DNA from: Cecembia rubra
GTDB lineage: Bacteria; Bacteroidota; Bacteroidia; Cytophagales; Cyclobacteriaceae
Length of the DNA stretch: 64,000 bases
Direction: 5' to 3'
Assembly: GCF_003014575.1 (NCBI RefSeq)
Contig: NZ_PYGF01000001.1
Location: 868,001-932,000, forward strand
Below the pieces are notes generated by a model, which was not told the origin of the DNA, searched no databases, and worked only from the letters and a program-made list of their open reading frames with translations. Below, piece by piece: positions 1-64,000 of the stretch (positions are counted from its first letter, which is position 1; the number at the start of each line of letters is the position of its first letter). The position numbers and the translations under genes are program-made.

Positions 1-1427
1 TTTTATCTGGAATGATCCTTTATGCCTGTACACAGGGCCAATCCAAAAATACAGGACTCTCGAAATCCATGAAAGACCACAGCAAAACCAAAGTATTTGG
101 TGAAATGGTGGCCGAACTGACCTCACCACCTCACGTACCTCCTCCAATTGGGAATAGGCCAGCCATGAAACTTTATATGGAAATGGAAATCATTGAAGAT
201 GAAATGGTCATGGCCGATGGAGTATCCTATGTATTCTGGACTTTTGGGGGAACAGTCCCTGGTTCATTCATTCGTGCCAGAGTCGGAGATGAGGTAGAAT
301 TCAAAATTAAAAACCACCCTAATAATAAGCTTCCCCATAACATCGACCTTCACTCCGTAACCGGACAAGGAGGTGGTGCAGAAGCCTCTTTCGTTGCTCC
401 CGGACATGAAAAAACCTTTTCCTTTAAATTGATTAACCCAGGATTATTTGTTTACCATTGTGCAACCGCACCAGTGGGCATGCATATCGCCAATGGAATG
501 TATGGTCTTATACTTGTCGAACCAGAAGGCGGACTTCCTCCGGTAGATAAGGAATTCTATGTCATGCAAGGTGATTTTTACACTGAAGGAAAATTTGGAG
601 AACCAGGTCTTCAGCCATTTGATATGCAAAAAGCATATGATGAGAGGCCGGATTATGTAGTATTCAATGGAAGTGTCAATTCCCTGATCGGTGAAAATGC
701 CCTTCAGGCCAAAGCTGGAGAAACTATCAGGATTTTCTTTGGAAATGGTGGGCCTAACCTGGCTTCATCCTTCCATGTGATAGGTGAGATTTTTGACAAA
801 GTTTATGTTGAAGGTGGAGACCAGATCAATTACAATGTGGGAACTACTTTGGTACCTGCAGGTGGTGCGGCTATTTTGGAATTCAAAGCAGAAGTACCAT
901 CCAATCTGGTGTTGGTGGACCACTCGATTTTTAGAGCCTTTAACAAAGGGGCTTTGGGTGTGATAAGTGTAACAGGGGAGAAAAACAATAAAATTTTCGC
1001 CGGTGAGATCATGGAAGGCATCTATTTACCAGAAGGAGGGACAATTCAAAAAATGCCTGTCGATGGTTCAAAAGTAACTCAGCCAAGCCCAATGAACAAA
1101 TCTGAACTTATAGAAGCCGGTAAAAAAATCTATATGCAGGCCTGCTTTGCCTGTCACCAATCCAATGGTGAAGGCGTAGCTAATGCCTTCCCTCCATTGG
1201 CTAAGGCTGATTACTTAAATGCAGATGTCAACCGTGCCATAGATGTACTTCTAAACGGACTTTCAGGAGAAATTACAGTAAATGGCAAAAAATATAACAG
1301 CATCATGCCTTCCCAACAGTTAAAAGATGAAGAAGCAGCAGCTGTCCTGACTTATGTATACAATAGCTGGGGAAATAATGGTACCCATGTAACTCCGGAG
1401 ATGGTAAGTAAAAGAAGGAAAAAATGA
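1..1427 (+). CDS. nirK: Copper nitrite reductase with C-terminal cytochrome c domain (5' end missing)
   Basis: Reduces nitrite to nitric oxide in the periplasm. Numbering from the first in-window Met (base 12), two cupredoxin domains are followed by a cytochrome c domain. Type 1 copper ligands are His109, Cys150, His158 and Met163; type 2 ligands are His114, His149 and a His in the VDHSIFRAF motif near residue 305. The catalytic Asp112 and a His in SSFHVIGE are present. The haem motif CFACH lies at 378-382 with a likely axial Met432. The frame is open to base 1 and residues LYAC look like the end of a lipobox, so the real start is upstream and the Met at base 12 is internal to the signal peptide. 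The haem-tethered layout is known from Ralstonia pickettii NirK. nirV follows with an ATGA overlap. Confidence 0.95.
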   Translation, partial: LSGMILYACTQGQSKNTGLSKSMKDHSKTKVFGEMVAELTSPPHVPPPIGNRPAMKLYMEMEIIEDEMVMADGVSYVFWTFGGTVPGSFIRARVGDEVEFKIKNHPNNKLPHNIDLHSVTGQGGGAEASFVAPGHEKTFSFKLINPGLFVYHCATAPVGMHIANGMYGLILVEPEGGLPPVDKEFYVMQGDFYTEGKFGEPGLQPFDMQKAYDERPDYVVFNGSVNSLIGENALQAKAGETIRIFFGNGGPNLASSFHVIGEIFDKVYVEGGDQINYNVGTTLVPAGGAAILEFKAEVPSNLVLVDHSIFRAFNKGALGVISVTGEKNNKIFAGEIMEGIYLPEGGTIQKMPVDGSKVTQPSPMNKSELIEAGKKIYMQACFACHQSNGEGVANAFPPLAKADYLNADVNRAIDVLLNGLSGEITVNGKKYNSIMPSQQLKDEEAAAVLTYVYNSWGNNGTHVTPEMVSKRRKK

Positions 1428-2188
1428 GAAAAATATTCCTTTTGCTGGCAGGATTGTTTTTGATAAACAATGCATCTGCCCAACAAAGTAATATGGCACT
1501 GGTAAAGGGGGGAATTTATACCCCCCTCTACGGGATAGTTGAACAATCCGAGGTAAAAATCAGAGATTTCTATATGGATATTAATCCTGTTACTTATGCT
1601 GATTACCTGGAATTTGTCAACAAAAATCCCAAATGGCAGAAATCCAAAGTTTCCAAATTATTTGCAGATGGAAGGTATTTGTCCAATTGGGAAAATGACT
1701 TTTCTGCCCCCAAAGAATTTTTGGACAAACCTGTGACCATGGTCTCTTGGTTTGCCGCCAAAGCCTATTGCGAATGCCAAGGCAAAAGACTTCCCACAGT
1801 GGACGAATGGGAATATGCTGCAATGGCCTCAGCAAGCAAAAAAGACGCAAGAACAGATATTTTATATAACCTTTCCATCCTTAGAAGTTATGAAGAGCCA
1901 AAAACCTTTATGAAATCAGTGGGGCTGTCTAAAGGTAATTTTTGGGGAATAAAAGATATGCATGGAATGGTTTGGGAATGGACTCAGGACTTCAATTCCA
2001 TCATCCTGACAGGTGAATCCCGCAATAACGGCAATACTGATGCTGGATTATTCTGTGCCAGCGGTGCCATTGGTGCTAAGGACATGATGAATTACGCGGC
2101 ATTTATGCGCTATGCCATGAGGACAAGTTTGAAAGCCAATTACTCCATCACCACCTTGGGATTTAGGTGTGCAAAAGATACTCCATAA
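1424..2188 (+). CDS. nirV: NirV-like formylglycine-generating-enzyme family protein
   Basis: A 254-residue exported protein (signal peptide ending near ASA-QQ, residue 19-20) of the FGE/SUMF1 fold. Visible landmarks are the early strand MALVKGGIY, the KRLPTVDEWEYAA motif, GNFWGIKDMHGMVWEW and the closing LGFRCAKD. The one Cys in the region where true FGEs carry their catalytic pair is in LFCASGA; a second catalytic Cys is not apparent, so formylglycine formation is doubtful. Genes of this type commonly sit directly behind nirK and are called nirV, with a role in nitrite reductase maturation or function that is not established. The start overlaps the nirK stop by four bases, so the two are translationally coupled. 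Confidence 0.82.
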   Translation: MRKIFLLLAGLFLINNASAQQSNMALVKGGIYTPLYGIVEQSEVKIRDFYMDINPVTYADYLEFVNKNPKWQKSKVSKLFADGRYLSNWENDFSAPKEFLDKPVTMVSWFAAKAYCECQGKRLPTVDEWEYAAMASASKKDARTDILYNLSILRSYEEPKTFMKSVGLSKGNFWGIKDMHGMVWEWTQDFNSIILTGESRNNGNTDAGLFCASGAIGAKDMMNYAAFMRYAMRTSLKANYSITTLGFRCAKDTP

Positions 2189-2217
2189 TTATCATCAGAA
2201 TATTCTTTGAATCCAAT

Positions 2218-2808
2218 ATGAAATACACACATCTTATCCTCATTATATTTCTGCTGTTTTCCTGTCAAGAAAACAGCACAATAGATTACCAAATCACAGA
2301 GATAGATCAACTCGACGAATTATCGATATACCAATTGCCATCCGAATGGAAAACCCAATACGGAGAAAGCATTGAATTCAAAAATCTCAAGGGAAAAACA
2401 TTAGTGGTTGTCATGATTTATACCTCTTGCAAAACTGCTTGTCCCAGACTTGTAGCTGATATGAGGATGATTGAAGAAAAAGTGACCGGAAAGAAAGGAA
2501 AAGATATACAATATGTCCTCGTGAGCATAGACCCCAAAAATGATACGCCTGAAAAATTGAAAGCTTTTGCTAAGGAAAATGGCCTGGAAGATCAAAAATG
2601 GCTGTTTTTACAGGGAAATGAAGATGACGTCAGGGATTTTGCAAATATCATGTCTGTAAAATACAAACAGATCAGCCCCATTGATTTCTCCCATTCCAAT
2701 ATCATTTCTGTATTTGATAAACATGGAGTGATGAAGTTCCAAAAAGAAGGATTAGGACTGGAAAATGATGAAATCGTGGAAAATATTCTGGCCATTGCAA
2801 AGCTTTGA
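2218..2808 (+). CDS. SCO1/SenC family copper chaperone lipoprotein
   Basis: A 196-residue thioredoxin-fold protein of the SCO family. The ATG at 2218 is preferred over one at 2167 because it gives a clean lipoprotein signal (hydrophobic stretch, then LLFSC) and avoids overlapping nirV. The copper-binding CKTACP motif (CxxxC) and the later His in DFSHSNIISVFD are both present, as is the DPKNDTPEKLKAF segment typical of the family. SCO proteins deliver copper to the CuA site of cytochrome oxidase. Here the position behind nirK-nirV suggests copper supply or redox maintenance for the nitrite reductase, while haem A synthase downstream would fit oxidase assembly, so either client is possible. Confidence 0.9.
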   Translation: MKYTHLILIIFLLFSCQENSTIDYQITEIDQLDELSIYQLPSEWKTQYGESIEFKNLKGKTLVVVMIYTSCKTACPRLVADMRMIEEKVTGKKGKDIQYVLVSIDPKNDTPEKLKAFAKENGLEDQKWLFLQGNEDDVRDFANIMSVKYKQISPIDFSHSNIISVFDKHGVMKFQKEGLGLENDEIVENILAIAKL

Positions 2809-2902
2809 GTCAAAGTAAAGCCACTTACTTCAACTTTCATATGCCTGATACTGAAGATAATAAGACCTTACTGGAAATAAGATTATCCTGGATTTACCCT
2901 AC

Positions 2903-3940
2903 TTAATTCGAACTGCTTGTTTTTTTCAATAAAGCAACTAAAACCAGAAGCAGCAGAACTGCTCCAAGTTGATGCAAAACACCCAAGCTGATGGGAACAG
3001 CCCAAATCAGCGTCAATACCCCAAGAAAAAACTGAATACCTATCAAAATCAATAAAAGGTTGGCAGTTTTAATTAACCTTACATGATGTTTTTTGATCTT
3101 CCACCATAGCCAAATAACTCCTAATAGAACCAAATAGGCCAAATAGCGATGGACGAATTGTACAACTATACCATTTTCAAACAAAGAAGAAATACCGCTT
3201 ATTTCAAAAGCAGTCTTGAGGTCTGAGGGAATCCATGACCTGCCCATCTTTGGAAATGTATTGTACATTTTTCCTGCCTTTAATCCCGCCACAAAAGCTC
3301 CATAAATTATCTGTATAGCCAATATAAGCATTACAGCTATTGTCGCCTGTTTGGTGTCAAAAGATCGGTGTTTTTTAAACGGCTTCCACTCCAAGGCTAC
3401 CCAATAGATATAAGCCGCCAAAGCCAATGCTGTGGAAAGATGGGCGGCCAATCGGTAATGGCTGACATGTGGTATATCAACTAAACCGCTTTTTACCATG
3501 TACCAACCTAAAAACCCCTGAAAGAGCCCTCCGCAAAAAATCAAAATGACCTGCCTTTTCATTCTACGGTCAAAGGCTCCTTTGAGCCAGAAGAAAGCTC
3601 CGGGAATTAAAAATACCAATCCCACTATCCTGCCGATCAATCTATGCAGGTATTCCCAGAAATATATCTTTTTAAATTCAGACAAGCTAAAATGACTGTT
3701 GAACACCTTAAATTCCGGACTGGTCTGATAATCTGCGAACTCCTTTTGCCATTGCTTTTCAGTCAAGGGAGGGATAGTTCCCATAATGGGTTCCCAACGG
3801 ACCATGGACAAGCCTGAGAGGGTAAGCCTAGTGATCCCTCCTATCACTACCAACAATAGAACTAGGACCACACCAGACATCAGCCAAGTATGAATTGATT
3901 TTTGGTATTTTACTTGTGGATCAAGGGGTCCAAGTAGCAT
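2903..3940 (-). CDS. ctaA: Haem A synthase (CtaA/COX15)
   Basis: A 345-residue integral membrane protein with about eight hydrophobic helices in two four-helix halves. It oxidises the C8 methyl group of haem O to the formyl group of haem A for aa3-type oxidases. Family hallmarks include GGITRLTLSGLSMVRWEP near the N terminus, the EYLHRLIGR histidine, HVSHYRLAAHLS, VQFVHRYLAYL and the C-terminal LGVLHQLGA. It is convergent with the SCO gene. Its start region overlaps the 3' end of queD by 20 bases, so both are probably on one transcript. It implies that the organism makes a haem A terminal oxidase in addition to denitrification enzymes. Confidence 0.95.
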   Translation of the reverse strand: MLLGPLDPQVKYQKSIHTWLMSGVVLVLLLVVIGGITRLTLSGLSMVRWEPIMGTIPPLTEKQWQKEFADYQTSPEFKVFNSHFSLSEFKKIYFWEYLHRLIGRIVGLVFLIPGAFFWLKGAFDRRMKRQVILIFCGGLFQGFLGWYMVKSGLVDIPHVSHYRLAAHLSTALALAAYIYWVALEWKPFKKHRSFDTKQATIAVMLILAIQIIYGAFVAGLKAGKMYNTFPKMGRSWIPSDLKTAFEISGISSLFENGIVVQFVHRYLAYLVLLGVIWLWWKIKKHHVRLIKTANLLLILIGIQFFLGVLTLIWAVPISLGVLHQLGAVLLLLVLVALLKKTSSSN

Positions 3941-4328
3941 AACATGTGGCTGTTTCGTATAGGTTAAGACTTTCTAAATTTACTTTTGGGGGTAATTTGG
4001 GAATAATCCTGTCTTTGATCCAAAGCAACATCCGTTCTGCTGTGGGTTCATCATCCATCCATAAGATCTTTTGGTCGAAACCTCCAAAATCCAATCGGTT
4101 TTTTTCGTTTTCTTTCAGGATTAATGCATGGTCGAATTGACTGATAACACCTTCCTGTAAAATACTTTTCAGCAATTTGAAGTCCAACAACATGTCATTT
4201 TCAAGCTCTTTGCCAGAAACAGTTACATGCAGCACATAACTATGTCCATGTACCTGACAGCAGGGCCCATCGTAATCCGTAATGCGGTGGGCCGATTCGA
4301 AGGTAAAAATCTTTGTAATGCTAAGCAT
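3921..4328 (-). CDS. queD: 6-carboxytetrahydropterin synthase (QueD/PTPS family)
   Basis: Converts 7,8-dihydroneopterin triphosphate to 6-carboxytetrahydropterin in queuosine precursor synthesis. The start at 4328 (MLSITKIFTFESAHRI) is chosen because the family begins with this strand; the 26 residues upstream in frame look unlike it. Zinc-ligand histidines are in FESAHRI and VHGHSY, the catalytic Cys lies in GPCCQVHGH, a FDHALIL motif follows, and the late LYETATCY glutamate is present. At 135 residues it is normal length. The stop codon lies inside the start of ctaA. No other queuosine genes are nearby. Confidence 0.9.
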   Translation of the reverse strand: MLSITKIFTFESAHRITDYDGPCCQVHGHSYVLHVTVSGKELENDMLLDFKLLKSILQEGVISQFDHALILKENEKNRLDFGGFDQKILWMDDEPTAERMLLWIKDRIIPKLPPKVNLESLNLYETATCYATWTP

Positions 4329-4490
4329 AGTTGATATTTTGGTCCAATATGGCATTGACGGTTGAATCTCCCAAGTGATGACTTTTAGGCCTTTTCCCAT
4401 GACCATAAGTATTGAAATCCAAAACCACTCAGGAGAATTTCAGTCAGTTAATTTGTCCAATTCTGCACTCAGATATTAATTTTAAACTTT

Positions 4491-5438
4491 TTATTTTGAC
4501 AGTTCCAGCATCCGCATAAGTGGATGGAGAGCTTCTTGCTGTATATTGGGATCCAGGACAATTTCCGGATTTTCATACAAGAGACAATTATAAAGTTTCT
4601 GTAAGGTATTGACTTTCATAAAGGCACATTCGCTGCAAGCGCAGGTATTGTCCTCGGCAATAGGAATTGGTATTAAAACTTTTTCCGGAGCTTTTTTTGC
4701 CATTTGGTGAATGATTCCTGATTCTGTACCTATGAGAAATTCATTGGACTCATCTTCCTGGACAAACCTGATCATACCCGAAGTGCTTCCAATATAATCA
4801 GCTATTTTTAAGAGTGGGAAATCGGCCTCTGGATGGACAAGGATTTTTGCATTGGGATACAAAACCATCAAATCCATGACCTTTTCAAGAGAAAAAGCCT
4901 CATGGACGACACAGGATCCGTTCCATAATTTTATATCCCTCCCGGTCTTAGCAACTAGATATTTCCCAAGATTTTTATCTGGTGAAAAATATATCTTCTT
5001 GGTTTTTGGGATTGAATCAATGATTTTTTCAGCATTGGAAGAGGTGCAAATTATATCTGACATGGCCTTGACCTCAGCAGAACAATTTATGTAGGTTACA
5101 AAAACATGATCTGGATTTAAAGCTTTCTCCCTTTTAAATGCTTCAGGTGTACATGAGTCTGAAAGAGAACATCCGGCTCCCAGGTCGGGTATGAGGACTT
5201 TTTTCTTTGGATTAATGATCTTTGCCGTTTCTCCCATGAAATGCACTCCTGCAAATACGATAATAGAGGAATCGGTTTCCATTGCTTTTCTGGAAAGCTC
5301 AAGGCTGTCCCCAACAAAATCAGCGACTTCCTGGATTTCGGGTGATTGGTAATAATGGGCAAGGATTACAGCATTTTTTTCCTTCTTGATAGCTGTAATC
5401 ATATTATGCAAGGTGTTCTCTGATGATCCAGGTAGCAT
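4491..5438 (-). CDS. nadA: Quinolinate synthase NadA
   Basis: A 315-residue [4Fe-4S] enzyme that condenses iminoaspartate with dihydroxyacetone phosphate to quinolinate in NAD synthesis. Visible motifs: AVILAHYYQSPEIQEVADFVGDS at the N terminus, VHFMGETAK, the three cluster cysteines in YINCSAEVK, WNGSCVVHE and the CACSECAFM segment, and PDKNLGKYLV. Length and motif order match the family. No nadB or nadC is in this window. The 198 bases between its start and narK on the other strand form a divergent promoter region. Confidence 0.96.
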   Translation of the reverse strand: MLPGSSENTLHNMITAIKKEKNAVILAHYYQSPEIQEVADFVGDSLELSRKAMETDSSIIVFAGVHFMGETAKIINPKKKVLIPDLGAGCSLSDSCTPEAFKREKALNPDHVFVTYINCSAEVKAMSDIICTSSNAEKIIDSIPKTKKIYFSPDKNLGKYLVAKTGRDIKLWNGSCVVHEAFSLEKVMDLMVLYPNAKILVHPEADFPLLKIADYIGSTSGMIRFVQEDESNEFLIGTESGIIHQMAKKAPEKVLIPIPIAEDNTCACSECAFMKVNTLQKLYNCLLYENPEIVLDPNIQQEALHPLMRMLELSK

Positions 5439-5586
5439 TTGATTTACTTTTTACTGACTTTTAGAAACTGTGATCCAATTCTAAAGGACTTGTTTTTAAT
5501 TATATCAATTTAGAGGACAAATTTATCCTTTACAAAATTATCAACAGGGCCATTTGAATCATAGTTTTATATGACTTTCGTCAGGT

Positions 5587-5614
5587 TTTGCCCTAGCGGG
5601 CTTCGGTACCTTTG
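5587..5614 (+). promoter_or_regulatory. Candidate promoter of the narK-nitrate reductase operon
   Basis: TACCTTTG at 5607-5614 matches the Bacteroidota -7 consensus TAnnTTTG, with TTTG at 5587-5590 as a possible -33 element. The 16-base spacer is shorter than the usual 19 or so. A small GCCC/GGGC stem lies within the spacer. Transcription would start about 20 bases before the narK ATG at 5637. No convincing FNR-type TTGAT-N4-ATCAA site was found in the interval. Confidence 0.35.
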
Positions 5615-5636
5615 TCCCCAATAAAATCAAGAAACT

Positions 5637-6977
5637 ATGGCTACATGGCTCAAAGAATGGAATCCTGAGGATAACAACTTCTGGGAATCCACAGGAAAAA
5701 AAATCGCCTGGCGTACCCTAAGCATCACTACTATTGCATTGACATTGTCTTTTGCAACTTGGTTTATGATGAGTGCTATTGTCACAAGGCTGCCTGGTGT
5801 TGGATTTCAGTTCACCGACAACCAGCTTTTTTGGCTGGCAGCTTTACCAGGTCTAGCGGCAGGGACACTGAGGATTGTCCATACCTTTTTGATTCCTATT
5901 TATGGGACCAGGCACACGATTACCATAGCTACATTAATCAAGCTCATTCCGGTCATAGGAATCGGATTGGCGGTGATGAATCCCGGTACACCCTTTTGGA
6001 TATTTGTAGTATTGGCCCTTACGGCCGGATTTGGAGGAGGTGATTTTTCTTCATTCATGCCCTCTACCAATATGTTCTTCCCTGCCAGATTGAAGGGCAC
6101 TGCATTGGGTATTCAGGCAGGTCTAGGGAACTTCGGTGTAAGTATTGCACAATTTATGACACCAATTATGATTGGGGTGGCCTTATATGGAGCTCCACAG
6201 CTTTTCAAAAGCGTAGATAAGGTGACGGGAGAAAGTATTACTAAGGAAATCTATTTACAAAGTGGTGCTATGTGGTATGCTCCCCTACTGATCATTATAG
6301 CAATTATTAGCTGGAAATACCTTAAAAGCATACCCATCAAAGCTTCTTTCAAAGAACAGCTGGATATTTTCAGAGATAAACATACTTGGTATTGTACCAT
6401 TACCTACTTCATGACATTTGGTACATTTGCAGGCCTTTCGGCTGCATTCCCGCTCTTGATGAAGGTACTTTATGGTAACTTCGACCCTAGCTTGGATCCA
6501 TTAAAATATGCCTTTTATGGACCATTGATCGGTTCAGCTTCAAGGATTCTTTTTGGCTTTGTTGCAGACCGTACCGGTGGTGCAGTATTAACCACTATTA
6601 CAGGCATTGGGCTTTTGGCCAGTGTTGCCGTAATGCTATCATTTGGCTTGGTCAATCCCACAGGAATGGAGCAATTTCCAATGTTTGTCGGCACCATGAT
6701 GGCCTTGTTTTTTTTCACTGGAATTGGAAATGCCTCGACTTTTAGACAATTTCCTATTATATTTAAGCATAACCCCAGGCAAGCAGCGGGTGTAATAGGC
6801 TGGACGGCAGCCATTGCTGCCTACGGTCCATTCATATTCTCACTATCTCTTGGTGCCTTTATCGGAAGCACTGGAAATGCAGAAGGCTTTTTCTGGATAT
6901 TGGGAGTTTTCCTTGTGATCGCAACCCTTATTAACTGGTACTTCTACGATAGGAAGGGCTCAGAAAGGCCATCGTAA
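5637..6977 (+). CDS. narK: Nitrate/nitrite transporter NarK (MFS, NNP family)
   Basis: A 446-residue, roughly 12-helix transporter. The two glycine-rich nitrate signatures are present: QAGLGNFGVSIAQF in the first half and FFTGIGNASTFRQFP in the second. The GTRHTITI cytoplasmic loop and the ASRILFGFVADRTGG stretch are also typical. It should import nitrate to the cytoplasmic reductase encoded behind it and/or export nitrite to periplasmic NirK. It is first of six same-strand genes; the next begins 31 bases after its stop. It differs from the second NarK at 13774 in lacking the large periplasmic insert. Confidence 0.93.
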   Translation: MATWLKEWNPEDNNFWESTGKKIAWRTLSITTIALTLSFATWFMMSAIVTRLPGVGFQFTDNQLFWLAALPGLAAGTLRIVHTFLIPIYGTRHTITIATLIKLIPVIGIGLAVMNPGTPFWIFVVLALTAGFGGGDFSSFMPSTNMFFPARLKGTALGIQAGLGNFGVSIAQFMTPIMIGVALYGAPQLFKSVDKVTGESITKEIYLQSGAMWYAPLLIIIAIISWKYLKSIPIKASFKEQLDIFRDKHTWYCTITYFMTFGTFAGLSAAFPLLMKVLYGNFDPSLDPLKYAFYGPLIGSASRILFGFVADRTGGAVLTTITGIGLLASVAVMLSFGLVNPTGMEQFPMFVGTMMALFFFTGIGNASTFRQFPIIFKHNPRQAAGVIGWTAAIAAYGPFIFSLSLGAFIGSTGNAEGFFWILGVFLVIATLINWYFYDRKGSERPS

Positions 6978-7008
6978 CCGATTCAAAGTAACTAACCATA
7001 ACCACAAT

Positions 7009-8064
7009 ATGCTCAAGCTTTTCCAAACCCTTAATAAGGTAGCATTTATTAAAGCTACCATTGCTGCCTTAGCAGTTGTTATTTTGGTTTTTATAGGTTC
7101 CAGAAACTTACAGAATTTTGATGCTGCATTGATAACCTATCTTTTCGGTACAGTATTCGCGGTTTTTGGTATTGCTTATAGATATTCAGTCTGGCTTCAA
7201 AGACCACCTACAAGGCTTTACTGGCGAAGAAGTATGCAGTTTCTGTTCAGTAAAGACTTCTTAACTTATGCTACCAGGTCTATATACCTACTGTTCCGAA
7301 ATATCCTTTTCCAAAGGTTTATAGCATACAGAAGTAAAACCCGCTGGTGGGGGCATTTCCTTTTGGCTTCCGGCTGTCTGATTTCGTTTGCCATTACAAT
7401 TCCTCTGACTTTTGGATGGATCCATTTCACGCTTGAACCCGGCACTTATGATATCTATAATGCCAACTTCTTCGGATTTAAAGTTGCCTCCTTTGAATTA
7501 GGGGGACCTATTTCCATACTGGCCTTTAAAGCCCTGTTTTTCACATCCATACCGGTCATCATTGGTGCTATCATTATGATGAAGAGAAGGGTTAAAGATG
7601 GGGGTTTGATTGCTACCCAATCATTGGATGGAGATTGGCTTCCTTTGGTATTATTGATTGCCATTTCAGTCACAGGACTGGGAATTGGTTATGATTATAC
7701 TTTTCTGGAAGGAAGAACCCATCAATTTATGGCTGTGACACATGCCATTACAGTAATACTCTTCTTGATCTGGATGCCTTTTGGCAAATTCTTTCACATT
7801 TTCCAAAGATTGGCCCAATTGGGTGCCAATCTATATAAAATTGAAGGAAGCAAAAGGGGCATGGCAGTATGTCCTCATACGAAAGCAGAGTTTGCTTCAC
7901 AGACACATATTAATGACCTGAAAACAGTCACCAAAGAATTGGGATTTGATTTCACCTTGGCAGATGGTACAAACCACCTTGATCTGTCTCCAGAGGGAAA
8001 AAGATCTGTCCTTGCCAAAGCGCATTTTGAGGCAAGAAAGGCATCAGGAAAATTCTTTGGATAA
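7009..8064 (+). CDS. NarI-like b-type cytochrome membrane subunit
   Basis: A 351-residue membrane protein with about six helices (near 12-30, 38-56, 114-136, 170-191, 209-228, 240-262) and an 85-residue soluble C-terminal tail. His245 and His263 are 18 residues apart on the last helix, the spacing of the NarI haem ligands His187/His205. His116, in [11 protein letters not shown], matches the first NarI ligand, but the position ten residues later is Ser rather than the second His, so perhaps only one haem b is bound. Placed directly before the catalytic subunit (11-base gap), it is the likely quinol-oxidising anchor. The tail contains a CPH motif of unknown role. The assignment to NarI rests on this spacing and context; overall similarity was not computed. 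Confidence 0.7.
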
Positions 8065-8075
8065 AAATCAAAACT

Positions 8076-10292
8076 ATGGCAAAGCTACCTATTTCAGCAG
8101 AAAAGATAATTGATAAATTCGGGCCCAAGAAGCACTACACACCAATGGGAGGCTTTGAAGGTTCCCATGAACCAGACAAATTGGTAAAGACCCATTGTTG
8201 CTTTTGCGCCATGCAATGCGGTATTCAGCTCAAAGTCAAAGATAACAAAATTGCCGGATTTGAGCCTTGGATGGAATTCCCCTTCAACGAAGGCAGACTA
8301 TGTCCAAAGGGTGTACAACGCTACTTGCAAAACAACCATCCGGACCGCCTGCTCCAGCCTTATCAAAGGGTGGAAGGAAAGGGTTTTGAGCCCATCACAT
8401 GGGACAATGCCATGGAACGGACCATCAGTGAAATCCGTCGAATCCAGACCCAATACGGCAATGATTCCTTTGCAATGCTGTCAGGTGTTTCCCTGACCAA
8501 CGAAAAAAGCTACATGGTAGGCAAATTTGCACGCCTTGCCCTCAAAACTAAAAACCTGGATTACAATGGCCGTCTATGTATGGTAAGTGCTGGGGCAGGA
8601 AATAAAAAAGCTTTTGGACTGGACAGAATTTCCAATTCATGGGCAGACCTCAAACATGCAGAGGTCATCATCATTGCCGGGTCAAATGTCAGCGAATGTT
8701 TCCCTACCCTTACGCACTACATCTGGCAGGCCAGAGACAATGGCGCCAAATTAATAGTAGTTGATCCAAGGGTCACTCCTATAGCCAGAACTGCAGACCT
8801 CCACCTACCGGTGAAGCCTGGACGTGATTCAGCACTATTTGGCGCTATTCTAAAGCAATTGGTGGACAATGATTGGATTGATCACGAATTTATTGAGAAA
8901 CATACCAATGGATTTGAGGCTGCTGCTGAGGCTGTAAAGGATTATGACCTGGATTGGGCTGAAAAGACCACAGGAATTGAAAAAGAAAAAATCCTGCAGG
9001 CTGCTACTTGGTGGGGCAAAGCCAAAACCTCCTTTCTTTTGCATGCCAGAGGTATAGAACACCATACCAAAGGGGTGGACAATGTCCTGAGCTGTATCAA
9101 TATTGTATTGGCTACTGGAAGGATAGGAAAACCATACTGTGGTTATGGCACCATTACAGGTCAAGGTAATGGACAGGGAGGTAGAGAACATGGACATAAA
9201 TGTGATCAGCTACCCGGAAACAGAGATATCAGCAATCCTGAACACAGGAAATATATCGCTGAGGTTTGGGGAGTTGAAGAAAAAGAAATCCCAGGTATGG
9301 GCCTCTCTGCCTATGAAATCATAGAAGCCATCCACCGTGGAGAAATCAAAGGTCTGATCAGCATTTGCTTCAATCCGATTGTTTCCCTGCCCAATAACAA
9401 TTTTGTAAGGGAAGCATTTGAAAAATTGGAGTACTATGTCGCCATAGATTTTTTCCTCAACGAAACAGCAAGACATGCGGATGTGATTTTGCCGGGCTCT
9501 CTCCATGAAGAAGAAGAAGGTACAGTCACTACAGCAGAGGGCAGAGTGGTCAAAATCAACCAAGCCATTGATCCTCCGGGAGAGGCTAGAAAAGACAGTG
9601 ATATCCTGATTGAAATGGCAAGGAGACTTGGAGCAGGTGACAAGTTCAATTTTGAAAACTCAGAAGCTGTTTTCAATGAACTTCGTGTCGCTTCCAAAGG
9701 TGGTACTGCAGATTACTATGGCATCAGCTATGAAAAAATAGAGAAGAACATGGGCGTATTTTGGCCATGCCCTTCTGAAGACCATCCGGGAACACCTAGA
9801 CTTTGGGAAGAAAAGAAATCCGCTTTTCCAGATGGAAAGGCCAGGTTCAATCCTGTTGCGTACAAAGAGCCTGCTGAAGTAGTGGATAAAGATTTCCCAG
9901 TAATCCTGACCACAGGAAGAGTTGTCAGCCAATACTTAAGCGGAACCCAAACCAGAAGAATTGGTAAATTGGTCGACCAATATCCAGAACCCCTTTTGGA
10001 AATCCATCCCAGTTTGGCAATTCAATACAATATCCAAAACAGGGATTTGATAACTGTCAGAACGAGGCGTGGTGAGGCTACTTTTCCTGCCCAAATTGTA
10101 GAGACTATCCGACCTGATACTGTTTTCATCCCTTATCACTGGGGAGGAAGCCATTCAGCCAACCAACTGACTGTGGGTGACCTAGACCCTATTTCAAAAA
10201 TTCCGGAATTTAAGGTATGTGCCTGTCAGCTAATTCCTACCGGAAAAAAAGCAGCACCAGCTGAGGAAAGAAGTGCTTACCAAAGTTCATAA
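8076..10292 (+). CDS. Molybdopterin nitrate reductase catalytic subunit (NasC/NarB type)
   Basis: A 738-residue molybdopterin oxidoreductase that should reduce nitrate to nitrite. An N-terminal [4Fe-4S] site is formed by Cys41, Cys44, Cys48 and Cys76. The likely molybdenum ligand is Cys168 in [10 protein letters not shown], as in assimilatory and periplasmic nitrate reductases, not Asp as in Nar[40 protein letters not shown] and the closing [13 protein letters not shown] are family features. No twin-arginine signal is present, so it should be cytoplasmic. It lacks the C-terminal [2Fe-2S] domain of proteobacterial NasA. Companion genes (ferredoxin, Rieske, cytochrome b) point to a quinol-linked complex, and the nirK/Moco context favours nitrate over formate as substrate. 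Confidence 0.88.
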
Positions 10293-10312
10293 ACCACAAA
10301 ATCTACCTTGTT

Positions 10313-10882
10313 ATGACAGTAACCAAATACGACCAGCAAATGGGCTTTTTCATAGACATGCAGCGCTGTATTGGCTGCCATGCCTGCGAAATGGCTTGTG
10401 CTGAATGCGAAACCAACGGTCAGGAAAGCATGATCCATATTCATTATGTGGAAAGGGCCGTCTCCACACAAACTACCGTGCAGGTGTGCATGCATTGTGA
10501 AGACCCTGCCTGTGCCAATGTCTGTCCAGCAGATGCCATATCCAAAGATGAATTTGGAGTAGTACATACTGCCGAAACATCCAGATGTATAGGTTGCTCT
10601 AACTGTGTCCTTGCATGTCCATTTGGTGTTCCCCAAAAACAGGAAAAAGCAGAGCTCATGATGAAATGCAACATGTGCTATGACAGAACTTCTGCGGGTA
10701 AAAAACCAATGTGTGCAACAGTATGTCCAAGTGGTGCGCTGTTCTTTGGGACTAGAGAAGAAATTGAACTTAAAAGGCCTGACAGTGTGCCTGTAGATAC
10801 CTTTATTTTCGGAAATCAAGAGGTTAAAACAAAAGTTAAAATCATGATGCCCAAAGGCAGCAATTATTTAAAAGTGCATTAA
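10313..10882 (+). CDS. Four-cluster ferredoxin electron-transfer subunit (DmsB/NrfC-like)
   Basis: A 189-residue iron-sulfur subunit. Sixteen cysteines form four cluster motifs: Cys19/22/25/29, Cys59/62/67/71, Cys92/95/98/102 and Cys119/122/134/138, with an extra Cys32. The order with a widened fourth motif is that of DmsB, PhsB and NrfC-type subunits. It should carry electrons from the membrane cytochrome or Rieske protein to the molybdopterin subunit encoded 20 bases upstream. No Tat signal is present, which agrees with a cytoplasmic location for both. Such a subunit is unusual for assimilatory Nas enzymes and argues for a respiratory, quinol-linked role. Confidence 0.9.
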
Positions 10883-10894
10883 TCACCGCTATTT

Positions 10895-11407
10895 ATGAAA
10901 AAAGACAATTCAGATATAACCCCAAAATGGAAAAATGATTTTCCATTTGACAAGGAAGAAGCTACCCATGTCTCCAGAAGAGAGTTTGCAAAATTCCTTA
11001 CGCTATTTTCTGGTGCTTTAGCTTTGGGCAATGGTGCCATCGTACTCAAAAGCATTGCCTTCCCGGAAAAAGAATTGGAAGGTCAGCATTTTATCTGTGA
11101 AGAAAATCAGTTGCCCATGGGTGAAATGTTGCAGTTCGACATAGAAGGAGATAAAGTCATTCCTTATATTCTGATCCATTTGGAAGATGGACAATGGAGA
11201 GCTTTTGAGCAAAAGTGCACCCATTTGGCATGTGCAGTCATTTATAGGAAAGATTTGGATCTGATAGAATGTCCTTGTCATAAAGGTTATTTTGATCCAA
11301 GGACTGGAGTAGTTACACAAGGACCTCCACCACGGCCCTTACCCCAATTGGACGTGGTAGTAGAGAATGGAAAAGTGTTTGTCAAAGCAAAAAGCCATAA
11401 AGCCTAA
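10895..11407 (+). CDS. Tat-exported Rieske [2Fe-2S] protein
   Basis: A 170-residue membrane-anchored Rieske protein. The N terminus has a twin-arginine motif, SRREFAKFL (Arg28-Arg29), before a hydrophobic helix (about 33-53). Cluster ligands are Cys108 and His110 in CTHLAC, and Cys126 and His129 in CPCHKG. Cys113 and Cys128 can form the disulfide found in bc1/b6f-type, high-potential Rieske proteins. PPPRPLPQ follows. It lies 12 bases behind the ferredoxin gene and 5 before the small membrane protein. No bc1-type cytochrome b is encoded here, so it probably works with the NarI-like protein. Its presumed periplasmic side contrasts with the cytoplasmic catalytic subunit. Confidence 0.92.
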   Translation: MKKDNSDITPKWKNDFPFDKEEATHVSRREFAKFLTLFSGALALGNGAIVLKSIAFPEKELEGQHFICEENQLPMGEMLQFDIEGDKVIPYILIHLEDGQWRAFEQKCTHLACAVIYRKDLDLIECPCHKGYFDPRTGVVTQGPPPRPLPQLDVVVENGKVFVKAKSHKA

Positions 11408-11412
11408 TCACT

Positions 11413-11667
11413 ATGAGCAATTTTAGATATTCTCAAAAAGAAGCACACCCAAATAAAACCAATACCCTAATGACAGGTATTATCCTTTTACTTGTTTTAT
11501 TGGTGAGCATTCAGATTTGGTTTCTTTATTCTGCTTTGAACAATGCCTTGACAGACAACTTTAACATAGCTGTTGGCACATTCATCGGATCCTTGGTTTT
11601 ATTCATTACTGCGGCTTGGCTTTTGCGTTATTTGCCGGAACCCAGAAAGCCAAGAATTAAGGAATAA
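11413..11667 (+). CDS. Small two-helix membrane protein of the nitrate reductase operon
   Basis: An 84-residue protein with two hydrophobic segments (about 20-41 and 52-70) and a basic, proline-containing tail. The start is five bases after the Rieske stop and a terminator follows, so it is the last gene of the operon. No catalytic or cofactor motif is visible. It may stabilise or assemble the membrane part of the reductase, but that is only inferred from position. The family was not recognised with certainty. Confidence 0.8.
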   Translation: MSNFRYSQKEAHPNKTNTLMTGIILLLVLLVSIQIWFLYSALNNALTDNFNIAVGTFIGSLVLFITAAWLLRYLPEPRKPRIKE

Positions 11668-11719
11668 TACCTATTGTCTCAATATCAAAACGAAGACTCA
11701 AATTCAAACATAAACCTTT

Positions 11720-11748
11720 CAGAAAAGTCCATTTGGGCTTTTCTGTTT
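11720..11748 (+). terminator. Rho-independent terminator after the nitrate reductase operon
   Basis: Eleven paired bases (11720-11730 with 11735-11745, one G-T pair), a four-base loop and a short T tract. It separates the reductase genes from moeA, implying separate or read-through expression of the cofactor genes. Confidence 0.75.
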
Positions 11749-11783
11749 AATTTAGCTTCGTTTATCCATTTTCACTTCAAATA

Positions 11784-12962
11784 ATGATTTCAGTAAACCA
11801 GGCAAAGGATATTTTAAAAGCTACTGTTTCAACTGGAGAGATTAAACATCTCCCCCTTTCAAAAACGTTGGATTTAATAGCAGCTGAAGACATCTTCTCT
11901 CCCATTGAGGTCCCCTCTTTTGATAATTCTGCTATGGACGGGTATGCAATTACTTGGGAGGATAATTTAGATACTTGGGAAATAACAGATGTAATTGCCG
12001 CTGGAAACGGGAAACAACATCAACTTCAATATGGTAAAGCTGGTAGAATTTTTACCGGTGCTCCGCTACCTAAAGGATCTGACACCGTAATTCCTCAGGA
12101 ATTTGTTCATCGGGAAGGAAACCTTATTAGAATAATAGATAAGGGTAAATTCCAAAAAGGCAGCAATGTAAGGTTTAAGGGTGCACAGACAAAAACCGGG
12201 GAAGTCATTTTAAAAAAAGGTAGCCAAATTACCCCTGGAACCATTGGTTTACTGGCCTCTGTGGGAATATCTGAAGTACCAGTATTTTCTCCACCAAAGG
12301 TAGCCATTATCATTACCGGCAATGAATTACAGGAGATTGGAAAACCTTTGGCTTTTGGACAAATCTATAATTCTAACCGTCCGGTATTGGAATCCTATCT
12401 CAAGAAACTTGGAATCCAAGATATCTTATCCTATCAAGCTGAAGATGAACCTAAAGCCACCCAAAAGATCATAGAAGAAGCTTTAGCAAAAGCAGATTTG
12501 GTATTACTGACGGGAGGTATTTCTGTGGGGGATTATGACTTTGTGAAAAATGGCTTAGAAAATGCCGGTGTAAAGGAGTTGTTTTATAAAATCAGGCAAA
12601 AACCCGGAAAACCATTATTTGCAGGAAAAAAAGGGAGGCAAATGGTATTTGCTCTACCTGGAAATCCTGCATCAGTAATTACCTGCTTTAATCAATATGT
12701 CAGACCATCCCTGTTACAATGGATGGGGCATACATCTTCCTGGAGTGCCCATGAAGTCCTGCCAATAGCAAATGACTTCATACGGAATGCTGGACTAACC
12801 TTTTTCCTAAAGGCAAAAGTGGAACATGGAGTAGTACATATTCTGAACGGGCAAGAATCCTTTAACCTGATTTCTTTTGGTTCTGCCAATTGCCTTGCAG
12901 AAATACCGGAAGAAATTGAACAGTTGAAAGCAGGGGAAAAAATTGCCGTTTATTACTGGTAA
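11784..12962 (+). CDS. moeA: Molybdopterin molybdenumtransferase MoeA
   Basis: A 392-residue enzyme that inserts molybdate into adenylated molybdopterin. Landmarks are PSFDNSAMDGYAI near the N terminus, GRIFTGAPLPKGSDTVIPQE, LLTGGISVGDYDFVK in the central MoCF fold, and ALPGNPASVITCF. The C-terminal beta domain is complete. A weak promoter-like pair (TTTG at 11732, TAGCTTCG at 11753) precedes it but overlaps the terminator. With mobA and the moaC-mog fusion downstream it supplies cofactor to the nitrate reductase encoded just upstream. Confidence 0.95.
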   Translation: MISVNQAKDILKATVSTGEIKHLPLSKTLDLIAAEDIFSPIEVPSFDNSAMDGYAITWEDNLDTWEITDVIAAGNGKQHQLQYGKAGRIFTGAPLPKGSDTVIPQEFVHREGNLIRIIDKGKFQKGSNVRFKGAQTKTGEVILKKGSQITPGTIGLLASVGISEVPVFSPPKVAIIITGNELQEIGKPLAFGQIYNSNRPVLESYLKKLGIQDILSYQAEDEPKATQKIIEEALAKADLVLLTGGISVGDYDFVKNGLENAGVKELFYKIRQKPGKPLFAGKKGRQMVFALPGNPASVITCFNQYVRPSLLQWMGHTSSWSAHEVLPIANDFIRNAGLTFFLKAKVEHGVVHILNGQESFNLISFGSANCLAEIPEEIEQLKAGEKIAVYYW

Positions 12963-13140
12963 TCCATTGATAATAAGACCAAAAAGCTAATTTTCATTTA
13001 ACCGGTTAACATAGGAAAACTTAACCAATGAAATTATTCTTGTTTCAAAATGATAATGGATATAGAACATTGTAATAGGTTTACAAAACACTGAAAATCA
13101 AGTATTTAATTGTGGTGAATTATCATTTATAGAAAATAGC

Positions 13141-13737
13141 ATGGATGATTTGAGTATTTACATCTTGGCAGGGGGAAAAAGCAGACGCATGGGTCAGGAT
13201 AAAGGTCTCATCGACCTCCTAGGAAAGCCTATGATCAAGCATATGCTGGACCGAGTGAGTATCTTAAACCTTCCAATAAAGATTGTAGCTCACCATGATC
13301 AATATAAGCAATTTGGTTTTCCGGTAATCAAAGACCTAATACCTGAAAAGGGACCATTGGGCGGACTTTATACCTCTTTGTGTGATGCCGTTTCAAAATT
13401 TGTGCTCTTAATGAGCTGTGACATGCCTTTTCTAAGCCTTGAGGTCATAAAAGCGCTAATTGCGCAAAAAAAGGATAATACGATTATCATTTCGGAACTG
13501 CACAATAATATTCTTCCTTTTCCAGGAATCTATCCGGCAAATCTTCGTCAGATTATCCATTTACATCTTCAAAATGAAAGATTGAAATTCCAGCAATTTA
13601 TCCTCAGCACAGCTCATCTGAAGATCAACCTGGACGAAGAATATCAAAATCAACCTGAAATTTTCCAAAATATCAACAGTCCCCAAGACAAGGAGAAGGC
13701 CACGGCTTGGAGGGATAATAGACTTAAAAAAAATTAA
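13141..13737 (+). CDS. mobA: Molybdenum cofactor guanylyltransferase MobA
   Basis: A 198-residue nucleotidyltransferase that joins GMP to Mo-molybdopterin, giving the bis-MGD cofactor needed by the NasC-type subunit. The N-terminal nucleotide-binding motif LAGGKSRRMGQDKG is intact, followed by EKGPLGGLYTSL and LLMSCDMPFLS. Length is normal for the family. A 178-base AT-rich gap separates it from moeA; the second narK follows 36 bases after its stop. Confidence 0.92.
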   Translation: MDDLSIYILAGGKSRRMGQDKGLIDLLGKPMIKHMLDRVSILNLPIKIVAHHDQYKQFGFPVIKDLIPEKGPLGGLYTSLCDAVSKFVLLMSCDMPFLSLEVIKALIAQKKDNTIIISELHNNILPFPGIYPANLRQIIHLHLQNERLKFQQFILSTAHLKINLDEEYQNQPEIFQNINSPQDKEKATAWRDNRLKKN

Positions 13738-13773
13738 TCAGCCCATCTACTTCCATACCAAAAACCACAGACT

Positions 13774-15276
13774 ATGCAAGAAAATATCAATTCCTTATCT
13801 TATAGAATGCTCTTCTTAAATACATTGGCATTCACTATTTGTTTTGCTGTTTGGACTTTTAACGGTGTAATGGTCACCTACCTTGTTGATAACAGTATTT
13901 TTGAGTGGGGACCGGTAGAAATTGGTTGGTTGCTAGGAATTCCTATCCTTACCGGTGCTGTATTGAGGTTACCATTAGGAATTATTACTGACAAATATGG
14001 GGGGAAATGGATATTTGCTGGCCTATTGCTGTTTTGTGCCATTCCAATGTATTTGATTGCTTATGTGGACAGCTTTATTTTTTATGCTATTTTAAGCTTT
14101 TTCTTTGGATTTGCTGGTGCTGGATTTGCTGTAGGTATTGGCTATACTTCTGTATGGTTTCCCAAAAATTGGCAGGGAAGGGCTTTGGGTATTTTCGGTG
14201 CCGGAAATGCCGGAGCAGCGCTGACTACGCTTTTGGCTCCTACCCTTTTGAACAGGTTCACTGACCATGGTTCCAACCCGGAAAACTGGCGGCTATTGCC
14301 CCAGTACTATGCCGGAGTGCTAGTATTGATGGCCTTTATATTTATTTTGTTCTCAGTAAATAAGAAGACCGGAGCACCTGCCCGCACTATGGGCCAGATC
14401 TTAAAACCACTACAAAGTATCCGCGTTTGGAGGTTTGGTTTCTATTATTTCCTTGTTTTTGGTTGTTTCATTGCATTTGCACAGTGGTTGGTGCCTTATT
14501 TTGTAAATGTCTATGGGGCAAGTTTGGTAGTAGCAGGGCTTTTTGCCTCACTATTTTCATTCCCTTCCGGGGTAATTAGGGTATTGGGAGGATGGATGAG
14601 TGACAAAATTGGAGCCAGGAGGGTCATGTTGGGCACATTCCGCTGGTCAGTGATCTTGGCAGCCCTTTTGATGGTACCTCGGATGGATATCATAACACCG
14701 GGTAAAGGAATTATGGCTGAAAGAGCAGGCCAGGTCCAATCAGTAAGTGACCGTGAAATTATAGTAGAGGAAAAAAGCTATGGATTGGCATCCAAAGCTT
14801 TGGCCAATCAAAAAATGGAAGATCCTAATACCTTGGCATCATTCCTGCCCCAAAAATATAATTGGCAGGAACCCGTAGTTACCGAAGGCCAACAAGTAGT
14901 TAAAAAAGAATTGCTTGCTAAAGGAGTGACACAGATTTCTTTTGAAGCCAATATGTGGGTTTATGCCATTCTCGTACTTTTGATCGGTATCGTCTGGGGA
15001 ATTGGAAAAGCAGGTGTTTACAGGTTTATACCAGATTACTTCCCAAATGAAGTGGGCACTGTAGGTGGTATGGTAGGCGTCATCGGTGGCCTTGGAGGGT
15101 TTGTCTGCCCAATCCTCTTTGGTTACCTACTTGATTGGACAGGTCTCTGGACGAGTAGTTGGATCCTGATGTTTATCTTATCTGTACTTTGCCTATATTG
15201 GATGTTGCAGGTGACCAGAAAACTAATCAAAGCAGAATCCCCTGAAATAGCCAATAAAATTGATCGGGTGAAATAG
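13774..15276 (+). CDS. NarK-type nitrate/nitrite transporter with periplasmic insert
   Basis: A 500-residue MFS protein. TM1-TM2 and the DKYGGKW loop, the GRALGIFGAGNAGAALT nitrate signature in TM5, and GIGKAGVYRFIPDYFP in TM10 place it in the NNP family. Between TM9 (about 285-302) and TM10 (about 394-415) there is a hydrophilic insert of about 90 residues (304-393) that topology places in the periplasm. NarK proteins normally have a short loop there. It is close to mobA and likely in the same transcript. Two distinct NarK types suggest a split of nitrate/proton symport and nitrate/nitrite exchange, but the split cannot be assigned from sequence. Confidence 0.88.
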   Translation: MQENINSLSYRMLFLNTLAFTICFAVWTFNGVMVTYLVDNSIFEWGPVEIGWLLGIPILTGAVLRLPLGIITDKYGGKWIFAGLLLFCAIPMYLIAYVDSFIFYAILSFFFGFAGAGFAVGIGYTSVWFPKNWQGRALGIFGAGNAGAALTTLLAPTLLNRFTDHGSNPENWRLLPQYYAGVLVLMAFIFILFSVNKKTGAPARTMGQILKPLQSIRVWRFGFYYFLVFGCFIAFAQWLVPYFVNVYGASLVVAGLFASLFSFPSGVIRVLGGWMSDKIGARRVMLGTFRWSVILAALLMVPRMDIITPGKGIMAERAGQVQSVSDREIIVEEKSYGLASKALANQKMEDPNTLASFLPQKYNWQEPVVTEGQQVVKKELLAKGVTQISFEANMWVYAILVLLIGIVWGIGKAGVYRFIPDYFPNEVGTVGGMVGVIGGLGGFVCPILFGYLLDWTGLWTSSWILMFILSVLCLYWMLQVTRKLIKAESPEIANKIDRVK

Positions 15277-15489
15277 AAAGATATTAAATTTCATTTAACC
15301 TTATTGAACCTATTTCTTGAAGAATTGTCATCAGGAAATATACTGGAAACAGGTAATTTCGTAGGCTAATCAATTGAAAAAATGTAAACCTCTTCCTAAT
15401 GGAATTTGATTAATCCTGAATCTAGGGTCCAGTACAATGAATCTAACTTCATTCCAGAATTCTGGCCTCTCAATTTTAATTACTGAAAA

Positions 15490-16407
15490 ATGATCAACAT
15501 CACACATAAATCCAACACCTTAAGAAAAGCCATTGCCCAGGCCATAGTAAAGGTGAGTTCCCAGGAAACCATTCAAGCTGTAATTGAAAAGAAGGTTCCA
15601 AAAGGAGATGTCTTTGAAATGGCCAAAGTCGCAGGATTATTTGCAGCAAAGAGGACTGCGGATATGATTCCTGACTGTCATCCATTACCGGTAGAATTCA
15701 CAGCAGTCAGTTATGAAATCAAAGACTTACAAATTTTCATTTTTGTTGAAATCCATACCATTTACAAAACAGGCGTAGAAGTAGAGGCCATGCATGCGGC
15801 CTCAGTAGTGGCTTTGACGATGTATGATATGCTCAAGCCATTGGATAAAGGAATCAGTATTGAGCAAATTAAACTGATAGAGAAAAAAGGAGGCAAAACT
15901 GATTTTTCAAAAGAAAACATTCAGGTTCTTAAAGCGGCTGTCATTGTATGTTCCGATTCTATAGCTGCCGGAAAGAAGGAAGACAGTGCAGGAAAAGCCA
16001 TCATCAGAAAACTTGAAAATTCCAAGGTACAAATCCACGATTATCTTGTCATCCCTGATGAAGTAAACGAGATACGGAATCGGTTAAACCAATATGTGGA
16101 ACAAAAAGTCAATATGGTCATTTTTACAGGAGGAACGGGACTTTCACCTAGAGATGTAACTCCTGAAGCCATCAAGCCGCTCCTAAAAACAGAAGTACCT
16201 GGAATTGAGGAAGCTATAAGGGCTTACGGTCAGCAAAGAACCCCCTACTCCATGTTATCCCGTTCTGTTGCAGGATTGATTGGCAAAACCCTTGTTCTTG
16301 CATTACCGGGATCTACAAAAGGAGCAGAAGAATCCATGGATGCTATTTTCCCTGCTATCTTGCATATTTTTAGGGTCATGGAGGGGCCGGCTTTTAGGCA
16401 TGAATGA
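15490..16407 (+). CDS. Bifunctional MoaC-MogA/MoaB molybdenum cofactor protein
   Basis: A 305-residue fusion. Residues 1-137 are MoaC (cyclic pyranopterin monophosphate synthase): the Lys in VPKGDVFEMAKVAG, MIPDCHPLP, VEAMHAASVVALTMYDM and the Lys four residues on (MLKPLDK) match the catalytic set. Residues 145-305 are MogA/MoaB (molybdopterin adenylyltransferase): VIVCSDSIAAGKKEDSAG, FTGGTGLSPRDVTPEA and ALPGSTKGAEES. The fusion joins an early and a late step of cofactor synthesis. moaA, moaD, moaE and moeB are not in this window. It is 213 bases behind the transporter. Confidence 0.93.
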   Translation: MINITHKSNTLRKAIAQAIVKVSSQETIQAVIEKKVPKGDVFEMAKVAGLFAAKRTADMIPDCHPLPVEFTAVSYEIKDLQIFIFVEIHTIYKTGVEVEAMHAASVVALTMYDMLKPLDKGISIEQIKLIEKKGGKTDFSKENIQVLKAAVIVCSDSIAAGKKEDSAGKAIIRKLENSKVQIHDYLVIPDEVNEIRNRLNQYVEQKVNMVIFTGGTGLSPRDVTPEAIKPLLKTEVPGIEEAIRAYGQQRTPYSMLSRSVAGLIGKTLVLALPGSTKGAEESMDAIFPAILHIFRVMEGPAFRHE

Positions 16408-16808
16408 ACTTGGAGATTATGAAATTGGTTAAGTTGTGGGTCTAGGGCTTGTTGGCTTAATGGATTACCTAGTTAAGAAATGGTTGATTAGACAATTGAG
16501 GGTATAGTTGTAGAGTAAATGTATTTCTGAAATACTAACAAAATAGCTATTTATTCAAAAGGGTCTCATTTTGATTCTTCAAGCGATCCATACAAGCTAA
16601 AAAATTTGAGAGGTTAAAAATCATAAGGGAGTGGGGATTGTGGTATAACTGCAAATCTCCCTCCCTTTCCAACTTTAATAATCCTCCAGTTTCTTTGCTG
16701 TAAAGGCCAGTTGTTAATCTTAGACATTCTGTCACAAACCAGTTCATAGGATTTAAGAAATTGGAAGAGTTCCATCAACTTACAAGCAACATAAAAAAAA
16801 CAGAATTG
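16408..16808. other. 401-base intergenic stretch, no gene recognised
   Basis: AT-rich spacer between the moaC-mog fusion and the methyltransferase. Two short overlapping minus-strand frames (66 and 71 codons) run through it but have no recognisable motif and no homologous feel. No strong hairpin or tRNA-like fold was seen. Confidence 0.5.
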
Positions 16809-17423
16809 ATGGCAGTAACAAAGGACCACTGGGAAAATGTATATGAAACTAAGGATACCACAAAAGTTGGTTGGTTCCAGGAAAAACCAATTGTTTCTCT
16901 CGATCTAATTGAAGAATTCAGGATTAACAAAAATTCAGCTATCTTAGATGTAGGAGGTGGTGACAGTTTATTGGTTGATCATTTGTTGGCCTTAGGTTAT
17001 AAGGATATATCTGTCCTTGACATTTCTTCCACCTCTTTGAAAAAAGCGAAAATAAGGTTGGGGGAAAATGCAGATAAAATCGAATGGATACATTCAGATA
17101 TTATAGATTTTAATCCGGATCGGAAATATAATGTTTGGCATGACAGGGCTGTTTTCCATTTTTTGATGGATAAAGAAAAAATCGACATCTACCTTAAAAT
17201 TTCATCCCTGCATATTAAACCGGGAGGATGGCTGTTTATTGGGGTCTTTTCAGAAACCGGACCAGAAACCTGCAGCGGACTTCCAGTCCAAAGGTATTCA
17301 ACAGTAGCACTGGCAGAAACTTTTAGCATGTCCTTTGATTGCGTAAAAAGTTTTAATACGGATCACATTACCCCTTCCGGCGTAACTCAAAACTATAGTT
17401 TCTGCTGTCTCAAAAGGAAATAA
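16809..17423 (+). CDS. Class I SAM-dependent methyltransferase
   Basis: A 204-residue methyltransferase. The ATG at 16809 (MAVTKDHWENVYETKD) is preferred over the in-frame codon at 16761 because the family begins with the HWENVY segment. The SAM-binding motif is ILDVGGGDSLLVDHLL, followed by the acidic SVLDISS at the end of beta-2 and WIHSDIIDF. WHDRAVFHFL and KPGGWLFIGVFS are typical of small-molecule methyltransferases related to the thiopurine/tellurite group. The substrate cannot be inferred. Stop and next gene are 131 bases apart. Confidence 0.85.
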   Translation: MAVTKDHWENVYETKDTTKVGWFQEKPIVSLDLIEEFRINKNSAILDVGGGDSLLVDHLLALGYKDISVLDISSTSLKKAKIRLGENADKIEWIHSDIIDFNPDRKYNVWHDRAVFHFLMDKEKIDIYLKISSLHIKPGGWLFIGVFSETGPETCSGLPVQRYSTVALAETFSMSFDCVKSFNTDHITPSGVTQNYSFCCLKRK

Positions 17424-17554
17424 ATGGACTATCAGCTCCGGATAAATTTTGAATAAGGCTGAAAAGTAACAATTCTCACAAAAACCGAATTAGAAATTGC
17501 TGAATTTTGTCTTATAATTTCAAACAAAACGAAAAATCAAAACAGAAATAGCAT

Positions 17555-18958
17555 ATGTTCTTCGAATTAGTTTATGACAAAAGTTTGGCCCAGGCCAGTT
17601 ATGTAATCGGTTGCCAGGCACATGGTGTTGCGGCAGTAATTGACCCTAAAAGAGATGTAGATACATATATTCAGATTGCCAATGCCAACAACATGAAAAT
17701 CACACATATTCTGGAAACCCATATCCATGCGGATTTCTTGAGTGGTTCAAGGGAGTTGGCTGCATTGACCGGCGCTGAAATGTACCTTTCTGATGAAGGC
17801 GATGAAAACTGGAAATATGAGTTTCCCCATAATAAAATTAAAGGTGGTGATGTCGTAAAAATGGGTAATCTGACTTTTGAAGTTATCCATACTCCTGGAC
17901 ACACTCCAGAAAGTATCAGCTTCTTGTTGACCGACAAACCTGCATCCAGTGAACCTGTGATGCTGTTCACCGGAGACTTTGTTTTCGTTGGTGATGTAGG
18001 AAGACCTGATTTATTGGAACAAGCGGCTGGCCTCAAAGGTACGCAAGACCTAGGTGCAGCCCAAATGTATGATTCCCTCCAGGAGTTCAGCAAATTGGGT
18101 GACTTTATCCAAGTTTGGCCAGGTCATGGTGCTGGTTCTGCCTGTGGAAAAGCACTTGGTGCAGTTCCTATGACCACTGTAGGTTACGAAAAAATCAGAA
18201 ATTGGGCTTTACAATTGTTAAATGATAAAACTGCATTTACCAAAGAACTATTGGCTGATCAACCTGAACCACCAAAGTACTTCGCGATGATGAAGAAATT
18301 GAACAAGGTGGAAAGAAAATTGTTGACAGCAGTTCCAAAAGTTCAAAACCTGTCCAAAGAAGCTTATGCAAAAGTAAAAGCTGAAGGATTGAAAATCATT
18401 GATACCAGACCTTGGCAGGAATATGCGGAAGGATTCCTAAGAGGTACTTACAGCATTACCAACAATAACTCTTTCTCAACCTGGATGGGTTGGTACTTGA
18501 GCTATGATGAGAACTTCGTTTTGATCGCTGAAGAAGGACAAGTGGAAGATTTGACAAGAAAACTGATGAGAATCGGTCTGGACAACTTCTACGGTTATAT
18601 CTCTCCTGCACAATTGGCTGAGTATGAAAAAGGTAATTTGGAAAGTTTCCAGCCGATCGATAAAGATGCTGTAGAAGCCAAAATTGCAGAAGGTAATGTA
18701 CAGGTAATTGACGTAAGAGGAGTGGCTGAGTACAAAAAAGGCCATATTGAAGGTGCAGACAACTTATTCGTAGGTAAATTACCACAGAATTTGGACAAAA
18801 TTTCCAAAGAACAACAAGTAGTAATCCATTGTCAAAGTGGAGCTAGAGCAGCAATTGCCTACTCCATTTTGAAAGCCAACGGCTTCGATAATGTCGAAAA
18901 CTATGCTGGTGGATGGGCAGACTGGTCTGCCAAAGAAGCAGAATTGATAAAAGGTTAA
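17555..18958 (+). CDS. Persulfide dioxygenase-like metallo-beta-lactamase with two rhodanese domains
   Basis: A 467-residue cytoplasmic protein. Residues 1-235 are a metallo-beta-lactamase fold with THIHADFLSG, IHTPGHTPESI, FTGDFVFVGDVGRPDL and the VWPGHGAGSACGK motif characteristic of ETHE1/persulfide dioxygenases. Two rhodanese domains follow (about 260-355 and 368-467). The second has the active Cys in VIHCQSGARAA; the first carries IAEEGQ at that place and is probably inactive. It should oxidise glutathione- or bacillithiol-like persulfides to sulfite and transfer sulfur. A strong terminator directly follows. Confidence 0.93.
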   Translation: MFFELVYDKSLAQASYVIGCQAHGVAAVIDPKRDVDTYIQIANANNMKITHILETHIHADFLSGSRELAALTGAEMYLSDEGDENWKYEFPHNKIKGGDVVKMGNLTFEVIHTPGHTPESISFLLTDKPASSEPVMLFTGDFVFVGDVGRPDLLEQAAGLKGTQDLGAAQMYDSLQEFSKLGDFIQVWPGHGAGSACGKALGAVPMTTVGYEKIRNWALQLLNDKTAFTKELLADQPEPPKYFAMMKKLNKVERKLLTAVPKVQNLSKEAYAKVKAEGLKIIDTRPWQEYAEGFLRGTYSITNNNSFSTWMGWYLSYDENFVLIAEEGQVEDLTRKLMRIGLDNFYGYISPAQLAEYEKGNLESFQPIDKDAVEAKIAEGNVQVIDVRGVAEYKKGHIEGADNLFVGKLPQNLDKISKEQQVVIHCQSGARAAIAYSILKANGFDNVENYAGGWADWSAKEAELIKG

Positions 18959-18964
18959 TATTGA

Positions 18965-18999
18965 GTGAAAAAGCCCGGCATTCCGGGCTTTTTTTTTAT
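18965..18999 (+). terminator. Rho-independent terminator after the persulfide dioxygenase gene
   Basis: AAGCCCGG at 18971-18978 pairs with CCGGGCTT at 18983-18990 around a four-base loop, followed by a run of T and preceded by A, seven bases after the stop codon. Confidence 0.92.
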
Positions 19000-19076
19000 A
19001 GAGAGGCTGTATCATTAGTCAAATGAATGGCCTGAAATTTGGCTATAAAAATTAAGACGCTGATACCTGCCTGAAA

Positions 19077-19114
19077 AAAAGAGGCTGTCCATTTTATGGA
19101 CAGCCTCTTTTTCA
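19077..19114. terminator. Bidirectional terminator between convergent genes
   Basis: A 15-base stem around GAGGCTGTCCAT / ATGGACAGCCTC with a three-base loop, A-rich on one side and T-rich on the other. It can stop transcription from both the persulfide dioxygenase side and the GH16 gene. Confidence 0.88.
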
Positions 19115-19132
19115 TTTTGGTTTAATAGATTG

Positions 19133-20263
19133 TTATTCCTTCTGAAAAACCCGCACATAATCTACTACCATCTGTTGCGGAAAAATGGTTGTATTGTCAG
19201 GATTGCCTGGCCAATTCCCACCAACTGCAATATTAAACAGGAAAAAGAATGATCCCCTTAATTCTGATAATGCTGAAGGTGTGATATCAATTTCATGATA
19301 AGGCTCATCGTCCATTAACCAGACAATTTTCTGCTCATCCCAAATGATAGAGAATACATGGAAATTATCATTAAATATTCCTTCTCTCAAGGTTACTGAG
19401 CCCCCAAACTCTGCATGGCTACCATTATTGTCCCAATGAACTGTTCCATGGACGGTATTGTTTCTGGCAGTTCCGGGTCCTCCTACCATTTCCATAATAT
19501 CAATCTCCCCGCACCTTGGCCAACCCACCTGATCAATATTATCTCCCAACATCCAAAGGGCTGGCCAGATGCCTTGTCCTTTGGGCAGTGCTGCCCGTAT
19601 ATCCACTCTTCCAAATTGGAATGATTGCCTTCCCTGGGTTTTGATGCGGGAAGATGTATAATTTCTTCCTCCAGCATTTTCCTGTCTAGCCTGGATAATC
19701 AAGTGCCCATTTTCGACCCTTACATTCTCTCTTCTGTACCATTGCAGTTCATTATTACCCCATCCACAGAGCGTCGGGCATCCATCACCTAAATCAAATA
19801 CCCAATCCGAAGATAAGGCATTTCCTTCAAACTCATCCCTCCAAACTAGGCGGTAACCCTCGTAACTTTCAGGACTCAGATAGCCATTTTGGGGAATCGC
19901 AAGTCCAAAAGCAGCCTCTGAAATACTGACCTGAACTTCTTCTTTAATAAAATCATTTTCAGTGGCATGTGCTTGAACTGTAATGGTAAAAGTCCCTGCC
20001 TGTCTGTAGGAAAAAGTAGCTTGATTGCCTTGCACCAATTCAGGAAACTGGTTATCAACTCCAAAACTCACCCTAAAGAAATTAGCGTTTTGAGCCGAAA
20101 AATTCACAGTTACATTTCCCCTCTCGCCTTGCAATACAGTGACCTGTAAATTCGTAGGCAATACCAATTTCGCATCAACGTCTTCTTGCTGGCAGGCCTG
20201 GGAAAGGACTGCCGCAAGAAGGAAGAGTAAGCTGTGTTTTAACTTAATCAACATAACAATCAT
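19133..20263 (-). CDS. GH16 endo-beta-1,3-glucanase (laminarinase-like) lipoprotein with PKD-like domain
   Basis: A 376-residue surface or periplasmic enzyme. The start at 20263 lies one base past the upstream stop; a second ATG nine bases on (20254) is equally possible. A lipoprotein signal ends at LSQAC. A PKD/Ig-like domain (about 35-110) precedes the GH16 domain (about 125-376). The catalytic motif is GEIDIMEMVG with the nucleophile and acid/base glutamates; WPALWMLG, GTVHW and the closing DYVRVFQKE are typical of laminarinases. It is the last of four genes in the SusC-SusD locus, so it should cleave beta-1,3-glucan at the cell surface. Confidence 0.92.
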   Translation of the reverse strand: MIVMLIKLKHSLLFLLAAVLSQACQQEDVDAKLVLPTNLQVTVLQGERGNVTVNFSAQNANFFRVSFGVDNQFPELVQGNQATFSYRQAGTFTITVQAHATENDFIKEEVQVSISEAAFGLAIPQNGYLSPESYEGYRLVWRDEFEGNALSSDWVFDLGDGCPTLCGWGNNELQWYRRENVRVENGHLIIQARQENAGGRNYTSSRIKTQGRQSFQFGRVDIRAALPKGQGIWPALWMLGDNIDQVGWPRCGEIDIMEMVGGPGTARNNTVHGTVHWDNNGSHAEFGGSVTLREGIFNDNFHVFSIIWDEQKIVWLMDDEPYHEIDITPSALSELRGSFFFLFNIAVGGNWPGNPDNTTIFPQQMVVDYVRVFQKE

Positions 20264-20264
20264 A

Positions 20265-22295
20265 TTAATCTGCCGGAACCAAAACATATGTCCACCACAC
20301 ACTGCCATTATTGGTAATATCAATCACCAATGTTAATTCTCTGGTAGTTGGATTATAATTTAAGACATCATAGGTAACAGACTCATTGGGTCTTGGTGGC
20401 CCCTGTGTATATTCACCGCCATTGAATGCCTTAGGCAGAACAATAAACGCACCTGTGCCGGTCACGGTTATTTTCGCACGGTTATTTCCGGAAGCAGCCT
20501 GGAAACTAAACTGATGAGTTCCTGATGCCCAAGCTGCCCCTGGGGTTCCCATCAGATTGGACTCAGGTTGACAGCCTCCTCCTGAAATACCCATGTAATC
20601 TTCAGCATAGATATCACCTCTTGCATCGTATTCAAAGACACCATTCTCTTTGAAGATAAACAGGTCATTGAAGAGACAAGGGCGGTCTCCGGAAATATTT
20701 TGCCCATTTGGGAAAAATTCATCACTTCCGGGTGCAGGGCCTACTCCAAAAGCACCGGCAGACGGTTTCAGCTTCCAAGCTTTGGAACCGTTTCCGATCA
20801 AATCCTGCAATCTCAGCCCGGTTTCTTCAGGATCATTTCCTGAAGGAATCAAGGTAAAGTTCCAGAAGACACCCCCATTTCCAGTAATATCTATAGACAA
20901 TTGCAATTCCCCTGTGGCTCTATCGTAGCCAATAACTTCATAAGTAACTGACTCGTTTTGACGAGGTGGTCCTTGGGTATATTCACCTCCATTAAAGGCT
21001 TTTGGCAGGACTATAAAAGCACCAGTTCCAGTTACTGTGATTTTTGGTAAGCTATTGGCCGTACCTGGAGTAAAGGTGAACTGATGCTCACCAGAAGCCC
21101 AGGCAGCTCCGGGAGTTCCCGCTAAATTTGTTTCAGGCTGACATCCTTCTGACGACAAGCCCATATAAAATTCACCGAAAATATCTCCCTGCGCATCATA
21201 TTCATAGGTTCCATTTTCATTGAAGATAAAGAGGTCATTAAACAGACATGGCCTATCTCCTGAAATGTCATTTCCATTAGGGAAAAAGGCATCACTACCT
21301 CTTGCTGGACCTACCCCAAATGCTCCCGCAGCGGGTTTGAGTTTCCAAGTTTTCCTTCCATTACCTACCAAATCACTTAGGCTGAAGTTTACGTTTGGAT
21401 TTTCAGGCTCTGGCTGAGGGTCAACAGGTGGGGCAAACCCTGCAGGAATCAAACGAACATACCAAGCCAAAGCGCTATTTGCTTGGTCTGTAAACCTTAA
21501 GAACATCTCATTCTCAGATAAACTAAGGATCTGATAGGAACGGGTACCTGTAAAATATCCGATAAAGCCAGGAGAAGTTACACTCAAGACAGGATGCCTA
21601 CCTGATTCTTCCACAATATTCCAATTTAATCCACCTGGAGATGCAAAAGGAGCTGACAAATCCCCTACTCCAGGGTCAAAAGCACCTGGAAAATTGGATC
21701 CTTGGGCGGCATTCAAATACACCAAGCCTCCTGTATTCCAATCGAATACAAAATCACGCAATTTGAAGGTATAACGCGTATTGTACATTCCACTTCCTAC
21801 TTTCTCATTAGGACGGGCCTGATAAAACTCAGGAAATTCACTTCCTATAGGGCCAACTCCAAGATGACCTGCCCTAGTAGAGTCTATGGCCCAAGTTTTA
21901 CCATTGATGGCATCGATACCGCCTGTAAGCAGATTGAAAACCGGTCTATCCAATAAGGTCGGATCTGTATTTTCAATCAATATGTCTTTTGAGAAAGAAA
22001 CACTTCCTCCCCGGTTGTACACTGTAAGCGTAACTTTATATGTACCTGCCAAAGGATAAAATCCTGTCACCTTTCTTCCCTCTGCTTTTACACCATTCCC
22101 TAAATCCCAGACCATTAGAAAAAAGTCATTGTCTGCGGTAAATTGAAGAATATTGTCACTTTCTTCTGATGGTTCAAAGCTAAAGCCTGCCTCCTGTATC
22201 GTTGGAGGTTCTGCATCCAATCTATATTCATCTATACAAGCCCACATGAAAAGGACAGGTAATAAGAATGCTGCTAATTTGAATATTTTGTTCAT
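20265..22295 (-). CDS. Surface glycan-binding-type lipoprotein with PKD domain and tandem repeats
   Basis: A 676-residue exported lipoprotein. The start at 22295 (MNKIFKLAAF, lipobox LFMWAC) is chosen because it gives a signal peptide and avoids overlap with susD. A PKD domain (about 35-105: WDLGNG, YPLAGTYKVTLTVYN) is followed by one divergent and two closely similar repeats of about 180 residues. Each of the last two has NGxKxWKLKP, GAFGVGP, GDRPCLFNDLFIF, a second Cys in GCQPE, and VLPKAFNGGEYTQGPPR. It occupies the position of SusE/SGBP proteins behind SusD, suggesting polysaccharide binding at the outer surface. No catalytic residues are apparent. Confidence 0.82.
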   Translation of the reverse strand: MNKIFKLAAFLLPVLFMWACIDEYRLDAEPPTIQEAGFSFEPSEESDNILQFTADNDFFLMVWDLGNGVKAEGRKVTGFYPLAGTYKVTLTVYNRGGSVSFSKDILIENTDPTLLDRPVFNLLTGGIDAINGKTWAIDSTRAGHLGVGPIGSEFPEFYQARPNEKVGSGMYNTRYTFKLRDFVFDWNTGGLVYLNAAQGSNFPGAFDPGVGDLSAPFASPGGLNWNIVEESGRHPVLSVTSPGFIGYFTGTRSYQILSLSENEMFLRFTDQANSALAWYVRLIPAGFAPPVDPQPEPENPNVNFSLSDLVGNGRKTWKLKPAAGAFGVGPARGSDAFFPNGNDISGDRPCLFNDLFIFNENGTYEYDAQGDIFGEFYMGLSSEGCQPETNLAGTPGAAWASGEHQFTFTPGTANSLPKITVTGTGAFIVLPKAFNGGEYTQGPPRQNESVTYEVIGYDRATGELQLSIDITGNGGVFWNFTLIPSGNDPEETGLRLQDLIGNGSKAWKLKPSAGAFGVGPAPGSDEFFPNGQNISGDRPCLFNDLFIFKENGVFEYDARGDIYAEDYMGISGGGCQPESNLMGTPGAAWASGTHQFSFQAASGNNRAKITVTGTGAFIVLPKAFNGGEYTQGPPRPNESVTYDVLNYNPTTRELTLVIDITNNGSVWWTYVLVPAD

Positions 22296-22305
22296 TGCTT
22301 TTGAA

Positions 22306-23772
22306 TTAATAACCTGGGTTCTGTGACCATCTGCCACCTGCTAAATCAATCTCCACCTGAGGAATAGGAAACAATTCATGCTTTCCTACCTGAAAACCGG
22401 AAATAGCTTCAGCCGCTTTTCCAGTCCTAACCAAATCCCAAAATCTGTAACCTTCACCGGAAAGCTCCAATCTCCTTTCGCGGTAAATATCTTCCAGTAA
22501 TTGGTTACCTGAACTTGTAATGTCCGGCACTCCCGCCCTTTGTCGTACTTTGTTCAATTCTGTTCTTGCGCGGGCATCGTTTCCAATTTGTGCAAAGGCT
22601 TCGGCAGCCATCAATAAAACATCGGCATAACGTATCGCACGGTAATTTAAAGGGCTTGTAAGATCGTCATCCGGAAGACCTCTTTCAAAATCTCTCTTGA
22701 TGTACTTATTGTTATAATAACCTGTGTGACCTCCTCCTCCAATCATGTAGGATATCTCTGAAGGGTTGGGCTGTGCAGCTATAAAGGCATCGAGATCAAG
22801 AATTGTTACTTCCCTACGAGGGTCATTCCCGAAAAAATCATATAAATTCTGAGTAGGAAGATTGTAGCTGTTGCCATCTCCATAGAAAGGTCCAACATAA
22901 TTCCTGATACCATGGAAGCCAGGGGCAGGATTTCCCTGCAAGCAAACAAGGCAGCCATAATCCCCTCCCTGCAATCCGGAATGCTGAATAGTAAACACAT
23001 CCTCACTGCTGTTCTGATTTGCAACCAACCACATGGATCTCATATCAGCCACCAAGGCATATCCGGCCTGATTGGTGGTGATCAATTCGTCCAATACCTG
23101 CGCTGCCTCAGCAAATTTTTGCTGGTACAACAATACCTTGCCTTTCAAGGCCATAGCAGCACCTTTTGTAATCCTACCAACTTCAGGATTGGTCCAGTTA
23201 AGCACCCGGATAGCCCGGTCCAGATCTCTTTCTATCTGCTCATATACCTGTGCTTTGGGAGTTCTATTAATTTGAAATACTTCATTGATGGATGCTCTTC
23301 TATCGACAATCAAGGGAACATCTCCAAAGTAATTCACCAAGGTAAAGTAGAAGTAAGCCCTGATAAAAGAAATCTCGGCCATCAGACGTTCTTTTGATGG
23401 AAAGTCAATTTTATTTTCATTTTCGAAGATGAAATTTGCCCGGGCAATTCCCGCATAATTAAAGCGCATCACATCCCGTAATTCATTATTGACTCCCCCA
23501 TGCCTCATGCCGTCAATTTCATGAAGACCTTGGGTATCGTTTACACTTTCACCACCTGCTATGGAATTATCAGATGCGATTTCACCTATCCAAACTTGCA
23601 GGTAATTGGTCTGCATCAAATCATAAACCCCGATCACAGCCCTTTGAAAATCCTCTTCGGTATTGAAGAAATTTTCTGCATCCTGAACAAATTCAGGTTC
23701 AATATCCAACCATTGGTCACAAGAGACCAAGGACATGGTTAAGGCCAAAATAATGATATATAGCTTTTTCAT
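22306..23772 (-). CDS. SusD/RagB-family outer-membrane nutrient-binding lipoprotein
   Basis: A 488-residue surface lipoprotein; signal and lipobox end at LVSC at residue 18. It begins QWLDIEP...FFNTEEDFQRAVIGVYDLMQ, followed by the helical TPR-like core (AEISFIRAYFYFTLVNYFGDVPLI), and ends with RYADVLLMAAEAFAQ, NKVRQRAG, RERRLELSGEGYRFWDLVR, all characteristic of the family. It forms a lid over the SusC channel. The start is five bases from the susC stop. The gene order susC-susD-binding protein-GH16 makes the ligand a probable beta-glucan. Confidence 0.96.
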   Translation of the reverse strand: MKKLYIIILALTMSLVSCDQWLDIEPEFVQDAENFFNTEEDFQRAVIGVYDLMQTNYLQVWIGEIASDNSIAGGESVNDTQGLHEIDGMRHGGVNNELRDVMRFNYAGIARANFIFENENKIDFPSKERLMAEISFIRAYFYFTLVNYFGDVPLIVDRRASINEVFQINRTPKAQVYEQIERDLDRAIRVLNWTNPEVGRITKGAAMALKGKVLLYQQKFAEAAQVLDELITTNQAGYALVADMRSMWLVANQNSSEDVFTIQHSGLQGGDYGCLVCLQGNPAPGFHGIRNYVGPFYGDGNSYNLPTQNLYDFFGNDPRREVTILDLDAFIAAQPNPSEISYMIGGGGHTGYYNNKYIKRDFERGLPDDDLTSPLNYRAIRYADVLLMAAEAFAQIGNDARARTELNKVRQRAGVPDITSSGNQLLEDIYRERRLELSGEGYRFWDLVRTGKAAEAISGFQVGKHELFPIPQVEIDLAGGRWSQNPGY

Positions 23773-23777
23773 GTTTC

Positions 23778-26700
23778 TTAAAATCTAAAGTTTAGTCCAC
23801 CCATGATAACTCTCGCCTGTGGAAATATACCGTTATCCACACCTGCAAAAAGAGGATTGCCAGATCCCACATCTGGGTCAAAGCCCATATACCTGGTCAA
23901 AGTGATCAGGTTATTGGCCGCTACATAGAAACGCATGGATTTGATTCCAATCTTACCTGAAATTTGTTCAGGAAGTGTATAACCTACTTGGACGTTTCTA
24001 AGTCTTACAAAAGATCCATCTTCAACAAAGAAGTCTGAAAAAACGGTATTTCTGGTCTGTCCAGTAGTCAATCTTGGGATATCATTAGAAGTGCCCGGGC
24101 CTGTCCATCGGTTTACATTGTAAGCCAGTTGATTGGCAAAAGGCTGCTGTCTCTCATAGTTTCTGATAATATCCTGACCAATAGCGGCATACACATTTGC
24201 AGAGAAATCAAAACCTTTGTAATCCACTGACAGGTTAAGTCCCATGATAAAATCTGGGATTGGAGAACCGATCATAGTACGGTCTGAATCGTCACTGAAA
24301 TTGATGACACCATCACCATTGATGTCTACAAAACGGAGATCTCCAGGTCTTGCATCAGGCTGTCTGACCGGACTAGAGGCAATTTCTTCGGCTGTCTGCC
24401 AGATTCCATCTGTTTGGAAGCCAACAAAATAACCAATTGGGAATCCTTCCTGGAACCTGGTAGCAATGTTGCCTCCGACACCAAATGCAGCCCCTGGAAT
24501 AAAGTCTAAACCTTCAGGAACTTTGGTAACCCTATTCCTTATGAATGTAGCATTATAATCCACCCTAAAGTTGACCCCTTTAGGTCTGGAAGTTCCATAA
24601 CCGATTTCCAGCTCGAGACCTTTATTGGATACATTACCTGCATTGATTACCGGTGGAAAACCACCTGGGCCATAAGAACCCAACAAGGCGGAAACTTCAG
24701 GTTGGAAAAGAAGGTCCCTTGTATCTTTGATGAAGTAATTAGCTGTAAAATCTATTGCTTTGAACAAAGTGAAGTCCAAACCAATATTAGTCTGAAGTGT
24801 AGTCTCCCATTTCAAATCAGGATTGCTTGTAGCTCCAATTGCTGCTCCATTTATAATGAAGTCATTGAAAACATACCTGGCCAATCCATTCATCAGACCT
24901 CTATATCTAAAAAGACCGATTTGGTCATTACCTGATACACCAAAGCTGGCACGAAGTTTCATAAAGTCAATAGCATTTGAATTGAAGAAACTTTCATCAG
25001 AAACCACCCAGCCTCCGGAAACAGTGGGGAAGTAACCAATCCTGTTGTTAGGACCAAAATTGGTTGAACCATCTCTTCTCAGTATAGCTGAAAACATATA
25101 CCTGCCCTTGAATTCATATTCCCCTCTGATAAAAGATGAAATCAATCGTTGTTGGGTCTGGAAGGAGCCAGTTTGGTTCAAAAATCCTCCTGGAGCCTGA
25201 TTGGCAGAAATATCAGCAAAAGCAAAATCATTATTTGGAATGTTGAATGCTGTACCATTTAGGCCCATGTTTCTATTACCAAAGTAACTTACTCCTAAAG
25301 TTCCTTTTACCCTATGTATACCATCAAATCTCCTATCATAATTCAGAAAGGATTCCAGGTTGTAGTCTAAAAATGAATCCCTGTTTTCAAAAACAGAAGC
25401 TCCCCTTTCAATCAATGTACCGCCAACATCAACCAACACTGGGTCCAGATTTTCATTTCTGGCAGTATTTGCAAATTTGCCAGGTCCAAACCACGCCAGA
25501 GGAGAAAAGGCTTTTCCATCCACCAAAGCGAAATTATATCCTGCCCTTCCGTTAAGGTTAAAGTGCTCATTTATCTTATAGGAAAGCTCCTGCTTACCTA
25601 CCAGTTTATTTACAAAAGTCTCATTGAAAGTATTTTCTATTTGAGCCAATGGGTTGATGATATCTGCTACATTTTCCAGATATGAAAATCTATTTCCTAC
25701 AAATACTGGCTCAGTAGGATAAGCATTGATGGTATTGAATAATACAGAACCGATTCCACCCTGAGGAATTCCACTGGTCTGTTCATGTGTATATAAAAAG
25801 ACACTTGTCAATTTCAATTTTGGAGCAATTTCTGTCACAAAATTGATTCGGGCATTATACCGTTCAAAGTTGGACCTTGGACCACCCACAATCCCTTGTT
25901 GGCCGAAATATCCTCCGCCAATAGAATAAGATGTCTTTTCAGATCCTCCGTTTACTGAAATTGTATGCTCCTGAATGGGTGCAGTTTGGAAAACTTCACT
26001 TTGCCAATCCGTGCCTAAACCAAGGTTTACATTAGCAAATGGTGGAGCCATCCCACCAGCTGCAAATGCCTCGTTTTTTAATATAGCATATTCCCTTGCA
26101 TTTAAAAGATTGAGTTTTCTTGCAGTTTCCTGAACACCATAATAGCTACTAAATTCCAAAGACGGCTTACTGCTCAATGAACCTTTCTTCGTTTCAATAA
26201 TGATAACTCCGTTTGCAGCTCTTACTCCATAAATACCGGCAGTGCCGTCTTTGAGTACGTTAATGGATTCTATATCATTGGGATTTAGAGAATTAAGGCC
26301 GGCTGCATCAAAAATAACTCCATCGACCAAGATCAGGGGATTGTTATTTCCAAAGGTACCCAATCCACGAATTCTTATATTGGAAGTGCCTCCAGGAGCT
26401 CCGGAATTAGTTGTAATGGTAACCCCTGAAAGTTTGCCCTGTAAGGCTTGGTCAACCCTTGGCATATTCATTTTGGCTACATCCTCACCTTGGACTTGTG
26501 AAACTGCGCCAGTCAGTTCTTTCCTTGTTGCCGTACCATAACCTACGACCAAGACTTCCCCCAAAGAAGTTATTTCGGATACCAGGTTCACTTTTATGGA
26601 TGGCTCGGATCCTACAGTAATAGTTTGGGGTTTAAATCCAACGAAGCTAACCCTTAATTGGTCACCAGGACTTGCTGAAAGCGTAAAATATCCGTCTAAA

Positions 26701-26858
26701 TCGGTCACTGTACCAGTGGTCGTGCCCACCTTCAAAACGCTGGCACCCGGTATAGGATCTCCCCTATCATCAAGTACCTGTCCCCTTATGGAACCAGTCT
26801 GTGCAAACAATGAAAATTGTATGTACAGCGTAAAGAATAATGTAAATAATTTTTTCAT
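23778..26858 (-). CDS. SusC/RagA-family TonB-linked outer-membrane transporter
   Basis: A 1026-residue beta-barrel transporter. The start at 26858 (MKKLFTLFFTLYIQ) gives a clean signal peptide; the frame extends 24 codons upstream without one. A carboxypeptidase-like domain (GQVLDDRGDPIPGASVLKVGT) precedes the plug with LGEVLVVGYGTATRKELTGAV, PRVDQALQGKLSGV and SIRIRGLGTFG-like NIRIRGLG, then the barrel, ending ARVIMGGLNFRF with the C-terminal aromatic. It imports oligosaccharides released at the surface, together with the SusD protein encoded next. It faces away from the regulator gene at 27109. Confidence 0.96.
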   Translation of the reverse strand: MKKLFTLFFTLYIQFSLFAQTGSIRGQVLDDRGDPIPGASVLKVGTTTGTVTDLDGYFTLSASPGDQLRVSFVGFKPQTITVGSEPSIKVNLVSEITSLGEVLVVGYGTATRKELTGAVSQVQGEDVAKMNMPRVDQALQGKLSGVTITTNSGAPGGTSNIRIRGLGTFGNNNPLILVDGVIFDAAGLNSLNPNDIESINVLKDGTAGIYGVRAANGVIIIETKKGSLSSKPSLEFSSYYGVQETARKLNLLNAREYAILKNEAFAAGGMAPPFANVNLGLGTDWQSEVFQTAPIQEHTISVNGGSEKTSYSIGGGYFGQQGIVGGPRSNFERYNARINFVTEIAPKLKLTSVFLYTHEQTSGIPQGGIGSVLFNTINAYPTEPVFVGNRFSYLENVADIINPLAQIENTFNETFVNKLVGKQELSYKINEHFNLNGRAGYNFALVDGKAFSPLAWFGPGKFANTARNENLDPVLVDVGGTLIERGASVFENRDSFLDYNLESFLNYDRRFDGIHRVKGTLGVSYFGNRNMGLNGTAFNIPNNDFAFADISANQAPGGFLNQTGSFQTQQRLISSFIRGEYEFKGRYMFSAILRRDGSTNFGPNNRIGYFPTVSGGWVVSDESFFNSNAIDFMKLRASFGVSGNDQIGLFRYRGLMNGLARYVFNDFIINGAAIGATSNPDLKWETTLQTNIGLDFTLFKAIDFTANYFIKDTRDLLFQPEVSALLGSYGPGGFPPVINAGNVSNKGLELEIGYGTSRPKGVNFRVDYNATFIRNRVTKVPEGLDFIPGAAFGVGGNIATRFQEGFPIGYFVGFQTDGIWQTAEEIASSPVRQPDARPGDLRFVDINGDGVINFSDDSDRTMIGSPIPDFIMGLNLSVDYKGFDFSANVYAAIGQDIIRNYERQQPFANQLAYNVNRWTGPGTSNDIPRLTTGQTRNTVFSDFFVEDGSFVRLRNVQVGYTLPEQISGKIGIKSMRFYVAANNLITLTRYMGFDPDVGSGNPLFAGVDNGIFPQARVIMGGLNFRF

Positions 26859-27108
26859 GTATTTTGGATTTACAATGCCTGCACAATCACGACAAATGGA
26901 TACAACAAACAAAAAATTCAGATACATCATAACTACATCAAATGGAAAAAACTGATTTCACAAAAACTCATCAAAAAATGAAAAAAATGTCAATTTTGAT
27001 GTTTTTGAAGACCTTTTCAAATCAAAAATAAATTTCAATATCATTGACCTATTATACATCAAACTTTTTTCATAACTTTCTTATCAGGCACAATAGTCAA
27101 ATGGTCCA
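26859..27108. promoter_or_regulatory. Divergent regulatory region between susC and the sensor-regulator
   Basis: A 250-base, very AT-rich region holding both promoters. An inverted repeat with 8-base perfect arms, CATCAAAA at 26969-26976 and TTTTGATG at 26994-27001, is a plausible operator for the LuxR-type domain of the adjacent regulator. No exact TAnnTTTG box was identified for either gene. Confidence 0.45.
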
Positions 27109-29982
27109 ATGAAAAAATTACTACAGGTAATTCCTTTCTTAATTCTTGCTTTACCAAGTTTTGCCCAAGAATTTGGCATTCCATTTTCAAAGTATTATTC
27201 AAGCAAAGAGTACAATGGAGGTATTCAGAATTTCTCTATTGGTCAGGATCAAAATGGTTTGATTTACGTGGCAAATAATTTTGGGCTCCTGGAATATGAT
27301 GGCACTACCTGGGAAAGGCACCCCCTTCCCAATAGTACCAAAATCCGGGATTTGCTAATTGAAAACAATAAAAGGATCTACATTGCCGGGCAGGGACAAT
27401 TAGGTTATTTTAGACCGAACCATATTGGCAGGATGGAATTCATTTCATGGATTACCCAACTCCCATTGAAATACCAAAATGTAGAAGAAGTCTGGAAAAT
27501 TTTTAAAATCCACGAAAGGTTAATTTTCTGCACGATTAAGAATCTATTCATTTTCGATCAAAATGGAGCTTTGGTGAATATAATAGAAAGTATAGGCGAA
27601 TTTGAAAGCTTTCACCTCAGCAATAACCAACTCTATTTTCAAGATTCTGAAAAGGGGCTATTGAAGCTTGAAAAAAATGAAGCAGTTCTTCTTTCAGATA
27701 TGGCCAAACTGAAAACTGAACTATTGAGCGGAATTCTGGAAACTACTTCAGGGGAATTGCAGGTTTTCACCGAAAAGGGCGAAATTTACCTTTTTTCCTC
27801 TCAGAACCTAAACTCATGGAGTCCATTAAACCTGCCAAAACTTAGCAAAGTCAACAAGGCTATTAGACTAAGAAATGGGAATATTGCTGTCGGAACCCAG
27901 TATGACGGGCTGTACATTTTAAAGGAAAATGGAAGCCTTGAACTCCACATGAATCAGGAAAAAGGACTGCAAAACAATACTGTGATTTCAATTTTTGAAG
28001 ATAAGAGCGGTAATTTATGGCTAGGCCATAACAATGGTATTACACTTTTGGAATTGAGTTTACCTTTTAGGTTGCTTGGCCCAGAGAAAGGGATTTTGGG
28101 TACTGGCTATGCAGCCAAACTATTCCAAGAAGATATTTATTTGGGAACCAATATAGAGACAGGAAAAATGTCGGGGAGTGGAGAAAAAATAACTAAAATC
28201 TCTAATTCTGAGGGACAGGCTTACAGCTTTGGCCAAATTGAAGGAAATTTGTTAATGGGCCATAATGAAGGAGCATTTTTGATCAAAAACGACAGAGCAG
28301 ATCCTATTCCAGGAGTCAAAGGAGTCTGGGGTTTTCTCCCATTAAAAGACAGACCTAATTTGATTTTAGCAGGCACATACAAAGGCTTGGTTTTGTTTGA
28401 GGAAAAGAATGGAAACTACTTTTTTGTAAGAAAGCTTAAAGGTTTTGAGGAATCTTGCAGACTGATTCAACAGGATGAATTAGGGAATATTTGGATGTCA
28501 CATGGATATAAAGGAATTTATAAATTGTCCCTATCAGATGACCTGACAGAAGTAAACTATAAGTTTTATGGAAATAAGGAAGGTTTACCTACCAATTTAC
28601 TGAATTCGGTTTGGAAAATAGGTGGAAGGGTGGTTTTTACCACGGAATATGGGATATATATATACAATCCATCAACAGACAGGTTTGAAAAGGATGCTGT
28701 TTTTAGCCCCTATTTTGACAATGAATTTCTGATCACCAGTTTGGTAGAAGACCCGATTGGGAATATTTTTTATATCGGTAATAAAGAAGTGGGGGTTTTA
28801 GAAAAACAATCAGACGGCACTTTCCAAAAAAACCACCAGATTTTCAATAAGATAATTCCGCTATTGAACGATGATCTGCAAAATGTTTCACTCTTAAGGT
28901 CAAATGAGGTCCTGTTTGCTGCCAATGAGGGATTCATTTGGTACAAACTTGATATTAACAAAATCATGCCTCCTACTTATCCTGCCTTTATTAAAGCAGT
29001 ATATCTGACAAAACCAGGAGATTCGCTTTTGGCTTTGGGAAAGCATATTGAAATGATGGAACAAAAGTTCGGAACAGAAGGCAAGGGACTAGAACTCCCT
29101 TTTAACCAAGCTGATATTCGTTTTGAATTTACCAATAGTATCCCCAACAATGAAAATACCACCCAATTCAGATTTTGGCTGGAAGGTCTTGAAAGTGAAT
29201 ATGGGGAATGGACAAATAAAAGGGACAAGGCCTATACCAATCTGAGAGAAGGAAAATACACTTTTCATGTCCAAAGCAAAGATATCTATGGACAGATAGC
29301 AGAGGCTATACCTTTCAATTTCACCGTTCTACCACCTTGGTACAGAACCTCATTGGCGTGGTTCATCTATTTGATAGCATCAGTTCTTTTCTTATTGCTT
29401 GCCTACAAAAAGGTGGATAAACAATATCAAAAAAAGACTCAGGCCTTAACCGCCAGACAAAAGAAAGAATTGGAAGAAAAATCCAAAGATCTCAGAAACT
29501 CCCAACAAGAACTTGAAAAATTGAAAACTGAAAAATTAGAAGTTGAAATTGAGAATAAAAACAAGGAACTGGCCTCTGCTACCATGCATTTACTGAATAA
29601 AAATGGTTTTATAGATCAAACGAAATCCCAACTTTCGCTGATTATCAAAAAAAGTAAAAACCAAGAGGTTAAAAATGAGCTCCAAAAAGTCATACACAGC
29701 ATTGACAAGAATATTGCTGAAGATGACGATTGGAAGCAGTTTGAAATCCACTTTGATCAGGTTCATGGGGATTTTATGCACAGGTTTAAAAGGGCTTATC
29801 CAAATTTGAGCCCTCAGGAAATAAAATTGACAGCCTATTTAAGAATGAACCTTTCAACAAAAGAGATTGCCTTTTTGATGAATATTAGCCCGAGGGGAGT
29901 TGAAATTTCCCGATATAGGTTAAGAAAAAAACTGCAATTAGAAAGAAGTGACAACCTTCAGGAGTTTATTCTGAAGTTTTAA
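27109..29982 (+). CDS. Membrane sensor-regulator: beta-propeller, Y_Y_Y domain and LuxR-type HTH
   Basis: A 957-residue one-protein signalling system. A signal peptide (MKKLLQVIPFLILALPSFAQ) leads to a periplasmic propeller with two-component-regulator-propeller motifs such as SGNLWLGHNNGI and LGNIWMSHGYKGIYKL, then a Y_Y_Y domain (about 690-755). One transmembrane helix (about 747-767) is followed by a long charged coiled coil and a C-terminal helix-turn-helix (LSPQEIKLTAYLRMNLSTKEIAFLMNISPRGVEISRYRLRKKL). No histidine kinase or receiver domain is present, unlike hybrid two-component systems. Divergent placement suggests that it senses a breakdown product of the glycan and activates the SusC operon. 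Confidence 0.9.
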   Translation: MKKLLQVIPFLILALPSFAQEFGIPFSKYYSSKEYNGGIQNFSIGQDQNGLIYVANNFGLLEYDGTTWERHPLPNSTKIRDLLIENNKRIYIAGQGQLGYFRPNHIGRMEFISWITQLPLKYQNVEEVWKIFKIHERLIFCTIKNLFIFDQNGALVNIIESIGEFESFHLSNNQLYFQDSEKGLLKLEKNEAVLLSDMAKLKTELLSGILETTSGELQVFTEKGEIYLFSSQNLNSWSPLNLPKLSKVNKAIRLRNGNIAVGTQYDGLYILKENGSLELHMNQEKGLQNNTVISIFEDKSGNLWLGHNNGITLLELSLPFRLLGPEKGILGTGYAAKLFQEDIYLGTNIETGKMSGSGEKITKISNSEGQAYSFGQIEGNLLMGHNEGAFLIKNDRADPIPGVKGVWGFLPLKDRPNLILAGTYKGLVLFEEKNGNYFFVRKLKGFEESCRLIQQDELGNIWMSHGYKGIYKLSLSDDLTEVNYKFYGNKEGLPTNLLNSVWKIGGRVVFTTEYGIYIYNPSTDRFEKDAVFSPYFDNEFLITSLVEDPIGNIFYIGNKEVGVLEKQSDGTFQKNHQIFNKIIPLLNDDLQNVSLLRSNEVLFAANEGFIWYKLDINKIMPPTYPAFIKAVYLTKPGDSLLALGKHIEMMEQKFGTEGKGLELPFNQADIRFEFTNSIPNNENTTQFRFWLEGLESEYGEWTNKRDKAYTNLREGKYTFHVQSKDIYGQIAEAIPFNFTVLPPWYRTSLAWFIYLIASVLFLLLAYKKVDKQYQKKTQALTARQKKELEEKSKDLRNSQQELEKLKTEKLEVEIENKNKELASATMHLLNKNGFIDQTKSQLSLIIKKSKNQEVKNELQKVIHSIDKNIAEDDDWKQFEIHFDQVHGDFMHRFKRAYPNLSPQEIKLTAYLRMNLSTKEIAFLMNISPRGVEISRYRLRKKLQLERSDNLQEFILKF

Positions 29983-30430
29983 TTTGATTCTCAATTACGG
30001 AAGACCCATCAACTAGAATGAAGACACAAAACATATTTTAAGCTTTCCAAATCATATAACCGGTATATGGATAGGTCTAATCCAAATATCCTCTTTTTAA
30101 TTCCATACAAGCAAGGGAACCTTAAGTATTAACTCAAGGTTACTACTACTATAGGAAACCTATCCAAGTTTAGTTAACTTGTAAAACAAATTCCCAAAGG
30201 ACATGTACAGAAGTTCTATAGCAAAAATTTTTTCTGCAAACCTCCAGGGTATTGCTTTGCTATACATATGTACTACACATAACAAAGCCTTTGTAAAGTA
30301 ACCCCTGCTAATATTTTCTTGACTATTTAGCGGGGGAAAAATCCAAGAATTCCTTTCACTTCATTGAATCCTATTCAGAACAACAGTTTTGAAGGAATCC
30401 TATTCAAAAATTTATATAAAATCAATTTCA
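29983..30430. other. 448-base intergenic stretch, nothing recognised
   Basis: AT-rich spacer between the sensor-regulator and the Rnk/GreA-like gene. Only short, imperfect inverted repeats are seen. No ORF, tRNA-like fold or clear promoter box was found, although the promoter of the next gene must lie here. Confidence 0.5.
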
Positions 30431-30814
30431 ATGATACCTGTATTAAAAATCTCAGACCATCAGATCATTAAAAATCTGATAGAAAATGCTCACCCCAGCC
30501 AAAGAACAAAAGAAATGGGGTCCTTACAAAATGAATTGCGGAGGGCTAAAATAGTAGATGACAAAAAAATAAAAGACAATGTCATTCAGCTAAATTCTTA
30601 CTTCGAAGTTAGAGAAATCAGTAGTGGTAACCGACTTTGTTTTACCTTAACCTTACCTGCTGATGCTAATCTTCAAGATAAAAAAATCTCTATTCTTTCT
30701 CCTCTTGGAGTGGCCTTGATAGGATTCCAAGAAGGAAAAGAGTTTGAATGGCAACTTCCTGCTGGTGTCCGAAAATTTTTAATTGAAAAAGTTTCAAAGT
30801 CATTACCGGTCTAA
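30431..30814 (+). CDS. Rnk/GreA C-terminal-domain protein
   Basis: A 127-residue protein (start at 30431, MIPVLKISDHQ; an in-frame ATG at 30389 is less family-like). The C-terminal half, ISILSPLGVALIGFQEGKEFEWQLP, is the FKBP-like domain shared by GreA/GreB and Rnk, while the N-terminal part is a short helical region rather than the long GreA coiled coil. Such proteins bind RNA polymerase near its secondary channel or regulate nucleoside diphosphate kinase; which applies here is unknown. It stands alone, with a terminator behind it. Confidence 0.75.
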   Translation: MIPVLKISDHQIIKNLIENAHPSQRTKEMGSLQNELRRAKIVDDKKIKDNVIQLNSYFEVREISSGNRLCFTLTLPADANLQDKKISILSPLGVALIGFQEGKEFEWQLPAGVRKFLIEKVSKSLPV

Positions 30815-30834
30815 GCTTATTCCTCTTTCATTCC

Positions 30835-30876
30835 AACCTTGCTTTTCGAAAATTAAGAACAGCAAGGTTTTTTTAT
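30835..30876 (+). terminator. Terminator after the Rnk/GreA-like gene
   Basis: AACCTTGCT at 30835-30843 pairs with AGCAAGGTT at 30861-30869, a 17-base loop lies between, and a T run follows. Confidence 0.75.
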
Positions 30877-31082
30877 GTAGCCAATAAATTTTCATTTAAG
30901 AAAGAAATACAATCCCAATCCTATTAATCGATCTTTAGTATTTCTAATAGTGGCATTATCAGTGTGGGAATGACAGCAGCGCTATTGAATATGGCCCTTT
31001 AATTTATATGGATATTATGTTGTTGGATCCCAAAACCAATTTGCCTTTTTGTATTAATTTGCTGAAACCCTACATTGGATCC

Positions 31083-31514
31083 CTAATGATCTGATTCAGC
31101 AGCCTTCTTTAAGGCCTTATTCATATGTTCGAAGCTTTCCCTCGTCTGCTGGCCAATTTTCTTTAAGATCATCTTACTCATTAGGCCTGAAAAATTCTCC
31201 CCATGGATCAATTTCACCTGATTAGGGTGGATTTCTTCGATATGAAAAAAATGATGCCCATCAAAGAGTCCTTTAAACCATAATTTTCCTTGCCAATCAA
31301 AGTACTTATTGGGTTCTACTTTTAAAACCTTGGGTTTAAAAGTTATGAATCTATCGCCATTTTTCATGGTATTGACCAAATAGCTTTCAGGAATCGCCAG
31401 ACCTTGACTCTTTACAATAAATGGATTCCAATGCTGATATTTATCGAAATCGGTGAGAATATCCCAAACCTTTTCTTTGGAAGCATTAATAATAATTTCT
31501 GTCCTGATTTTCAT
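31083..31514 (-). CDS. SRPBCC (START/Bet v1-like) domain protein
   Basis: A 143-residue single-domain protein of the SRPBCC superfamily. It starts with INASKEKVWDILTDFDKYQHWNPFI, the usual first strand, two short helices and the turn before the W-N-P-F motif, and ends with the long C-terminal helix (ESFEHMNKALKKAAE). Members bind hydrophobic ligands; the ligand here is unknown. It lies 70 bases from the start of the Crp/Fnr gene on the same strand and may be co-transcribed with it. Confidence 0.85.
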   Translation of the reverse strand: MKIRTEIIINASKEKVWDILTDFDKYQHWNPFIVKSQGLAIPESYLVNTMKNGDRFITFKPKVLKVEPNKYFDWQGKLWFKGLFDGHHFFHIEEIHPNQVKLIHGENFSGLMSKMILKKIGQQTRESFEHMNKALKKAAESDH

Positions 31515-31584
31515 TACCTTAAGTTTAGAAGCTTATTGCAAAGGTAGATGTTGATTACCCCTGGGTTCATTAACAATTGTTAAT

Positions 31585-32163
31585 TTATTCAGATTCCTTC
31601 AACCTTTTCCTTATCCGGCTCAGGCTCACCGGTGTGATACCTAAAAATGAAGCAATATAATGCTGCGGAACACGCAGAAGTAGGTCTTTATGTTCTTCTT
31701 CAAACTTTCGGTATCTTTCTTCCGGACTATCTAAAATAAAGGAAGACAGAATTCGCTGTGCATTGATAAAGCGCAGTTCCGCTACTTTTCTGGTAATGAT
31801 ATGCATTTTGGGTAAAGTCTGGTAGAGTTCCTCCATGCCCTTTTTATCAATGACCAATAACTCACATTCCTCCAAAGTTTCCAAAGTTTGATTGCTCGGT
31901 TGTTGTTTTAAAAAAGAATCATAACTGCTGGCAAAGAGGCCTTCCTGAAAAATAAAACCGGTTATCTCCTCCCCTTCTTTGGTGTAATACAAACGGATCA
32001 ACCCCTTATTGATAAAATAAACCTCTTTGGCTACCTGCCCTTCTTCTGCCAATTTAAATTTTTTGGGTACCTGACGGAATACAAATGCTTCTTCCAAGAT
32101 TGCTTTCTCCTTTTCAGAAAGTTCTACTAGATTTTTTAATGTGTTATGAAAAAGCTGGCGCAT
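31585..32163 (-). CDS. Crp/Fnr-family transcriptional regulator
   Basis: A 192-residue regulator. An N-terminal cyclic-nucleotide-binding fold (FKLAEEGQVAKEVYFINKGLIRLYY) is joined by a long helix to a winged helix with the recognition segment YIASFLGITPVSLSRIRKRL. No N-terminal cysteine cluster is present, so it is not an oxygen-sensing FNR. Proteins of this shape are abundant in Bacteroidota and mostly uncharacterised. The SRPBCC gene downstream is a possible target. Confidence 0.9.
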   Translation of the reverse strand: MRQLFHNTLKNLVELSEKEKAILEEAFVFRQVPKKFKLAEEGQVAKEVYFINKGLIRLYYTKEGEEITGFIFQEGLFASSYDSFLKQQPSNQTLETLEECELLVIDKKGMEELYQTLPKMHIITRKVAELRFINAQRILSSFILDSPEERYRKFEEEHKDLLLRVPQHYIASFLGITPVSLSRIRKRLKESE

Positions 32164-32304
32164 ATAGAAAATACAGATCCAAATACAAAATAGCTAAATT
32201 GGTTAAAATCCTTCAAGCCAGTTCAAATAACTGAAATCCTTTTTAGAATCCAATTTCTTTCCTTAGCATCTATAAATCCTTAACCATTTTGTTTAATATG
32301 ATCA

Positions 32305-32463
32305 TCCGAAATCATACCACTATCTCAATTTCAAAGAATTTACATGTAAATTAGAATTAATATCCACGAATAAATGTCCGCCAAGACGGACATTTATTCA
32401 TGGATATTGGTTTGAAATCGTAGGTTTATTCTATCGTGATGATTCTACTGGCAAGAAAGCGGA
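32305..32463. repeat. Intergenic MITE-like element, copy A
   Basis: A 159-base element with imperfect 15-base terminal inverted repeats (32305-32319 and 32449-32463). The first 80 bases align clearly with copy B at 37583 (shared ATCATACCACTA, AGAATTTA, TAAATTAGAAT, CCAAG.CGGA). It contains a long internal hairpin (see 32359-32408). No target-site duplication could be recognised. Confidence 0.6.
32359..32408. repeat. 22-bp near-perfect stem-loop inside element copy A
   Basis: Bases 32359-32380 pair with 32387-32408, with one G-T mismatch and the loop CCAAGA. The stem centre is ATAAATGTCCG/CGGACATTTAT. It lacks the T run of a terminator on either side. It is in the gap between the Crp/Fnr gene and the oxidoreductase gene. 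Confidence 0.85.
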
Positions 32464-32536
32464 CAATCGTGTTTTTTAATAAGATTTAGCCAGGAATCAA
32501 AGTTTTTTTTGACTGGAATTTGTTTGTTAGCCCAAT

Positions 32537-33544
32537 TCAAAATCCATAGTAGGTTTTCACCAATTCATCCATCACCCAATTGGTCCTTGCTCCTGAATTT
32601 CCGGTACTTGGACATTTCCCCCTTCCTAAAAGGTCTTCCACAATGGATTTGATAAGAGGTTGTTGGATATGGTAAGGCAATTCCAGTTCAAAGTGCTGCC
32701 TGTCTTCCCCGTCTTTTTCCAGGGTAAATTCTCCTTTGCCAAAGATCTCGAAACTGATTTTACCTTTGCTGCCATAGATGGTAATCTCATCAACTTCAGC
32801 ACTTTGAGAGGCTGTAAAACACCAGTTTCCAGAGCCTATCACTCCATTCTCAAAAACAAAACTGCCAACAACCAAATCTTCTGCTTCATAAGCCCTGGCC
32901 TGATTGACAGCGAATCCCTGGACTTTTTGAACCGGTCCAAAAAAGAAATCCAAAAGATCCAATTGATGGGAAGCCAGGTCAAAGAAATAGCCTCCGCCGG
33001 CAACTTTAGGATCGATCCTCCAATTATTCTCCAAGTGTACTACTATATCTGGCTTAAGAACCTGTTTGAGGTTGATATGGACAGTCCTTACCTCTCCTAT
33101 TGCTCCTTCCTCCATCATTTTTTTGATCTGTAAAAAGTGGGGCAATGCCCTTCTGTAATAAGCCACATAGAGTGGAACATTTGCTCTTTCACAGACAGCA
33201 ATCATTTCTTGGCATTCAGCATAATTCCTGGCCATGGGCTTCTCAACATACACCGGCTTACCTGCTTCTGCTGCCAATTTGGTATATGGTAAATGCATAT
33301 GCGGCGGGGTAGCAATGTAAACCGCATTGACATCGGGATCATCAACAAGGTCCTGGGCTGAGGTGTACCATTTGGGAACGCCATGTCTTGCTGCATAATC
33401 TCTGACCTTATCCTCATCCCTTCGCATGACAGCGACCAGTTTGCTGTTCGGCACCAGGTTCATGGCAGGGGCAGATTTTCTTTCGCAAACATTTCCTACG
33501 CCAATCACCCCCCATCTGACCTCATTGTCTTTTATTTTTTTCAT
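32537..33544 (-). CDS. Gfo/Idh/MocA-family NAD(P)-dependent oxidoreductase
   Basis: A 335-residue sugar-type oxidoreductase. The start at 33544 (MKKIKDNEVRWGVIGVGNV) is preferred; the longer frame begins 33 codons earlier with non-family sequence. The Rossmann motif GVIGVGNVCERKSAPAM, AVYIATPPHMHLPY, the catalytic-lysine motif YVEKPMARN and the later GGYFFDLASHQLDLLDFFFG (with the conserved His) are all present. No signal peptide. The substrate is unknown. It is divergent from the DinB gene at 33734. Confidence 0.93.
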   Translation of the reverse strand: MKKIKDNEVRWGVIGVGNVCERKSAPAMNLVPNSKLVAVMRRDEDKVRDYAARHGVPKWYTSAQDLVDDPDVNAVYIATPPHMHLPYTKLAAEAGKPVYVEKPMARNYAECQEMIAVCERANVPLYVAYYRRALPHFLQIKKMMEEGAIGEVRTVHINLKQVLKPDIVVHLENNWRIDPKVAGGGYFFDLASHQLDLLDFFFGPVQKVQGFAVNQARAYEAEDLVVGSFVFENGVIGSGNWCFTASQSAEVDEITIYGSKGKISFEIFGKGEFTLEKDGEDRQHFELELPYHIQQPLIKSIVEDLLGRGKCPSTGNSGARTNWVMDELVKTYYGF

Positions 33545-33733
33545 GTTTGAAATATAATCAACTTTATGAAAGCAGGAAAGCCAGCTGTCCACCCTTCTAT
33601 TTATATTTAAAGCATGCTGAGCCAAAAAAATCTTTTCCTTCAACTTTTCAAAAAATTTGAAAAATCAGTTCAAAATACTTTAAATTTCAGTAGCTAAACA
33701 TCGACAAGAGCACTTTTATACCGCTTCTATTTT

Positions 33734-34258
33734 ATGACCGAACCATTGAAATACCCTGTTGGTACTTTTAGAGTACAAGGTGAATTTTCTGAAAGCCAGA
33801 TCAATACCTACATTCAGGATATCAAAGAATTTCCTGGATTGCTGAAAAAAGAAGTTTCCAAACTTGATGAAAAGGACCTGGATACAACTTACAGACCAGG
33901 AGGCTGGACTTTGAGGCAAGTGATCCATCACTGTGCGGATAGCCATATGAACAGTTTTATCCGGTTCAAACTTGCACTAACTGAAGAAAACCCTACTGTT
34001 AAGCCATATCATGAAGATTTATGGGCCAAAGGACTTGATTATCTAGAAATGCCAGTATCTGATTCTATTTCCATCTTAGAAGGACTTCATGCCAGATGGG
34101 TCAAACTATTGGAAGCGATGCAAGCAAGTGATTTCAAAAGGACATTTTACCATCCCGAGATGAAAAAAGAAGTAGCCTTGGATCGAAACCTCGCCATGTA
34201 TTCCTGGCATTGTAAGCATCATTTGGGGCATATCAAGATTATTTCAAGCACAAAATAA
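33734..34258 (+). CDS. DinB/YfiT-like putative metal-dependent bacillithiol transferase
   Basis: A 174-residue four-helix-bundle protein of the DinB superfamily, closest to the YfiT/BstA group by its start (YPVGTF..GEFSESQINTYIQDI) and the WTLRQVIHHCADSHMNSFIRFKLAL helix. Metal-binding histidines are HHCADSH and the C-terminal WHCKHHLGHIK. The family includes thiol-S-transferases that use bacillithiol. The persulfide dioxygenase in this window would fit such a thiol, but that link is only inferred. HMG-CoA lyase follows at 55 bases. Confidence 0.87.
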   Translation: MTEPLKYPVGTFRVQGEFSESQINTYIQDIKEFPGLLKKEVSKLDEKDLDTTYRPGGWTLRQVIHHCADSHMNSFIRFKLALTEENPTVKPYHEDLWAKGLDYLEMPVSDSISILEGLHARWVKLLEAMQASDFKRTFYHPEMKKEVALDRNLAMYSWHCKHHLGHIKIISSTK

Positions 34259-34313
34259 AGCCTAAATAAAAATAGATTTTGGAAATTGAACATACTGGCC
34301 TTAGTTTCAAGCC

Positions 34314-35162
34314 ATGATTAAATTGATCGAATGCCCAAGGGATGCCATGCAGGGTAGAGAACGCTTTATTGATACAGCCATCAAAGCGGCATATATTAAC
34401 CAGTTGTTGCAGGTTGGTTTTGACACAGTAGATTTCGGGAGTTTTGTAAGCCCTAAAGCCATACCCCAGATGAGGGATACTGCCGAAGTGCTTTCACTTT
34501 TGGACCTGCACCAATCCAAATCAAAATTACTTGCCATTGTCGCCAATGAAAGAGGTGCCAATGAAGCCTTATTTTTTGAAGAAATCGATTATTTGGGTTT
34601 CCCCTTATCTCTTTCAGAAACCTTCCAACAAAGAAACACCAACAAGTCCATACAAGAGGCGCTTGTTACGATAGAAGAAATACAGAATCTGTGCGAAACA
34701 AAAGGTAAAACTTTGGTGACATACCTGAGTATGGGATTTGGAAATCCTTATGGGGATCCCTATTCTCCTGATCTGGTTGCTGAATTTGTTAAAAATCTCA
34801 ATGACCTTGACATAAAAATCATTTCTTTTGCGGACACGATTGGCTCGGCCGAACCTTCCCTAATAGCCGAACTCTACAAAGTAAATGCAGAGACCTATCC
34901 TACTATAGAATTCGGAATGCACCTGCATACCAGACCTCAGGACTTGAGACCAAAAATTGAAGCTGCCCTAAACGCGGGTTGCAAAAGGTTTGACGGCGCC
35001 CTCAAAGGCTTTGGAGGCTGCCCTATGGCAAAAGATGAACTCGTAGGAAATGTGGCGACAGAAAACCTGATCCGTATTTTGGAAGAAAAGGGATACGAAA
35101 ACCATCTGGATAAAAATGAATTTTCCGAAGCCATGAAATTGGCCCAGGTGGTTTTTAGCTGA
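34314..35162 (+). CDS. Hydroxymethylglutaryl-CoA lyase
   Basis: A 282-residue TIM-barrel enzyme of the HMGL-like family, cleaving HMG-CoA to acetyl-CoA and acetoacetate in leucine degradation. It begins with LIECPRDAMQG, the metal/substrate motif at the end of strand 1, and has DFGSFVSPKAIPQM, FADTIGSAEP, FGMHLHTRP (metal-binding HxH) and the Cys loop in FGGCPMAKDELVGNVATE. Other leucine-degradation genes are absent nearby. No signal sequence. Confidence 0.92.
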   Translation: MIKLIECPRDAMQGRERFIDTAIKAAYINQLLQVGFDTVDFGSFVSPKAIPQMRDTAEVLSLLDLHQSKSKLLAIVANERGANEALFFEEIDYLGFPLSLSETFQQRNTNKSIQEALVTIEEIQNLCETKGKTLVTYLSMGFGNPYGDPYSPDLVAEFVKNLNDLDIKIISFADTIGSAEPSLIAELYKVNAETYPTIEFGMHLHTRPQDLRPKIEAALNAGCKRFDGALKGFGGCPMAKDELVGNVATENLIRILEEKGYENHLDKNEFSEAMKLAQVVFS

Positions 35163-35240
35163 TCAATCCCCAATTATTACCGCTTGAAGTTTAATTTTTC
35201 TTAGCTCTAAGGATAGGTATATCTTTGGGGATAGAAAGAC

Positions 35241-35798
35241 ATGAAAAGAATTTCCATCATAGCCAATCTTACCAGAATTCACCGGAGGATCCATAAGTGG
35301 GTTAGCATTCCTTTTGTGTTTTTTCTTATCCTAATAGGGGTTACTGCGATTTTACTGGCTTGGAAAAAAGAACTGCATTTGATTCCTAAGACCCAAAAAA
35401 CCAAGATGGAATCACCCTCTACTTGGATTCCTGTTGAAAAAATCCTGGAGATTGGCAGTCAGTATATGAGGGATAGTTTGCATAAGGAAAGTATTATAGA
35501 CCGCTTGGATATTCGACCGGAAAAAGGCATCGTTAAGATCATTTTCAAATACCATTTTACAGAAGTCCAGATAGATGGATACTCGGGAGAGATCCTATCT
35601 GTAGCCCAAAGAAATTCTGACCTTATTGAAAAAATCCACGATGGAAGCATTTTGGATTTTTGGGGAAGATCAGATTCGGAATCCAGTAAACAAATTTATT
35701 CCACTTTAACCTCCTTAGCTTTGATTGTATTGGGTATTTCCGGGTTTTATCTATGGTATAATCCCAAAAGAATGAAAAAGATTAAAAAAGGCTCTTAG
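35241..35798 (+). CDS. PepSY-associated transmembrane protein
   Basis: A 185-residue protein with one helix near the N terminus (about 20-41, after the basic HRRIHKWVS) and one near the C terminus (about 152-172). The loop between is a PepSY-like periplasmic domain (VQIDGYSGEILSVAQ, IEKIHDGSILDFWGR). It is shorter than the four-helix PepSY_TM proteins of the iron-reduction family and lacks their extra histidines. A role in iron or haem handling is possible but unsupported here. Confidence 0.82.
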   Translation: MKRISIIANLTRIHRRIHKWVSIPFVFFLILIGVTAILLAWKKELHLIPKTQKTKMESPSTWIPVEKILEIGSQYMRDSLHKESIIDRLDIRPEKGIVKIIFKYHFTEVQIDGYSGEILSVAQRNSDLIEKIHDGSILDFWGRSDSESSKQIYSTLTSLALIVLGISGFYLWYNPKRMKKIKKGS

Positions 35799-35864
35799 TT
35801 AGGCTGCAACAAAAGGTGTTTTTTTTGCCTAATTTTTATATTTGTTGAATAGCAGGACCCCAAT

Positions 35865-37508
35865 ATGGAAAAAGAGGTTTTTGATTTTTGGCAATTCTTT
35901 GCAGGTATAGGCATATTTCTTTGGGGCATGCACCAATTGGAAAATGCCATCAAAGAGTTGGGTGGTAAATCCTTTAGAAACCTACTGCAAAAATTTACAG
36001 ATTCCTCAATTAAAGGAATCTTGATAGGAACATTCATTACGGCAGTTCTACAAAGCAGTTCCCTAGTGACACTTATGGTTTTGGCTTTTTTGGGTGCAGG
36101 AATGATCCAGCTCAAAAATGCCATTGGGATAATTCTCGGTGCCAATTTAGGCACAACAGTTACCGCTTGGATTGTGGCTACGCTGGGCTTCAAACTGAGT
36201 GTTGCGGATTTTGCTATGCCGTTTTTAGCCTTTGGCAGTATTTTTTCTTTGTTCTTTTCAAGCAGGCCCCAGGTACGTGAGACCGGTGTTTTTTTGGTTG
36301 GCTTTGGTCTGCTTTTTTTAGGATTGGATTTTATGAAAACCGCCATTGAAAATGTATCTGACCATATCGACCTGGAGGCATTCCATCAATATGGTTTATG
36401 GATCTACTTACTTATAGGTATTGTGGTGACAGCTTTGATCCAATCCAGTTCTGCTATGGTGGTCATTATCCTTAGTTCTATGAACGCTGGCCTGATTTCT
36501 TTATTGGAGGGAGCAGTCCTGATCATCGGAGCCAACATAGGTACTACAATTACAGTAGCCATAGGTGCCCTGAAGGGGTCCGCTGATAAAAAAAGACTGG
36601 CCCTATCCCATTTTCTTTTCAATTTGGTTACTGGCTGTCTGGTTTTTGTTTTTATACGCCAGTTGGTAGATTTTACTATGGCCTTCTTCTCGATCAAAGA
36701 TCCTTTGATGGAGTTGGTTTTTTTAAATACCATTATCAATTTGATTGGCATCATCCTGTTCTTTCCTTTCATTTCTAATTTGGAAAAATGGCTCAAAACC
36801 AGATTCCTTTCTGCTGAACCAGAAGGAGTATCACTGTATGTCAAAAATGTAAGTGTGCAGATCCCGGAAGCAGCCATTGCTGCGCTGAAAAAAGAGATCC
36901 AGGTAGCATTTGACAAGACAGTCAGTTTTATGGCCAATGTTTGGGATGGAAATTCAGCCAATAATGTCTCTATCTGGAGAAAAATATTGTTCCAACCTAA
37001 GGATTTGATGGCAGAATATAAGTCAATCAAAAAACTGGAAGATGAACTTACAGCCTATCATATCGATCTTCAGGAACAAAACCTTTCCCTTGAAGAAGCC
37101 AAATTACTGACTTCACTAATGCTTTCTTTGAGGACTATGGTCTATGCGACAAAAGATTTAAAAGATGTGATGCACAATATCGAAGATATGTCAGATGAGG
37201 ATGATCCTATTGCCAGAGAATTCTACGAGGAACTTAAAAAATATACTTTTCACTTTATTGATAGGGTCAAAATATATATCCATGAGGAAGATCAGCAGGC
37301 TACAATCCCGGATTGGGTGGGAGAAAATGCCAAGCAGTACAAAAAATGGATCCATGACCTATATGAAAGGATAAAAACCACCACACCCGAATTTCCTGTT
37401 TCAACCTTGACCAATGTCATCAAACAAGTAGTTTCGAGTTTGGACAACTTGGGAAGTTCCAGTATTTACTGGAAATTGAAGAAAAAAGAAGTATTGGATA
37501 TGGAATAA
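35865..37508 (+). CDS. Na/phosphate cotransporter with C-terminal PhoU-like domain
   Basis: A 547-residue NptA-type symporter. Two inverted Na/Pi repeats carry the QSSS signatures (LQSSSLVTLMVLAFLGAG and IQSSSAMVVIILSSMNAG) and GANLGTT/GANIGTT. About eight to nine membrane helices occupy residues 1-310. The rest is a helical PhoU-like domain (about 340-530), commonly fused to this transporter family. It takes up phosphate with sodium. It is followed by a complex hairpin and an intergenic repeat element. Confidence 0.93.
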   Translation: MEKEVFDFWQFFAGIGIFLWGMHQLENAIKELGGKSFRNLLQKFTDSSIKGILIGTFITAVLQSSSLVTLMVLAFLGAGMIQLKNAIGIILGANLGTTVTAWIVATLGFKLSVADFAMPFLAFGSIFSLFFSSRPQVRETGVFLVGFGLLFLGLDFMKTAIENVSDHIDLEAFHQYGLWIYLLIGIVVTALIQSSSAMVVIILSSMNAGLISLLEGAVLIIGANIGTTITVAIGALKGSADKKRLALSHFLFNLVTGCLVFVFIRQLVDFTMAFFSIKDPLMELVFLNTIINLIGIILFFPFISNLEKWLKTRFLSAEPEGVSLYVKNVSVQIPEAAIAALKKEIQVAFDKTVSFMANVWDGNSANNVSIWRKILFQPKDLMAEYKSIKKLEDELTAYHIDLQEQNLSLEEAKLLTSLMLSLRTMVYATKDLKDVMHNIEDMSDEDDPIAREFYEELKKYTFHFIDRVKIYIHEEDQQATIPDWVGENAKQYKKWIHDLYERIKTTTPEFPVSTLTNVIKQVVSSLDNLGSSSIYWKLKKKEVLDME

Positions 37509-37510
37509 AA

Positions 37511-37574
37511 AAAGGTTACTTATCAATTTTGATTGCATTAGGCCTTGCAATCAACAAGAATCAAAGTAACCTTT
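37511..37574. repeat. Long two-part stem-loop behind the Na/Pi transporter gene
   Basis: AAAGGTTACT (37511-37520) pairs perfectly with AGTAACCTTT (37565-37574). An inner 9-base stem, TTGATTGCA (37529-37537) with TGCAATCAA (37546-37554), closes an 8-base loop. It starts within a few bases of the stop codon and is probably a 3'-end structure, although no long T run follows. Confidence 0.8.
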
Positions 37575-37582
37575 AATGATTT

Positions 37583-37736
37583 TCCGCAATCATACCACTA
37601 ACTGAATTTCATAGAATTTACCGCTAAATTAGAATCAATAACCATCAATAACTTGTTCACCAAGGCGGACCCAATATCAATTTATATCAGTATGGTTATA
37701 AACCGCATTATAAATGATTACTTGTATCATTGCGGA
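37583..37736. repeat. Intergenic MITE-like element, copy B
   Basis: A 154-base element with terminal inverted repeats TCCGCAATCATACCA (37583-37597) and the reverse complement of TCCGCAATGATACA at 37723-37736. It shares order and length with copy A at 32305, but the central hairpin is degraded here. No ORF inside, and no clear target-site duplication. Confidence 0.6.
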
Positions 37737-37781
37737 TTTAAAGATAACCCTTTAATCAATTTGGCCTTTTCTATCTAAGAT

Positions 37782-38609
37782 TTATCCAAATTTTACACTG
37801 AGCACAGGAATATCGGTCTTATAAAGCACTGTATCTGTTACGCCTATTTGGTACGAGGATTTGCCTGTTCTATTGGAAGAAGCAATACCGATAAATCCGA
37901 TTTTATTTTTTTCAGCAAACTCAATGATCCCTTTTTCCGGTTCTTGATGACAGTAAATTTGCTTATGGATAACCATATCCTCCAAACCTTTTGCATACAA
38001 ATCCATCTTTTTTTGTGCCTCACAGGAATTTACGAAAGCACTTGGCGTATTGACAAAAAGAAAATGAACCGAAGTATGGAAGGATTTAATAAAAGGTTTC
38101 ATTTTTACAAAAGAAGGCTTGGATTCCTCATTGAACATAGAAGCAAATGCCATTTTCCTAAGCTGGTTTCCATTCATGACCTTTTTAACTGCCAATACAG
38201 GACAATCAGCGTTTCTAATTACTTTTTGAAGGTTTGAACCTAAAAATTTTTCTTTGCTGTGTTCTTTACCATGCGCTCCAAGAACAATTAAATCCGCCTT
38301 ATGAGAATTTGCCAGTTCAACAATCACTTCATGGGGAATCCCAACTTCTACAACAGCCTCCACTGGCACCCCTCCTAATTTATGATCCATTACATAAGCT
38401 TTCAATTTATCCTTGGCCTCAGCTTCAGCATCAAGGATATCCGGAAGGGATTTCTTTTTCTCTGCACTTAGATTTTTCCAGTCCAAACCTGAACTCACCA
38501 CATTGACACAAGTGATCGTGCTGTTTTCTTTGTCTGCAATTTTAAGAGCTGTCAAAAATGCACTATCAGCATAAGAAGAGTAATCGATAGGAACTATGAT
38601 TCGTTTCAT
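37782..38609 (-). CDS. Tandem universal stress protein (UspA family)
   Basis: A 275-residue protein with two Usp domains. The first (1-142) has VPIDYSSYADSAFLTALKIA and an ATP-binding-type GAHGKEHSKEKFLGSNLQKVIRNADCPVL, close to the G-x2-G-x9-G-S/T pattern. The second (about 150-275) is more divergent, ending SYQIGVTDTVLYKTDIPVLSV. Tandem Usps are common in Bacteroidota. The function is a stress response of unknown detail. It is divergent from the dehydrogenase at 38771. Confidence 0.92.
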   Translation of the reverse strand: MKRIIVPIDYSSYADSAFLTALKIADKENSTITCVNVVSSGLDWKNLSAEKKKSLPDILDAEAEAKDKLKAYVMDHKLGGVPVEAVVEVGIPHEVIVELANSHKADLIVLGAHGKEHSKEKFLGSNLQKVIRNADCPVLAVKKVMNGNQLRKMAFASMFNEESKPSFVKMKPFIKSFHTSVHFLFVNTPSAFVNSCEAQKKMDLYAKGLEDMVIHKQIYCHQEPEKGIIEFAEKNKIGFIGIASSNRTGKSSYQIGVTDTVLYKTDIPVLSVKFG

Positions 38610-38706
38610 GGCTAGAAGGTGTTTTGGTTAACAGATTACCAAATATGCTAAAATCCCTTTTCTAAAACCCTGATGTAAATCATATAAAAGCGTGATTATT
38701 AACGCA

Positions 38707-38735
38707 TTTATATTAGTTGACTGATACTAATTTTG
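38707..38735 (+). promoter_or_regulatory. Candidate promoter of the SDR gene
   Basis: TAATTTTG at 38728-38735 matches the -7 consensus TAnnTTTG. TTTA at 38707-38710, 17 bases upstream, is a near-match to the -33 TTTG. It lies 35 bases before the ATG at 38771. Confidence 0.4.
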
Positions 38736-38770
38736 AGCATAAGATTTATTAACCAAACACAAAATCAGCT

Positions 38771-39532
38771 ATGAAATTAGAAGGAAAATATGCGATCATC
38801 ACAGGTGGTGCCGGGGGTATAGGAAAAGCAACCGCCAAGCTGTTTTTAGATGAAGGAGCAGCTGGAGTACTATTGGTTGACTTATTGGAGAAAAATCTTG
38901 AAGAAGCTAAAAAAGAATTAGGAGATAAGAGAGTTTATACTTACGCCGCCAATGTGAGTAAGGCCACTGGAGTAAAAGCTTATACTGATAAAGCAGTTGA
39001 TTTATTCGGGAAGATAGATGTTGTCTTTTTAAATGCAGGAACAGAAGGTGTTGTAAAATCATTGACTGAATACACTGAAGAAGAGTTTGATTTGGTCATC
39101 GATGTGAATGTCAAAGGGGTTTGGCTGGGCATGAAATACGCATTCCCCCAAATGGAAAAAAATGGTGGATCAATCATCATCACTTCTTCAGTTGCAGGAT
39201 TGACCGGTACACCCAAGATGATTGCTTACACTACCAGCAAGCATGCTGTAATTGGCACCATGCGGGTGGCCGCAAAAGAAGGTGCTCCATTCAATATCCG
39301 GGTCAATACCATACATCCAGGACCAGTGGAAAACAGAATGATGCGTTCTCTGGAAGACCAAATGGCTCCTGGTGCTGGAGCCGAAGTCAAAAAAGGTTTT
39401 GAAAGCATGGTTCCTTTGGGAAGGTATGCTTTGAATGAAGATATTGCAAACATGGCGGCCTTTTTGGCTTCTGATGATGCTAAATATATTACCGGAGCGA
39501 CTTTTGTTGTTGACGGTGGTTTTAGTGCTTAA
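38771..39532 (+). CDS. Short-chain dehydrogenase/reductase
   Basis: A 253-residue classical SDR. The cofactor motif is TGGAGGIGKA (TGxxxGxG) with an acidic DLL after beta-2, suggesting NAD preference. NAG, the catalytic Ser in ITSSVAGLTG and YTTSK (Tyr and Lys) are present, and it ends with TFVVDGGFSA. The substrate cannot be inferred. A strong terminator follows 20 bases on. Confidence 0.93.
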   Translation: MKLEGKYAIITGGAGGIGKATAKLFLDEGAAGVLLVDLLEKNLEEAKKELGDKRVYTYAANVSKATGVKAYTDKAVDLFGKIDVVFLNAGTEGVVKSLTEYTEEEFDLVIDVNVKGVWLGMKYAFPQMEKNGGSIIITSSVAGLTGTPKMIAYTTSKHAVIGTMRVAAKEGAPFNIRVNTIHPGPVENRMMRSLEDQMAPGAGAEVKKGFESMVPLGRYALNEDIANMAAFLASDDAKYITGATFVVDGGFSA

Positions 39533-39552
39533 ATAATAGGTTTGGTGGTTGA

Positions 39553-39586
39553 AAAGGGCCGGGTAATTTATCCGGCCTTTTTCTAT
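39553..39586 (+). terminator. Terminator after the SDR gene
   Basis: AAGGGCCGG pairs with CCGGCCTTT around TAATTTAT-like loop bases, with a T run behind. It lies about 20 bases from the SDR stop and separates it from the Crp/Fnr gene. Confidence 0.9.
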
Positions 39587-39647
39587 TGTAACTTTTATCA
39601 CTAAATTAGAGGAAGACCTAAGGCTACTTTTAAACAAATTTTGAATT

Positions 39648-40304
39648 ATGGAACTTGAGGACCTGAAATTAAAGCTTCCGAATATCACTGACCCCAGTTT
39701 ATTGAATGCGCTGTTGGAAAATGGTACTATTCATGAATTTTCAGCAGGAAAAATCATAACTGAGCCGGGGCAATTTATCAAAATGGTGCCAATTGTTTTG
39801 GAAGGAGCCATCAAAATTCTGAGAATGGATGAAGATGGTAAGGAGTTGTTTCTCTATTATTTGGAGCCCGGCGAAACATGCGCTTTATCCCTTACTTGTT
39901 GCTCAGCATCCAAGCCAAGTGAAATCAAAGCTGTGGCAGAAGAAAAAACAGTTATCCTTGGTATACCTATAACTAAACATGAACAATGGCTGGACCAGTT
40001 CAAGCAATGGAAGGACTTTGTGGCAATGACTTACCAAAACAGGTTCCATGAAATGCTGGTAGCATTGGATGCGGTGGCCTTCAAAAGAATGGATGAAAGG
40101 CTGATGCGCTACATAGTGACCAAAATGAAGCAGCATAAGACCAATGAGCTACATATTACCCATCAGGAAATCGCCAATGAACTGGGTACTTCCAGAGAAG
40201 TAATTTCCAGGCTTCTAAAGCAGTTGGAAAAGAAAAAGTGGATTGAGTTGGGGAGAAACGTTATTTATATCAGAGACGACTTTGAGGAGTTGATCAGCGC
40301 TTAA
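39648..40304 (+). CDS. Crp/Fnr-family transcriptional regulator
   Basis: A 218-residue regulator. The sensor domain contains AGKIITEPGQFIKMVPIVLEGAIKIL and the Cys-rich LEPGETCALSLTCCSASKPSE, followed by a dimerisation helix. The winged helix has THQEIANELGTSREVISRLLKQLEKKKWIEL. The Cys-x-x-x-x-x-Cys-Cys stretch resembles that of other Bacteroidota Crp/Fnr proteins but is not the N-terminal FNR cluster. A role in redox or nitric-oxide control is possible, given nirK in the genome, but nothing here demonstrates it. Confidence 0.92.
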   Translation: MELEDLKLKLPNITDPSLLNALLENGTIHEFSAGKIITEPGQFIKMVPIVLEGAIKILRMDEDGKELFLYYLEPGETCALSLTCCSASKPSEIKAVAEEKTVILGIPITKHEQWLDQFKQWKDFVAMTYQNRFHEMLVALDAVAFKRMDERLMRYIVTKMKQHKTNELHITHQEIANELGTSREVISRLLKQLEKKKWIELGRNVIYIRDDFEELISA

Positions 40305-40404
40305 AGGCTTCTAGAAATTTGCAATTTCGAGAAAGATACAGCGGATTAGTAATCTGTAAGATAGACATTTAAAAGAAAAGAAGGATTGGATATCCTATTT
40401 ATCA

Positions 40405-40463
40405 CTCTTCGGGATTGCAAATCCCAAAGAGCAAAAAAATGCTGCCCAGAAGGCAGCATTTTC
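40405..40463. terminator. Tandem hairpins between convergent genes
   Basis: Two adjacent stems. The first pairs CTCTTCGGGATT with AATCCCAAAGAG (40405-40431, one mismatch). The second pairs AAAATGCTGCC (40436-40446) with GGCAGCATTTT (40452-40462), an 11-base perfect stem with A on one side and T on the other. They can terminate both the Crp/Fnr and the carbonic anhydrase transcripts. Confidence 0.85.
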
Positions 40464-40489
40464 TTCATTTTCATATGTCAATCATTATA

Positions 40490-41107
40490 TCAAGCTGTTG
40501 CCGGTACAATATTGTATTTCTTCTTCAGGTCATGGACTAAGCCTGTGGAGAAATCAAAAACCCAAGCATGCAGATTAATTTTTTCTCCCTTGGCAATCGC
40601 TTTCTTGTAAACAGAAGTCTGTTTGATGTTCTGTATTTGTTCCAGGACATTGAGTTCAACGAGCTTGTTTAGCCTTTCATTTTCATCTGCTATCAGATTC
40701 AGTTCGGCTTTATGGTGACGGATCACATCTTTGATCGTTGCCAACCAATTGTCAATCAAACCATTGTTATTGTTTTCATAAGCAGTTTTTATCCCTCCAC
40801 AACCATAATGTCCATAGACTATGATATCCTTAATACCCAAATTTTCTACAGCATACTGCATGACAGAAAGGAAGTTAAGGTCAGTATGGGACACCAAATT
40901 GGCTATATTCCTGTGAATAAATAGGTCCCCTAAATCAGTTCCCAGTACTTTGGAAGGTGACACCCGGCTATCTGAACAGCCCAGGAGAAGGGCCTTTGGG
41001 GATTGCCCCTCCTTTAGGGTATCAAAATACCCTTCTTGGGAAGCCAAGGTTTCAGCAGCCCATTGCTTATTGTATTCGAGGTATTTATTGAGATCTATCT
41101 GGCACAT
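40490..41107 (-). CDS. Beta-class carbonic anhydrase
   Basis: A 205-residue enzyme interconverting CO2 and bicarbonate. Zinc ligands are Cys and Asp in GCSDSRVSPSKV and His and Cys in YGHYGCGGIKTA; GTDLGDLFIHRNIANLV is also typical. No signal peptide, so it is cytoplasmic. The start codon overlaps the last base of the SulP gene, so the two are translationally coupled. Confidence 0.96.
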   Translation of the reverse strand: MCQIDLNKYLEYNKQWAAETLASQEGYFDTLKEGQSPKALLLGCSDSRVSPSKVLGTDLGDLFIHRNIANLVSHTDLNFLSVMQYAVENLGIKDIIVYGHYGCGGIKTAYENNNNGLIDNWLATIKDVIRHHKAELNLIADENERLNKLVELNVLEQIQNIKQTSVYKKAIAKGEKINLHAWVFDFSTGLVHDLKKKYNIVPATA

Positions 41108-42858
41108 TATTTTGAATCGGTTTGTATGGCGTAAGGTGAATATTTTTCAAGGAAATCAACATCAATTTCGTGGTCGAAGGCTGCTACAGCTGAATTGTCA
41201 TCTAGGAAGACATGGTCAGACCCCACAGATTCCAGTATTCCCCATCTGTTAAGGACATCTCTGACAGGGCCTTTGATGCTGCTCATACATACATCTATGC
41301 CTGACTTTCTCCAGGTGTTGATCCATTCATTCAATTCATGGGACCCTGTACTATCGATATTGGTTACTGATTCCATATTGAAGACAATCATTTTGACTTG
41401 GTTATTCTTTTTGGAAATCCATTTGTCAATTTTGTCTTTGATGTACTCTACATTGGCAAAATATATTGGTCCATCCACCCTTATCATCAACAAATCATCC
41501 CTTTCGATAAGGTTATTAAACCTTTTCACATTCCTGAAGATATTGGTGCCGGGCACCCTTCCCAATTGGGCCATATGGGGTCTGGAAGCCCTGTAGATGA
41601 CGACAATAAGAGAAAGTACCATACCAGCAATGATTCCCGTTTCAATTCCCAAAGTCAAGGTAATGATGAAAGTAGCAATCAACATGGCAAAGTCAGACTT
41701 GTCCTTATGCCATAGGTGGATTGGTTCTTTGTAATCAATCAAACCGGATACGGCTACTAAAACCACCGCAGCCAAAATGGCACTAGGAAGGTTGTAGAAT
41801 AATCCGGTAAAAAATAACAAGGTCAATACTATCAAGACAGCACTAAAGATGGATGCCAAAGCGGTTTTTGCCCCTGCATCATTATTGACTGCTGTCCTGG
41901 AAAATCCACCTGTTACAGGGTAACCCCTGAAGAAAGCTGCTCCAAAGTTGGCCATGCCCAGTCCGATCAATTCCTGATTGGCATCCAGCCTATAGTTTTT
42001 ATGCTTTGCCTGAATGGTTTTGGCTACGGCAAAACTCTCTGCAAAACCCACCAGTGAAATGGTCAACGCGATAGGCAATAAAGTACTCCAAACTTCCATA
42101 TCAAAGGAAGGAGAGGAAAGACTCGGCAAGCCACTTGGTACATCCCCAACAATCTTTACACCTTGAGAAGTCAGGTCAAACCCGGAGACCAATGCGATAC
42201 CCACAATCACAGCTACAAGCGGTGCAGGGAAACTCTTATGGATTTTTTTTCCGTATTTGATTATAACGATACCGATGACACCTATTCCAAAAGTCAGCCA
42301 GTGGATGTCCCCTATGTTTTGGGCAATGGCTACAATCATTTCCTGAATGTGTTCAGAATTGGGAAGATTGATCCTAAAAAGGTGTTTGATCTGACTCAAT
42401 CCTATGATGATCGCTGCAGCAGAAGTAAAGCCATTGATTACGGGATGGGACAGGAAATTCACGACAAAACCCAGTCTCAATAAGCCCATTCCAAACTGTA
42501 TCAGGCCTACCAAAAAGGCTAAAGATAATGCATACAACAAGTATTGTTCAGGTGAAGCTGGATTCAAACTGGCAATTCCGGCAGCAGTAAGCAAGGAAAC
42601 CATGGCAACAGGCCCAACAGCCAGCTGTCTGGATGTTCCGAAGATGGCATACAATAACAAAGGAACAGTTACGGCATACAGACCATGGATGGGTTCCAAT
42701 CCGGCCAACATGGCATAGGCCATACCTTGAGGAATCAACATGATCCCTACTGTAAGGCCTGCAGAAAGGTCTCCCTGAAGATCTGATTTTTTGTAATTAG
42801 GCAACCAGTCCAAAATGGGCAAAAAGCCCTTGATCTTAGAGGCAATGCTATTATTCAT
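41107..42858 (-). CDS. SulP-family anion transporter, probably bicarbonate
   Basis: A 583-residue transporter with about 12-14 helices (DLSAGLTVGIMLIPQGMAYAMLAGL at the N terminus, the sulfate-permease signature region) and a C-terminal STAS domain (about 445-555; MIVFNMESVTNIDSTGSHEL). SulP proteins carry sulfate, bicarbonate or other anions. The one-base overlap with carbonic anhydrase favours bicarbonate, in line with known SulP-carbonic anhydrase pairs. No sulfate assimilation genes are near. Confidence 0.92.
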   Translation of the reverse strand: MNNSIASKIKGFLPILDWLPNYKKSDLQGDLSAGLTVGIMLIPQGMAYAMLAGLEPIHGLYAVTVPLLLYAIFGTSRQLAVGPVAMVSLLTAAGIASLNPASPEQYLLYALSLAFLVGLIQFGMGLLRLGFVVNFLSHPVINGFTSAAAIIIGLSQIKHLFRINLPNSEHIQEMIVAIAQNIGDIHWLTFGIGVIGIVIIKYGKKIHKSFPAPLVAVIVGIALVSGFDLTSQGVKIVGDVPSGLPSLSSPSFDMEVWSTLLPIALTISLVGFAESFAVAKTIQAKHKNYRLDANQELIGLGMANFGAAFFRGYPVTGGFSRTAVNNDAGAKTALASIFSAVLIVLTLLFFTGLFYNLPSAILAAVVLVAVSGLIDYKEPIHLWHKDKSDFAMLIATFIITLTLGIETGIIAGMVLSLIVVIYRASRPHMAQLGRVPGTNIFRNVKRFNNLIERDDLLMIRVDGPIYFANVEYIKDKIDKWISKKNNQVKMIVFNMESVTNIDSTGSHELNEWINTWRKSGIDVCMSSIKGPVRDVLNRWGILESVGSDHVFLDDNSAVAAFDHEIDVDFLEKYSPYAIQTDSK

Positions 42859-43233
42859 GATGTTTTTTTCTCTTAATCTGGAAATCTAATGAAGGGATTC
42901 ATTTACCCTAATTTTGATAAACAAAAGTCCAAACTTTCAAAAAGATAATCGGTGATGTTTGTTACACGTATGGTTTAAATAAAAAATTCCTTCCTCAAGT
43001 CATTGTTTTAAAATAAATTCCAATGATTCAAGGACAAGGATGTTATAAAATATTTGCAAGTAATCAATCAAATGATTGTTTGAATTCGAGCATATTAAAC
43101 TTTACTTCTGGATACTTTGTCTCGATTTTGGTTGAAGCTTGCCTCAAAGAATCAAAATCAAAAAAAGAGCGATTGCGAGACCAATTTTAAATTAGGCAAT
43201 TAAAATTGGGTAAAGACTAATGGTCTTGGCTCC
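42859..43233. other. 375-base intergenic stretch with an AT-rich hairpin
   Basis: Lies between the start of the SulP gene and the stop of namZ, both on the minus strand. A perfect 10-base inverted repeat, CCAATTTTAA (43181-43190) and TTAAAATTGG (43200-43209), is 25 bases behind the namZ stop and may mark its 3' end. The SulP promoter must be here but no exact TAnnTTTG box was seen. Confidence 0.6.
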
Positions 43234-44433
43234 TTAATATAATCTGTATTTGTCCCGCAACGCCATGTAAGCCTCAAGATCCTTCTGCCATCCGGCCCTA
43301 ATGGCTGTCTCTGACTTTCCTGAAAGAATATCCTTTCTCAATTCATCTGTTCCGGCCAGCTTATCAAAGAAATTATTGAAGAACTTTTCCTTCTTTCCTG
43401 AAAGCTCATATGCCTTTAGGAGGTATTTGAGTGTAAATTGATGATCCAAAGGTTCATTTCGCAAATCCTCCCCATAACATAATTTACCCTGTTGGGGCGG
43501 ATTTTTGGACATGCCAACAATACTTACAGGAGTAAAGGTAAAATCCCCAAATTTTGGATCAGGATAACCATATACCTGAAATGGGAAATAAGTACCCCTT
43601 CCCAAAGAGACATCCGTTCCTTCAAAATAACATAGAGATGGATAGAGCCGTATTGCGGTATCATTTGGAAGGTTTGGAGATGGCTTTACAGGTAGTGAAT
43701 AAGCCAGGCTATGGTCCCAATTTTTAACAGGAATAACCTGAATGGGCGCTTGCACAACTCCTTTTAACCAACCTTCTCCATTAATCATCCCTGCCAACTC
43801 CCCTACTGTAAGTCCATGTACCACCGGAATCGGATGCATTCCCACAAAGCTCTCAAAACCTTTTTTCAAAACAGGACCGTCCACATAATTGCCATTAGGG
43901 TTAGGTCTGTCAAAAATCAATAAGGGCATATTGTTTTCAGCGCAGCTTTCCATGACATAATGCATGGTACTGATATAAGTATAAAATCTCACCCCCACAT
44001 CTTGTAAATCATAAATCAGAATATCAATATCCTTTAAGGACTCTTTGGATGGTTTTTTATTTTCACCATAAAGTGACACAACGGGCAAGCCTGTGCTCTT
44101 ATCCACTTCTGATTTGATGGCTTCTCCTGCATCTGCATCCCCTCTGAAACCATGTTCAGGCACAAAAACTTTCTTCACGTCCACCCCTTCCATCATCAGG
44201 AAATCTACCAAATGCATGTTGTTATGACTGGTTAATATGGAAGTCTGATTTACAACCAATCCTACCCTTTTCCCTTCCAGCAAAGGGAGATAGACATTTG
44301 GTTGGTCGGCTGCAGGAAGAATAATTTCCTTCTTTTCAGCTCCAAGTAAAGGGTTATTTTTTTGTGGATTTTTACAAAATGCCAGGGAGCTAATTAAAAA
44401 ACTGAAAAGAATCATCAATTTCAAGGACTTCAT
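43234..44433 (-). CDS. NamZ-type exo-beta-N-acetylmuramidase (DUF1343)
   Basis: A 399-residue exported protein; the signal (MKSLKLMILFSFLISSLAFC) may be a lipoprotein type although Phe before the Cys is unusual. LEGKRVGLVVNQTSIL, KKVFVPEHGFRGDADAGE, YDLQDVGVRFYTYISTM, DRPNPNGNYVDGP and FEGTDVSLGRGT are the DUF1343 landmarks. Characterised members release terminal N-acetylmuramic acid from peptidoglycan fragments. It fits cell-wall turnover or scavenging. No MurNAc uptake genes are beside it. It is divergent from the permease gene, 40 bases away. Confidence 0.92.
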   Translation of the reverse strand: MKSLKLMILFSFLISSLAFCKNPQKNNPLLGAEKKEIILPAADQPNVYLPLLEGKRVGLVVNQTSILTSHNNMHLVDFLMMEGVDVKKVFVPEHGFRGDADAGEAIKSEVDKSTGLPVVSLYGENKKPSKESLKDIDILIYDLQDVGVRFYTYISTMHYVMESCAENNMPLLIFDRPNPNGNYVDGPVLKKGFESFVGMHPIPVVHGLTVGELAGMINGEGWLKGVVQAPIQVIPVKNWDHSLAYSLPVKPSPNLPNDTAIRLYPSLCYFEGTDVSLGRGTYFPFQVYGYPDPKFGDFTFTPVSIVGMSKNPPQQGKLCYGEDLRNEPLDHQFTLKYLLKAYELSGKKEKFFNNFFDKLAGTDELRKDILSGKSETAIRAGWQKDLEAYMALRDKYRLY

Positions 44434-44473
44434 AGTTATTTTGCGCTAGATTTCGACCAAATTAATAAATTCT

Positions 44474-45691
44474 TTGAACCTTTCTTATTTCATTGCCAAA
44501 AGAATAAGTTTTAAAAGAACTGGTGGTTTCACAGGAACCATCCACCGCATTGCTGTGGCCTCAGTGGCCATTGGTATCGCCATATCCCTGATATCTTTCA
44601 TGATACTAGGAGGATTCCAAAACGAGATCTCCAACAAGGTTTTTGCTTTCACAGGACATTTTCAGGTCATGCGTTTTATGTCTGGCAATGCATTTGAAGA
44701 ATCCCCAACTTCCAAAAAATCAGATTTTTTTAGAGACTATTCCGGTCAGGACTACATTGTCCATGTACAGTCATTTGCCCACAAGCCCGGTCTGCTTAAA
44801 GGTGACAATGAAGTAGAAGGAGTCTTGATGAAGGGTGTGGGACCTGAATTTGACACTTTGGCTTTCAAAAACTCAATCAAAAAAGGGCGCTTTATTCAAT
44901 TTTCTGATTCCTCTGCTTCCAATGAAGTAATGCTTAGTACCAAAATTGCTAATAAGCTCTTATTGGATGTCGGGGACCGTGTGACAATGTATTTTGTGCA
45001 AGAACCTCCACGTTTTAGAAGACTGGAAATCGTAGGCCTTTATGAAACCTTATTGGAAAACTTCGACGACAAAATCATTATTGGTGACATTCAGACCATT
45101 AGAAACCTCAATGCCTGGACAGATGATCAGGTAGGTGGTTTTGAAGTATTTGTAAAGGATTCCAAAAAATTGGAGGAATACATTGATCCCTTATATGAAG
45201 TTTTGGATTATGATCTCAAACTTGTCAAAGTAAAGGACAAGTACATGGAAATTTTTGACTGGCTTCATTTACTCAACAACAATGTTTATATTTTTCTTGG
45301 ACTCATTCTTTTCGTTGCTGCATTTAATATGGTTTCCATTCTATTTATCCTGATTATGGAAAGGACCCAGATGATAGGTATATTAAAAGCTCTAGGGGCA
45401 AGAAACAGTCAGATCCGTAGAATTTTTGTTTGGAATGGGATTAGGATTATTGGTAGAGGAATGCTGATCGGCAATACATTGGCTCTGGGATTTGGATGGC
45501 TTCAGGATAAGTTCAGACTGATTCCATTGGATCCGGAAAATTACTACATGAGCTTTGTTCCAATTTTTTGGAATTGGCCTGTATTTATCATACTGAATGC
45601 TATGGTCCTACTTGTAACTAGTCTGGTCTTATTTCTGCCAGCTATGGTGATCAGCAATATACAGCCTATTAAATCTATTCGCTTTGATTAG
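44474..45691 (+). CDS. FtsX/LolE-like ABC transporter permease
   Basis: A 405-residue permease with the FtsX/MacB layout. One helix follows the basic N terminus (about 25-48), a periplasmic domain spans about 49-265, and three C-terminal helices carry MVSILFILIMERTQMIGILKALGA. The start is TTG: MNLSYFIAKRISF is the usual beginning of this lipoprotein-release-type permease and no ATG lies near. The ATPase partner is encoded elsewhere. The 3' end overlaps the convergent glycosyltransferase by 17 bases. Confidence 0.9.
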   Translation: MNLSYFIAKRISFKRTGGFTGTIHRIAVASVAIGIAISLISFMILGGFQNEISNKVFAFTGHFQVMRFMSGNAFEESPTSKKSDFFRDYSGQDYIVHVQSFAHKPGLLKGDNEVEGVLMKGVGPEFDTLAFKNSIKKGRFIQFSDSSASNEVMLSTKIANKLLLDVGDRVTMYFVQEPPRFRRLEIVGLYETLLENFDDKIIIGDIQTIRNLNAWTDDQVGGFEVFVKDSKKLEEYIDPLYEVLDYDLKLVKVKDKYMEIFDWLHLLNNNVYIFLGLILFVAAFNMVSILFILIMERTQMIGILKALGARNSQIRRIFVWNGIRIIGRGMLIGNTLALGFGWLQDKFRLIPLDPENYYMSFVPIFWNWPVFIILNAMVLLVTSLVLFLPAMVISNIQPIKSIRFD

Positions 45692-46421
45692 GCCTATACC
45701 GGACAAAAAGGCTTTTGAATTTCATATAAATAACCCCGAAAACTGCCTCCCTGAAGATATTGGTACTCATTTTTGAGCTTCCCTTTGTTCTATCTGTAAA
45801 AATTATGGGAATTTCAATGATTTTAAAACCCAATTTCCAGGCAGTAAACTTCATTTCTATCTGGAAAGCATAGCCGATAAACCTAATTTTATTTAAATTG
45901 ATGGCCTGCAATACCCTACGGTGATAACATTTAAAGCCTGCTGTCGCATCCTTAATAGGCATCCCGGTAATAAACTGTACATATTTGCTGGCAAAAAAGG
46001 ACATCAAAACCCTACCCATAGGCCAGTTGACCACATTGACACCCTTAATATACCTGGAACCAATCGCCATATCATAACCCTCCTCTTCACAAGCCTTCCA
46101 CAATCTTATCAGGTCTTTGGGATCATGGGAAAAATCGGCATCCATTTCAAAAATGTATTGGTAGCCACTAACCAAGCCATAGCGGAACCCTTCTATATAG
46201 GCTGTTCCCAAACCTAATTTACCTTCCCTCTGAATCAGGTGTAACCTTTCGGGGAATTCTTTCTTAAGACCTTTTACTATTTCAGCAGTGCCATCAGGAG
46301 AATTGTCATCAATCACTAATAATTCAAAATTACCGTCCAGTCCCATGACCACACGGACCATGTCCTCCATGTTTTCCTTTTCATTGAAGGTAGGAATGAT
46401 GACGAGTTTATCTTTATTCAT
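45675..46421 (-). CDS. Polyprenol monophosphomannose synthase-like glycosyltransferase (GT2)
   Basis: A 248-residue GT-A enzyme. It starts VIIPTFNEKENMEDMVRVV and has VIDDNSPDGTAEIVKGL, the DXD-type metal site in EMDADFSHDPKDL, MAIGSRYIKGVNV and the late FTDRTKGSSKMS, all of the DPM1-like group. It lacks the C-terminal helices of larger versions. It would transfer mannose or a related sugar to a polyprenyl phosphate for cell-envelope or glycoprotein synthesis. The exact sugar is not deducible. Confidence 0.92.
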   Translation of the reverse strand: MNKDKLVIIPTFNEKENMEDMVRVVMGLDGNFELLVIDDNSPDGTAEIVKGLKKEFPERLHLIQREGKLGLGTAYIEGFRYGLVSGYQYIFEMDADFSHDPKDLIRLWKACEEEGYDMAIGSRYIKGVNVVNWPMGRVLMSFFASKYVQFITGMPIKDATAGFKCYHRRVLQAINLNKIRFIGYAFQIEMKFTAWKLGFKIIEIPIIFTDRTKGSSKMSTNIFREAVFGVIYMKFKSLFVRYRPNQSE

Positions 46422-46524
46422 AGAATCTAAAAGCCAAAAATATAATTTCTATCAGGTAATTACAGACCAAAAATCAAAAAATCATAAAATTCCCCTAACA
46501 TTGCGCTCAAATCAGGATCAAACC

Positions 46525-47409
46525 ATGAAAATCGCAGTCATCACCTACGAAGATAAAGGAGCATACACCTCAACGGAAGTAAACGAAGATACTATAGTTG
46601 CCTCACTACTTCAGGATTTAAATATTGACTTTACATTTGAAATTTGGTCTGATAATGAAGTCAATTGGAATAAATATTCGCATTTGCTGATTAAATCTCC
46701 CTGGGATTATTTCGACCGCTATGCTGAATTCAAGGATTGGTGCCATAAGATCCAGAGAATGGGAATTCCTACTTTCAATTCCATTGAAACCATCCTTTGG
46801 AATTCTGATAAATGGTACATGAAGACCATTGCAGAAAAGGGATTCCCTATAGTTCCAACTCATTTTGTTAAAAAGAATGAGGCCTTACATTTAGAGCCCT
46901 ATTTTCAAGAATTCAATACAGACACCTTAGTAATCAAACCTTCTATAAGTGGAGGGGCCAAAAACACCCTTAAATTACATAAAAACAGCTGGCAGGAGTT
47001 TGAAGGAAAAATCAGGGAATGGCTTAAAGTAGAAGACTTTATGGTGCAGCCTTTTGTGGAAGAAGTAGCAAGAACCGGAGAATATTCTTACCTGTTTTTC
47101 AACCGGAAATTTTCCCATGCAGTATTAAAAAGGCCTAAAAAGGGGGAATTCAGGGTTCAGCATTTCTTTGGTGGAGAAATCCTCCCTGTACATCCTAGCT
47201 CTGAAGACTTGTCATACATACAGCAGATAGTGGATGCCTTTGCCTCTGACACACTTTATGCCCGGGTGGACGGGATTTGGAATGAAGGGATCTTTTATTT
47301 GATGGAACTGGAACTGATTGAGCCTTATTTATTCTTATTTACTTCAGAAAAAGCCAAAGAAAATTATAAAACTGCCCTTATGGAACGGTTAATTACAGTT
47401 AATACCTAA
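46525..47409 (+). CDS. ATP-grasp domain protein
   Basis: A 294-residue protein; the start at 46525 (MKIAVITYEDKGAY) is used because the open frame upstream runs over the divergent glycosyltransferase in another frame. LIKSPWDYFDRY, WNSDKWYMKTIAEKG, VPTHFV, VIKPSISGGAKNTLK, FMVQPFVEEVARTGEYS and the metal-binding MELELIEPYLF resemble prokaryotic glutathione-synthetase-type ATP-grasp ligases. It probably joins a carboxylate to an amine or thiol; the product is unknown. The gene stands alone. Confidence 0.87.
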   Translation: MKIAVITYEDKGAYTSTEVNEDTIVASLLQDLNIDFTFEIWSDNEVNWNKYSHLLIKSPWDYFDRYAEFKDWCHKIQRMGIPTFNSIETILWNSDKWYMKTIAEKGFPIVPTHFVKKNEALHLEPYFQEFNTDTLVIKPSISGGAKNTLKLHKNSWQEFEGKIREWLKVEDFMVQPFVEEVARTGEYSYLFFNRKFSHAVLKRPKKGEFRVQHFFGGEILPVHPSSEDLSYIQQIVDAFASDTLYARVDGIWNEGIFYLMELELIEPYLFLFTSEKAKENYKTALMERLITVNT

Positions 47410-47950
47410 CAATTGAGTTTTTTTATTTGATATCAAACATTTGGCCATAAGTTCCATCCAGTTCTTTTGCTATTAGGAAAATAACGGCAGTATAAGTGTA
47501 TTGCTTTTTAAAAGTTCATGAGCCAATTACTTTTATTCTGTTTAACCTATATCAAGTTGTAACAAATCACTTTATATCACTTTTTTTGCCCCGGAATTTC
47601 CTTCGAATAAGAGAATTTAGGAAGAATTTCCAAGGTTTTCAAAGCCTTACAGCGGGGACCCAGCCTTTTTGAGTTGGATTTGGATGAGATCAATATTAAC
47701 TGTCAAACTGTATTTTCACCTTAAAAATTTTCTAAATTTCAAGCTTGTGTATTTCTCCATTTCTTTAATAGCCTTGTGTTTATCCATTTCCTGAAGTGGT
47801 ATTAACAATTCGCTAATTCGTATATAATGCACAATTAAAAAAGATTGGCTGAATCATTCCTATTTAAAAACTTGAACTAAAAAAAGCAGAACAAGCAATC
47901 CTGATTAGGTAGAAAATTAGGATTAGGGATTTAGTAAAAAAGTTCTTCTA
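47410..47950. other. 541-base intergenic stretch, nothing recognised
   Basis: Between the convergent ATP-grasp and TPR genes. AT-rich with many stops in all frames. No strong hairpin, RNA gene or repeat related to other parts of the window was found. It could be a decayed gene, but no remnant is identifiable. Confidence 0.5.
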
Positions 47951-48736
47951 TCAATTACACATATCCTTATGTCTTTGTGCAGTGATGCTTCCCTGAGCAA
48001 AAGCTTTCATCAAATCCGAACAACCACTTGGATCTTTTAGGCTTAACTTGACCAATCCCCTTTGTGCTAAGGCTTCCATATGTCCAGGGTTCTTCTTAAG
48101 CACTGCCTCAAAATCTTCGAGTGCCCAAGAATAATAACCGATCCGCATCCTGACCAAACCTCTGTTATACTTGGCGACCAAATTATCTGGATCATAGCGC
48201 AGGGCCATATTGAAGGACCCTGCAGCTCCCAAGATATCCCCAATTTGCGAACGGGCCATACCCTGATAAAAATACACCCTCGAATCCTTGGGATTTAATT
48301 CCTTAGCTATTTGAAAGAAATCATCAGCACTTTCATGTCTCTCATTCATCAATAAAGTCCTGCCCAACAAAAAGATAATGTCAAAATCTTTAGGATCATA
48401 TTTTGCTGCTAACAATAAGTGATTTTCTGCCTTTTTGTAATCTTCTAATCTCCAATAAAGTTTACCTATTCCAGCATGAGCTTGGGCATAGCTCGGTTCC
48501 AACCTCAAAATGGCTTTATAATCCTCCAGCGCATCTTCAAAAGCTTCTAGTTCCTCATAACTCCTGGCCCGCAAATGAAGAGATTTGATATCTGTCACAT
48601 TTAGAAACAAGGTTTTACTAAACTCACTAATGGCCTCTTCATAAGCACCCATTCTAAATAAGCGCTCTCCCTCAGAAAAACTGCCGAAACAGGAGGAAAA
48701 CAAAATCACTACAACTAATGGAACAAGGTATCTCAT
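47951..48736 (-). CDS. Tetratricopeptide-repeat lipoprotein
   Basis: A 261-residue exported protein with a lipoprotein signal (MRYLVPLVVVILFSSC). About six TPR units follow (for example EGERLFRMGAYEEAISEF, AHAGIGKLYWRLEDYKKAENH, KYNRGLVRMRIGYYSWALEDF). It ends DPSGCSDLMKAFAQGS, a short Sel1-like cap common in Bacteroidota. It is likely a protein-protein interaction scaffold at the outer membrane; partner unknown. Confidence 0.9.
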   Translation of the reverse strand: MRYLVPLVVVILFSSCFGSFSEGERLFRMGAYEEAISEFSKTLFLNVTDIKSLHLRARSYEELEAFEDALEDYKAILRLEPSYAQAHAGIGKLYWRLEDYKKAENHLLLAAKYDPKDFDIIFLLGRTLLMNERHESADDFFQIAKELNPKDSRVYFYQGMARSQIGDILGAAGSFNMALRYDPDNLVAKYNRGLVRMRIGYYSWALEDFEAVLKKNPGHMEALAQRGLVKLSLKDPSGCSDLMKAFAQGSITAQRHKDMCN

Positions 48737-48811
48737 ATGAAACTAAAAACAAACTCTTCAAAACTAATAAATCATGAATACAACTCCTAAGTTTTTAGCT
48801 GATTTTTTCAT

Positions 48812-48852
48812 AAAAAAAGACCTTCAGGTTTTATAAACCAAAAGGTCTTTTC
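48812..48852 (-). terminator. Terminator of the his operon
   Basis: On the minus strand, AAAAGACCTT pairs with AAGGTCTTTT around a 17-base loop, then a T run. It lies about 140 bases behind the hisB stop. Confidence 0.85.
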
Positions 48853-48987
48853 GGAATCCAATGAAAGCTTAAGAAATGGAAAAAAGATCTTTTACCCAAC
48901 TAAACCTTCAAAATTCTACCAACCAAAATCAACAACATTCAGGCTACAATATGCCATTCTTTTCTTGGCTGATTACAATTCCCCAAT

Positions 48988-50082
48988 TTATAAAACACCT
49001 TTGGTACTTGGTAATTGGTTCAGTGCAGTTTTATCCCTGGCCACTGCCATTTTGATAGCCCTGGCCAAACCTTTGAATATTGCTTCGATCTTATGGTGCT
49101 CATTGTTTCCTTCGGCCTTAATATTTAGGTTACATTTGGCTGTGTCGCTGAAAGATTTAAAGAAGTGGAAAAACATCTCAGTAGGCATATCACCAATTTT
49201 CTCCCTTTTAAATTCAGCATCCCAAACTATCCAAGGTCTTCCTCCAAAATCAATGGCTACTTGAGCCAGAACATCATCCATTGGCAATAAAAATCCATAA
49301 CGGTAAATGCCTTTTTTATCTCCTAAAGCTTTTAAATAGGCTTCCCCTAAGGCCAAAGCAGTATCTTCAATTGTATGATGTTCATCGATATGTAAATCTC
49401 CCTTCACTTCAATGGTCAGGTCAGCACCACCATGTTTGCCCAGTTGTTCTAACATGTGGTCGAAAAATGGTAAGCCTGTAAATATCTCACACTTTCCAGA
49501 GCCATCCAGATTCACCTTGACGTGGATGTCTGTTTCAGAAGTTTTACGGAACACCTCTCCAATTCTGTCAGGCAATTTTAAATATCGGTAAATTTCATCC
49601 CAATCTTTGGTGACAAAATCAGCCCCCTTTATATCATCACCTATGAAAATGGACTTACAACCCAGATTTTGGGCGAGAAGGACATCAGTTTTTCTATCTC
49701 CTATGACAAAAGAATTTGCCAGGTCATAATTCCCGTTCATATATTGAGTCAACATGGCAGTACCTGGTTTGCGTGTAGGGAGATTTTCATGATCAAATGA
49801 ACGGTCAATATGAACAGCTGCAAACCTCACCCCTTCATTCTCCAAGGTCAGTATCATCTTGTTGTGGGCAGGCCAAAAATCCTCCTCTGGAAGGGAGGCA
49901 GTTCCCAATCCATCTTGGTTTGTCACCATAACCAACTCATAATCTGTTTCTTCAGCAATCTTCCTTAAATTAGAAATTACCTTAGGAATAAATTCAAGAT
50001 CTTCCAGACTATCAATTTGAAAGTCAGTTTGAGGCTCTACTATAATGGTCCCATCCCTGTCAATAAAAAGTACTTTTTTCAT
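48988..50082 (-). CDS. hisB: Bifunctional histidinol-phosphatase/imidazoleglycerol-phosphate dehydratase
   Basis: A 364-residue fusion catalysing steps 7 and 9 of histidine synthesis as normally numbered (dehydratase and phosphatase). The N-terminal HAD phosphatase has the FIDRDGTI nucleophile motif, MVTNQDGLG and [15 protein letters not shown]. The C-terminal dehydratase (about 170-364) has [12 protein letters not shown], the manganese-binding [16 protein letters not shown] and [15 protein letters not shown]. The start is three bases past the hisC stop. It is the last gene of the operon. Confidence 0.97.
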
Positions 50083-50085
50083 TAC

Positions 50086-51153
50086 TTATAGGTTTTTGAT
50101 AATAGGTTCGTATCGTTTTAATGATTCAATCAGTTGTTCATTTTCTTCTCTGGTCCCAACAGAAATTCTAAGGCAATCTTCACACAAAATCACTTTTGAT
50201 CGATCCCTTATGATAATCATATCATGGATCAGGTATTCATAAATTCTTCTAGCATGGTCCATTTTGACCAAAAGGAAATTGGAATGGGAAGGGTATATTT
50301 TGAGCACAAAGGACAAATTATCAAGTTCATCTTCCAGATAAATCCTTTCAGTAAGAATTTTCTTTACAATGGCCTCGATTTTATCAGCCTGGGCCAAAGA
50401 TTCCAAGACTTTTTGTTGGGTCAGGCCGGAGATATTGTAAGGAGGCTTGATAAGATTGAGAATGCGGATAATTTTATCCGATGCAAAGGCCATCCCTATT
50501 CGGAGACTGGCAAGTCCCCAAGCTTTAGAGAAAGTCTGCATCACCACTAAATTGGGATAAGCGGACAGTTCATTAGTAAAACTTGGCTCATCACTGAAAT
50601 CGATATAGGCCTCATCCACTACAACTAAACCATGGAAACTGCGGATGATTTTCCTGATTGCCTCCCTATCCATCTTGTTGCCACTGGGATTATTGGGAGA
50701 ACAGATAAAAATAATTTTAGTGAATGCATCCGCTGCTTCTAAAACGGCATCCGTCCTCAATTGAAAATCCTCAGACAGTTCCACTTTCTTGATTGCAATT
50801 TCATTGATTGATGCAGATACTTCATACATCCCATATGTGGGGGGCAATAAGATGATATTATCCTTACCTGGGACACAGAATGCCCTCATCAATAAATCAA
50901 TCGCTTCATCACTTCCATTACCAAGGAAAATCTGAGTTCCATGAAGACCCTTGAGTTGGGCCAATTTATCCTTAATATCTGTCTGGTAGGGATCAGGATA
51001 CCTGTTAAAAGCCTCTCCTGTAAGTGCCCCATATGGATTTTCATTGGCATCCAGAAAAACCCCCACTTTGCCGGTATATTCATCACGGGCTGAGGAATAA
51101 GGTTTTATCTGAAGGATATGGGGTCTTAATATTTTTTCTAATTCAAAATCCAT
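50086..51153 (-). CDS. hisC: Histidinol-phosphate aminotransferase
   Basis: A 355-residue PLP enzyme of aminotransferase fold type I, converting imidazole-acetol phosphate to histidinol phosphate. KVGVFLDANENPYG, GNGSDEAIDLLMRAFC, LLPPTYGMYEVSA, CSPNNPSGNKMD, VVDEAYIDFSDE and the Schiff-base lysine in MQTFSKAWGLASLRIG are present. The start codon overlaps the hisD stop by one base (TAATG), indicating coupling. Confidence 0.97.
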   Translation of the reverse strand: MDFELEKILRPHILQIKPYSSARDEYTGKVGVFLDANENPYGALTGEAFNRYPDPYQTDIKDKLAQLKGLHGTQIFLGNGSDEAIDLLMRAFCVPGKDNIILLPPTYGMYEVSASINEIAIKKVELSEDFQLRTDAVLEAADAFTKIIFICSPNNPSGNKMDREAIRKIIRSFHGLVVVDEAYIDFSDEPSFTNELSAYPNLVVMQTFSKAWGLASLRIGMAFASDKIIRILNLIKPPYNISGLTQQKVLESLAQADKIEAIVKKILTERIYLEDELDNLSFVLKIYPSHSNFLLVKMDHARRIYEYLIHDMIIIRDRSKVILCEDCLRISVGTREENEQLIESLKRYEPIIKNL

Positions 51154-52445
51154 TACTTCTTGTCTTTTAAATACTTAAGCCTTACACTGACAGCATATTT
51201 GTGGGCATCCAAAAGTTCGTTGGCCGCCATAGTTTCAATAGTGGGTCCGAGATTTTGAATACCTTTTTCAGTGATTTTCTGATAAGTGATTTTTTTGTAA
51301 AAACTGTCAAGTGAAACGCCGGAGTAATTACGTGCATAACCATAGGTCGGAAGTGTATGATTTGTTCCTGATGCATAATCTCCTGCAGATTCCGGGGTGA
51401 AATTGCCAATGAAAACCGAACCGGCATTTATTATTTGACCCACTACTTCATCTTCATTTTCAACACAGATGATCAGGTGTTCTGGAGCATAATCATTGAT
51501 GAGTTCTATTGCTTTTTCCTGATTGGCCATGACCACTGTAACAGAATTGTCAAGAGCTCTTTTGGCAATATCTTTTCTTGGAAGTTTTTCGAGTTGACTT
51601 TCCAATTCTTTTTTGACTTTGGAAGCAAACTTTTCTGTGGTGGTCACGAGGACAACTTGGGAATCCACGCCATGTTCCGCCTGGGACAATAAATCTGCAG
51701 CCACAAAGGAAGGTATGGCTGTTTCATCTGCATAGACCAATACTTCTGATGGGCCAGCTGGCATATCAATGGCGACGCCGTTTTTGACCGCCAATTGTTT
51801 GGCAGCAGTTACGTATTGATTTCCTGGGCCAAAGATTTTATCAACCTTAGGTACAGATTCTGTCCCAAAAGTCATAGCCGCAACTGCCTGAGCTCCTCCG
51901 GACTTGACAATTTTATCAATTCCAATCAGGTCAGCGGTAAACAATATGGCTGGATGTATATTACCTTCTGAATCAGGAGGAGTACAGAGGACAATTTCCT
52001 CACAGCCGGCTAAGTTGGCAGGTATCCCCAACATCAAAACTGTTGAAAACAAGGGGGCAGTTCCTCCTGGGATATACAAGCCTACTTTTTGTATGGGAAC
52101 AGATCTCCTCATACAGGTCACGCCTTCCATGACTTCCATTTTTAGTTCAGGACTGACCTGGGCAGCATGGAATTTTTCAATATTTCCCTTTGCCACCAGG
52201 ATCGCTTTTTTAAGCTGAGGGTCAATCAAATCTTTTGATTTCATAACCTCCTCAGAAGTTACCAAAAGATTTTTTATTTGGACGTGGTCATACTCCAGGG
52301 CAAACTTCTTCAATGCCTTATCTCCTGAGCGCTTTACTTTGCGCAATATAGGCTTGACAATTTTTTCAATGTCTTTGGTTTTCTGAACCGGCCTTTTCAA
52401 GGATTTAATCCATTCTGCCTTACCTGGGTTCAATATCGTTTTCAT
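51153..52445 (-). CDS. hisD: Histidinol dehydrogenase
   Basis: A 430-residue zinc and NAD enzyme, oxidising histidinol to histidine. VGLYIPGGTAPLFSTVLMLGIPA, GGAQAVAAMTFGTESVP, FGPGNQYVTAAKQ, DMPAGPSEVLVYADE, SQAEHGVDSQ (zinc ligands), the DYAPEHLI segment and AGDYASGTNHTLPT are intact. It is the second structural gene, 284 bases behind hisG; the gap holds the heptamer repeat array. Confidence 0.97.
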   Translation of the reverse strand: MKTILNPGKAEWIKSLKRPVQKTKDIEKIVKPILRKVKRSGDKALKKFALEYDHVQIKNLLVTSEEVMKSKDLIDPQLKKAILVAKGNIEKFHAAQVSPELKMEVMEGVTCMRRSVPIQKVGLYIPGGTAPLFSTVLMLGIPANLAGCEEIVLCTPPDSEGNIHPAILFTADLIGIDKIVKSGGAQAVAAMTFGTESVPKVDKIFGPGNQYVTAAKQLAVKNGVAIDMPAGPSEVLVYADETAIPSFVAADLLSQAEHGVDSQVVLVTTTEKFASKVKKELESQLEKLPRKDIAKRALDNSVTVVMANQEKAIELINDYAPEHLIICVENEDEVVGQIINAGSVFIGNFTPESAGDYASGTNHTLPTYGYARNYSGVSLDSFYKKITYQKITEKGIQNLGPTIETMAANELLDAHKYAVSVRLKYLKDKK

Positions 52446-52590
52446 ATGTAAATCAATACTTTTCTTTTGTCAACTATTCTTTAGTGGTGCTAAGGCCATC
52501 GGAGTCCATTTTCACGCCCTTCCTTTTTGGCCCAAAAGTTTTAAAACCAAGACTTACAACTACCCTTACCAATTTCCGCACTCATTCCTC

Positions 52591-52726
52591 CCCTCTTGAT
52601 ACTTGGTACTTGGTACTTTGCCCAAACCCCTCCAACCAAACCCTAACACAATCTTTTTCTTGCTTCTAGCCTCCCGCTTCTAGTCTCAAGTCTCTCGCTT
52701 CCCGTCCCTCGCATCTAGCGTCTAGC
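52591..52726. repeat. Degenerate 7-bp tandem repeat arrays within the his operon
   Basis: Read on the minus strand from the hisG stop, the sequence falls into successive heptamers: GCTAGAC, GCTAGAT, GCGAGGG, ACGGGAA, GCGAGAG, ACTTGAG, ACTAGAA, GCGGGAG, GCTAGAA, GCAAGAA (52657-52726). A second array of AAGTACC, AAGTACC, AAGTATC units (52591-52620) follows 36 bases on. The period of seven is strict while the units drift. No dyad symmetry or spacer structure as in CRISPR. Confidence 0.85.
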
Positions 52727-52729
52727 AAC

Positions 52730-53590
52730 TCAAATTACCATCTTCTCAATCGGGACAACCAAAATACCTTCTGCTCCTGCGGCCCTAAGCTCTTCGATTT
52801 TCTCCCAAAACTGATCTTCACTCAGCACAGAATGTACGGAGGACCAACCTTCCTCTGCCAAAGGCAGAATAGTGGGACTCCTCATTCCCGGCATTAAACT
52901 TACAATTTTATCTAAGGACTCATTGGGCGCATTTAACAACACATACTTATTGCTTTTCCCCTTTTGGACTGCATTCATCCTAAAAAGGAGTTTGTCCACA
53001 ATAGCCAGCTTTTCTTCAGAAAGCGACTTATTGGCTATCAGTACCGCTTCTGATCTGAAAATTTCTTCAACCTCTTTCAGGCCATTCATCATCAGAGTCG
53101 AACCGGAACTGACAATATCACAGATGCCTTCAGCCAGGCCTATACTTGGTGCAATTTCTACTGAACCTGAAATCTCATGGATATCAGCCTGAATATTGTG
53201 TTGAGCCAGATAATCACCAAGAATCTTGGGGTATGAAGTAGCGATACTTTTCCCTTGAAAATAGTGGATATTAGTGTAGCTTTCGCTTTTTGGTATGGCC
53301 AAGGAAAGCCTACATTTAGAAAATCCCAACTTCTTAAGGACCTTAACATCTTTGTCCTTTTCAACTAGTTCATTTTCTCCAACTATACCTAAGTCAGCTA
53401 CCCCATCTGCTACATAACCTGGGATATCGTCATCTCTTAGGAATAAAAACTCTACTGGAAAATTGGTGGAAACAGACTTTAGCTTACCTGTTCCATTATA
53501 AAATTTGATGCCACATTCCTTGATCAACGCCAAAGAATCTTCGCTTAATCTTCCGCTTTTCTGAACGGCTATACGGATAATAGAATTCAT
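52730..53590 (-). CDS. hisG: ATP phosphoribosyltransferase, long form
   Basis: A 286-residue enzyme for the first, committed step of histidine synthesis. Motifs include IAVQKSGRLSEDSLALIKECG, FLRDDDIPGYVADGVADLGIVGENEL and the PRPP-binding DIVSSGSTLMMNGL. The C-terminal 80 residues are the HisG_C regulatory domain for histidine feedback, so no separate hisZ is needed. It is preceded by a leader ORF with clustered His codons (53697-53780). Confidence 0.97.
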   Translation of the reverse strand: MNSIIRIAVQKSGRLSEDSLALIKECGIKFYNGTGKLKSVSTNFPVEFLFLRDDDIPGYVADGVADLGIVGENELVEKDKDVKVLKKLGFSKCRLSLAIPKSESYTNIHYFQGKSIATSYPKILGDYLAQHNIQADIHEISGSVEIAPSIGLAEGICDIVSSGSTLMMNGLKEVEEIFRSEAVLIANKSLSEEKLAIVDKLLFRMNAVQKGKSNKYVLLNAPNESLDKIVSLMPGMRSPTILPLAEEGWSSVHSVLSEDQFWEKIEELRAAGAEGILVVPIEKMVI

Positions 53591-53696
53591 GAATGCAATA
53601 TACGTTTACTATCAAAATGAAAATAAGAATTTTGGGATTCCGGCCGTATTAAATACCAACAGCCTACCTGGGGCGATATGTAAATAGTTTTCCTCC

Positions 53697-53780
53697 TTAG
53701 GAGGAATGATGAAAATGATGAACAGCACCAACAAAGATGTTGGAGTAAAAATTATTGATATTTGGGATTGTTCTGTTCAT
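53697..53780 (-). CDS. Histidine leader peptide (putative attenuator ORF)
   Basis: A 27-codon ORF that begins five bases or so behind the likely transcription start and reads MNRTIPNINNF...GAVHHFHHSS. Four of the last seven codons are His (CAT). It ends 106 bases before hisG. The stop codon TAA lies between TTCCTCC and GGAGGAA, which can form a 7-base stem. A CCAAC/GTTGG stem is in codons 14-18, and another TGTTGG further down offers an alternative partner. Known his leaders use such codon runs to sense charged tRNA-His. No gene of this kind would be called automatically because of its size. Confidence 0.75.
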   Translation of the reverse strand: MNRTIPNINNFYSNIFVGAVHHFHHSS

Positions 53781-53787
53781 TTGCTTG

Positions 53788-53818
53788 CAAATATAGATTC
53801 ATTGGAATAACATGCAAA
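53788..53818 (-). promoter_or_regulatory. Promoter of the his operon
   Basis: On the minus strand, TTTG (53815-53818) and TATATTTG (53788-53795) are separated by exactly 19 bases, matching the Bacteroidota TTTG-N19-TAnnTTTG consensus. The leader ATG is seven bases past the -7 box, so the leader mRNA has almost no 5' untranslated region. Confidence 0.75.
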
Positions 53819-53837
53819 TGATTTTTTTGTTTTTCTA

Positions 53838-56357
53838 TCAATAGGGATCCACATCCACAATAAATCGGATTCCCCTGAACTCTTTATGGGCTTGAAGTTC
53901 TTCCAAAATCAGAAGAAGCTCGTGTTTAAATTGGGACTGGGCATTTCCAGTCCTATCCAATTTTGCTATAGACTCAAAAATAAACTGATTCTTGATTTTC
54001 CCTATCAGGCCTTTTTCCGGGCCTAACAAAATCTTTTTAACCTGAATATCTCCCATTAGGTTATGCAGGTGCTTGGCTGCCTTCTCAGCAGTTTTGAAGT
54101 CTTTATGCCTTGTCGTTATTTTTAGCAATTTTACAAAGGGAGGATAAAAAAACCGCTGCCTTTCCCCCATCTCCTGGATGTAAAAATTCTTATAATCTCC
54201 AGCCATGATCTGCTGAAATATCTGTTGCTCAGGCCTTCTGGTCTGTATAATCACTACACCTCTTTTTTCTCTTCTACCCGCCCTACCAGCTACTTGGGTA
54301 AGTTGTTGGAAAGCACGTTCTCCCGCCCTAAAATCAGGAAAATAGAGAATTCTGTCTGCATCCATTATCCCTACTACAGTTACTTTTTCAAAATCTAGGC
54401 CTTTGGTAATCATCTGGGTTCCAACCAAAATGTCTACATTCCCAGAGCCAAAATCCTCCAGTATGCGCTGGTAGCCATATTTACTTCTGGTTGTATCCAG
54501 GTCCATCCTGGCTATTCTGGCTTCTGGAAAAAGGAGCCCAAGGCTCTCTTCAATCCTTTCTGTACCCAATCCAACAGCACTGAGTTTGGAGCTCCCACAG
54601 GCCGGACAGGAATGGGGAACCTTTTCTTTGAAACCACAGTAATGGCAACGCATTTCTGCGCCAAACTGATGATAAGTCAAACTGACATCACAATGCTCAC
54701 ATTCCGGAATCCAACCACAATCCTCACAGGAAATATAAGGTGCATAGCCCCTCCTGTTTTGAAAAATCAGTACCTGTTCCTGATTGTTCAGTGCATCTTG
54801 GATCTTCTCCCGCATCAATCGGGTAAAATCCAATTTCAAGAGGTTTTTTTTCTTATCCACCAACATATCTGCAAGATGATATTCCGGCAATTGAGCATCT
54901 CCATAACGCTTTTCCAAAGTCACATATCCATACTTCTTCATGCGGGCATTATAAAATGTCTCAAAAGATGGTGTTGCAGTTCCCAACAAAGTTTTGGCCT
55001 GATGTAGCCAGGACAACATAATTGCGGCATCACGCGCATGAAATCTTGGAGCTGGATCAAACTGCTTGAAGGAAATTTCATGCTCCTCATCCACAATCAC
55101 CAGTCCCAAACTATCAAAAGGCAAAAAAATAGAACTTCTTACCCCTACAACAAATGAAAATTTACCGCTCAAGACGCCATTCCAGACCTCCACCCTTTCA
55201 TTGTCGGAATATTTGGAATGGTACACCCCCATCTTACCACCAAAAACTTGCCTCAGGCGTCCGACTATATGGGTAGTCAAAGCAATTTCAGGCAATAATA
55301 ACAATACCTGTGAGCCCCCGGCCAATGCTTCTTGTATGAGCGTAATGTACACCTCTGTTTTACCACTACCCGTAATCCCATGTAAAAGTACTGTATTCTT
55401 TTCCTCAAAAGCCGCTTTAATCTCTTGTTGGGCTTGCTGCTGCCCTTCTGATAAAACCACTCCTTCCTCCAGTGACTGTTCATCTTCAAAGCGGCTTACT
55501 ATTATTTTGTACTCCTCCAAAACACCGTTTTTGATGAGGGTTTTTAAACTTGAAACCGACATACCTGCATCAATAAGCACCTTCTTTTCCAGGCCTTTTT
55601 GATTAAGCTCAGGATTTCTGTACACGGGGACCTCCTGAAGGTATTTTAGCAATATCTCTTCCTGTTTAGGTTTGCTACTGACCTCATTGAACACAGCCTC
55701 CAAAGCTTTCTTGTCCCTGGAAATTTCGGAATTCAGCCGAATCCTTGTTTCAACCTTTGGGTTATACTTTTCTTTAACCTCCTCAAACACCAAAATGGCT
55801 TCTTTGATGACCAAGCTTTTGATGATTCCATGTATGGATTTGATACCAAGCACTACTTCACAATCTTCATAGCTCATCTCTTCTTTCTGCCTCAGAGCCT
55901 GAAGAAGAAGTTCTTCTCTATCATCCAATGGATAAGGAGAAGTATCTGCATCGAAGGTAGGATTAAGCTGTATCTTACTTTCACTGCTTAATTTAAGTCC
56001 CGAAGGCAGCGCTGCATTCATGACTTCTCCTATGTGGCAACAATAATATTCGGCCATCCAAGCCCAAAAGCGAATCTGAATTGGATTAACAGAGGCATGG
56101 GCTTCCAAGACATCCAAAATTGGTTTGGCCTCATATGAAGTAGGTGGCTTTTGGTGAACTTTTGCAATGATACCTGTCAAGATTTTTTTCTTGCCAAACT
56201 GCACGATTACCCTGAAACCAATTCCAATCTCCTCTTTCAGATTTCTGGGAATCTTGTAGGTAAACATTTTCGGTATAGGTACAGGCAGAATGACATCTGC
56301 AAAAAATGCTGAATCTCCATCCTTTATTTCTTCAAGGTCGCCGAATAATGTTTCCAA
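53838..56357 (-). CDS. priA: Primosomal replication restart helicase PriA
   Basis: An 839-residue superfamily 2 helicase. N-terminal DNA-binding domain (FADVILPVPIPKMFTYKIP) is followed by Walker A LLHGITGSGKTEVYI, DEEHEISFKQFDPAPRFHARD, the eight-Cys zinc region (CEDCGWIPECEHC, CHYCG, CPACGSSKL) and VGTQMITKGLDFEKVTVVGI with QLTQVAGRAGR. It reloads the replisome at stalled forks. The stop lies 20 bases before the his promoter. Confidence 0.97.
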   Translation of the reverse strand: METLFGDLEEIKDGDSAFFADVILPVPIPKMFTYKIPRNLKEEIGIGFRVIVQFGKKKILTGIIAKVHQKPPTSYEAKPILDVLEAHASVNPIQIRFWAWMAEYYCCHIGEVMNAALPSGLKLSSESKIQLNPTFDADTSPYPLDDREELLLQALRQKEEMSYEDCEVVLGIKSIHGIIKSLVIKEAILVFEEVKEKYNPKVETRIRLNSEISRDKKALEAVFNEVSSKPKQEEILLKYLQEVPVYRNPELNQKGLEKKVLIDAGMSVSSLKTLIKNGVLEEYKIIVSRFEDEQSLEEGVVLSEGQQQAQQEIKAAFEEKNTVLLHGITGSGKTEVYITLIQEALAGGSQVLLLLPEIALTTHIVGRLRQVFGGKMGVYHSKYSDNERVEVWNGVLSGKFSFVVGVRSSIFLPFDSLGLVIVDEEHEISFKQFDPAPRFHARDAAIMLSWLHQAKTLLGTATPSFETFYNARMKKYGYVTLEKRYGDAQLPEYHLADMLVDKKKNLLKLDFTRLMREKIQDALNNQEQVLIFQNRRGYAPYISCEDCGWIPECEHCDVSLTYHQFGAEMRCHYCGFKEKVPHSCPACGSSKLSAVGLGTERIEESLGLLFPEARIARMDLDTTRSKYGYQRILEDFGSGNVDILVGTQMITKGLDFEKVTVVGIMDADRILYFPDFRAGERAFQQLTQVAGRAGRREKRGVVIIQTRRPEQQIFQQIMAGDYKNFYIQEMGERQRFFYPPFVKLLKITTRHKDFKTAEKAAKHLHNLMGDIQVKKILLGPEKGLIGKIKNQFIFESIAKLDRTGNAQSQFKHELLLILEELQAHKEFRGIRFIVDVDPY

Positions 56358-56604
56358 AAGTTAAAAGATTTTTAATGCCAATGTCTGGATTTCGATAGAC
56401 TGGAAAACTCCAATTGCACTCAGAGTATTTTTAATGGCCTAAATTAAGGGAATTCAATTGTCATTTGGAAAGATTTCAATCAAATGCCTTACAAATTTCA
56501 CGACAATTTTTGTCAGTACTTGAACGACAAATCTGCATTGGCAACTTTTCCGACAGGGATTTTAAGCTTACTTTTACCAAAAGTGTTTGCAGTAAAACAA
56601 AACC

Positions 56605-57651
56605 ATGAACAAAAGACTATTTTTAAAAACCCTGGGAATAGGACTTACAGGCTTACCTTTAGCCCAAGCCTTGGCTAATGATGAAATTGAACCTGCCAAA
56701 AAAGTTTTATTGCCAATGGGCATTCAAAAAGGCGATAAAATTGGAATAGTCAGTCCTTCTGCCGCAACTGCCGACAGAATTCAGTTTGAATTTGCAAAAG
56801 AAACTATGGAGGCGCTTGGATTTGAGGTACAGTTGGGAGAAAATCTAAAAAACAGAAGGGGCCATCTAGCCGGGACAGATGAAGAAAGGGCTAATGACAT
56901 CAACAGGATGTTTGAGAATAGGGAAATCAAGGCCATAATTTGTATCAGAGGCGGATCGGGTGCTGCAAGAATATTACCCCTGCTGGATTATCAAAGCATA
57001 AAAAAGAATCCAAAGCCACTTCTTGGTTATTCAGATATTACGGCACTTCATAATGCAATCCATACAAAGACAGGACTGATTACCTTCCATGGCCCAAATG
57101 GCTCAGGAAGCTGGAACAGCTTTAATGTCAGGCAATTTGAAAATCTGTTTTTCAAAAAAGAATTGGTCCTATTCGAAAATGAACAAATTAAAGGAGATGA
57201 CCTGATTGTAAAACAAAACCGCATCCAAACCATCCGCCAGGGAAAGGTAAGCGGCAAAATATTAGGAGGAAACCTGACTGTATTGACCGCTTTGTCAGGC
57301 ACACCTTATCTACCGGATTTTAAGGATGCCATTTTGTTTGTAGAGGATATAGGAGAAGATCCTTATAAAATTGACCGAATGATGAGTACACTCATGCTGA
57401 ATGGAACCCTTTCAAAGATCAAAGGATTTATCTTTGGGCAATGTTCAGATTGTAATCCATCAGGAGGATATGGCTCCCTTACATTGGATGATATACTAGA
57501 AGATTATATTCTCCCGTTGAATATTCCTGCTTACAAGGGGGCAATGATTGGCCATGTTCCTAAACAGTTTATCATACCTGTAGGCAGCCAGGTTGAGATG
57601 GATGCCAGTATCGGTAGATTTAAACTATTGGATAAAGTATTTAATGATTAA
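56605..57651 (+). CDS. LD-carboxypeptidase (peptidase family S66)
   Basis: A 348-residue exported serine carboxypeptidase; signal MNKRLFLKTLGIGLTGLPLAQALA. GDKIGIVSPSAA, ICIRGGSGAARILPLLDY, the nucleophile motif GYSDITALHNAI and FVEDIGEDPYKIDRM (catalytic Glu) match LdcA/MccF. It should remove the terminal D-Ala from muropeptide tetrapeptides or a related substrate. The SGNH hydrolase follows 9 bases later. Confidence 0.93.
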   Translation: MNKRLFLKTLGIGLTGLPLAQALANDEIEPAKKVLLPMGIQKGDKIGIVSPSAATADRIQFEFAKETMEALGFEVQLGENLKNRRGHLAGTDEERANDINRMFENREIKAIICIRGGSGAARILPLLDYQSIKKNPKPLLGYSDITALHNAIHTKTGLITFHGPNGSGSWNSFNVRQFENLFFKKELVLFENEQIKGDDLIVKQNRIQTIRQGKVSGKILGGNLTVLTALSGTPYLPDFKDAILFVEDIGEDPYKIDRMMSTLMLNGTLSKIKGFIFGQCSDCNPSGGYGSLTLDDILEDYILPLNIPAYKGAMIGHVPKQFIIPVGSQVEMDASIGRFKLLDKVFND

Positions 57652-57660
57652 TCACTGATA

Positions 57661-58365
57661 ATGAATAAATTAACTTATTTTATTTTACTACTCTCAAGCA
57701 TCTATTTCAACTGTACTCAGCCAAAAAGAACAGACAATCGCATGAAAGATCAGAAACTTACCTATCTGGCTTTGGGAGATTCTTACACTATAGGTGAAGG
57801 TGTGGAAGAAGCTGGCAGATATCCCAATCAGACAGTAGAATTATTAAAATCATTTGGGCTTAATTTTGAAAAACCCACCATCATTGCAAAAACCGGATGG
57901 ACTACTGATGAATTAAATGCTGGCATCAATAATGCTGGGATTGAGCATAAAACTTTTGATTTGGTAACCCTTCTAATTGGTGTAAACAACCAATATAGAG
58001 GAAGATCAATAGAAAATTACCAAGAAGAATTTGAAGATTTATTAAATCAAGCAATCCGATTTGCTGATGGGGATGCAAGCCATGTTGCGGTCATTTCCAT
58101 TCCAGATTGGGGAGTCACTCCTTTTGCATTGGATAAAGGCTCCAATCAACAGAAAGTGAAACAAGAAATTGACTTATTCAACAAGGTCAATGGAGAAATC
58201 TCGAAAAAAATGGGAGTACATTATATCCATATCACGGAAAGGTACAGGGAAGTTGGTTTCTTACCTGAAATGGTGGTAGAAGACAAGTTACATCCCAGCC
58301 ATTTGATATATGAAGAATGGGCCATAGAATTGGCAAAAATTATTGAAAAAAAGATGCAGTTTTAA
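57661..58365 (+). CDS. SGNH/GDSL hydrolase lipoprotein
   Basis: A 234-residue esterase-type protein. A lipoprotein signal ends at SIYFNC, though the lipobox is weak. The block I serine is in YLALGDSYTIGEG; LLIGVNNQYRG is block III (G-x-N-x); the catalytic Asp/His are in VEDKLHPSHLIYEEWA. The substrate is an ester or acetylated sugar of unknown kind. It is downstream of the carboxypeptidase and likely co-transcribed. Confidence 0.92.
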   Translation: MNKLTYFILLLSSIYFNCTQPKRTDNRMKDQKLTYLALGDSYTIGEGVEEAGRYPNQTVELLKSFGLNFEKPTIIAKTGWTTDELNAGINNAGIEHKTFDLVTLLIGVNNQYRGRSIENYQEEFEDLLNQAIRFADGDASHVAVISIPDWGVTPFALDKGSNQQKVKQEIDLFNKVNGEISKKMGVHYIHITERYREVGFLPEMVVEDKLHPSHLIYEEWAIELAKIIEKKMQF

Positions 58366-58368
58366 AAT

Positions 58369-58398
58369 TAAAAAGGAGGTACAAATACCTCCTTTTTT
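58369..58398. terminator. Bidirectional terminator
   Basis: AAAAAGGAGGTA (58370-58381) pairs with TACCTCCTTTTT (58386-58397) around CAAA, between the convergent SGNH hydrolase and DUF1573 genes. Confidence 0.93.
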
Positions 58399-58407
58399 TA
58401 GTACTGA

Positions 58408-58803
58408 TTATTTTGTCCCTTTGGGAAGTACATTAGAAATAAGGGATACTTTTTCAATTGGTTCGGAGGCATTGGAATAAATCCTCACCACTGAATTTTG
58501 TTGGCCCATTTTACCGGCTGAGTTGAATACTACCTTCAACTCCCCTGTTGCACCTGGAGCAATAGGCTGCTTAGGCCAGTTTGGTGCAGTACAACCACAG
58601 GTAACTGCCACATTAGAAATTACCAATGGGGCATCACCTGTATTGGTAAAAACAAAAGTATGCTCAACCCTATCACCTTGTGTGATATTTCCAAAGTCAA
58701 TTGATTTCTCTTTGAAATCAATGATGGCACCTTTTTTCTCGGTTTGAGCATGTACGGCAAATACCATTAAGGACATTACCGCTAGCAAAAACAACTTTTT
58801 CAT
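58408..58803 (-). CDS. DUF1573 Ig-like exported protein
   Basis: A 131-residue protein with signal MKKLFLLAVMSLMVFAVHAQ. The single DUF1573 domain has IDFGNITQGDRVEHTFVFTN, LVISNVAVTCGCTAPNWPKQPIAPG and GELKVVFNSAGK. The Cys-Gly-Cys is usual for the family. Such proteins are abundant, secreted and of unknown function in Bacteroidota. Confidence 0.93.
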   Translation of the reverse strand: MKKLFLLAVMSLMVFAVHAQTEKKGAIIDFKEKSIDFGNITQGDRVEHTFVFTNTGDAPLVISNVAVTCGCTAPNWPKQPIAPGATGELKVVFNSAGKMGQQNSVVRIYSNASEPIEKVSLISNVLPKGTK

Positions 58804-58832
58804 AGTAATTGTATTTAGTTTTCGTTGGTTAC

Positions 58833-60272
58833 TTATTCTTTGTTGCTAATATAAAACTTTGCATGGAAGTTTACCATAAACAACTCCTTCTTTGCTCTTG
58901 TCACCGCTGTGTACAGCCACCGGATATAATCAGTATTTACCATTTCATCTGTCAGATAGCCCTGATCTATAAAAACTGCATCCCATTGTCCCCCCTGCGA
59001 CTTATGACATGTCAGTGCATACGCAAATTTAACCTGAAGAGCCGTAAGGTATGGATCTTTTTTTATCAGTTCCATCCTTTCTGCTTTATTGGCCACATCC
59101 GCATAATCCTCGGACACCTGCCTATAGAGGGACCTGTATTCTTCATTGCTCAAAGAAGGTCCTGAAGAATACAATGTATCCATGATGACTTTTGCTTCAA
59201 AGAAAGGTTCGTCTGGATAATCCAGTAATCTCAATTCCAATGTAGCAAATCTCAGGCCATACATTTCCTCAAATGACCTGATTTTGATAACCTCTACAAA
59301 ATCACCATTTGCCAAAAAATTAACTTTGTCAGAATCTGCCATATAGGCATAATTGTTTTTGACAATCATCAAAAGATCACCGGCACTGATTTCATCATCA
59401 TAAAAATGAATAGTTCTTCGGATATACTGATTATACTGTACGGCTGCTTTATTGGACCTGGTAACTATGGCTGTATTCTCCACCCCATATTTATTATAAG
59501 CATACCTCAATCCATCCTCTAAACGCTCCCCTGTCATCTTGAAAAAATCCTGGAAACCTGTTGTTTTAAATACTATTTCCGGATGCTTGGCCTGTATTTG
59601 GTCCCTTAAATATGTTGCATTGAACAAAATCCCCGATTCAAGTTCTTGACGCTTGACTTCTTTGAGTTCAATACTGTCTACTTTCAACCTGAAATGCCTG
59701 ACCAAATAATCTGAGACCAAGGCAGGACTTTGGCTACTGCCTACCGGCGGCAGCTGCGCCGTATCGCCTACCAACAGAAGGCGGTTATTTGAATTCTGAA
59801 ATACGAAATGAATGAGATCCCTTAATAAGCTTCTCCCTCCTATGAGTTCATCCGCCAACATGGAAGCTTCATCCACGATGAAAAGGGTATCTTTATAATA
59901 ATTTTTGAGCAACTCAAAGCCGGCACCAGACTCGCCGATTTCATCTTTGGGGCGGTAAATTATCTTATGAATGGTAAATGCAGATTTGCTGCTATAATTT
60001 CCCATGACTTTAGCAGCCCTTCCTGTAGGCGCCAAAAGCATAGATTTCATTTTCAAGCGGGGCAAAATTTTGACCAATGCTGATATTATGGAGGTTTTAC
60101 CCGTACCGGCATACCCTTTTAAAATAAATGCATGGGTTTCTTTGTTGTCTCTCCCGAAAAACAGGTCCATCTTCATGATAAAATCCATTTGGCCCCCAGT
60201 AGGTGCAAATGGAAAATATTTTAACAGAAGAGTCGAGGGCTTTATTCCTACTTCCTTATCTTTACTCATCAT
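58833..60272 (-). CDS. RecD/Dda-like superfamily 1 DNA helicase
   Basis: A 479-residue ATPase. Walker A is LKGYAGTGKTSIISAL, Walker B VDEASML, then GDTAQLPPVGSSQSPALV (motif III), TRSNKAAVQYNQ and the C-terminal UvrD-like ALTCHKSQGGQWDAVFID and YTAVTRAKKEL. It lacks the N-terminal extension of RecD2 and no recB or recC is nearby, so it is a stand-alone helicase of uncertain role. Two start Mets are adjacent (60272 and 60269). It is divergent from a NUDIX gene 23 bases away. Confidence 0.9.
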   Translation of the reverse strand: MMSKDKEVGIKPSTLLLKYFPFAPTGGQMDFIMKMDLFFGRDNKETHAFILKGYAGTGKTSIISALVKILPRLKMKSMLLAPTGRAAKVMGNYSSKSAFTIHKIIYRPKDEIGESGAGFELLKNYYKDTLFIVDEASMLADELIGGRSLLRDLIHFVFQNSNNRLLLVGDTAQLPPVGSSQSPALVSDYLVRHFRLKVDSIELKEVKRQELESGILFNATYLRDQIQAKHPEIVFKTTGFQDFFKMTGERLEDGLRYAYNKYGVENTAIVTRSNKAAVQYNQYIRRTIHFYDDEISAGDLLMIVKNNYAYMADSDKVNFLANGDFVEVIKIRSFEEMYGLRFATLELRLLDYPDEPFFEAKVIMDTLYSSGPSLSNEEYRSLYRQVSEDYADVANKAERMELIKKDPYLTALQVKFAYALTCHKSQGGQWDAVFIDQGYLTDEMVNTDYIRWLYTAVTRAKKELFMVNFHAKFYISNKE

Positions 60273-60295
60273 TAGAGGACCAATCTAAGCGTTAA

Positions 60296-60799
60296 ATGAC
60301 AAATTTGGAAAAAGAGCTTGTAGATAAATTTGGAGGAAGGCTTAGAACCAGAGTAAACGGCATCTTGATCAAGAATGAGGAAATACTAATGGTCAAACAT
60401 AAAATGTCAACTGACAGTTTTTTTTGGAATGTTCCAGGTGGAGGAATGAAATATGGTTCTTCTGTGGAAAAAAATCTTGAAAGAGAATTTATAGAAGAAA
60501 CGGGACTGATGATAAAAGTAAAAAAATTTATCTGTGCCCATGAATTTCTAGAGCCTCCCCTTCATGCTATCGAACTCTTTTTTGAAGTTGAGGAAATTGG
60601 AGGAAGCTTAATATTGGGAAAAGATCCCGAACTTGATGAAGGCAAGCAGTTGATCACAGAAATACGCTATTTGAACCTTGAAAAACTGAGCCTGATCAAA
60701 AATCCGGAAAAACATCCTATATTTTGGGGAATAAAATCACTGAATGATGTGAGAAAATGGAATGGATATTTTAATTTTGAAAATAATTCTATAAAATAG
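60296..60799 (+). CDS. NUDIX hydrolase
   Basis: A 167-residue hydrolase. The Nudix box reads GGGMKYGSSVEKNLEREFIEETGL; the Glu in the G-x5-E half appears replaced by Ser, but the REFIEETG metal-binding core is intact. WNVPGGG precedes it. The substrate is unknown. It lies between the helicase and the unknown membrane protein. Confidence 0.9.
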   Translation: MTNLEKELVDKFGGRLRTRVNGILIKNEEILMVKHKMSTDSFFWNVPGGGMKYGSSVEKNLEREFIEETGLMIKVKKFICAHEFLEPPLHAIELFFEVEEIGGSLILGKDPELDEGKQLITEIRYLNLEKLSLIKNPEKHPIFWGIKSLNDVRKWNGYFNFENNSIK

Positions 60800-60851
60800 C
60801 ACCTTATAAAATTACCATCAACCTTTATAAAAAGATTAAATCATCTTAAAA

Positions 60852-61433
60852 ATGACGCTAACCAGAATTTTATCCGTAGTTTTCTTAGTGGGAGCTCTTG
60901 GTTTAGGCTACATGCTTTACAAGAGTGTTGACGATGTCATGCAAGAAGAAAAAAGAATTGCAGCCATCGAATCCAGAATTATTGAAAAACTCCAAATGTT
61001 AAGAGACGCCCAGATCGCATACATTGCTGCTAATGGAGAATATGCAGCTAACTGGCAGGATCTTAAAAAATTCATTGAGGATGGTGATATTTGGATTGTA
61101 CAAAGGAAAGAAACAACCAAACTATTGGCATATGGTAAGGAAGAAATTACTGTAAGCTTTGATACACTTGGCTCTGTACCTGTTCTTGATTCTCTTTTCA
61201 ATGAAAGAAGGTATCCAAACTTCAATTTGGAAAATTTGAACATAGTTCCTGGTTCTGGCGGAAAGGAATTTGAATTCTTTGCAGATAAGATCGAAAGAAG
61301 CCAAAGACAGATAGGCGTGTTCGAAATCAGGGATCCGGATCCGATCAACCCTAAGAGAAGAATGAATAACAAAGAAAAGGCACTTAGGGTAGGATCTAGA
61401 ACAGATTCTTCTACTTCAGGAAACTGGGAGTAA
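60852..61433 (+). CDS. Unknown membrane-anchored protein
   Basis: A 193-residue protein with one N-terminal helix (about 5-22, ILSVVFLVGALGLGYMLY), then a helical segment (EEKRIAAIESRIIEKLQMLRDAQIAYIAANGEYAANWQDLKKFI) resembling the stalk and first helix of pilin-like or periplasmic lipid-binding proteins, and a beta-rich remainder. The C terminus is rich in Ser and Arg. Only two bases separate it from the DUF3822 gene, suggesting co-expression. Not recognised as a named family. Confidence 0.75.
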   Translation: MTLTRILSVVFLVGALGLGYMLYKSVDDVMQEEKRIAAIESRIIEKLQMLRDAQIAYIAANGEYAANWQDLKKFIEDGDIWIVQRKETTKLLAYGKEEITVSFDTLGSVPVLDSLFNERRYPNFNLENLNIVPGSGGKEFEFFADKIERSQRQIGVFEIRDPDPINPKRRMNNKEKALRVGSRTDSSTSGNWE

Positions 61434-61435
61434 TT

Positions 61436-62269
61436 TTGGTTCAAACGACTGAAAATATCTTGAAAAAACTATACTGCGATAAATATGATTCCAAAATGGT
61501 TTCGTATTTATCGCTTTTCTTATATGATGATATAAGAATCCTTTTGGGAAAAGACATCAACAGAAAGGTTGTTGCTGTACATACCTGGAACCTTCTGGCT
61601 TCAGCTGAGAAACCTATTTCCCAAGTTTGGAAAGATGAACTCTATAAATTGGATGTTCCGACCAATGTATTTGTTCATAACCAATATTTTTCATTAGTGC
61701 CTGGTGTCGTGTTCAACCCCGACTTTTTGGATACCTACCTCGCTTTCTCCAGTGACCTTCCCGTAGATTTAAAGACTTATTACACCGGTTTGGATAGTAA
61801 CAATGTACAACTCGTGGGAGGAATGGATACTAAATTGTTTCAATTGCTGAGTGATGGCAAATCATATGTTTCATTCCACCATGGGGCAAGCTCCTTTCTG
61901 TCTTACTGCCTGAATGAAAAATCGAAGCTACTCCCACAAGAAATCCTGGTTTATTTGTTTGATAAATCATTTTATATAGCAGCATTTGACAAACAATCTC
62001 TAGTTCTTTTCAATAAGTTTAATGTTCAAAGCAAAGAGGACCTATTGAAATATCTATTCGGAATCACCAATCAACTGGGTTTTGACAGAAAGCATTGCCG
62101 ATTCACTTTATTTGGTAAACACGGCCTTTTTGAAATTAAGAGTAACTGGGCATTGGATTACTTCAAAAACTTTAAAATTGAGCAGATCCATTTTAACCAA
62201 AGCTACCATCCTGGAACGGAATCCTTTGCCAATACCAATCATTTTGAATCACATTGGGAAATCAACTGA
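61436..62269 (+). CDS. DUF3822 family protein
   Basis: A 277-residue cytoplasmic protein of the DUF3822 family, whose fold is expected to be a degenerate actin/hexokinase-like ATPase. Recognisable parts are ILVYLFDKSFYIAAFDKQSLVLFNKFNVQSKEDLLKYLF and the C-terminal LFGKHGLFEIKSNW. The start is TTG at 61436, two bases past the previous stop; the first ATG (61496) would remove the conserved opening region. It precedes coaD, a neighbourhood seen widely in Bacteroidota. Its function is unknown. Confidence 0.82.
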   Translation: MVQTTENILKKLYCDKYDSKMVSYLSLFLYDDIRILLGKDINRKVVAVHTWNLLASAEKPISQVWKDELYKLDVPTNVFVHNQYFSLVPGVVFNPDFLDTYLAFSSDLPVDLKTYYTGLDSNNVQLVGGMDTKLFQLLSDGKSYVSFHHGASSFLSYCLNEKSKLLPQEILVYLFDKSFYIAAFDKQSLVLFNKFNVQSKEDLLKYLFGITNQLGFDRKHCRFTLFGKHGLFEIKSNWALDYFKNFKIEQIHFNQSYHPGTESFANTNHFESHWEIN

Positions 62270-62362
62270 TACATAAGTAGATTTAAGCCTATTTCTAATT
62301 CCAGCTAATTCAGATATTTAGCGCAATTGAAAACTGATTACTTCCTTATCCCAAGACTATAA

Positions 62363-62818
62363 ATGAAAAAAATAGCTATTTTCCCAGGATCATTTGATCC
62401 ATATACCAAGGGTCATCATGACATTGTATTGAGAAGCCTCAATCTGTTCGATGAAGTAATTATCGGCATTGGGTATAATTCAGCTAAAAAGAACAGGTAT
62501 TTTGATATTGAGACAATAGTATCCAAAATCGAGGAGTTATATAAAGGTGATCCAAGGGTAAGTGTGTTGGTTTATAATGACCTGACATCTACCATTGCCA
62601 AACAACATGGGGCAAATTTTTTGGTAAGAGGATTAAGAAATACCACAGATTTTGAGTATGAAAATACAATCAGCCAAATGAACCGAAAACTCAATCCTGA
62701 CTTGGAAACAGTTTTTTTGATTACTTCACCTCAATATGCCACCGTAAGCTCTACCATTATCCGTGAAGTCCATCGGTATGGTGGTAATGTAAGTGATTAC
62801 CTTCCTTATGAGGTATGA
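62363..62818 (+). CDS. coaD: Pantetheine-phosphate adenylyltransferase
   Basis: A 151-residue enzyme of coenzyme A synthesis, making dephospho-CoA from ATP and phosphopantetheine. FPGSFDPYTKGHHDIVLRSL has the nucleotidyltransferase T/HxGH motif, LVRGLRNTTDFEYE is the substrate loop and YATVSSTIIREVHRYGG is the conserved C-terminal part. Its last 13 bases overlap the convergent NUDIX gene. Confidence 0.97.
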   Translation: MKKIAIFPGSFDPYTKGHHDIVLRSLNLFDEVIIGIGYNSAKKNRYFDIETIVSKIEELYKGDPRVSVLVYNDLTSTIAKQHGANFLVRGLRNTTDFEYENTISQMNRKLNPDLETVFLITSPQYATVSSTIIREVHRYGGNVSDYLPYEV

Positions 62819-63492
62819 ACCTTAGGTAGTAGTTTCAAGAATCTCTTGTACAAATAGCGCATAGAAGGATAGGAATTCACCAAAGCCACTTTGGCTTCAT
62901 GATGCCTCATCCAGCGGATATCATCTATACCCTCTTCCTTTTGGGGCTTCAAACCACTATCATTGATATTTTCCATGGCAAACCAATAGGTCTTCTTCAA
63001 AATGCTCTTCCTATTATGAGTATAGGTATGCCAGGTTTTACATATCTCAGGGCCAAGTTTAACTTTGATACCGCATTCTTCCTCTACCTCCCTGACAGCA
63101 CATTCCTCCGGAGTTTCTCCTTTATCAAACTTCCCCTTAGGCAGATCCCATTTTCCAAATCTATAGATAAATAAGACCTTCTGATCCTTGGTCACAACTC
63201 CCCCTGCTGCCTTGATGACAGTAAATCTGCTCTTGATGAAATCCTTGATTTCTTTTTTGTTTTCTGTAAGGATAGTAACAGAATCCAAATTCTTCAATTT
63301 TCGGGTCCTCAAAACATAAAGGAGCTTAATTATGACATCCCTACTGGGTTCAATGATCAAAATATCCTCATGAAAATCCTCTGAGGCAGGCAGATCCACG
63401 GGATGGTCATAGACACATTCATATGTCTTATCCTTCGGCAATTCTTCAGAAGAAGCAATATCCAAAGGCTTGTCATTGATAAAAACTTTCAT
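62806..63492 (-). CDS. NUDIX hydrolase with N-terminal domain
   Basis: A 228-residue protein. Residues 1-80 form a small domain not recognised here (IIEPSRDVIIKLLYVLRTRKLKNLDSV). A complete Nudix box, KGKFDKGETPEECAVREVEEECGI, lies in the C-terminal part after KWDLPKG. It may act on a (di)nucleotide such as diadenosine polyphosphates or ADP-ribose; the substrate is unknown. It is divergent from pyrE. Confidence 0.92.
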   Translation of the reverse strand: MKVFINDKPLDIASSEELPKDKTYECVYDHPVDLPASEDFHEDILIIEPSRDVIIKLLYVLRTRKLKNLDSVTILTENKKEIKDFIKSRFTVIKAAGGVVTKDQKVLFIYRFGKWDLPKGKFDKGETPEECAVREVEEECGIKVKLGPEICKTWHTYTHNRKSILKKTYWFAMENINDSGLKPQKEEGIDDIRWMRHHEAKVALVNSYPSMRYLYKRFLKLLPKVHTS

Positions 63493-63584
63493 GGCCAGAT
63501 ATAGTTTGGCAAAGACATTTCAACTCCTGCCAAAAATGCACAAAATTTTTTAGCCCTCACAGTACCCCCTAATTTTTTATCTTT

Positions 63585-63592
63585 TAATTTTG
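63585..63592 (+). promoter_or_regulatory. Candidate -7 box of pyrE
   Basis: TAATTTTG matches TAnnTTTG and lies only four bases before the ATG at 63597, so the transcript could be leaderless. No good TTTG is found at the -33 position, so the call is weak. Confidence 0.3.
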
Positions 63593-63596
63593 AGAC

Positions 63597-64000
63597 ATGG
63601 ACATATTTGACAATCAAATAGCTGCTCAGGTAGCAGCAAAATTATTGGAAATTAAGGCAATTAGACTCCAGCCCGAAAAACCATTCACATGGGCATCTGG
63701 ATGGAAATCACCAATTTATTGCGACAATAGACTCTCTCTTTCTTATCCGGAAGTAAGGTCATTTATCAAAGAGAACCTTGTGAAGGCCATTCAAACCCAT
63801 TTTCCTGAAGTGGAGGCCATAGCTGGAGTGGCCACTGCCGGGATTCCTCAAGGAGCCCTGATTGCGGATAGTTTAAATCTTCCTTTCCTTTATGTTAGAT
63901 CCAAGCCAAAAGGTCATGGAATGGAAAACATGATCGAAGGCAAAGTAACTGTAGGACAAAAAGTAGTAGTCGTGGAAGATTTGATTTCTACAGGAGGAAG
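63597..64000 (+). CDS. pyrE: Orotate phosphoribosyltransferase (3' end missing)
   Basis: The first 134 codons are in the window; the frame is still open at base 64000. [21 protein letters not shown] is the typical N-terminal part of Pyr[21 protein letters not shown] follows, and the PRPP-binding [12 protein letters not shown] is at the cut end. The enzyme converts orotate to orotidine monophosphate in pyrimidine synthesis. Divergent from the NUDIX gene, as often in Bacteroidota. Confidence 0.96.

Follow-up and report, generated by a model that had tools for sequence, protein, structure and literature searches.

A conserved operon predicted to encode a membrane-bound, quinol-dependent respiratory nitrate reductase with a NasC-type catalytic subunit and a Rieske protein

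A six-gene operon in the Bacteroidota member Cecembia rubra probably specifies a membrane-bound nitrate reductase that is respiratory and draws on quinol; in denitrifying Bacteroidota, this enzyme would stand in for NarGHI. It lies within the window, the 64,000-nucleotide stretch of contig NZ_PYGF01000001.1 analysed here. As read from the protein sequences, the system has a defined set of parts and ligands, a twin-arginine (Tat) motif on its Rieske protein but not on its catalytic subunit, and is conserved as a unit. The first-pass annotation had proposed a quinol-dependent nitrate reductase that feeds NirK and is assembled from parts of several families. This is the reading that the sequence evidence best supports: the active site is Cys-Met, and the tree places the catalytic subunit with NasC.

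Operon layout and predicted subunits

The six genes are co-directional on the forward strand, with intergenic gaps of 31, 11, 20, 12 and 5 nt. They begin with a NarK-type nitrate/nitrite transporter (446 aa, positions 5637–6977), which matches TIGR00886 (269 bits, cut-off 311.7) and the NarU model (272 bits, cut-off 836) below both cut-offs, and end with a DUF6755 protein (84 aa, 11413–11667), which matches PF20540 at 35.1 bits, above the gathering cut-off of 27, and has two hydrophobic segments as judged by eye. No paper mentioning DUF6755 was found in the literature searched, and no NarJ was found among the six proteins in searches with Pfam and NCBIfam models. The operon is closed on the forward strand by a hairpin resembling an intrinsic terminator (11720–11745), with an 11-pair stem and a T-rich tail. 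It is the longest of eight hairpins found in the scan, which by itself proves little because 7.7 were expected from shuffled sequence. The computed folding energy of this stretch is −15.4 kcal/mol (z −4.2), and none of 200 shuffles folded equally well. Coordinates, strand, gap lengths and folding agree with the six tightly spaced, terminated genes described initially. A sigma-70 promoter scan gave no excess (12 sites against 17.7 in shuffles), and palindromes of the FNR/NnrR type (TTGA-N6-TCAA and two stricter forms) were absent 5′ of the operon, with three matches elsewhere in the window.

Associated genes follow the terminator on the same strand: MoeA (11784–12962) for molybdenum cofactor synthesis, MobA (13141–13737) for that of the Mo-bisPGD cofactor, a second NarK-type transporter of 500 aa (13774–15276), and MoaCB (15490–16407), again for molybdenum cofactor synthesis. 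NirK and NO-reductase genes lie within about 17 kb 5′ of the operon. The copper nitrite reductase NirK (12–1427, forward strand; TIGR02376, 337 bits, above cut-off) would probably catalyse the next step of the pathway; this protein itself bears a cytochrome c domain. Just upstream of the window are norC, norB, norQ, norD, two ORFs resembling qNor (780 aa) and NnrS, and a regulator of FNR type; the two NO-reductase ORFs were recognised from matches to the COX1 family, and the other names were given by eye.

The catalytic subunit (738 aa, 8076–10292) has one N-terminal 4Fe-4S motif, and its Mo-ligand Cys168 is present in all 84 aligned sequences, the window's own included. The Tat motif RRx[FLI] was found within the first 45 residues of none of the 84. 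The cysteine ligand and missing export signal noted at first reading, as in cytoplasmic Nas enzymes, thus hold in every aligned sequence. Among NCBIfam models, NasC scored highest (859 bits, cut-off 1100), ahead of the formate dehydrogenase alpha subunit (610 bits); both matches fall under their cut-offs. The latter score, together with the fact that the solved structures nearest in sequence are formate dehydrogenases, speaks for a different substrate, either formate or another oxyanion. NasC, NasA and NarB were not among the matches listed in PDB sequence searches with this subunit. Even so, we regard a different substrate as highly improbable. The active site reads Cys-Met in 16 of 16 module sequences of the tree alignment, as opposed to Cys-His or Cys-Gln in four formate dehydrogenases (C standing for selenocysteine in E. 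coli FdhF), and a 13-residue active-site loop of NasC type is common to the module and NasC but differs in these four enzymes. The tree places the subunit with NasC-type nitrate reductases and apart from formate dehydrogenases (SH-aLRT 100); module clade and NasC sequences form sister groups, the latter with a support of 80 for their own grouping. The linkage to NarK also argues for nitrate. On active site and tree we reject a formate dehydrogenase identity, a finding that would have counted against the original proposal, despite the lead of these enzymes in the PDB sequence lists.

The ferredoxin (189 aa, 10313–10882) has 17 cysteines invariant in 72 of 72 sequences, enough for four 4Fe-4S clusters, which upholds its earlier description as a DmsB-like four-cluster protein; the narH model scores 51.8 bits against a cut-off of 524. 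The Rieske 2Fe-2S protein (170 aa, 10895–11407), of respiratory type and with an N-terminal anchor helix, retains the ligands C108, H110, C126 and H129, the disulfide pair C113/C128 and a Tat motif in all 78 aligned sequences. Its best profile match, at 64 bits, is a respiratory Rieske protein of Chlorobaculum, which is also the top fold match; dioxygenase ferredoxins share the fold, and AioB is likewise among the fold matches. The bc1-type assignment is borne out by the motifs C-x-H-x2-C and C-x-C-H and both disulfide cysteines. With its ligands, disulfide and Tat motif unchanged in every sequence, the protein is probably redox-active and periplasmic, and hence probably on the opposite side of the membrane from the catalytic subunit.

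The membrane cytochrome b (351 aa, 7009–8064), with candidate heme ligands His116, His245 and His263, was compared with NarI, whose four heme-ligating histidines we take to be H56, H66, H187 and H205. In the alignment, H245-x17-H263 matches NarI H187-x17-H205, and by eye H116 aligns with H56. The earlier NarI-like assignment stands as regards fold, H-x17-H spacing and three of the four heme histidines, but not for the fourth: NarI H66 has no counterpart, residue 126 being Ala in 76 and Ser in two of 78 sequences. A possible substitute ligand at position 174 is Lys in the window, Asn in three relatives and His in most relatives. The best solved match to the predicted model is NarI (VIA-align Z 11.8 over 188 residues, below the level of about 13 advised for helical bundles), and eight NarI chains lead the ranking (Z 11.6–11.8), followed by EtfD (Z 10.7) and unrelated entries at up to 9.2; plain Foldseek with the same model returned nothing under E 0.001. 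NarI also came first in a PDB profile search, weakly by sequence (E 0.009–0.015), with an hhalign probability of 21%. Pfam gave no family at E ≤ 0.001, and the QmoC model matched weakly (27.5 bits, cut-off 300).

Conservation and distribution of the module

The last five genes (cytochrome, catalytic subunit, ferredoxin, Rieske, DUF6755) are complete, in the same order and on the same strand in 83 of 85 loci, and in the other two the module is interrupted by contig ends. The loci comprise the best 80 of at least 560 relatives, the window's copy (L001), L005, which is the same place as L028 (both within the 85), and three Deinococcus plasmids. They span Bacteroidota, Verrucomicrobiota and Deinococcota. 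The module is therefore conserved in three phyla rather than a one-off, and its gene order is far above chance; the co-occurrence of the NarI-like, Rieske and 84-residue proteins, suggested as a check in the first-pass annotation, is what the neighbourhoods display. With nothing in its favour, a chance adjacency of separate systems is next to inconceivable. Alignments hold fewer sequences than loci (catalytic subunit 84, cytochrome 78, ferredoxin 72, Rieske 78, DUF6755 70) because merged or cut ORFs dropped out; the broken cytochrome ORF of L060 was omitted from the cytochrome model alignment. Subunit distances correlate over 69 loci (r 0.94–0.97), part of which shared ancestry alone would give. 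A NarK-family ORF occurs in 72 and some Mo-cofactor gene in 46 of the 85 loci. Neighbouring genes can escape these counts where a locus is short, as are L001 and L005, with 5.2 kb each, and a number of the 13 that lack a NarK ORF.

In a sample of 295 genomes from the class, only two carried a close relative, one being the window's own. On plasmids, four of 1343 matching records were more than 60% identical in the catalytic subunit, all of them from Deinococcus. In three annotated Deinococcus records, 'MFS transporter' is the label of the cytochrome, and the catalytic gene has no more specific name than 'molybdopterin oxidoreductase family protein'. No published description of the module was found in the literature searched, which covers few subscription journals. 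Carriers include a laboratory Flavobacterium johnsoniae, which has a NasA-like gene as well, and Apibacter (L021, L027), bee symbionts whose nitrate respiration has reportedly been studied; some of this biology may therefore already have been published. The usual markers for nitrate respiration are narG and napA, by which carriers of the module would count as unable to respire nitrate. Should our interpretation hold, nitrate respirers among Bacteroidota, Verrucomicrobiota and Deinococcota go unrecognised, and evolution has arrived at respiratory nitrate reduction once more, this time with a catalytic subunit of assimilatory type.

Genome-wide counts were made in 31 module genomes, a hand-picked spread and not a random draw. 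One of them (that of L012) has a true narG. No NapA or NasC match above the model cut-off occurs in any of the 31, and the genome of L031 (G314) contains an 850-aa frame with a strong NapA match below cut-off (1e-101). In the window's genome, searches for further NasC-like enzymes (E ≤ 1e-20), for NarG (E ≤ 1e-50) and for NapA (E ≤ 1e-100) found none. NirK is present in 20 of the 31 genomes; the other 11 gave no match at E ≤ 1e-30, so that NirK need not receive the product in every case. Seventeen genomes have a second frame, NasA-like and 1166–1200 residues long, which contains one internal stop in two of them.

Within Cyclobacterium, two of 12 genomes carry the module (L016, L014), namely C. 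plantarum and C. jeungdonense. PMC7232363 gives both species as positive for nitrate reduction and C. plantarum as forming gas from nitrate, and C. lianum, C. halophilum and C. xiamenense, which we assume to be among the ten module-negative genomes, as nitrate-negative. Both carriers are among the 17 genomes with a second NasA-like frame, and the match between genotype and phenotype is thereby confounded.

Proposed electron path and alternative readings

We propose the following hypothetical path, in which we infer that nitrate is the substrate, that quinol is the donor and that the subunits assemble into one complex: (i) NarK would exchange nitrate for nitrite; (ii) menaquinol would give up its electrons at a site on the periplasmic side of the NarI-fold cytochrome, next to the exported Rieske protein; (iii) the b hemes would carry electrons across the membrane to the four-cluster ferredoxin and on to the cytosolic NasC-type Mo subunit; (iv) this subunit would reduce nitrate to nitrite in the cytosol; (v) nitrite would leave the cell to be reduced by NirK and then the NO reductases.

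According to an assimilatory scenario, the nitrite would instead serve ammonium synthesis and the membrane partners would only supply electrons. NasC as the best named model fits this scenario, as do a SUMT (siroheme)-like ORF in the Mo-cofactor cluster of 23 of 85 loci (all Flavobacteriaceae by title) and, for L072 and L039, a NasA-like frame about 14 kb from the module in the same genome. Assimilation, however, does not usually involve a quinol-linked membrane chain. The sole NIR/SIR-family gene of the window's genome, with two domains of the family in one 704-aa frame, lies among genes read by eye as belonging to sulfate assimilation, and neighbour families recurring in at least five loci, named by eye, include none of NirB's length. 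No linked NirB/NasB electron donor was found among the genes scanned at window positions 12–18958, whereas NasC-type outgroups adjoin nirB in the three annotated cases examined. The separate NasA-like frame kept in over half of the genomes, the nearby NirK and Nor genes and the gas formed by a carrier also count against assimilation, which we consider improbable.

For the respiratory enzyme, our best single guess is that the Rieske protein serves the quinol site as a redox partner. A quite possible version of the same explanation would make it an entry point, supplying the b hemes in series with electrons taken from quinol or periplasmic cytochrome c, or a structural stabiliser of the quinol site. 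Arsenite oxidase pairs its Mo subunit with a Rieske subunit, AioB, and NarGHI needs no Rieske protein at all; against this stand the invariant ligands, disulfide and Tat motif, which place a probably redox-active protein across the membrane from the catalytic subunit. A bolder idea, which we hold to be rather doubtful, is that the electrons of quinol are split, one passing via the NarI-like hemes to cytosolic nitrate and the other via Rieske and cytochrome c to NirK and cNor. Both the reduction of nitrate to nitrite and that of nitrite to half an N2O take two electrons; with a 1:1 split, each half of denitrification would thus receive exactly what it needs. The system would then be Nar and complex III in one, in genomes in which no bc-type cytochrome b (PF00033) was found; such a gene was detected in one of the 31 module genomes and not in the window's own. 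Alternative complex III is common in Bacteroidota and could feed cytochrome c, which weakens the idea. A Rieske protein without a bc complex makes it testable whether a nitrate reductase can double as complex III.

Comparison with known systems

The predicted layout resembles E. coli nitrate reductase A (NarGHI) in having a cytosolic Mo subunit, a multi-cluster Fe-S subunit and a cytochrome b of NarI fold whose C-terminal helix bears the H-x17-H pair. It differs in that the catalytic subunit is Cys-ligated and of NasC type, the Mo-ligand of NarG being Asp, and that the ferredoxin is of DmsB size rather than NarH, a Rieske protein and DUF6755 are added, and one NarI heme histidine is absent. 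With NasC/NasBC of Bacillota and Actinomycetota it shares the catalytic subunit family and active-site motifs; there, the NasC-type genes examined lie beside nirB, for an NADH-linked partner, whereas the module has a membrane electron chain. The lack of a Tat motif sets the catalytic subunit apart from NapA, whose model it matches at 264 bits, far below the cut-off of 930. Among other NarI-like cytochromes, QmoC is a weak match and EtfD stands next to NarI by fold; both have other partner subunits, and in the module no Fe-S domain is fused to the cytochrome. The Rieske domain, with both disulfide cysteines and its anchor helix, is like that of cytochrome bc1/b6f complexes, but PF00033 cytochrome b is absent from the window's genome and from 30 of the 31 module genomes. 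For the pNar of Haloferax mediterranei, PMC2483277 describes a narB-narC-narGH cluster in which the nitrate reductase is encoded together with NarB, a Rieske protein, and NarC, a cytochrome b, and predicts Q-cycle coupling for haloarchaeal pNar. The module likewise encodes a Rieske protein and a cytochrome b with its nitrate reductase. In contrast to pNar, in which NarG is catalytic and the active site lies outside, the module combines a NarI-like cytochrome with a catalytic subunit devoid of a Tat motif.

Organisation and conservation of the module

The six ORFs of the operon (5637-11667) lie on one strand with gaps of 5-31 nt and are followed by a terminator-like hairpin at 11720-11745, as the first-pass annotation had described. 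The genes on the 3' side encode MoeA, MobA and MoaCB, with a second NarK-type transporter between the last two. This second transporter (13774-15276) is longer (500 aa), is encoded after the MobA gene and lies outside the terminated operon; many relatives carry two or three NarK-family ORFs per locus. On the 5' side, three opposite-strand genes separate the operon from a group (12-2808) whose products are NirK, with its cytochrome c domain, a protein with an FGE-sulfatase domain and one resembling SCO1. The same trio occurs in the related loci L008, L028, L030, L033, L045, L054 and L066, and NirK maturation is our guess at a possible role of the FGE-like protein. Further downstream, a SusC/SusD-like pair, a PKD-type protein and a laminarinase-like glycoside hydrolase (19133-26930), named by eye, resemble a polysaccharide utilisation locus.

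We read 85 loci: the best 80 of at least 560 confirmed catalytic-subunit relatives from a genome scan, the window's copy, three Deinococcus plasmids and L005, which duplicates L028. Co-occurrence, proposed earlier as a check, is nearly complete: cytochrome, Mo subunit, ferredoxin, Rieske protein and DUF6755 are found together, in the same order and on the same strand, at 83 of the 85 loci, and L076 and L081 each lack one module gene at a contig end. Judged by record title, the hosts of these loci belong to the Bacteroidota, Verrucomicrobiota and Deinococcota. In the three Deinococcus copies (Mo subunit identity 61-63%), NarK follows the module instead of preceding it. A NarK-family ORF is present at 72/85 loci (co-directional and no more than 1.5 kb away at 59/85) and any Mo-cofactor gene at 46/85. 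Subunit distances are correlated (r 0.94-0.97, 69 loci), to which shared ancestry of the hosts contributes. An even draw of the class shows the module to be rare, with 2 of 295 genomes carrying it at E <= 1e-200, including the window's own. The cytochrome ORF of a Flavobacteriaceae genome (L060:7856 onward) is apparently broken.

Catalytic subunit and membrane cytochrome

The top named family of the catalytic subunit is NasC, with 859 bits against a cut-off of 1100; FDH-alpha reaches 610. In a 29-row tree (quick search, with SH-aLRT support only), the module clade groups at support 100 with the NasC-type rows, which come from Paenibacillus, Mycobacterium, Streptomycetaceae and D. gobiensis; the NapA and NasA rows and the four of FDH branch elsewhere. 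Formate dehydrogenase, the identity against which the first-pass annotation had set its reading, was rejected on this placement and on the Mo-ligand site, where the 16 module rows carry R-L-C-M, together with the motif [13 protein letters not shown]; FDH rows show C-H or C-Q instead, and RGQNN or RGHNN as the second motif. The reported lack of a Tat signal holds throughout: no twin-Arg motif occurs in the first 45 residues of any of the 84 aligned catalytic subunits, and the enzyme would therefore be cytosolic. The ferredoxin keeps the Cys residues for all four predicted clusters in 72/72 rows.

The cytochrome (7009-8064) matched no Pfam family and QmoC only weakly, and a profile search of the PDB placed NarI first (E 0.009). 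The top fold matches of its AlphaFold model (pLDDT 81) are eight NarI chains with Z 11.6-11.8 over 179-190 residues, below the ~13 advised by the tool for helical bundles; EtfD is next (10.7), unrelated rows score 9.2 and below, and plain Foldseek returned nothing significant. The claimed NarI-like histidine spacing was borne out by H245 and H263 on the last membrane helix, which align to NarI H187 and H205, and H116 would correspond, by eye, to NarI H56. NarI H66 has no counterpart (Ala in 76/78 rows, Ser in 2/78). Residue 174 (7528-7530), early in the next helix, is His in 73/78 rows and may serve as outer-heme ligand in place of H66. However, it is Lys in the window and Lunatimonas and Asn in L036, L073 and L081 (Verrucomicrobiota), which counts against His174 being essential; these substitutions may be a change of heme ligand. 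The C-terminal tail has four Cys, zinc-ribbon-like, in two Deinococcus copies (L002:7774-8886 is one) and a single Cys in the two copies from Bacteroidota in the same alignment.

Proposed electron transfer and the Rieske protein

We infer nitrate as the substrate, menaquinol as the donor and assembly into one complex of subunits whose presence, ligands, signals and linkage are directly observed. As the most probable reading we propose a scheme in which (i) menaquinol would be oxidised at the periplasmic side; (ii) the NarI-like hemes would relay electrons to the ferredoxin, which would pass them to the cytosolic Mo subunit; (iii) nitrite would be exported and supplied to NirK.

The Rieske protein has an N-terminal helix (residues 28-54) and carries a Tat motif in 78/78 rows, by which it is predicted to be periplasmic. 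Its cluster ligands and both disulfide Cys are also kept in 78/78, and the ligands make it redox-competent by prediction. Profile comparison places it nearest, among solved structures, to Rieske proteins of respiratory type, in keeping with the proposed bc1 type, although dioxygenase ferredoxins have the same fold. Its role is puzzling, since it is predicted to be periplasmic and redox-competent and is invariant, yet PF00033 cytochrome b is present in 1/31 and missing from 30/31 carriers surveyed (the window's genome and 30 hand-picked ones). On priors, we tentatively favour a serial redox carrier or a structural subunit, a reading that falls a little short of probable. It seems unlikely that the protein draws one electron per quinol for periplasmic reductases: a 1:1 split would match nitrate to N2O exactly (2 + 2 electrons), but a NirK match is missing from 11 of the 31 carriers (present in 20, 19 over cut-off), and alternative complex III could supply cytochrome c. 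For haloarchaeal Nar, also with a Rieske protein and cytochrome b, a Q-cycle idea has been proposed (PMC2483277).

Genomic context and comparison with known systems

Searches of the window's genome (4.75 Mb, completeness 99.97%) for a further nitrate reductase were negative at E <= 1e-20 for NasC-like enzymes, at E <= 1e-50 for NarG and at E <= 1e-100 for NapA, so that this operon is the candidate if the cell reduces nitrate. Its sole NIR/SIR-family gene is one 704-aa frame among sulfate-assimilation genes (by eye). The 19 kb upstream of the window hold norC, norB, norQ and norD together with genes for a qNor-like protein of 780 aa and an NnrS-like protein; two regulators, of Rrf2 and FNR type, are also encoded there (COX1-family matches at the two NO-reductase ORFs, remaining names by eye). 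The nor genes and the qNor-like gene are close neighbours (L112:8505-17875), with the Rrf2-type regulator between.

Among the 31 carriers, narG occurs once, in Algoriphagus alkaliphilus (genome of L012; G299:C45:139104-157473), about 13 kb from the module, a natural pairing of both systems. NapA exceeds the cut-off in none; an 850-aa frame in the genome of L031 gives a strong sub-cut-off match and is perhaps a NapA relative. Besides the module, 17/31 carriers encode another NasC/NasA-like frame, 1166-1200 residues long (with one internal stop in two of them) and similar in length to a Persicobacter row grouped with NasA in the tree. This suggests a division of labour between assimilation by this frame and respiration by the module, and it confounds phenotypes. 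According to PMC7232363, Cyclobacterium plantarum reduces nitrate and nitrite with gas from nitrate, and Table 4 scores nitrate reduction positive for C. plantarum and C. jeungdonense and negative for C. lianum, C. halophilum and C. xiamenense. The module occurs in 2/12 Cyclobacterium genomes, C. plantarum (L016) and C. jeungdonense (L014), which agrees with the nitrate-reductase reading on a basis of five species, provided that the three nitrate-negative ones are among the ten genomes lacking the module; both carriers also have the NasA-like frame.

No description of the module was found in the literature searched, and we rate it, from its sequence, as a putative variety of quinol-dependent nitrate reductase not described there before. 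It would resemble NarGHI in its way of working, but its catalytic and beta subunits fall outside NarGHI; it is like NasC in catalysis only, and it has the Rieske protein in common with haloarchaeal pNar, from which it differs in topology.
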